Source: a virus. Taken from it: a stretch of 26,791 bases of DNA. The position numbers and the translations under genes were made by a program. Below, piece after piece: positions 1-26,791 of the stretch. Below the pieces are notes generated by a model. The model searched no databases. It was not told the DNA's origin and saw nothing but the letters and a program-made list of their open reading frames with translations. The stretch is taken from IMG/VR virus record IMGVR_UViG_3300046655_000944, positions 1-26,791 of that record, one strand, 5' to 3'. Numbering within the stretch: the first letter of the stretch is position 1; each line of letters begins with the position of its first letter.

Positions 1-2426
1 GTAAAAAGTTTAGGGATCTTTATCTAAGTGGAAGTAGTTTGCACTTAGGCAGTATAACAATTGAATCAGATGCAACTTCTATAGTTCTTCCTCAATTAAA
101 GATTGGTACAGGCGCTAACCAAGTAACTCTAAGCGGTTCTGGAGGCGCACTACAGGCAGGAGGAGCTGGAATTACTTTTGCAAGTCTTTCTGGTAAACCT
201 ACAACTATAGCTGGATACGGTATTACTGATGCTCTCACATTAGGAACTTCAGCTACAACTGCACTTGCAGGAAATACTACATTCTCCTTTGCAAGTCTTA
301 CAGGTAGGCCTACTACTATAGCCGGGTATGGTATTACTGACGCTCTCACATTAGGAACTTCAGCTACAACTGCACTCGCTGGCAACACTGCTTTATTTAG
401 CGGAGCATTCAGTGCTCTTACAGGTAAACCTACTACTATAGCAGGCTATGGTATTACTGATGCACTTACATTAGGAACTTCGGCTACAACTGCACTTGCA
501 GGAAATACTGCTTTATTTAATGGCGCTTATAGCTCTTTAACTGGCATACCTACTACCATAGCACATAAAAATGCAGACATTGATATTGGTAGTAATGATT
601 TTATTACAACCGGTAAAGTTTTATTTGCAAATATGTATTCAGCGCTTTCTGATTTACCCAGCGCTACAACTTATCACGGCATGTTTGCTCATGTACATGC
701 TACAGGAGCGGCATACTTTGCACACGGCGGAAACTGGATAGAACTCGCAAACAAAAGTTATGTAGATACTCAAGTCTCTGCTCTCGTAGACTCTGCTCCT
801 GCAACACTAAATACACTAAATGAGCTTGCAGCAGCACTAAATGATGATGCAAGTTTTTCTACAACAGTTACAAATAGTTTAGCTGCAAAAGCACCTTTAG
901 CAAGCCCTACTCTTACAGGCACTCCAGCAGCTCCAACCGCAGCAAGCGGTACAAATACTACACAAATAGCAACAACTGCATTTGTAACGGCAGCAGTAGC
1001 CGGAGCTTCTGGAACATATAATAACGCAGCAGTAGATACTCACTTAAATACAGGCACTGCTTCTACAAATGAAGTATTATCTTGGAATGGTAGTGATTAT
1101 GACTGGGTGGCACAGTCTGGGGGAGGAGGGGGAGCCTCTGTAACTACGTCAGATGCTGCACCAAGTAGCCCAAGTGCAGGAGACTTATGGTATAATACAA
1201 ATGCTGGTGGTTTATTTGTATACTATACTGATGCAAATTCTTCTCAATGGGTGGAAATTGTAGGTAAAACAGGAGCTACAGGTGCTACAGGTGCTACAGG
1301 TGCTGCAGGTGCTGCAGGTGCTGCGGGGTCTAGTGCTGCAATAACTCGTTATGCTAATGTTGCAGGCTTTCCAGGAAGTCCTACTGCCGCTGATTTAGCT
1401 TATGCAAATGATACAAATACTTTATACTTATATAATGGCACATCTTGGGAGGTAGTAGCGTCTGGAAATGACGAAAGTCCCGTAATTACTACTGAACCTC
1501 CTACAGTAGAACAAGTATTAAATAACGATGGTACTACAAGTACAGTTACAATGGTAGCTCAAGATCCTGAAGGATTTGCCATTAATTATGGAATTGCTTA
1601 CAAAACAGCAAATAATGCTTTACCAAGCCAGCTTGCTTCTGCTACCTCTATAAATCAAAGTACCGGAGTATACACTTTTACTCCTACAACAACTACTTCA
1701 AATGCAGGCACTTTTAAGGCACGATTAAGTGCATCGGACGGGGCAAGAACTACAACACGTTTTGTAGATTTTAGTTTGAGCTTTTATCCTGTTCAATCCA
1801 GTGCTATACTTGGACGATATGAATTTACTAACACTACTTCTTATAATCCTTCCGTAAGCACGACTGCTTTGAATGATCTTTCAGGAAATGGCAACAACCA
1901 AACAATTGTTAACCCCGGAACTCATACTGGAAGTGGTAATATGACTTTTAATACTAATACTACTATTGCTTTTAGTGGTCTAAATGCAACAAAAGCTTGG
2001 TTTGTGCTATATTATCCGACTGCTGGGTGGGACCAAGCCATTCTCTTTGGAGCAACAGGAAGTACTCACTATGCTACTTTCCAGAATGGGAGCACTAGTA
2101 CTTACTATGGAGCAAACTACTCTGCACATTCAGGAGAAACAATTGTAGACAGAGTAAATGGAACAAATCCAGGAAATAATAGAGGCACAGCATATGGTGC
2201 TATGAATGTAAGTCAGATGAATAGTGTTATAAACTCAGGAACAGATATGACTCCTTCTACAGGTCTCCAGTACAACAGTTATAGTAATTGGCAGAAGCAA
2301 CACTATGTGCGAGCCATGGTATTCTTTAATCGGGCACTTACTTTAACAGAGATGGAAGACTTACACAATCACTATAGAACAGAGTGGGTTGCAGCAGGCG
2401 GCACAATGACTACGTGGGGTAACTAA
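1..2426 (+). CDS. Stf-like long tail fibre protein, 5' end outside the window
   Basis: Virion fibre protein, probably for host recognition. The frame is open from base 3, and its first visible residues (KFRDLYLSGSSLHLG) are a motif I know from marine phage fibres, so the gene starts upstream; a TTG at 39 is not the real start. Modules in order: fibre repeats (171-563); a block with YSALSDLP...YHGMFAHVHATG...GNWIEL typical of cyanophage fibres (about 630-760); an Stf-type segment with APLASPTLTGTP and TTQIATTAFV (about 890-1000); a Gly linker and GDLWY...YY...SQWVE block (about 1132-1260); a collagen-like run (1272-1325); a YANVA...LYLYNGTSW block; a cadherin-like domain with DPEG and SASDG (about 1474-1785); and a divergent C-terminal LamG-like domain (about 1800-2420, with ALNDLSGNGNNQTI). 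It is the only fibre in the array with Stf repeats, so it may be the main fibre to which the paralogues attach (inference). Confidence 0.85.
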   Translation, partial: KKFRDLYLSGSSLHLGSITIESDATSIVLPQLKIGTGANQVTLSGSGGALQAGGAGITFASLSGKPTTIAGYGITDALTLGTSATTALAGNTTFSFASLTGRPTTIAGYGITDALTLGTSATTALAGNTALFSGAFSALTGKPTTIAGYGITDALTLGTSATTALAGNTALFNGAYSSLTGIPTTIAHKNADIDIGSNDFITTGKVLFANMYSALSDLPSATTYHGMFAHVHATGAAYFAHGGNWIELANKSYVDTQVSALVDSAPATLNTLNELAAALNDDASFSTTVTNSLAAKAPLASPTLTGTPAAPTAASGTNTTQIATTAFVTAAVAGASGTYNNAAVDTHLNTGTASTNEVLSWNGSDYDWVAQSGGGGGASVTTSDAAPSSPSAGDLWYNTNAGGLFVYYTDANSSQWVEIVGKTGATGATGATGAAGAAGAAGSSAAITRYANVAGFPGSPTAADLAYANDTNTLYLYNGTSWEVVASGNDESPVITTEPPTVEQVLNNDGTTSTVTMVAQDPEGFAINYGIAYKTANNALPSQLASATSINQSTGVYTFTPTTTTSNAGTFKARLSASDGARTTTRFVDFSLSFYPVQSSAILGRYEFTNTTSYNPSVSTTALNDLSGNGNNQTIVNPGTHTGSGNMTFNTNTTIAFSGLNATKAWFVLYYPTAGWDQAILFGATGSTHYATFQNGSTSTYYGANYSAHSGETIVDRVNGTNPGNNRGTAYGAMNVSQMNSVINSGTDMTPSTGLQYNSYSNWQKQHYVRAMVFFNRALTLTEMEDLHNHYRTEWVAAGGTMTTWGN
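171..563 (+). repeat. In-gene fibre repeats, 3.5 units of 108-120 bp
   Basis: Tandem units at 171-278, 279-389 and 390-509, with a partial fourth at 510-563. Each full unit encodes SLTGKPTTIAGYGITDAL followed by TLGTSATTALAGNT. Unit lengths are 36, 37 and 40 codons; the length change falls in the segment before the S-L/A-TG-K/R motif. The PTTIAGYGITDA motif is widespread in Stf-like tail fibres. Units differ mostly at third codon positions. Confidence 0.9.
1272..1325 (+). repeat. Six 9-bp direct repeats encoding collagen-like Gly-x-y triplets
   Basis: Six consecutive 9-bp units, GGAGCTACA, GGTGCTACA (twice), GGTGCTGCA (twice), GGTGCTGCG, encode GAT/GAA triplets in the first fibre gene. Short collagen-like runs are common in trimeric phage fibres. 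The run is too short to form a stable collagen helix alone and may act as a spacer or register element. Confidence 0.85.
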
Positions 2427-2428
2427 AA

Positions 2429-3757
2429 ATGGCAACAGATTTTCCAGCAAGTCCTTCAAATGGTGATACTCACGCAGGGTTTACTTTCAACTCAACTACT
2501 GGTGCTTGGGAGTCAAGTGCTGGGGGAGGTAGCGGCAGTGGTGTTACAAGCCACGCAAATGTTGCTGCGTTTCCTGCAAGTCCAAGTGAAGGAGACTTAG
2601 CATATGCACAAGATACGGATGCTTTGTATCTTCGAAAAGCTTCAACGTGGGAGCGAGTATATACTGGCACTGATGAAATACTTTCTTTTAATAATGATCC
2701 TGCTGCTAGTATAGTATTATTACAGGACGGCACTGCTACGACTGTGAATTTGCCTGCCACAGATCCAGAAGGTTTTCCCATAACTTATAGTCATGATACA
2801 AATCCTTCAAATCAAGCTCAAGCAACTATAACAAATAGTGGCGCAACTTATACAATTACTCCTTCTACAACTGCTTCGGATGCGGGAAACTTTACACTAA
2901 GATTTAAAGCTACCGATGGACTGCATTCTATTTCGAAAACCTCTGCAGTACAGCTTGCTTTTTCTCCTATTGTTGATTATCTTATTGTTGCCGGAGGTGG
3001 TGGAGGTTCTGGTGGTGATAACGGAGGCACCGGAGGCGGTGGCGGGGGTGGCGGTGCTGGCGGTCTTTTGTCTGGCACAAGTCTTACTCTTGCAGATAGC
3101 ACGACTTATACCATTACTGTAGGAACTGGTGGAACTGGTGGAAATTTCCAGGCTAATGGTCAAAGTGGGGCAGACAGTTCAATTGCAGGCTCTGGCCTAA
3201 CCACAATTACTGCAACTGGGGGAGGTCGCGGAGGTAATCATGTAACATCAGGCGCTGCTGGAGGTTCTGGTGGTGGTGGTGGTGGTCGCGGGCAAGCAGG
3301 CGGAGCAGGCACTTCTGGGCAAGGAAACTCTGGAGCCAGCGGTGGAAACTGGGGCGGTGGAGGCGGCGGAGGCGGCGCCGGAGCTGTGGGTGGTGCTGCT
3401 ACTAGTTCTGATGGAGGTGTCGGAGGTGTTGGAGTTTCTTCTTCAATTACTGGAACTGCTGTATACTACGCCGGAGGTGGCGGGGGTGGTAAAAATGGAG
3501 GAAGTAACGGAGCCGGAGGTAATGGTGGCGGAGGTTCTTGGGCAACTTCACCAGATGCTGTTGATGGCACTGGTGGAGGTGGAGGAGGTCAGCCCGCAGG
3601 TTCAAACTCTGGTGGAGCTGGAGGAGACGGCGTAGTTATTCTTCGTACCCTAAAAGCGCACTCAACGGTTACAACAAGTGGGACTGTAACTCATAGTACT
3701 GATGGTAGTTACAATATTTATAAGTTTACAGGCAATGGTACAATTGGCTGGACATAA
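2429..3757 (+). CDS. Modular fibre paralogue, cadherin-like plus poly-glycine head (442 aa)
   Basis: Structural fibre or adhesin paralogue. Residues 1-31 are the array's common N-terminal module (MATDFPASPSNG...FTFNSTTGAW). A Gly/Ser linker leads to the ANVAAFPASPSEGDLAYA...LYL block (40-78), then a cadherin-like domain (about 84-178, ATDPEGFPITY, DAGNFTLRFKATDG), then a glycine-rich domain (183-408) that opens DYLIVAGGGGG and ends GVVILR. The tail after it (YNIYKFTGNGTIGW) resembles the end of the 458-aa paralogue. The glycine-rich part alternates GGGGG runs with variable loops, as in phage adhesins of the glycine-rich type. It starts 2 bases after the upstream stop with only A-rich sequence before the ATG, so coupled translation is likely. 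No signal peptide. Receptor is unknown. Confidence 0.85.
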   Translation: MATDFPASPSNGDTHAGFTFNSTTGAWESSAGGGSGSGVTSHANVAAFPASPSEGDLAYAQDTDALYLRKASTWERVYTGTDEILSFNNDPAASIVLLQDGTATTVNLPATDPEGFPITYSHDTNPSNQAQATITNSGATYTITPSTTASDAGNFTLRFKATDGLHSISKTSAVQLAFSPIVDYLIVAGGGGGSGGDNGGTGGGGGGGGAGGLLSGTSLTLADSTTYTITVGTGGTGGNFQANGQSGADSSIAGSGLTTITATGGGRGGNHVTSGAAGGSGGGGGGRGQAGGAGTSGQGNSGASGGNWGGGGGGGGAGAVGGAATSSDGGVGGVGVSSSITGTAVYYAGGGGGGKNGGSNGAGGNGGGGSWATSPDAVDGTGGGGGGQPAGSNSGGAGGDGVVILRTLKAHSTVTTSGTVTHSTDGSYNIYKFTGNGTIGWT

Positions 3758-3767
3758 GGAGTGAATA

Positions 3768-5300
3768 ATGGCAACAGATTTTCCAAATAGCCCCGCAAAC
3801 GGAGCAACTCATACTTTCGGAGGTACTACATATACTTATAGTACCTCTGTAGGTGCTTGGACTGCCGGATCTTCTGCGGGCGGAGCATCTGTAACTGTAT
3901 CAGAAACTGCTCCTTCTAACCCTGCTGAAGGGGATTTATGGTTTGATCCGAGTGTACTTAAAACGTTTGTATACTACAATGATGGAACAGCAAATCAATG
4001 GGTACAAAATAATCCAACGGGGGGCGGAGGAAGCTCCGGAGGAGGCGCTTCTGTAACAGCATCTGATACAGCTCCGACTTCTCCAAGTGCAGGAGACCTG
4101 TGGTATAAGTCAGATACGAATGGATTGTATGTATACTATAATGATGGAGACTCTAGTCAATGGGTAGGTGTATCCGGCCCTGCAGGAGCTGCAGGAGCCG
4201 CAGGAGCCGCCGGAGCTGATGGAGCTGCTGGAGCAAATGCGGCACCAGTAAGCTATACGGCACAGGGGAATCTTCCTAGTTCTGGAAATACTGTAGGCTC
4301 TTTTGCTTGGCTTACAAGCACAGATCAACTTGCGGTAGCACAATCTGCACAGCATTGGAGTATATTTACCAGAGATGCTACTACGGCTTTTACTGCAACT
4401 GGAGGTACAATTACAACTTATACTGGTGATGGTACTAATGGAACAAATGGTACTAGCTATAAAGTGCATACTTTTACTTCTTCTGGAAACTTTGTAACAA
4501 CTGGATCAAAAACTTATGATTATATTGTAGTCGCAGGTGGAGGATCAGGAGGGCCAAGACACGCTGGCGGAGGCGGTGCCGGAGGATATATCGCACAAAC
4601 AGGAGTAACGATTGCGGCAGGAACTCATGCAATTGTGATCGGAGCAGGTGGAGCAGGTATCTCATCAGGAACAGGAACAAGCGGAAATAATGGTAGTAAT
4701 ACAACTTTTAATAGCCATACCGCGATAGGAGGCGGTGGAGGTGGATACTCTAGTTCTGCAGCAGGTAGCGGAGGTTCCGGGGGCGGAGGATCTAGTTGGA
4801 ATGCATATACTGGGGGTGCTGGTACATCAGGACAAGGATATGCAGGTAGAGATGGACATTGGACCTCTTCTGGAGACCACAGAATTTCTGGTGGGGGAGG
4901 AGGTGCTGGAAGTCAAGGGCCCGTACCTACACAGAGCCCTCAGCAAGCGGGAGATGGTGGTGTAGGAGTACAAAACTATATAAATGGAACAGGCCATTAC
5001 TGGGCTGGTGGAGGTGGTGGTGGTACGTGGAATTCTGGGGGAAGTCGAGGAGGAAATGGTGGTAACGGTGGAGGCGGCGGTGGAACCCATACGGGTACCG
5101 GTACTTTAACTGGAGGAACTGGCGGCTCTGGTTTAAATGCTGGAGGCGCTGGAGGAACAGGAACGACTAACCTGCCAGGAGCAGGCGGGCAAAATACCGG
5201 AGGTGGCTCAGGCGGCGCAGGGCAAGACGTTCATGCAAGCCATGTTGGTGGTTCTCAAAGCGGAGGCTCTGGCATTGTAATTATAAGGTATGAGGCATAA
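3768..5300 (+). CDS. Modular fibre paralogue, two GDLW blocks, collagen-like run, poly-glycine head (510 aa)
   Basis: Structural fibre or adhesin paralogue. N-terminal module at 1-36 (MATDFPNSPANG...TYTYSTSVGAW). Two copies of the ASVT...AP-S-P...GDLW...YY-DG...QWV block follow (40-82 and 94-136), separated by a Gly/Ser hinge, the only gene here with two. A collagen-like run (137-156) precedes a YTAQGNLPSSGNTVGSFAWL...HW block (about 160-200) and, with no cadherin-like domain, the glycine-rich head (about 230-510) that opens YDYIVVAGGG and ends GIVIIRYEA. The head alternates poly-Gly runs with loops rich in aromatic, His and Asn residues. AAGGAGT lies 9-10 bases before the ATG. Its closest relative in the array is the 428-aa paralogue, which shares module order. 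Function as a receptor binder is inferred. Confidence 0.85.
   Translation: MATDFPNSPANGATHTFGGTTYTYSTSVGAWTAGSSAGGASVTVSETAPSNPAEGDLWFDPSVLKTFVYYNDGTANQWVQNNPTGGGGSSGGGASVTASDTAPTSPSAGDLWYKSDTNGLYVYYNDGDSSQWVGVSGPAGAAGAAGAAGADGAAGANAAPVSYTAQGNLPSSGNTVGSFAWLTSTDQLAVAQSAQHWSIFTRDATTAFTATGGTITTYTGDGTNGTNGTSYKVHTFTSSGNFVTTGSKTYDYIVVAGGGSGGPRHAGGGGAGGYIAQTGVTIAAGTHAIVIGAGGAGISSGTGTSGNNGSNTTFNSHTAIGGGGGGYSSSAAGSGGSGGGGSSWNAYTGGAGTSGQGYAGRDGHWTSSGDHRISGGGGGAGSQGPVPTQSPQQAGDGGVGVQNYINGTGHYWAGGGGGGTWNSGGSRGGNGGNGGGGGGTHTGTGTLTGGTGGSGLNAGGAGGTGTTNLPGAGGQNTGGGSGGAGQDVHASHVGGSQSGGSGIVIIRYEA
4176..4235 (+). repeat. Collagen-like GGN-GCN-GCN 9-bp repeats in the 510-aa fibre gene
   Basis: Six to seven 9-bp units encode GPA, GAA (several), GAD, GAA and GAN. 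This mirrors the run at 1272-1325 in the first gene and shorter runs in the 428-aa and 915-aa paralogues. Third positions vary, so perfect repeats are short. Confidence 0.75.
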
Positions 5301-5302
5301 AA

Positions 5303-5614
5303 ATGGCACATTACGCAAAAGTAAAAAATGGAATAGTAGAAAATGTAATTGTAGCAGAAGCAGAGTTTTTTGAAACTTTTGTTGATGATTCTCCAGGTGA
5401 GTGGATTCAAACATCCTATAATACACAGGGAGGAGTACATTATAACCCTACAACTGGAGAGCCTAGCGAAGACCAAAGCAAGGCTCTTCGAAAAAATTAC
5501 GCGACCCCGGGCGGAAACTACAACGAAGAGGCGGATGCGTTTTATCATCCCCAGCCCGGAGCAGACTGGACACTGAATACTACTACGTATTTGTGGGAAG
5601 CACCAGAGGAGTAA
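5303..5614 (+). CDS. Conserved marine-phage small protein inside the fibre array (103 aa)
   Basis: Not a paralogue of the flanking fibre genes. It begins MAHYAKVKNGIVENVIVA and contains FVDDSPGEWIQTSYNT, GGVHY, LRKNYATPGGNYNEEADAFYHPQP and WTLN...YLWEAP. I recognise this as a small protein often found among tail genes of cyanophages and related phages; its function is not known to me. No signal peptide or membrane segment. The gene starts 2 bases after the upstream stop, with GAGG in the last codons of the upstream gene as the likely ribosome binding site, and its own last codons (GAG GAG) form the site for the next gene. Its position suggests a fibre-associated role such as cap, chaperone or adaptor (inference). 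Confidence 0.85.
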   Translation: MAHYAKVKNGIVENVIVAEAEFFETFVDDSPGEWIQTSYNTQGGVHYNPTTGEPSEDQSKALRKNYATPGGNYNEEADAFYHPQPGADWTLNTTTYLWEAPEE

Positions 5615-5617
5615 AGA

Positions 5618-6904
5618 ATGGCAATTAATTTTCCAAATAGCCCATCAAACGGGGCAACTCATACAGCAGGAGGCCAGACATTTACATATGATGGCACTGC
5701 AGGAGTGTGGAATCCTCCCTCGGAAGCTTCTATATCTACAGGTACAAGTGCGCCTTCTGGCCCGGCTCCTGGGGATCTTTGGTTTGATTCGTCTTCTGGT
5801 ACTTTATACTTTTACTATGCTGATGGATCTTCAAATCAATGGGTTAGTGTAACTGGTCCTGCGGGAGCTGCGGGGGCAACAGGAGCCACTGGAGCAAATG
5901 CTGCTCCTGTAACTTACGCTGGAGTAGCAAATCTTCCAACTTCTGGAAATACAATCGGCAGTTTTGCATATATTACAGGCACAGACCAACTCGCTGTAGC
6001 AAAATCAACAAACCACTGGGTTCTTTTTAGTAAGGATGGTTCAACTGATCTACCCACAGTTACGGGAGGAGGGGCTTTAGGTACTTTCACAGCTGGAGGT
6101 ACAACTTATAACTATGCAAAGTTTACTTCGGACGGAACATTTGTAGTTACTGGAACTATAACTGCAGATATAATGATCGTCGCAGGCGGAGGTGGAGGTG
6201 CTGGTACTGGTGGAAATGGCGGTGGTGGTGGAGGTGCTGGTGGCCTTGTATATGCTTCAAGTCAGTCTTTTACTGCAGGAACATATAATGCAGTAATAGG
6301 GGCTGGAGGAGCTTTAGGGCAAAATGGATCAAACTCTACATTTACAGGCCAAACTGCCGCAGTAGGCGGGGGCGCTGGAGGAGCATTTCAATCGGCAGGA
6401 GCTGCTGGAGGCTCTGGAGGAGGTAGCGGACGAGATGGAGGTACCCCAACTCCAGCAGCAGGAACCGCAAATCAAGGTTATGCGGGGGGTGCCGGAGGCG
6501 GAACTTCTTGTGCTTCGGCTGGAGGCGGCGGTGGAGCCGGTGGAGTGGGAGCTGACGGAGGAACTGACTGCGGGTCCTATACTAGTGGAATGTCTGATGG
6601 GGGCGTAGGTGCTTCTACGTACTCTGATTGGCTTGAAGGAGCTTCTGCCGGTGAAGAAGTCGGAGGCACTTGGTATATTGCAGGTGGCGGAGGCGGTGCT
6701 ATGGAAGCAGGTTTTGTTGCAGGAAGAGGTGTAGGCGGTCATGGGGGCGGAGGCGATGGAGCTCACAGTATGAGTACATATGCTGACGGTACGGCAGGAG
6801 CAGCAAATACCGGAGGCGGGGGTGGCGGAGGCCAACTTCGAAGTGGTACACAACGTGCAGCAGGCGCAGGAGGCTCCGGTCTAATATTATTGAGGTGGAC
6901 GTAA
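5618..6904 (+). CDS. Modular fibre paralogue with poly-glycine head (428 aa)
   Basis: Structural fibre or adhesin paralogue with the layout N-module (1-36, MAINFPNSPSNG...FTYDGTAGVW), one SAPSGPAPGDLWFD...YYADG...QWV block (37-79), a short collagen-like run (80-95), a YAGVANLPTSGNTIGSFAYI...HW block (99-140) and a glycine-rich head (about 155-428) opening ADIMIVAGGGGG and ending GLILLRWT. No cadherin-like domain. Unlike the other glycine-rich heads it has two cysteines (C298 and C318) flanking a poly-Gly run, a possible disulfide-closed loop. Ribosome binding site GAGGAG is inside the preceding gene's last codons. Its final codons AGG TGG provide a Shine-Dalgarno-like element for the next gene, whose ATG follows the TAA directly. 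Confidence 0.85.
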   Translation: MAINFPNSPSNGATHTAGGQTFTYDGTAGVWNPPSEASISTGTSAPSGPAPGDLWFDSSSGTLYFYYADGSSNQWVSVTGPAGAAGATGATGANAAPVTYAGVANLPTSGNTIGSFAYITGTDQLAVAKSTNHWVLFSKDGSTDLPTVTGGGALGTFTAGGTTYNYAKFTSDGTFVVTGTITADIMIVAGGGGGAGTGGNGGGGGGAGGLVYASSQSFTAGTYNAVIGAGGALGQNGSNSTFTGQTAAVGGGAGGAFQSAGAAGGSGGGSGRDGGTPTPAAGTANQGYAGGAGGGTSCASAGGGGGAGGVGADGGTDCGSYTSGMSDGGVGASTYSDWLEGASAGEEVGGTWYIAGGGGGAMEAGFVAGRGVGGHGGGGDGAHSMSTYADGTAGAANTGGGGGGGQLRSGTQRAAGAGGSGLILLRWT

Positions 6905-9415
6905 ATGACAGCATTAAATTTTCCAGATAGTCCGAGCAATGGTGATACGTACCAGGGCTATACGTACAATAGTACAAAAGGCACTTGGGCGAAACCAGCG
7001 GAACAAGATGCAAGAACTGCAGTATACGCAAACATTGCAGCATTGCCTACAAGTGGCACTGCTGGTGATATGGCGTATGTAACTGCCACAAATCGTTTAT
7101 ATATTTGGACTGGCACTGGATGGTACAATATTGCATTAATTAATACAAATCCTACTATTTCCGGAGTCAGTTCAAGCTATGCTTTAGCAATTGATGGCAC
7201 AGCTACTACAGTAACGATTACAGCTTCTGACCCGGAAGGTTTACCAATTACTTATAGTATTGTTTCAGATACTTCTGGAAATTCTGCAACGGTAGCTCAA
7301 GGAACAGGCTCAAATACAAACGTATTTACAGTTACTCCTTCAACAAATACAGCGCATGCAGGAACTTTCTCGCTTACATTCCGTGCTTCAGACGGTGTAA
7401 ATATTGCATCTTCGGCAGCTAGCTTTACACTACAATTTAAAGTGGTAAATCAAAATTATACTACAGCTCTTATCACTTCTGTAGGTACAAATAACGCTGT
7501 AAATAACTCGTTTGATGATAAGTCTACGAACGACCATACGATTACTGCTGCTGGTAATGCAACGCAAAACACTTTTAGTCCCTATCGACATGGCGGGTAC
7601 TCGACTTATTTTGATGGTAGCGGTGATTATTTACAGCCAGCAGGCACTACAATTTTTGATATATCAAGTTCAACAGCAAGTTTTACTGTGGAAGCTTGGA
7701 TTAATCCCCCCGCATTACCTTCTGCGGGTGCTTATAACTACAGATTTGGTTCAATTATTTCAAAGGCCGTAGTCTATGTTAGTTTTGGATTTACAAACAA
7801 CGGTACACTACGTTTTTATACCTATAATGGTGCACAAAATTATATAAATTCTGCTGCGGGGGCGATAGAAACTGGAAAATGGCAACACGTTGCTCTAGTT
7901 TCTGATGCGGGCAGTATAACTATATATAAAGACGGAGTCTCTGTAGCTACAGGAACTTTGGTAGCTCCCGCGTCTGCTGGAATAGGTGTTGCTCCTAAAA
8001 TTGCAACAGCAGATACTGGTCAAGCAGCAGATTATATTAATTCTTATGTAACGGACTTAAGAGTAGTTGATGGTACTGCGGTATACACGTCGGCATTTAC
8101 TCCACCAACCGAACGCTTAACTGCAATCACAAATACCAGCTTACTTACTTGTCATCTTCCTTACATAGCTGATGGCTCAACAAATGGTCATGCAATAACT
8201 GTAACTGGGAATACGAGCACGCGACCATTTGCACCTTATGACGCTCAAGAATATTCAGCATCAAGTCATGGCGGGTCGATGTATTTTGATGGTAGTGGCG
8301 ATACGCTGACAATACCCGGAGATGCATCATACCAATTTGGAACTGGAGATTTTACAATTGAGTTTTGGTGGTACCCAAGAAGTGCAACTAACCCTCAGTA
8401 CATTCTAATGCAGAACTTTAACGATGCAAATAATGGTTATTCTAATTGGTTGTTTTATGTAGCTTCTGCTAGTAGTCTAGTTTTATACAGTAGTAGCACT
8501 GGGTCTTCTTGGAATGTACATAGTGGTTTAAGTATAGGCTCTTACATATTAAATCAGTGGAATCATGTGGCAATTACTAGGGAAAGCGGCTCACTAAAAA
8601 CATTTATAAACGGAACCTTAAACACTACTGTATCAAATACAGCGGATTATAGTAATAGTGGGGGAGTTAGAATTAGTTCTTATAACGGCACTAATGATCC
8701 TGCAGTGCAAGCAAGTATTTCAAACTTACGACTAGTAAAAGGCACCGCTGTCTACACCTCCGCCTTTACACCTCCAACAGCACCGCTAACAGCAATCAGT
8801 GGCACCAGTCTACTACTTAAAGGAACAGACGCAGGTATTATTGATAAGGCTCAAACTCCCCGATTTGTTAAACTTTTAGGAAATACAAAGTCGTCTACAA
8901 CTCAAACAAAGTTTCTTTCAAGCTCTATGTACTTTGATGGTACTGGAGATTATATCGAGGCAGACGACCAAGATATAGGAAATTTTGGTAGTGGAGATTT
9001 TACAGCAGAAGGATGGTTCTATCTTACAGCATCTCCTTCAAATTATATTACTATTGCAGAAACACGAGGTAGTGGAGGGTCTACAACTGGCTGGGTTATG
9101 GCAATAAGTGCAGGAGACTTTTATGTTTATTCCGGAGCACTTATCGGAGCAAAAGGAAGTGCTATTTCTTCAAATACATGGTATCACTGGGCTTTTACAA
9201 GAAGCGGCACAGATCAAAAAGTATTTTTAAATGGAACTCAAACAGGTAGCACGTATACAACTGCGCGAAACTATACAGATAACAATTTTACAATAGGAGC
9301 TAAACACGATGCATCTGAATTCTTTACCGGTTATCAAAGTGATGTAAGAATCACCAAAGGTCTCGCAAGATACACAGCGAATTTTACGCCACCAACGGCA
9401 GCATTAAAGGGATAA
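6905..9415 (+). CDS. Modular fibre paralogue with cadherin-like domain and three LamG domains (836 aa)
   Basis: Structural adhesin-type paralogue. N-module 1-33 (MTALNFPDSPSNG...TYNSTKGTW); ANIAALPTSGTAGDMAYV...LYIWTGTGWYNIALIN block (42-80); cadherin-like domain (about 82-180, SDPEGLPITYSI, TFRASDG); then three LamG/concanavalin-like domains at about 232-392, 457-613 and 673-820. Each opens Y-FDG-S/T-GD and carries the family core W-x-H-x-A plus a downstream K/NG-type turn, and the second and third end with R-x-x-KG. Two conserved linkers join them: PPTERLTAI...CHLPY...PFAPYDAQEYSA and PPTAPLTAI...TDAGIIDKAQ...SSTTQTKFL. LamG-type folds commonly bind glycans or proteins, so receptor or surface polysaccharide binding is plausible (inference). 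No Gly-rich part and no collagen run. It follows the previous gene with no gap. Confidence 0.87.
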   Translation: MTALNFPDSPSNGDTYQGYTYNSTKGTWAKPAEQDARTAVYANIAALPTSGTAGDMAYVTATNRLYIWTGTGWYNIALINTNPTISGVSSSYALAIDGTATTVTITASDPEGLPITYSIVSDTSGNSATVAQGTGSNTNVFTVTPSTNTAHAGTFSLTFRASDGVNIASSAASFTLQFKVVNQNYTTALITSVGTNNAVNNSFDDKSTNDHTITAAGNATQNTFSPYRHGGYSTYFDGSGDYLQPAGTTIFDISSSTASFTVEAWINPPALPSAGAYNYRFGSIISKAVVYVSFGFTNNGTLRFYTYNGAQNYINSAAGAIETGKWQHVALVSDAGSITIYKDGVSVATGTLVAPASAGIGVAPKIATADTGQAADYINSYVTDLRVVDGTAVYTSAFTPPTERLTAITNTSLLTCHLPYIADGSTNGHAITVTGNTSTRPFAPYDAQEYSASSHGGSMYFDGSGDTLTIPGDASYQFGTGDFTIEFWWYPRSATNPQYILMQNFNDANNGYSNWLFYVASASSLVLYSSSTGSSWNVHSGLSIGSYILNQWNHVAITRESGSLKTFINGTLNTTVSNTADYSNSGGVRISSYNGTNDPAVQASISNLRLVKGTAVYTSAFTPPTAPLTAISGTSLLLKGTDAGIIDKAQTPRFVKLLGNTKSSTTQTKFLSSSMYFDGTGDYIEADDQDIGNFGSGDFTAEGWFYLTASPSNYITIAETRGSGGSTTGWVMAISAGDFYVYSGALIGAKGSAISSNTWYHWAFTRSGTDQKVFLNGTQTGSTYTTARNYTDNNFTIGAKHDASEFFTGYQSDVRITKGLARYTANFTPPTAALKG

Positions 9416-9419
9416 TATT

Positions 9420-12167
9420 ATGGCAGTAGTAAATTTACCAGATAGTCCCTCCAACGGCACTACAGAAACTGTTGGTGGAATTACTTATACTTACAACTCT
9501 AGTAAGGGTTACTGGACAGCCGCGAGTTCCGGCGGAGGCGGGGGAGGCGGCGGTGGTGCTTCTGTAACTACTGATGACTCTGCTCCAGGATCTCCGAGTG
9601 ATGGAGATCTTTGGTACGATACTGATGATGGAGGAATGTTTGTATACTACGAAGATGCTGATTCTAGTCAGTGGGTAGAAGTAATTGGCTCTGCAGGATC
9701 AGATGGAGCCGCAGGAGCCGCAGGAGCTGATGGCTCTGCAACAGTGGTAGCAACTACAACAGCATTGCTAGCAATTTCTTCTCCTTCTGCAGGAGACCAA
9801 GTATATGTAACTGCAAATAATACTTTATACTTCTACAATGGTAGCGGATGGTATAAAATTGCACTTATAAATACAAACCCAACAATTAGTGGTGTATCTT
9901 CAAGTTATGCTTTAGCAATTGATGGTACTCCTACGACTGTAACAATCACTGCTACAGACCCGGAAGGACTGCCAATTACTTATAGCATTGCTTCAGATAC
10001 TTCAGGAAATATTGCAGCCGTATCACAAGGTACGGGAGCAAATACAAACGTATTTACAGTTACTCCAAGTACAAATACTTCATACGCAGGTTCGTTTAGT
10101 CTTACTTTCCGTGCAAGCGACGGAGTAAATTTTGCTACGGCTCCTGCGACATTTACACTACAATTCTCTGTAGAAAATCAAAAATACACTACAGCTCTTA
10201 TTACTTCTGTGGGAGCAAACAATGCTGATAACAACGACTTTGTAGATTCAAGCACAAACAGCCATACTATTACTGCTGCTGGAAATGTTACACAAAATAC
10301 TTTTAGTCCTTATCGACATGGTGGGTATTCTACTTATTTTGATGGATCGGGCGACTACCTAACTATTCCGGCAATTCAGTTAGGCACTTCGCCTTTTACC
10401 ATAGAAATGTGGGTAAATTTAAGCACGGTCACGACATCCTCAAACATACCATTTTTAAGCTCTGGAACCAGTTCAGCCACAGGTACGTTTCAGTTTGAGA
10501 TTAGCTCAAATAGCAAGCTGGGATTTCAGTATGATTCAGCTTCGACATTTACAACATCATCGGCTTTAACCACCAACACATGGCACCATGTGGCGATTGT
10601 GCGAGAAGGCACTGGAGCAAATGAAACCAAGTTGTATTTGGATGGGACGCTTGCCGGGTCTTCAACTATAGCAACCAATTTCAACAGCACAGCGAGTATT
10701 TTTGTTGGCAGGAATCGCGGAAATAGCACGTATCCAACTGGTTACATTACTGATGTTCGAATTGTGGCAGGTACTGCTGTTTATACATCTGCTTTTTCGC
10801 CCCCTACTGATCGCCTTACCGCTATAGCCAACACCAGCCTACTTACTTGTCACTTACCATATTTTGCTGACGGCTCAACGAATAGTCACACTATTACTGT
10901 AAACGGCAATACTAAAACAGTACCATTTGCACCCTATGACGCACAAGAATACTCTGCAGCAAGTCATGGTGGGTCAATATATTTTGATGGCACGGGTGAT
11001 AGATTACAGCTTTCACAAACTTCATTGAATTTAGGTTCTGATAATTTTTGTGTAGAGGCCTGGGTCTATACAACAGCAACATCCCAACAAACTATTGTTG
11101 GATCTCTAGCCTTTTCAAACGGAACAGGATCATGGTTACTTACTGTAAATTATAATAGTAAAAAAATAAGATTTTTTATGCGTCATGGAGGTGGAACAGT
11201 ACAAGATGCTCAGTTTGAATCAGGTACTTTTCCCACAAATCAATGGACACATGTTGCAGTTACAAGAGAGGGATCGAATATTCGTGCGTTTATAAACGGA
11301 ACTCAAGCAGGTACTACAAATTCCGTATTAGGAAGCAACGCAATAGATAATGCATTGACAAATTACTATGTAGGAGACAATCAGGATGGAAATACGTACT
11401 GGAATGGCAATATCGCAGATCTTCGAGTAGTAAAAGGCACCTCTGTCTATACGGCAGACTTTACTCCTACAACAGCACCTCTCACAGCAATTACAAATAC
11501 AATATTCTTACTACAAAACACAGACGCTGGTATTATTGATAAGGCTCAAGGTGCACGAGATTTTGTACTTACTGGAAATGTTAAATCTTCTACTACTCAA
11601 AATAAGTTTTTAACGACTTCAATGTATTTTGATGGCAGTGGAGACTATATGAAAGCAACAAATAATGACGGATTATTTGATCTTGGTTTCAATGGAGAGC
11701 CTTTTACAATTGAATGGTGGCAATGGTGGCCTACTATACAAGACACAAAGAGCCTCGGCCCTCAAACGGGAGGAGGTTTTGGAGGCTGGAATGGTTCGAA
11801 TGGTCATCAATTAACTCTGTTTACATATAGTAGTGCGGCAACTCTTTTTTATCAATGGTGGAATGGAAGCAGTAGAACTGACTATCAATTTAATCATGGA
11901 GGAGCGTTTACTGCTTCAACTTGGCAGCATATAGCAACAGTTTTTGATGGAACGAATTTGTCTACTTATATTGATGGGAGTCGAGTCGGACATCGTACTA
12001 GCGGCAATACTTTTGGTTCAGTATCAACAAAATATATTAGTTTAGGGTCAAGTATAAATGGAGTAAATCAAACTCCAATATATTACTCCGACGTTCGTAT
12101 TTCAAAAGGATTGGCACGATACTCAGGAGCAACTATTACAGTTCCAACGGCAGCTTTACAGGGGTAA
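9420..12167 (+). CDS. Modular fibre paralogue with the fullest module set and three LamG domains (915 aa)
   Basis: Structural adhesin-type paralogue. N-module 1-33 (MAVVNLPDSPSNG...TYTYNSSKGYW), a nine-Gly linker (38-46), GDLWYD...VYYEDADSSQWVEV block (47-89), collagen-like run (90-106), LYFYNGSGWYKIALIN block (108-151), cadherin-like domain (152-252), and LamG domains at about 303-452, 519-672 and 733-899. Linkers and C-terminus (DVRISKGLARY...PTAALQG) match the 836-aa and 834-aa paralogues closely, while the LamG cores diverge. The core of the first LamG (about bases 10419-10755) has markedly higher GC at third codon positions than other LamG cores in the array, suggesting a separate origin. 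Sugar or protein binding is inferred from the fold. Confidence 0.87.
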   Translation: MAVVNLPDSPSNGTTETVGGITYTYNSSKGYWTAASSGGGGGGGGGASVTTDDSAPGSPSDGDLWYDTDDGGMFVYYEDADSSQWVEVIGSAGSDGAAGAAGADGSATVVATTTALLAISSPSAGDQVYVTANNTLYFYNGSGWYKIALINTNPTISGVSSSYALAIDGTPTTVTITATDPEGLPITYSIASDTSGNIAAVSQGTGANTNVFTVTPSTNTSYAGSFSLTFRASDGVNFATAPATFTLQFSVENQKYTTALITSVGANNADNNDFVDSSTNSHTITAAGNVTQNTFSPYRHGGYSTYFDGSGDYLTIPAIQLGTSPFTIEMWVNLSTVTTSSNIPFLSSGTSSATGTFQFEISSNSKLGFQYDSASTFTTSSALTTNTWHHVAIVREGTGANETKLYLDGTLAGSSTIATNFNSTASIFVGRNRGNSTYPTGYITDVRIVAGTAVYTSAFSPPTDRLTAIANTSLLTCHLPYFADGSTNSHTITVNGNTKTVPFAPYDAQEYSAASHGGSIYFDGTGDRLQLSQTSLNLGSDNFCVEAWVYTTATSQQTIVGSLAFSNGTGSWLLTVNYNSKKIRFFMRHGGGTVQDAQFESGTFPTNQWTHVAVTREGSNIRAFINGTQAGTTNSVLGSNAIDNALTNYYVGDNQDGNTYWNGNIADLRVVKGTSVYTADFTPTTAPLTAITNTIFLLQNTDAGIIDKAQGARDFVLTGNVKSSTTQNKFLTTSMYFDGSGDYMKATNNDGLFDLGFNGEPFTIEWWQWWPTIQDTKSLGPQTGGGFGGWNGSNGHQLTLFTYSSAATLFYQWWNGSSRTDYQFNHGGAFTASTWQHIATVFDGTNLSTYIDGSRVGHRTSGNTFGSVSTKYISLGSSINGVNQTPIYYSDVRISKGLARYSGATITVPTAALQG

Positions 12168-12170
12168 ACA

Positions 12171-13547
12171 ATGGCAACTAACTTTCCAAATAGTCCATCG
12201 AATGGAGCCACACACGTATTCGGCGGCACTACGTATACTTATAACTCTACAAAAGGTGTGTGGACAGCAGATAAAGACGCTGTTGCTGTAAGTGATACTC
12301 CTCCGTCAAATCCGGAGACAGGGGCCTTATGGTTTGATTCAAGTGTAGCAAAAACGTATATTTACTACAGCGACGGCTCTTCTGCACAGTGGGTGCAGCT
12401 AAATCCTTCTGGTGGATCAGATGGTGCAGACGCGACAGGGGATGGTGAAAGTCCTATAATTTATACAGAACCCCCTACTTCGACTCAAGAACTGACGGGC
12501 GGCAGTACTAGCACTGTGCAAATGCAGGCAGTCGATCCCGAAGGGACTGCAATTACATACGGTATTGCTTATGCAAACTCTACAAATGCAAGACCTGCTC
12601 AATTATCGGCGGATACAACTATAAATCAAACCACGGGAGTTTTTACTTTTACAGCTAGCAATAATTCAGCTAATGCGGGTAATTTTAAAGCACGATTAAG
12701 TGCTTCCGATGGCGTTGGTATTACTACACGTTTTCTAAACTTTGTGTTAACCTTCAATGTAGATATAGAGCTTCTTCTCATTGCAGGGGGCGGCGGTGGA
12801 AATGACGAAGCCGGTGGCGGTGGAGGTGCTGGAGGTCTTGTTCTTAACAACTCATATACAGCGCTCGGAGGAACAACATATAATATTGTAATTGGAACAG
12901 GAGGTACAGCTTCACAAGTACAAGGAACTCGAGCAGACCCTGGTGTAGATAGCACGTGGAGTCAAGGATCTACTTTAGTATATACTGCAACAGGTGGAGG
13001 AGGTGGAGGAAACTATCCGCATTCTGGATCTGGTGATGGAGGCTCTGGAGCTGGTGCTGGTAGAGCTACTGGAGCAAGTGATAACGGTTCTTCTACTCAG
13101 GCAAGCTACTCAGGGTTAGGTTTTGGCAACGATGGGGGTATATCTACTTCTGCGGCAGGAGCCGGTGGGGGTGGCGGTGCTGGCGGTGTAGGAGCGAATG
13201 GTCAATATTATTCAAACTATGCTGCAGGTTCAGGTGCTAATGGAGGTGCAGGAAAAGCAGTTTCAATTACAGGTTCCAGTGTTTTCTACTCTCCGGGAGG
13301 TCCGGGAGCAGGCCACGATGTTGCAGTAGGAAATTATGTAGATGGTTCTGCGACTAGCTATGGTGCTGGAGGGGCTGGGGGACAGTGGAATGGCTTAGCT
13401 CCAGCGTATAATGGGAAAGAAGGAATCTGTATTATTGCAGCACAACAAGCAGCAGCTGCAGTAACAGGGACGTATACTCTAGACACTAGCGGTAGATCGG
13501 GATATCATGTATATACTTTTACAGGCAATGGTAGCATTACATTCTAA
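12171..13547 (+). CDS. Modular fibre paralogue, cadherin-like plus poly-glycine head (458 aa)
   Basis: Structural adhesin-type paralogue. N-module 1-32 (MATNFPNSPSNG...TYTYNSTKGVW); a GALWFD...IYYSDGSSAQWVQL block (38-78, GAL in place of GDL); a degenerate Gly/Asp spacer; a cadherin-like domain (about 93-195, ESPIIYTEPPT, DPEGTAITYGIAY, KARLSASDG); and a glycine-rich head (about 199-425) opening ELLLIAGGGGG. It closes with GYHVYTFTGNGSITF, like the 442-aa paralogue. The cadherin-like domain is of the subtype in the first fibre gene rather than that of the LamG paralogues, so modules have been recombined. It lacks the YANVA-type block seen in the others. It starts 3 bases after the upstream stop. 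Confidence 0.85.
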   Translation: MATNFPNSPSNGATHVFGGTTYTYNSTKGVWTADKDAVAVSDTPPSNPETGALWFDSSVAKTYIYYSDGSSAQWVQLNPSGGSDGADATGDGESPIIYTEPPTSTQELTGGSTSTVQMQAVDPEGTAITYGIAYANSTNARPAQLSADTTINQTTGVFTFTASNNSANAGNFKARLSASDGVGITTRFLNFVLTFNVDIELLLIAGGGGGNDEAGGGGGAGGLVLNNSYTALGGTTYNIVIGTGGTASQVQGTRADPGVDSTWSQGSTLVYTATGGGGGGNYPHSGSGDGGSGAGAGRATGASDNGSSTQASYSGLGFGNDGGISTSAAGAGGGGGAGGVGANGQYYSNYAAGSGANGGAGKAVSITGSSVFYSPGGPGAGHDVAVGNYVDGSATSYGAGGAGGQWNGLAPAYNGKEGICIIAAQQAAAAVTGTYTLDTSGRSGYHVYTFTGNGSITF

Positions 13548-13557
13548 GGAGTAAAGA

Positions 13558-16062
13558 ATGGCAATTAATTTTACAGACAGTCCATCAAATGGAGCTACGC
13601 AAACAATCAGTGGGCGTACGTATACATACAATAGTGCAAAAAATAAGTGGGATACTACTGCTACAGAGGTAGTAGGCCCAACTGCAACTGTATACGCGTC
13701 TGTAGATAATCTTCCTACTTCGGGAAATATTACTGGTAGCCAAGCTTTTGTAAGCGGTACAAACCGACTTTACATCTGGAATGGTACTGGTTGGTATAAT
13801 ATTGCACTTATTAATAATACTCCCACGATTAGTGGAGCAAGTAGTTCTTATGCACTTGCAACTGATGGTACAGCCACAACTGTAACTCTTGTGGCTACAG
13901 ACCCAGAAGGACTGCCAATTACTTATAGTATTGCTAGTGATACTTCCGGTAATGCTGCGGCTGTAGCTCAGGGAACGGGTTCAAATACAAACGTATTTAC
14001 GATTACTCCTTCGACAAATACAGCTCATGCCGGAACTTTTAGTCTTACATTCCGTGCAAGTGATGGTGTAAATCTGGCAACTGCTGTATCTTCCTTTACA
14101 TTACAGTTTAAGGTTCAGAATCAAAAGTATACTACAGCACTCATTACTTCAGTAGGGGCAAACAATGCTGTTAACACTTCTTTTGACGATAAGTCTACAA
14201 ACGACCATACAATTACTGTAGCAGGAGACGCACATCAAACTACATTTAGCCCTTATCGACATGGTGGGTATTCGACTTATTTTGATGGCACTGGTGATTA
14301 TTTAAAAGTAACAGACTCAGCCGAACATGATTTTGGAACAGGTGATTTCAGTATGGAATTTTTCTGGTGGCCTGAAACGGTAACTGGAAATAGTGGAAAC
14401 ATACATATAATGATTTCTGCTCCAAATAATAGTCATAATCAGTTTATCTACCATGAGTCCAACTATTGGTACTACGCTGCCGGGTCTGGAGGTGCTACAG
14501 TTATACCCAGCTCTACAGGAGCTGCCACTGCTAAGACATGGAATCATGTGGTTCTTTGTAGATCTGGAACTACAATGAGTATATTTAGTAATGGTAGTCG
14601 AACTGCAACAGTGCAGTCAAGTGCAGCAGTTGATTTTTCTCATGCAACTATTGGTCGATATGATAGTGGAGGCTATGAAGTAGACGGATATATTCGAGAT
14701 ATGAGATGGTTAAAAGGAAGCTCTGCCTACGATGCTACACAAACATCTATAACAGTTCCGACCGAGCCTCTTACAGCAGTAACAAACACTACTCTCCTTG
14801 CTTGTCACTTACCTTATATTGCTGATGGTTCTACTACAGGCCATAGTATAGCTGTAAATGGCAATACTAAAACACTACCATTTGCACCTTATGACGTACA
14901 AGAATACTCAGCAACAGAGCATCTTGGATCTGCGCATTTTGATGGTACTGGTGATTATTTAAGTATTGCGGATCACGCAGATTTAGATATGGGTAGTTCG
15001 GATTTTACAATAGAAGGTTGGTATTATCCAGTTGTAACTCCGGGCGGAATGAATGGATTACTTTCAAAACGAGCAAATAGCAGTGAAGCAAACGGAATTT
15101 TAATATATTTTGGAGGCACTAGCACGGGCGAACCCTCCCTTTTAGTTGCACAGTCTGGTTCTTGGGCAATCAACACAGCTTCAAGTATAACTTTTAAAAC
15201 TGGCCAGTGGAATCATTTTGCAATTGTAAGAAATGGAACTAGTTTTAAACTTTACATTAATGGAAAAGCAGGAGTATCAGTTACTAGTTCTATTACTGTA
15301 ACTGATAATGGACATGCATTTATAATAGGAGCAATGGGAGCTGACGGTAGTAATCCCTTAGCAGAATCTAATATATCTGATTTTCGTGTAGTAAAAGGCA
15401 CTGCAGTTTATACAGCAGATTTTACTCCTCCCACAGCACCTCTCACAGCAGTTACAAATACAAAACTACTTGTACAAAGCACAGACGCAGGCATCATTGA
15501 TAAGGCTCAGTCAAATACGTTGCTAACCCTAACGGGGGATACTAAGTCATCGACTACTCAAACTAAGTATCTAAGCTCGTCAATGTACTTTGATGGTTCG
15601 GGAGACAATATTTATACAGATGTGCTGACTACAGCGGGAGATTTTACTGTTGAAATGTGGATTCGATTTGATGGTCAAATTCCTAATCCTGCCAATCAGT
15701 CTCCTACATTTTTTGTTTGGGGGACAACAACATTTATGCTGTATGCTACTAGTACTACAGGTGTTTTGAACATGATAGGCAATGGATCTGGATTAATTAG
15801 TTCAAGCACTGCCATGACTGCAGATACTTGGCATCATGTTGCATTTGCGAGACAAGGAAGTACTGGAAGATTATTCTTAAATGGAACCTTAGAAGGTTCA
15901 ACAACTTCTTTTTCTACGAATCTAAACGCTAGAGCTGTTATAGGCTCAGAAGAAAGCCTCGGATACCCATTTAAAGGTTATATGTCCGATGTAAGAATCA
16001 CAAAAGGTCTAGCAAGATATACGAGTAATTTCACACCGCCAGCAGCGGCATTACAAGGGTAA
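13558..16062 (+). CDS. Modular fibre paralogue with cadherin-like domain and three LamG domains (834 aa)
   Basis: Last gene of the array. N-module 1-31 (MAINFTDSPSNG...TYTYNSAKNKW); ASVDNLPTSGNITGSQAFV...LYIWNGTGWYNIALIN block (47-86); cadherin-like domain (89-186); LamG domains at about 238-388, 457-613 and 674-818, with core elements WNHVVLCRSG, WNHFAIVRNG and WHHVAFARQG. Module order equals that of the 836-aa paralogue, but the cores are strongly diverged while linkers and the C-terminus (DVRITKGLARYTSNFTPP) stay similar. A single Cys is kept in the first linker (L-L-T/A-CHLPY) of all three LamG paralogues. AAGGAG lies 7 bases before the ATG. The gene ends four bases before the shared terminator stem. 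Confidence 0.87.
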   Translation: MAINFTDSPSNGATQTISGRTYTYNSAKNKWDTTATEVVGPTATVYASVDNLPTSGNITGSQAFVSGTNRLYIWNGTGWYNIALINNTPTISGASSSYALATDGTATTVTLVATDPEGLPITYSIASDTSGNAAAVAQGTGSNTNVFTITPSTNTAHAGTFSLTFRASDGVNLATAVSSFTLQFKVQNQKYTTALITSVGANNAVNTSFDDKSTNDHTITVAGDAHQTTFSPYRHGGYSTYFDGTGDYLKVTDSAEHDFGTGDFSMEFFWWPETVTGNSGNIHIMISAPNNSHNQFIYHESNYWYYAAGSGGATVIPSSTGAATAKTWNHVVLCRSGTTMSIFSNGSRTATVQSSAAVDFSHATIGRYDSGGYEVDGYIRDMRWLKGSSAYDATQTSITVPTEPLTAVTNTTLLACHLPYIADGSTTGHSIAVNGNTKTLPFAPYDVQEYSATEHLGSAHFDGTGDYLSIADHADLDMGSSDFTIEGWYYPVVTPGGMNGLLSKRANSSEANGILIYFGGTSTGEPSLLVAQSGSWAINTASSITFKTGQWNHFAIVRNGTSFKLYINGKAGVSVTSSITVTDNGHAFIIGAMGADGSNPLAESNISDFRVVKGTAVYTADFTPPTAPLTAVTNTKLLVQSTDAGIIDKAQSNTLLTLTGDTKSSTTQTKYLSSSMYFDGSGDNIYTDVLTTAGDFTVEMWIRFDGQIPNPANQSPTFFVWGTTTFMLYATSTTGVLNMIGNGSGLISSSTAMTADTWHHVAFARQGSTGRLFLNGTLEGSTTSFSTNLNARAVIGSEESLGYPFKGYMSDVRITKGLARYTSNFTPPAAALQG

Positions 16063-16065
16063 TAA

Positions 16066-16087
16066 AAAAGGGGCTATTGCCCCTTTT
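16066..16087. terminator. Bidirectional intrinsic terminator between convergent gene sets
   Basis: A 9-bp perfect inverted repeat, AAAAGGGGC, loop TATT, GCCCCTTTT. On the + strand the T run belongs to the right arm and continues TTTTCTATTTC; on the - strand the stem is followed by TTTTTTATT, so it should work both ways. It ends the fibre array (stop at 16060-16062) and the replication cluster. The stop codon of the 81-aa - strand gene (16074-16076) starts in the stem and lies mostly in the loop. Confidence 0.85.
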
Positions 16088-16319
16088 CTATTTCTTCTTG
16101 AAGTGCTATACTAAATCCTTTTATTGCCATTTCGAGACGTTGAACTTTTAAATGTTCTTGCTCTAATTGCTGCTGCAAATCTTGAATTTGTGCTAAATAC
16201 ATAATTCCAAGTTCAGATAAATTAGGCTCAAAAGGAGTGGATTCTTCTTCTTCTCGATTATCTAATGAGTCCTCCCATCCTGCTTCATCTGCAAGAGGAA
16301 TATCAATTTCTTTAGCCAT
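16074..16319 (-). CDS. Small acidic coiled-coil protein, paralogue of its upstream neighbour (81 aa)
   Basis: Function unknown. Residues 1-32 are acidic and probably disordered; residues 33-78 (LSELGIMYLAQIQDLQQQLEQ...LEMAIKGFSIALQEEI) form a heptad-rich helix. The second half aligns with the neighbouring 86-aa protein (LSE-x-G-x-x-Y-x-x-QIQ-x-L ... R/K-GF ... EI), indicating tandem duplication. Such short helical proteins occur in many marine phages and resemble a family of unknown function (a DUF6447-like pattern, from memory). A strong AGAGGAAGG precedes the ATG, which overlaps the upstream gene by 8 bases. It is the last gene of the - strand cluster. Confidence 0.8.
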   Translation of the reverse strand: MAKEIDIPLADEAGWEDSLDNREEEESTPFEPNLSELGIMYLAQIQDLQQQLEQEHLKVQRLEMAIKGFSIALQEEIEKGQ

Positions 16320-16572
16320 CTGAGCCTTCCTCTTCTATAGCATCCGCTGCATCTTCCTCTTCTTGTGCAATTTCTACTCGAAGCATATTAATAAACCCTG
16401 CCCTAGAAACATTCAATCTTTCTAGTCCATATTGAGCATCGTTTACCTCTTTATTCAAAATTTGAATTTGAGTAGTATAGTACTGCCCTTTTTCGGAAAG
16501 TTCTTCAATAATATATTTTTCTCCGTCCAAAGTAATTGCGGGACGGGGATCGGTTTCTTCAACTTCAGTCAT
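16312..16572 (-). CDS. Small coiled-coil protein with 'ITLDGEKYIIEELS' motif (86 aa)
   Basis: Function unknown. It has a short acidic start, then RPAITLDGEKYIIEELSEKG (10-29), a helical segment with QIQILNKEVNDAQYGLERL, and an acidic C-terminus (EEEDAADAIEEEG). The 'LDG-x-KY-x-I-x-x-LS' start followed by a helix is a pattern I recall from small conserved phage proteins of unknown function. The downstream 81-aa gene is a paralogue lacking the LDGEKY strand. It sits 8 bases after nrdB with AGGA before the ATG, so it is cotranscribed with the reductase genes; no functional link is proven. Confidence 0.82.
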   Translation of the reverse strand: MTEVEETDPRPAITLDGEKYIIEELSEKGQYYTTQIQILNKEVNDAQYGLERLNVSRAGFINMLRVEIAQEEEDAADAIEEEGSDG

Positions 16573-16580
16573 AATAAATC

Positions 16581-17540
16581 CTATTTAAATATGTCTTGCC
16601 AATTACCTGTAGTACTCGCCCGAGCATACTCTGTGGCACGATTTTCAAAAAAGTTAGTGTGCTCTACCCCGTTTAACATATAGTCGAGCCAGGGCAAAGG
16701 ATTATTTTCACTTCCAAAAATCTTTTTCATACCTAATCCAAGAAGTCTTCTATCCGCAATATATCGGATATACTCTTTTACTTCTTCAGGAGTAAGATCA
16801 GGAATAGAAGCACCTTGGAAACATAGATCAATAAATGCATCTTCTAGTTCAACAGTACGTTCTGCTGCACAGTAGATTTCATATTTAAGATCATCATTCC
16901 AAAGCTCTGGGTGCTCTTGAATAAAGGTACGGAAAAGTTGAGACATTCCTTCTACGTGAAGGGTTTCATCTCGTACAGACCAAGTTACAATTTGGCCCAT
17001 TCCTTTCATAAGATTATGTCTTGGAAAGTTTAATAAAATTGCAAAACTACTAAATAGCTGTACTCCTTCTGTAAAACCAGAATAAATTGCCATTGTTTTT
17101 GCAATATTCATTGGAGTATCCATACCAAAATGGGATAGATACTCATGCTTATCCATCATTTCTTTGTGCTCAAAGAATTTCTGGTATTCATCATCACCAA
17201 ACCCAAGAGTTTCTAGTAACAAAGAATATGCTTCTTGATGTACTGCCTCCATTGCTGCAAAAGCAGACAACATCATCCTTACTTCAGGCTGTTTAAATGT
17301 TGGTAGATAATGCGTAGCATACCCACAACAAACATCTACATCTGCCTGAGTAAAAAATCTAAAAATTTGATTAATAAGTCTACGATTCTCAGGGGTCAAC
17401 TTATCACGATAATCCCGAAGATCATCAGCAAGATTGACTTCATCCGGAAGCCAATGCATATGCTGTTGAGTTTTATAGTGTTCATAAGCCCAAGGATAAT
17501 TAAAGGGCTTGTAGTACTCTCTTTCATGTAATAAATTCAT
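16581..17540 (-). CDS. nrdB: Ribonucleotide reductase class I, beta (radical) subunit (319 aa)
   Basis: Houses the di-metal centre and tyrosyl radical that starts reduction of ribonucleotides by the alpha subunit, in the cytoplasm of the infected cell. By spacing against E. coli NrdB the six metal ligands are present: D67, E98, H101, E158 (TEGVQLF), E192 and H195 (RDETLH). The radical tyrosine is Y105, seven residues after E98. The C-terminal end is short, as usual for phage NrdB. Start: the ATG at 17540 follows nrdA by three bases, with AAGGAT (the last codons of nrdA) as ribosome binding site, giving tight coupling and matched expression. The E-x-V-H-x-E-x-Y arrangement supports a tyrosyl-radical enzyme rather than a Tyr-less variant. 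Confidence 0.97.
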   Translation of the reverse strand: MNLLHEREYYKPFNYPWAYEHYKTQQHMHWLPDEVNLADDLRDYRDKLTPENRRLINQIFRFFTQADVDVCCGYATHYLPTFKQPEVRMMLSAFAAMEAVHQEAYSLLLETLGFGDDEYQKFFEHKEMMDKHEYLSHFGMDTPMNIAKTMAIYSGFTEGVQLFSSFAILLNFPRHNLMKGMGQIVTWSVRDETLHVEGMSQLFRTFIQEHPELWNDDLKYEIYCAAERTVELEDAFIDLCFQGASIPDLTPEEVKEYIRYIADRRLLGLGMKKIFGSENNPLPWLDYMLNGVEHTNFFENRATEYARASTTGNWQDIFK

Positions 17541-17543
17541 TTT

Positions 17544-19325
17544 TTATCCTTCACACGCTAAACACGCGCCTTCGTCAATGCTATCAAATATGTATTGACG
17601 TAATGCTTCATCAGATACTTTTTCAGCTCTCTTATATGCTTCGCTACGAAGATAGTAGAGAGTTTTTACTTTCTTCTTCCATGCCATCATATGTATACCA
17701 TGTAATTCTTGTTTAGACACATTGGCAGGAAAGAATACATTTAGAGATTGACTTTGACAGATATATTGCTGTCGATCCGCCGCAAGATCAATAACCCATC
17801 TTTGGTCAATCTCAACGGCTGTTTTAAATACATCTTTTGTCCAATCGTCCAAAAATTCCAAATGCTGTACTGAGCCGCCGTTTGTAATAATTCCTTTCCA
17901 TACTTCATCAGTATCTTCTCCCATCTCTTGAAGAATATGCTCTAGATATTCGTTCTTTTGTAAACTGGATCCGGATTTAGTTTTTTGAGTAAACGCATTA
18001 GCACGGTAAGGCTCAATACTAGGACTAGTGTTACCACAAATAATGGAACTGCTAGCATTAGGAGCAACAGCCAGCAAATGAACATTACGAATTCCATAAC
18101 CAATTGCATCAGGCGCTTCACCGCGCGTATTAGCCAATTCACGAGTTGCACGTTCTGCCTCCGATTTTATATGCTTAAACATTCTCATGTTTGCACTCTT
18201 TGCCATTATACCTTCAAATGGCTGACCATGTCTTTGTAGATAAGCATGAAACCCCATTGCGCCTAGTCCAATACTTCTTTCTTGCATGGCACTATATGCA
18301 GCTCTCCATAGTTCTTGAGGAGCTTTATCAATAAAGTATGTTAGTACGTTATCTAACATTCCAACAAGATCGGGAATAAAAAGAGGGTCATGTTGCCACT
18401 CATCAAACTCCTCCAAATTCACACTAGACAAACAACATACTGCTGTACGATCTTCATTTGTAGCAAGAGTAATTTCACTACATAGATTTGAGTGATTTAC
18501 TTGCATTCCTTTCTCTTTTTGACAGTCGGGCAAAGCGTCCTGAACTGTATCTCCAAACATAATATAGGGCTCACCAGTTTCTACACGATTTTGAATAAGT
18601 TTTACCCAAAGTGTTTTTGCTGATACAGTTTTCACAACTCTACCCGAATTTGGGTCTTTCAACTCCCAGCTATCATCAAATCCTTCTTCTCTAGTAGCCC
18701 CTTCTATAAGCTGCATGAAATCGTCAGAAACAATAACACCGTGGTGCAGGTTAGTAGACTTACGATTAATATCGCCTCCAGTCGGTTTTCTAACATCTAA
18801 AAACTCCTCTATTTCTGGGTGGGACATATCAAGATATGCTGCATAACTACCTCGACGTGTAACACCTTGACTAAAAGCAAGCATCTCGGCGTCTACAACT
18901 TTCATAAAAGGAATTACTCCTGTGCTTTCAGAGCCATTAGAAGTTTTACTTCCTACACTACGAATATTATTCCAGCATCCTCCTACTCCTCCTCCTACAC
19001 TACTAAGAAAAGCATTCTCAGTATAGTGATTAGTAATTCCTTGCCTGCTATCTTCTACATAGTTTAAAAAACAACTAATTGGCAGGCCACGAGTAGTGCC
19101 ACCATTTGAAAGTATTGGGGTGCTAAACATAAACCAAAGTTTACTAGCATAATCATACAATCGTTGTGCGTGTGCTTCATCATTTGCAAAAGCCCCTGCT
19201 GCACGTGCAAACGCATCTTGAGGAGAAAGTTCTCCATCAATCATATATCTATCTTCCAAAGTTTTTTTACTAAACTCTGATAGATAAGCGTCTCGATTAT
19301 AATCGACAACTACATTAAAGCCCAT
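17544..19325 (-). CDS. nrdA: Ribonucleotide reductase class I, alpha (catalytic) subunit (593 aa)
   Basis: Reduces ribonucleotides to deoxyribonucleotides for phage DNA synthesis. Expected catalytic residues are visible: C85 (PISC) and C298 (CC at 297-298) as the redox pair, N280, C282 and E284 in NLCSE, the radical-transfer Y557/Y558 (KTLYY), and the C-terminal CxxC (C588, C591) that passes electrons from thioredoxin or glutaredoxin. At 593 residues it is shorter than E. coli NrdA (761) and has no N-terminal ATP-cone, so dATP feedback inhibition is probably absent, which is common in phage enzymes. Start: ATG at 19325 with AAGGGAG about eight bases upstream, overlapping the exonuclease gene by 11 bases. 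Followed immediately by nrdB. Confidence 0.97.
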   Translation of the reverse strand: MGFNVVVDYNRDAYLSEFSKKTLEDRYMIDGELSPQDAFARAAGAFANDEAHAQRLYDYASKLWFMFSTPILSNGGTTRGLPISCFLNYVEDSRQGITNHYTENAFLSSVGGGVGGCWNNIRSVGSKTSNGSESTGVIPFMKVVDAEMLAFSQGVTRRGSYAAYLDMSHPEIEEFLDVRKPTGGDINRKSTNLHHGVIVSDDFMQLIEGATREEGFDDSWELKDPNSGRVVKTVSAKTLWVKLIQNRVETGEPYIMFGDTVQDALPDCQKEKGMQVNHSNLCSEITLATNEDRTAVCCLSSVNLEEFDEWQHDPLFIPDLVGMLDNVLTYFIDKAPQELWRAAYSAMQERSIGLGAMGFHAYLQRHGQPFEGIMAKSANMRMFKHIKSEAERATRELANTRGEAPDAIGYGIRNVHLLAVAPNASSSIICGNTSPSIEPYRANAFTQKTKSGSSLQKNEYLEHILQEMGEDTDEVWKGIITNGGSVQHLEFLDDWTKDVFKTAVEIDQRWVIDLAADRQQYICQSQSLNVFFPANVSKQELHGIHMMAWKKKVKTLYYLRSEAYKRAEKVSDEALRQYIFDSIDEGACLACEG

Positions 19326-20163
19326 CCAACATTCTCCCTTGTATATCCTTAAAATTTGTTACACCTAATGCATCATCACAGTAAGTTAATAAGTCCATCA
19401 ACTCATAGTTTTTAAGAATCTGCTCTGGATTTTCATTCAATCCTTGTATAAATTTATATTTACTATTTATTGGTACAGCTTCGTAAATATCATATGCACT
19501 ACCATATGCTTTTACAAGGCTTACCGCACGTTTTGGACCAATTCCAGGAAATCCAGCTACATTATCGCCTTTATCCCCCATTAAACATTTCACAGAGATA
19601 TACTGTTCGGGAGTACAGTCATAGTGACTGCTCCAATTTTCTAGCGTGACTTCCTTCCTCGTCACATAAGAAAATCTACTTACACCCTCTTGTATTAATA
19701 GATCCCAGTCTCGGTCACTTGATATAAGCCAAATATTTCCTAATTGATATTTATCCTTATACTTTACTAGATGTCCTGCGACATCATCTGCTTCTACACC
19801 TTTATACCGAAGAACTGTATACCCACTCTCTTCCATTACCTCAAGACTGGCTTCAAACTCTTCGAAAAACTCTTCAAATGCTATTCGTTCCTCTTCCGTT
19901 TGTTCTGCAAATTTTTCTTTTCTATTTTGTTTATAGTCCTTACTAATTACCTTTCGATAAGAAGAAGAGCCCCAATCTGCAGCAATAATTATTCTATCTG
20001 TATCGTATGACTTTGCTAGACTTTGAACAGTTCCTTCGAATTCGTAACGAAAATCTGATCTTCCTTGGTGCTTCCATCGAAAGGCCAAGTTCAAAGCGTC
20101 AACAATTAAACTAGAGTAGGGAGAATCTTCCTCAAATAGCTTATCTTCAAAACTAAATGTCAT
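19315..20163 (-). CDS. 5'-3' exonuclease / flap endonuclease, T5 D15 and T4 RNase H type (282 aa)
   Basis: Structure-specific 5' nuclease that removes RNA primers and 5' flaps during phage replication. Metal-binding acidic residues are in the expected order: D22 (LIVDALNLAFR), D63, E124, D126 and D127 (GVEADD), D150 and D152 (SSDRDWD), D197 and D200 (MGDKGDN), followed by a helix-hairpin-helix DNA-binding motif (GFPGIGPKRA, 204-213). Length fits stand-alone phage flap nucleases. Its presence apart from the polymerase suits a family A polymerase lacking its own 5' nuclease domain. The ATG overlaps the upstream stop by one base (TAATG). Confidence 0.93.
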   Translation of the reverse strand: MTFSFEDKLFEEDSPYSSLIVDALNLAFRWKHQGRSDFRYEFEGTVQSLAKSYDTDRIIIAADWGSSSYRKVISKDYKQNRKEKFAEQTEEERIAFEEFFEEFEASLEVMEESGYTVLRYKGVEADDVAGHLVKYKDKYQLGNIWLISSDRDWDLLIQEGVSRFSYVTRKEVTLENWSSHYDCTPEQYISVKCLMGDKGDNVAGFPGIGPKRAVSLVKAYGSAYDIYEAVPINSKYKFIQGLNENPEQILKNYELMDLLTYCDDALGVTNFKDIQGRMLDGL

Positions 20164-20600
20164 TATAAAAACTCCGGATTTTCATTTTTTAACCACTCAT
20201 CTGCTAAAAGCACGAAACATTGCAAAAAGCAAATAAATACATATTGTTTTGTGCTTTCCGGTGGCAAGTCTGTAACTACAAAAATAGGTGATCTATTATA
20301 CTTAAAGAAAAGTAAGGCTTCTTGGTTTCCCTGAGCCGCCTGTAAATTTAATTTAGTCCACCAGCGGATAAGATTGTTAGTTTTTGGAGCAGTAAAAATT
20401 TTATCAGTAAGAGGAGAATCTGCATAGTTTTTTACTTCTATACAATACTTATTCTTTTCATGCGGTATATATAAATCTCCTTTTAGATATTCCAAAGCCC
20501 CAGAATTAGGAACTCTTTCAAACTGTAGATTTGTGTACTCGCGCAATAAATCTCTGACTAAATATTCTCCTCGGGCTCCTTTCGCTCTACTGTCCACCAT
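20163..20600 (-). CDS. PD-(D/E)XK nuclease, Holliday-junction-resolvase-like (145 aa)
   Basis: Probable small endonuclease. Residues 1-57 carry the Hjc-like pattern: SRAKGARGEYLVRDLL with E12, FERVPNSGAL, then KGDLYIP with D42 and YCIEVKNY with E55 and K57, that is, the PD-(D/E)XK core E...D...ExK. The rest is helical and strand-rich (LIRWWTKL, LLFFKYN, IFVVTD), with a C-terminal FICFLQCFVLLADEWL helix. In a recombination-heavy cluster beside SbcCD and the flap nuclease, cutting branched DNA before packaging is a reasonable role, but a DNA-degradation or VRR-type nuclease is also possible. The start overlaps the 69-aa gene by 14 bases. Confidence 0.8.
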   Translation of the reverse strand: MVDSRAKGARGEYLVRDLLREYTNLQFERVPNSGALEYLKGDLYIPHEKNKYCIEVKNYADSPLTDKIFTAPKTNNLIRWWTKLNLQAAQGNQEALLFFKYNRSPIFVVTDLPPESTKQYVFICFLQCFVLLADEWLKNENPEFL

Positions 20601-20796
20601 GACTGAATTCTTCTAGTATTTGGAATTTTTCTTGGGCTTCTGCAAGTATTGCAATCTGTGAGTCAATTGCGGCGATTATGTCTGGGTGCTCTCCAATACC
20701 AACTGGGCTTTCCAGATAAATCTCTATATTTGCCTGTGCCTCTTTCATTGCCCCGAAGTACTTCGCCTTCAAAGCTTCCATTATCACTTCTCTCAT
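20587..20796 (-). CDS. Small conserved phage protein with 'PVGIGEHPDI' motif (69 aa)
   Basis: Function unknown. Mostly helical: MREVIMEALKAKYFGAMKEAQANIEIYL, then the distinctive SPVGIGEHPDIIAAIDSQI, then a helix ending ILEEF. I recall short proteins with a P-VGIGEHP-x-I/F motif in T4-like marine phages, typically near replication genes; no function is established to my knowledge. The start is well supported by AGGAGGAGG (20800-20808 on the - strand) followed by AAA and ATG. It has overlapping ends with the nuclease gene downstream and a 51-base gap to the SbcC gene upstream. Confidence 0.85.
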   Translation of the reverse strand: MREVIMEALKAKYFGAMKEAQANIEIYLESPVGIGEHPDIIAAIDSQIAILAEAQEKFQILEEFSHGGQ

Positions 20797-20847
20797 TTTC
20801 CTCCTCCTGTAGTAACCATTGTTGTCTTCTATCAGACGCTAGTCTAT

Positions 20848-22644
20848 TTAGTACTCTAGTTTGCTGACGTTGTCGCATTTAATAACCTCTATTTTCTCAA
20901 GCAGTGGATGACTCCATCCGTGACTAACAATATAAGTATTTAGATCTTCTTGAAGAAGAACTTCTACTATTTTTTCCCGACCTGTTTCGTCAAGAACATT
21001 GATAACCTCGTCCAAGAATAAGACATTTATCCTGGATTTGGAAATACTACTCATCAGCTTTCGAATTGCAACTAGTGTTGCTGTGTTAACCCGGGCTAAC
21101 TCTCCACTCGAAAGCGCAAGAATGTCTACAACATTTCCATTGTCAGTGACTTGTACATTTAACTTATCATTTGTTACTACAAATTCAAGTGTAAATCTAC
21201 CGTCTGAAAGTTCTGCTAGATAGTGGTTTGCGAGTTCTTCTAACTCTTTTACAAGGTTTTCGATCTTGTATGCAACTAAACCATTTGTACTAAAAGACTT
21301 TTTTAGTACTTCTAGATTTGATGAAAGCTCTCCTATACTCTTTAACTTTTCGTGTGCTTTTTCGAGTTGAGCGCAAAATTCATCAGTTTGTTCTTGTATT
21401 ACTTGGATTCTGGTGTTGTGTTTTGTTCGCTGCTCATTTTCTTTTGCAATACGCTCCACTTCGCTTTTTGCTCTGCCCAAGTCATCTCGTACTCTAGCCA
21501 AGCGCTTTTCCAGCTCGTTTTTATCCAAGAGGGCCACTGGGAGACTTCTGTCGATACTTCGATACAAGTCTTCCCAATCCCTTTCAATTTTTCGAGCACT
21601 ATCGTACTCTCGATTGTTTCGTTTAATTTCTGATATTCTTCTTTCAATTTCATCTTGTTTTTCTCTCGCCTCTGCAACCTTTTTCGATTCCTCCAGGAGG
21701 AGGGCTTGTTTAAAGTCAGAGTCTACTGTCTGTTCACACGTAGGACAGTGATCTCCGAGTTTGTTGAGTTTTTCTAGTAATTTTTTAGACCCCGCTACGA
21801 CCCCGTTGAGACTTCCTAGCTCTGACTGTAAGTCATCATACGATTCTTTCTTTTCAACAGTGCATTTTCTAGCGTCATTAATATCTACTTGTCGGAGCAG
21901 TTCAATATAAGAATTGTTTTTAGAAATTTTTTTATTTTTTTCCGAAATATTTTCAATCTCTTTTGTTAAAAATCGAAATTCTTTCTCTTCTTCCTCCGTA
22001 TCAATTTCTAAATTTAGCATTGGCAGTACATTGGTATCTGTCAATTTGTTATCTGTCAACCATTTTTCAATCGTACTTACCTGACTGTTAAGTGTGTTTA
22101 CTTCCATAGAAATATCTCTGGAAGCAGACTTAAATAATTCAAAAAGCTCAACATACTTTTCTAAAGATAAAAGCTCAATTAAAAACTTTTTTCTATTAGT
22201 ATCTGTGGCTGTTAGGAATTGTAGACTTGCGTTTGTATTTTGGTATACGAGTTGTGAAAAGGTCTTAAAATCTATGCCTATAACTTCTTGTATAGACTTA
22301 TATGTGTTTGTAGCTGTATGGCTAGATACATCCTCTCCATTCTTTTCGAATTTTACTTTTACGTTTGTTTTTCGATTTACGGTTATTTTATATTCATCGT
22401 CATCACGAGTAAAATCAAGAATTATATCATAGCCATTATTTACATAACGATTAGGAATATCTGCTTTTTTAATTCCTTTTGAATTTTTATTATACAGAGC
22501 CTCTTCAATAATTAAAGGAATAGAACTTTTACCCATACCATTTGTACCTAAGATTTGGGTTAAAGTTCTTTCATCCAGCATTATTTCATTGCCTTGTCCG
22601 TAACTAAAACAATTATTCCATTGCAACTTTTGAAGCGTAATCAT
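20848..22644 (-). CDS. sbcC: SbcC/Rad50-like recombination ATPase, phage gp46 type (598 aa)
   Basis: ATPase partner of the SbcD-like nuclease; the pair resects and opens DNA ends for recombination-dependent replication and host DNA degradation. Seen: Walker A GTNGMGKSS (33-41), a long coiled coil (about 170-450) interrupted by the zinc hook CPTC (300-303), ABC signature LSSGE (511-515), Walker B VLFLDE (541-546) and the switch His in VSHGW (H575). Length is near that of T4 gp46 and much shorter than bacterial SbcC. The ATG overlaps the SbcD gene by 32 bases, with AGGA eight bases upstream. Confidence 0.94.
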   Translation of the reverse strand: MITLQKLQWNNCFSYGQGNEIMLDERTLTQILGTNGMGKSSIPLIIEEALYNKNSKGIKKADIPNRYVNNGYDIILDFTRDDDEYKITVNRKTNVKVKFEKNGEDVSSHTATNTYKSIQEVIGIDFKTFSQLVYQNTNASLQFLTATDTNRKKFLIELLSLEKYVELFELFKSASRDISMEVNTLNSQVSTIEKWLTDNKLTDTNVLPMLNLEIDTEEEEKEFRFLTKEIENISEKNKKISKNNSYIELLRQVDINDARKCTVEKKESYDDLQSELGSLNGVVAGSKKLLEKLNKLGDHCPTCEQTVDSDFKQALLLEESKKVAEAREKQDEIERRISEIKRNNREYDSARKIERDWEDLYRSIDRSLPVALLDKNELEKRLARVRDDLGRAKSEVERIAKENEQRTKHNTRIQVIQEQTDEFCAQLEKAHEKLKSIGELSSNLEVLKKSFSTNGLVAYKIENLVKELEELANHYLAELSDGRFTLEFVVTNDKLNVQVTDNGNVVDILALSSGELARVNTATLVAIRKLMSSISKSRINVLFLDEVINVLDETGREKIVEVLLQEDLNTYIVSHGWSHPLLEKIEVIKCDNVSKLEY

Positions 22645-23572
22645 TAAAAGTTCCTATAATATCTGGTATTCGTGCTTCTTCTATTTCTAATACAAATTGC
22701 AAGTATTCTGTAAGCTCTTCTTGAATTGTCATTTCCTTATCAAGAAGTAATGCTGCCTCACTATTTCTTCTCACAACTTTTTTATCTAGTAGTTCTGAGT
22801 TTTTTATATCTGCGAGCTCTTGTATGTCCCCTTCTATTTCATATATTGTGTGGTCGTACTCAGTAGGTATCATTTCTTCTGTACTATTTACAGTCTTACG
22901 TATCAATTGTGGAAGGTCAAAAGGCTCCCATATCCAAGACCAGTCGTCTGGATTTATAAGAAGATAACCAGTAGTTACATTAGTTCTATGAAAGGAAGTC
23001 GTCATTGGACTGCCAGGATATACAATATTACGCTGAGTATTACTATGTGCGTGTAGGTCTCCTGCAAATACGATAGGAAAATCCTCAAACCTGTCTAAGT
23101 CCACCTCTGGCTTGACATGGGGAGGTATCTCTCCTCGTACATGAGTAAACAGTGGTTCTGTCTGTATAAACTTTTCAATGCTTCCTTTTCTATGTAAGTC
23201 GGCGTAAGGAAGAACACCAAAACCAAGATCGGAATCACGATATGAAATATCCACTATCTGTACTAAAGGGTTAATATCTCTACTTGCTTGTTTTAGCTGT
23301 GTAAAGAAAGTTTTATTTTTCTTGGTAGCTTCGTGGTTTCCATCATAGATAAGAGTTGGAATACTTACTCCTCGTATAAAAGAAAAGTAAAGTTCTAACT
23401 CTTCCATATTAGGAAGGCGATCAAAGAGATCGCCCCCAATAATGTGCATATTGCACATCTTCTCCAAGCTATGTATTTGCTTAAAAAATAACGTGTACCT
23501 ATCTAAAGCCCAAGAAACTGGGACATTTTTCTGCCCCAGTTTTATATGCCAATCGGCTGTAAAAAGAATCAT
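22613..23572 (-). CDS. sbcD: SbcD/Mre11-like nuclease, phage gp47 type (319 aa)
   Basis: Metal-dependent phosphoesterase nuclease subunit acting with the SbcC-like ATPase on DNA ends. Metallophosphatase motifs are in order: ADWH (D7, H9), GGDLFDR (D48), DGNHE (N79, H80), H144 in FTHVRGE, and GDLHAH (H174, H176). The C-terminal third is the capping and ATPase-binding part. The ATG overlaps the SSB stop by four bases (ATGA); there is no strong independent ribosome binding site, so translation is probably coupled. Length is close to T4 gp47 (339 aa). Confidence 0.93.
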   Translation of the reverse strand: MILFTADWHIKLGQKNVPVSWALDRYTLFFKQIHSLEKMCNMHIIGGDLFDRLPNMEELELYFSFIRGVSIPTLIYDGNHEATKKNKTFFTQLKQASRDINPLVQIVDISYRDSDLGFGVLPYADLHRKGSIEKFIQTEPLFTHVRGEIPPHVKPEVDLDRFEDFPIVFAGDLHAHSNTQRNIVYPGSPMTTSFHRTNVTTGYLLINPDDWSWIWEPFDLPQLIRKTVNSTEEMIPTEYDHTIYEIEGDIQELADIKNSELLDKKVVRRNSEAALLLDKEMTIQEELTEYLQFVLEIEEARIPDIIGTFNDYASKVAME

Positions 23573-24204
23573 GCAACGTCAAACTCTTTCTCTAGTGCTT
23601 CTTCGTCTACATTAGCTTCATTGCTAGCGCCCTCTCGTACTCTATCGAGTAACTCTTTTTGTGCGTCTGGGGTTGGCCGAGGCATAACATCGTCCATAGA
23701 CTTCAGATCGGCAATTAGTGACAGCTCATCCTCATCAAGAGCACGAGACTTACACTTGAGCACCTGTACTTGATACTCTACATTATAGGGCAAAGGACCC
23801 GTCTTAACTCGCTTAAACTTGACATCCCAACCAGTTTTAGTGTCAGTAGGATCGCCTAGATCTTCGGCAGCTGTCATGATCTGCTCAAAAAGCTTCTTCT
23901 TTAAGTTAAAGACTTTTAAGTCACCATTGTGAATGCACTGCATAGCATAGCTCCATCCACATTTCAGATCGGGGTAGTATTCACGAACCCAGTCTTTTTC
24001 TTTATTATTAAAACGCTCTTCGTCTCGATCAAAAGAAAGACATTCCAAAGGAATATTCTTCCCATTTTCGCCTTCGATCCAGTAAACGTAACGAGCCAAT
24101 ACGTCGCCTACAAGCCGAACATTATTGTCGCCATCCTGTGGAACAAAAGTGTTGATTGAACTTTTTTGAGCTGCGCCCTTTGCTTTGTTAAATGTAAGTG
24201 CCAT
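23569..24204 (-). CDS. gp32-like single-stranded DNA-binding protein (211 aa)
   Basis: Likely coats single-stranded DNA at the fork and organises replication and recombination proteins. The layout fits T4 gp32: a basic N-terminal stretch (LTFNKAKGAAQKS, similar in kind to the gp32 cooperativity motif), an OB-fold-like core (about 28-155) with KVFNLKKKLFEQIMTAAEDLG followed by GWDVKFKRVKTG, a DVMPRPTPDAQKELLDRV segment resembling the gp32 end of the core, and an acidic C-terminal tail (DEEALEKEFDVA) of the sort that binds partners. The gp32 zinc ligands are not convincingly present. Good AAGGAG upstream; ATG overlaps the previous stop by one base (TAATG). It is the first strongly translated gene after the promoter at 24612-24640. 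Confidence 0.78.
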   Translation of the reverse strand: MALTFNKAKGAAQKSSINTFVPQDGDNNVRLVGDVLARYVYWIEGENGKNIPLECLSFDRDEERFNNKEKDWVREYYPDLKCGWSYAMQCIHNGDLKVFNLKKKLFEQIMTAAEDLGDPTDTKTGWDVKFKRVKTGPLPYNVEYQVQVLKCKSRALDEDELSLIADLKSMDDVMPRPTPDAQKELLDRVREGASNEANVDEEALEKEFDVA

Positions 24205-24611
24205 TAATGTATCTCCTTTTTAGATGGACTTCTTTCATATAAAAAATGTATTTTATCATCTTTTATATCGAGTAGCCTGTTTTCGTAAATGTGTATTAAA
24301 GCTTCTTCTGGTACAAGTATTATATCTAGTGTTATTTTATGAGTAGAATAGAAATCAGAAATAGGCCGCAAAGCAGCAACGCCTGTATATACAGCCACTT
24401 CTCGAAAAGAATATTTATATCCATCGTATAATAATCTTTCTGGATGAACTAGAAAACTTGTACCATCAAAGTTTATCTGTGAGTAAAAAAATGTTTTGTC
24501 ATACTTATTCTTTGGAATGCGTTTTTCTACCAACATTCGTAGTATCCGCACAATATCTACAGGATCACCTGCTGCTGTAGAATAGACTTTTTTCCAATCG
24601 AATAATAACAT
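24204..24611 (-). CDS. Conserved phage protein of unknown function (135 aa)
   Basis: Function unknown. It begins MLLFDWKKVYSTAAGDPVDI and contains FLVHPERLLYDGYKYSFREVAVY, AALRPISDFY and a C-terminal strand-rich part. I recall similar proteins beginning MLLFDW in phage replication clusters, which favours this start. No membrane segment or catalytic motif. Oddity: the ATG has no Shine-Dalgarno and directly abuts the -10 box of a consensus promoter, so transcripts from that promoter would lack the ATG. It could be translated only from upstream read-through, or from an internal start such as Met26. Position suggests a replication accessory (inference). Confidence 0.78.
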   Translation of the reverse strand: MLLFDWKKVYSTAAGDPVDIVRILRMLVEKRIPKNKYDKTFFYSQINFDGTSFLVHPERLLYDGYKYSFREVAVYTGVAALRPISDFYSTHKITLDIILVPEEALIHIYENRLLDIKDDKIHFLYERSPSKKEIH

Positions 24612-24640
24612 ATTATACTAAAATTTAACGTAAATGTCAA
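24612..24640 (-). promoter_or_regulatory. Perfect consensus sigma-70 promoter
   Basis: On the - strand, TTGACA (24640-24635), a 17-base spacer (24634-24618), then TATAAT (24617-24612). Upstream lies an A-rich stretch (AGAAAAATAG) like an UP element. It fills the 40-base gap between the helicase and 135-aa genes. Expected start site is near 24606-24603, inside the 135-aa reading frame. It would drive the SSB, SbcD, SbcC, nuclease, exonuclease and reductase genes by host RNA polymerase. Confidence 0.82.
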
Positions 24641-24651
24641 GAACTATTTTT

Positions 24652-25935
24652 CTATACTTGATTGATGTGCCAACCCTGCTTCATATAGTATCCCATTCTA
24701 TTGGAAGCCTGCTTTCGAGCAGTGTTCCCTTTTAGATGAATGTCTACTATTACTGGGGTCTTTTTTCCTTCTCGCTCTCGGATGACTCTTCCAATGAGCT
24801 GTGTGAGGAGGGGTTCATTGTTGATAGGGGTACCGAGTATAAGGACAGAGAGGGCATTAACTGATATGCCTTCGCTAAATATTGCTTGAGTCCCAAAAAG
24901 AATGTTTTTATCACCATAATTTATCTCATTTAAGAATGTTTCACGTTCTTCGTGAGGAACATCCCCTGTAACACATACTGCTTTTTCGCCTGCTAGTATA
25001 GCACAGTTCTTTAAAAAGTTTACTCGATCTGATACTACTAGAACTTTGTGCCCTCTTGCCGCATAGTAAGAAGCAAGCATTGCAACTGTGTGAATGTATT
25101 CTTCATTTGTTGCTAGATTAGTAACTCTGTTAGCCCACGGTGTCCTGGCGCCATCCATAAACCTTATTTCTGACTTTATAATATCTACTTTTGGAGTCAT
25201 AAAGTTTTCTTTTGGCGGCTTAAATACCTTTTGACTAAAGTAATCTCGAAAGACTACGTGTTTTCCATCTTTGCGCTCGATTGTACCACTCAGTCCGATT
25301 TTGTACCGTGCGTGGTTTGTGTCGATGATCTTTGAAAAAGTTGGCGAAGATACATGATGCATTTCGTCCAAGATAATTGTTCCAAAAAGTTTTCGAATTC
25401 TATCGATGTTTCTGTAGAGTGTTTGGGTATTACCAACCACAATACAAGTATCAGTGTTCCAGTTACCACTGCCAATAATTCCAGGAGTAAATCCATATAC
25501 TTTTTCTACCTCTTTTGCCCACTGATTTCGTAGTGGTACTGTATGTGTAATTACTAATGTTTTTTGTCCTAGCTTTCCTGCGATTGCAAGACCTGTAAAA
25601 GTCTTTCCCCAGCTTACCCACGCATTGATGATACTATTATCGTCGAGTTCGTCATAGACGGCTTGTTGAGATTCGCGGAGTACAAACTGAAACTCAGGAA
25701 AATCAACAGGAACCATAACCCTCTTGTCCACCACTTCATATTCATCTGGTATTAAATCCATTCTTCCAATAGGTATACTAACTAAGTTATCCCTCACTCT
25801 TGCCATATTTTTTATTACAAGAGGAGGATCTTTAGGATTAGGCGCAGGCACTTTATAAGTTAATTCTTTACTAAGAACTTCTTTATACTCGGGCGTAACT
25901 TCTAATAATATTCTATTACTAACTACTGCTTTCAT
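24652..25935 (-). CDS. SF2 DNA helicase, UvsW / T5 D10 type (427 aa)
   Basis: ATP-dependent DNA helicase or branch-migration enzyme. RecA-like domain 1 (about 85-235): Q-type motif LRESQQAVYDEL, motif I AWVSWGKT (105-112; a Trp before GK is unusual but fits A-x4-GKT), motif Ia ITHTVPLRNQW, motif II DEMHH (190-194), motif III LSGT (215-218). Domain 2 (about 275-410): motif IV VLVVSDRVNFL, motif V FGTQAIFSEGISV, motif VI QLIGRVIRERE with arginine fingers R383 and R386. T4 UvsW remodels recombination intermediates and R-loops, and T5 D10 is a branch-migration helicase; a similar role fits this context. The ATG overlaps the upstream stop by four bases. Confidence 0.92.
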   Translation of the reverse strand: MKAVVSNRILLEVTPEYKEVLSKELTYKVPAPNPKDPPLVIKNMARVRDNLVSIPIGRMDLIPDEYEVVDKRVMVPVDFPEFQFVLRESQQAVYDELDDNSIINAWVSWGKTFTGLAIAGKLGQKTLVITHTVPLRNQWAKEVEKVYGFTPGIIGSGNWNTDTCIVVGNTQTLYRNIDRIRKLFGTIILDEMHHVSSPTFSKIIDTNHARYKIGLSGTIERKDGKHVVFRDYFSQKVFKPPKENFMTPKVDIIKSEIRFMDGARTPWANRVTNLATNEEYIHTVAMLASYYAARGHKVLVVSDRVNFLKNCAILAGEKAVCVTGDVPHEERETFLNEINYGDKNILFGTQAIFSEGISVNALSVLILGTPINNEPLLTQLIGRVIREREGKKTPVIVDIHLKGNTARKQASNRMGYYMKQGWHINQV

Positions 25936-26426
25936 ATTTTTCTTCTAGTATCTTTTAGGCGCTCCTGAGAATAATCATATAACATCCACGGCATATTATA
26001 AATATAAATCACTCCAGCCCAGCCACAATCAGACGGAGGAGGTCTTGGAATAATAAACTTTTTCTTTATACCATTTAGACGCAATAATGAAGCTACTTTT
26101 TTTCTCTCTACTTCTCGTATACTATGATACTTTACGGGACACATTTTAGTTCTTTCATATATAAAAACAGCCCCATTGGAATCTATAAAGTGTTTATCCC
26201 GGGATTTAATTAACCCTAGGTGAGTACCTAAAGATTTTTTCAAAGAAAACAAATTTTCGTGAGGCGTTTGCAATCTTCGAATACCAAGAGTGGCTCCTTT
26301 CATATTTTTATCATCCAGTATTAGATCATCGAGAAAAAGCAACCCATCTAAGAGATGCCAGTTTCCATTTGGTAAATTAAATACTGGAAAAGTTATTTGT
26401 TCTATGTGCCTATAAGTTATAATCAC
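25932..26426 (-). CDS. Conserved phage protein of unknown function (164 aa)
   Basis: Function unknown. Notable segments: NWHLLDGLLFLDDLILDD, TLGIRRLQTPHENLFSLKKSL, KHFIDSNGAVFIYERTKMCPVKYHSI, FIIPRPPP, GVIYIYNMPWMLYDYSQERLKDTRRKI. I recall related proteins with 'IDSNG...F-Y-K/RTK...KYH/Y-I' in several phages, next to replication genes, without known function. Basic C-terminus and many aromatic residues suggest nucleic-acid or protein binding, but nothing catalytic is visible. It overlaps both neighbours by four bases, so it is translationally coupled between polymerase and helicase, a constant position that implies a replication-linked role (inference). Confidence 0.8.
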   Translation of the reverse strand: MIITYRHIEQITFPVFNLPNGNWHLLDGLLFLDDLILDDKNMKGATLGIRRLQTPHENLFSLKKSLGTHLGLIKSRDKHFIDSNGAVFIYERTKMCPVKYHSIREVERKKVASLLRLNGIKKKFIIPRPPPSDCGWAGVIYIYNMPWMLYDYSQERLKDTRRKI

Positions 26427-26791
26427 AAATATTGTTTTTCAAACTTACCCATTGAGTAGTCGTCTCCTATTTCAAAGTCACAACCTACAGGTGCTTCAGG
26501 TATGGATATTCCCCTATCCATTTGAATAAACTTCTTCAACATTTCACAATAAAAATCTATCTCATCCTCTGGAACCTCTGCGAGTATCGAGTCGTGCACA
26601 AGTGCGAATATTTTAGACTTCATTTTTTGACTTTGAATAAACGCACTCATATCAATAGCGCCTAAGAGGTTAATATCAGAAGCAGCAGACTGCACCAGAA
26701 AATTAAGACCAGACCTAATGCTATGAGATTTGATGCCTTTATCTTCTGATGCGACATTTGGTAATCTCCTCTTGCGGCCAAAGTAACTGTA
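26423..26791 (-). CDS. polA: Family A DNA polymerase, C-terminal part (gene continues beyond window)
   Basis: Replicative DNA polymerase of the Pol I family. Only the last 122 residues are visible; the frame is open to the window edge. Seen: YFGRKRRLPNV, matching the FGR-x-R-x-LP element of family A; NFLVQSAASDI, corresponding to the N-x-x-x-Q-x-x-AAD helix with Ser for Ala; and motif C, LVHDSILAEV, with the catalytic His-Asp (H66, D67 of the fragment). Palm and fingers motifs A and B and any 3'-5' exonuclease domain lie upstream, outside the window. The separate flap exonuclease gene suggests it lacks a 5' nuclease domain. Confidence 0.93.
   Translation of the reverse strand, partial: YSYFGRKRRLPNVASEDKGIKSHSIRSGLNFLVQSAASDINLLGAIDMSAFIQSQKMKSKIFALVHDSILAEVPEDEIDFYCEMLKKFIQMDRGISIPEAPVGCDFEIGDDYSMGKFEKQYL

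Follow-up and report, generated by a model that had tools for sequence, protein, structure and literature searches.

The window considered here is the whole of a 26,791-base fragment from a T5-like marine phage of an uncultured clade. Its minus strand carries, in succession, the end of a family A polymerase gene (identified from its own sequence and from synteny), a gene for a 164-aa protein, a helicase gene, a gene for a 135-aa protein, the genes for a single-stranded DNA-binding protein (SSB), SbcD and SbcC, and then those for a RusA-like resolvase, a flap nuclease and ribonucleotide reductase (Table 1). Judged on this fragment, the arrangement is that of the T5-like (Demerecviridae-type) replication module, i.e. 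polymerase, hypothetical protein, D10, small protein, D11, D12, D13, resolvase and flap nuclease, with the addition of one small gene and of nrdA/nrdB; the same gene order is found in Pectobacterium phage DU_PP_V, Vibrio phage Ceto and T5. Positions 1-16062 of the window are occupied by long plus-strand genes with repeated glycine-rich and, by eye, LamG-like segments; these share an N-terminal motif, FPDSPSNG..., and are probably paralogues with a receptor-binding or tail-fibre role. A symmetric terminator-like hairpin, AAAAGGGGCTATTGCCCCTTTT (16066-16087), lies precisely where the tail-gene block and the replication-gene block converge.

Table 1. Features at and around the start of the 135-aa gene (positions in the window)
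Feature	Position	Strand	Remarks
T5 D10-like helicase gene	24652..25935	(-)	43% identity to D10 helicases of T5-like phages
A-rich block 5' of the -35 box (AGAAAAATAGTTC; UP-element-like)	24641..24654	(-)	overlaps helicase stop codon; AAAAATA and TTC columns nearly invariant in 67 sequences
Sigma-70-type promoter, TTGACA-17-TATAAT	24612..24640	(-)	12/12 consensus match, unique in the record; conserved in relatives
135-aa protein gene (phrog_4258)	24204..24611	(-)	ATG directly abuts the -10 box; no Shine-Dalgarno; homologues in all relatives
Expected transcription start, A at 24606 or 24603	24603..24606	(-)	predicted, 6-9 nt past the -10 box, in codons 2-3 of the 135-aa gene
SSB gene (T5 D11-like)	23569..24204	(-)	phrog_1607, E 1e-31; Shine-Dalgarno AGGAG, -8.0 kcal/mol
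SbcD and SbcC subunit genes (T5 D12, D13-like)	20848..23572	(-)	PHROGs matches; synteny with Pectobacterium phage DU_PP_V and T5

Between the helicase and 135-aa genes the minus strand reads TTCTTGACA-TTTACGTTAAATTTTAG-TATAAT-ATGTTATTATTC, i.e. a -35 box (TTGACA, 24640-24635), a 17-nt spacer (24634-24618), a -10 box (24617-24612) and the start of the 135-aa gene, the ATG of which (24611-24609, followed by TTA TTA TTC) directly abuts the -10 box. Reading of the sequence thus confirmed the claim of an earlier note that a perfect sigma-70 promoter here abuts a start codon without a Shine-Dalgarno sequence. The note had also held that no other promoter of this quality is present in the window, and a scan of the 26,791-base record with spacers of 16-18 indeed gave a 12/12 match only once; with one mismatch allowed, for which 0.18 matches are expected, the promoter at 24612..24640 is still the sole match. 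A first-order Markov model of the window predicts 0.009 exact matches at a spacing of 17, and 0.028 at 16-18. The 0.009 expectation, together with conservation, rules out a chance promoter, and the promoter is very probably real. Immediately past the -10 box the window has ATGTT and most relatives have ATATG; ATATT is shared, in the discriminator, by the early promoters of T5, which is transcribed throughout by the host sigma-70 polymerase (PMC7472727).

Conservation in relatives, which had been proposed as a check on the promoter, proved decisive for its geometry. Viral contigs with the 135-aa gene numbered 123 and those with the helicase gene 404, 80 being kept in each case, and TTGAC, a 17-bp spacer and TATAAT are retained in all 67 distinct gap sequences, i.e. 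in every relative from the uncultured clade whose gap could be read. The sequence of the spacer varies among the 67 while its length is exactly 17, so that the hexamers and a spacing within the 16-18 bp of sigma-70 promoters are kept as the spacer sequence drifts. Between the -10 box and the ATG there are 2 nt in 43 of these gaps, 0 in 17, 1 in five and 3 in two, and the helicase stop codon and the ATG are 39-48 nt apart in nearly all relatives. Where this distance is 2 nt, almost only pyrimidines occur at positions 6-10 past the -10 box. A second promoter in the helicase tail, the transcripts of which would include the ATG, was rejected: under a strict scan, the final 400 nt of the helicase gene had none in 108 of 109 distinct sequences.

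To judge from the sequences, the ATG of the 135-aa gene is used, since change in its first eight codons follows a coding pattern and the encoded N-terminus is homologous to that in T5-like phages (MKFFDYER, MLFFDYEK etc.). Over codons 2-8 of 102 distinct sequences, the fraction of comparisons showing a difference is 0.19, 0.08 and 0.41 at codon positions 1, 2 and 3, respectively, and W6 and K8 are invariant. A spurious N-terminus, with the ATG a by-product of the discriminator, is ruled out by this coding-like pattern and by the alignment with T5-like homologues. In the window, and in those 2-nt relatives that were read by eye, stop codons are present two or three codons 5' of the ATG, making it the sole ordinary start. 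The match to the phrog_4258 profile is full-length (residues 1-127, E 1.1e-16, PHROGs), and the AlphaFold2 model has a mean pLDDT of 92, and of 97 over residues 1-10, with a strand at residues 2-4. Pfam and PDB sequence searches with the protein gave no match, and the model had no PDB structural match at E <= 0.001; its only strong structural matches were to two uncharacterised viral proteins, one from Proteus phage PM135. The 25 nt before the ATG pair with the anti-Shine-Dalgarno sequence at +0.7 kcal/mol at best, compared with -8.0 kcal/mol for the SSB gene. Mean values in 155 relatives are -7.2 kcal/mol for SSB, -1.2 for the 135-aa start and -1.4 for Met26 of the 135-aa protein, against a background of -1.3.

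Five related contigs (38-101 kb) have 12-17 TTGAC-N18-TATAAT promoters each. By eye, most of these lie 20-30 nt 5' of a gene with a Shine-Dalgarno sequence, and some lie 5-8 nt 5' of a gene, i.e. in a leaderless geometry. Two families recur in the latter class, MSKELTTISPEG at 5-6 nt and MKxYxxKPWS at 6-8 nt. Perfect promoters 5-8 nt before an ATG were observed with the first base of the -35 box at G001:100028- and 89487-; G002:8290+ and 27947+; G004:63345-, 63985- and 71805-; G007:3690- and 15161-; and G011:26198+, and several gene families of T5-like marine phages look leaderless. Because the ATGs of the leaderless class lie 5-8 nt past the same kind of -10 box, the spacing suggests that initiation in T5-like marine phages occurs 6-9 nt past the -10 box, as in E. 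coli. The 135-aa gene is consistently 0-3 nt past its -10 box, outside the 5-8 nt of the leaderless class in all 67 sequences. With transcription starting at either A residue given in Table 1, both of which are inside the gene, the transcript should therefore be without the AUG. The proposal in the earlier note that transcripts start within the 135-aa gene is supported by the conserved 0-3 nt geometry and by the leaderless-class spacing, the 5' end itself being predicted. Its further proposal that the promoter serves SSB also stands, in that SSB has a strong Shine-Dalgarno sequence and should be the first translatable gene on the promoter's transcript. No transcription-start maps for T5 or Demerecviridae were found in the literature searched.

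Taken together, the features observed directly, i.e. the sequence geometry, its conservation, the coding N-terminus and the absence of a Shine-Dalgarno sequence, are best explained, with a probability of about 0.68, by a separation of dose in which a strong SSB promoter would give transcripts that lack the AUG of the 135-aa gene. The promoter would be an early-type sigma-70 promoter of the SSB/recombination operon, and the positional counterpart of P31A/P31B in T5. Host RNA polymerase would start ~6-9 nt past the -10 box, in codons 2-4 of the 135-aa gene, and, the 135-aa AUG being left out of the transcript, the D11-like SSB would be the first protein made, from its strong Shine-Dalgarno sequence ~400 nt downstream. 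The 135-aa protein would be produced only from mRNA started upstream and running through the polymerase and helicase genes, and this read-through mRNA would be translated weakly at the 135-aa start because TATAAT takes the place of a Shine-Dalgarno sequence. On the minus strand there is no terminator-like site from the helicase gene to the start of the 135-aa gene; the only one between helicase and SSB is a weak site inside the 135-aa gene (24380-24365), and such sites are no more frequent than by chance in the scanned region. The outcome would be a high dose for SSB kept apart from a low one for the 135-aa protein, possibly with a separation in timing too.

Within this proposal of dose separation we infer the 5' end, the strength of the promoter, the origin of the read-through mRNA and the physiological purpose, and some points may be raised against it. 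Pyrimidines are poorer start nucleotides, and with the pyrimidines at positions 6-10 past the -10 box in the 2-nt relatives, transcription might start inefficiently or at a point further downstream. A 40-nt gap reduced to a bare promoter could also result from genome compaction alone, and the abutment is absent from T5 and several other cultured relatives (see below). That the arrangement is a device as such, with the promoter held in exact register with a start codon such that one gene is shut out and the next driven, is proposed more tentatively, at somewhat less than even odds. Dose separation, if true, would mean that a compact phage genome sets apart the dose of two neighbours without a terminator, a repressor or RNA structure, through the register in which a start codon follows a -10 box; T5 and its cultured relatives allow a direct test. 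It would also point to a small replication-region protein, lacking a match to a solved fold, the expression of which is held low in several ways.

The same anatomy would be produced by a two-phase switch of the kind suggested in the earlier note, in which early read-through mRNA makes the 135-aa protein and the local promoter later shuts it off, as SSB rises, both by AUG-less transcripts and by polymerase occupying the site. The promoter classes of T5 do fire at different times (PMC7472727), and the tandem promoters of phages Sugarland, Eos and Kamaji would give transcripts both with and without the AUG. However, the discriminator (ATAT / ATGT) resembles the T5 early motif (PMC7472727), such that the local promoter may be equally early. 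The anatomy is explained equally well by a constant dosage effect, and a switch seems rather unlikely. Polymerase on the DNA over a start codon is in any case no block to translation by itself; only a transcript starting past the codon, or interference with the read-through polymerase, would matter.

Passive compaction, whereby the gap has shrunk to the minimum for a promoter, traces of the 135-aa protein suffice and the leader has been lost without selection for silencing, seems about as doubtful as a switch. The gap of 39-48 nt, with an A-rich block that begins at the helicase stop codon and a -10 box that ends at the ATG, is consistent with such a history. By contrast, other strong promoters of the same phages keep leaders of 20-30 nt with a Shine-Dalgarno sequence, and the distance never drifts to the 5-8 nt that would permit leaderless translation.

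Transcription from the A of the ATG itself, with the 135-aa protein made from the promoter's own leaderless transcript, is very improbable; spacings of 5-8 nt do occur at several other genes of these phages, but at 0-3 nt the A lies only 1-4 nt past the -10 box, which is too close for sigma-70 initiation. The -10 box is ~6-7 bp before leaderless genes in Deinococcus-Thermus, and too short a distance led to aberrant expression of Deinococcus reporters (PMC12340547). Least likely, and not favoured on sequence and model grounds, is a 110-aa form made from Met26 on the promoter's transcript, an internal start that was rejected for its lack of a Shine-Dalgarno sequence (mean -1.4 kcal/mol, against the -1.3 of the background): the residue does not vary in the uncultured clade or among 60 aligned homologues, and its equivalent is the annotated start of T5.125, but it is not present in the Pectobacterium DU_PP_V and Vibrio Ceto homologues, and the first strand and helices of the confident model are made up of residues 1-25.

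Turning to cultured phages, the T5 record (AY543070) has the same gene order, with promoters P31A/P31B annotated in the same gap between D10 and T5.125/D11; like the promoter in the window they are sigma-70-type, with TATAAT followed by ATAT. They differ in being two in tandem, with -35 boxes of TTGGCA (17-bp spacer) and TTGCTA (18-bp spacer), and in that there is no abutting ATG but a 29-nt leader with GAGGAG before an apparent ATT start. The ATT is nine bases past GAGGAG in T5, KookSpook, JLBYU43 and TrudiGerster; other phages have ATG, GTG or TTG. T5.125 is annotated (L163:9705-10009) from an internal Met ~26 codons past the ATT (the KookSpook small gene being at L162 near 6500), and the N-terminus following the ATT is conserved, with synonymous changes. 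A start of T5.125 at the ATT, i.e. a natural AUU start in a classic phage, is possible, and would mean that the start codon is misannotated in T5.

Two or three tandem promoter-like sites per gap were found in all eight of the fully read cultured Demerecviridae-type phages; in L200, L201, L202 and L163, the tandem promoters between D10 and the small gene are ~100 nt apart. Between the last two promoters, the T5, Sugarland and Eos gaps contain an inverted repeat (TTCGGA...TCCGAAG) and a block that they share, GCAGAAAAATAAAAA. In T5, Salmonella GEC_vB_N7, Proteus RP7, Vibrio D30 and Vibrio JSF12 the last promoter precedes the start by 25-29 nt; in shorter stretches read, the distance is 19 nt in Ceto and 25-26 nt in the Pectobacterium phages. 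Abutment is therefore not universal, with T5, Epseptimavirus, Proteus, Pectobacterium and Vibrio relatives at 19-29 nt. By contrast, in Klebsiella phage Sugarland, Serratia phage Kamaji and phage Eos, all Demerecviridae, the last promoter is 4, 2 and 1 nt, respectively, before the homologous ATG. These three differ from the window in having a -35 box of TTGCTA or TTGCAA with an 18-bp spacer, and extra promoters ~100 nt upstream (also ~200 nt in Sugarland and Eos); transcripts from the ~100-nt-upstream promoters would include the ATG. On the helicase tree the abutting state needs three label changes, and a single origin with two losses is conceivable. It may be that T5 reaches by its ATT start the same end that Sugarland, Eos and Kamaji reach by abutment; the leader is retained in T5, with what seems a very weak start codon, whereas other lineages retain the codon but would cut it from the transcript.

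The leaderless genes of Deinococcus likewise have a -10 box directly upstream of the start codon, in place of a Shine-Dalgarno sequence. At the ~6-7 bp found there, however, the transcript that the promoter gives is also the one translated into the gene's protein, whereas at the 0-3 nt found here the AUG would be left out. Intragenic promoters that boost downstream operon genes are general practice in bacteria and phages, and likewise lie inside, or at the start of, one gene while serving the next. What distinguishes the promoter described here from intragenic promoters generally is that it is placed exactly on the start codon, in a register that is conserved across a large clade.
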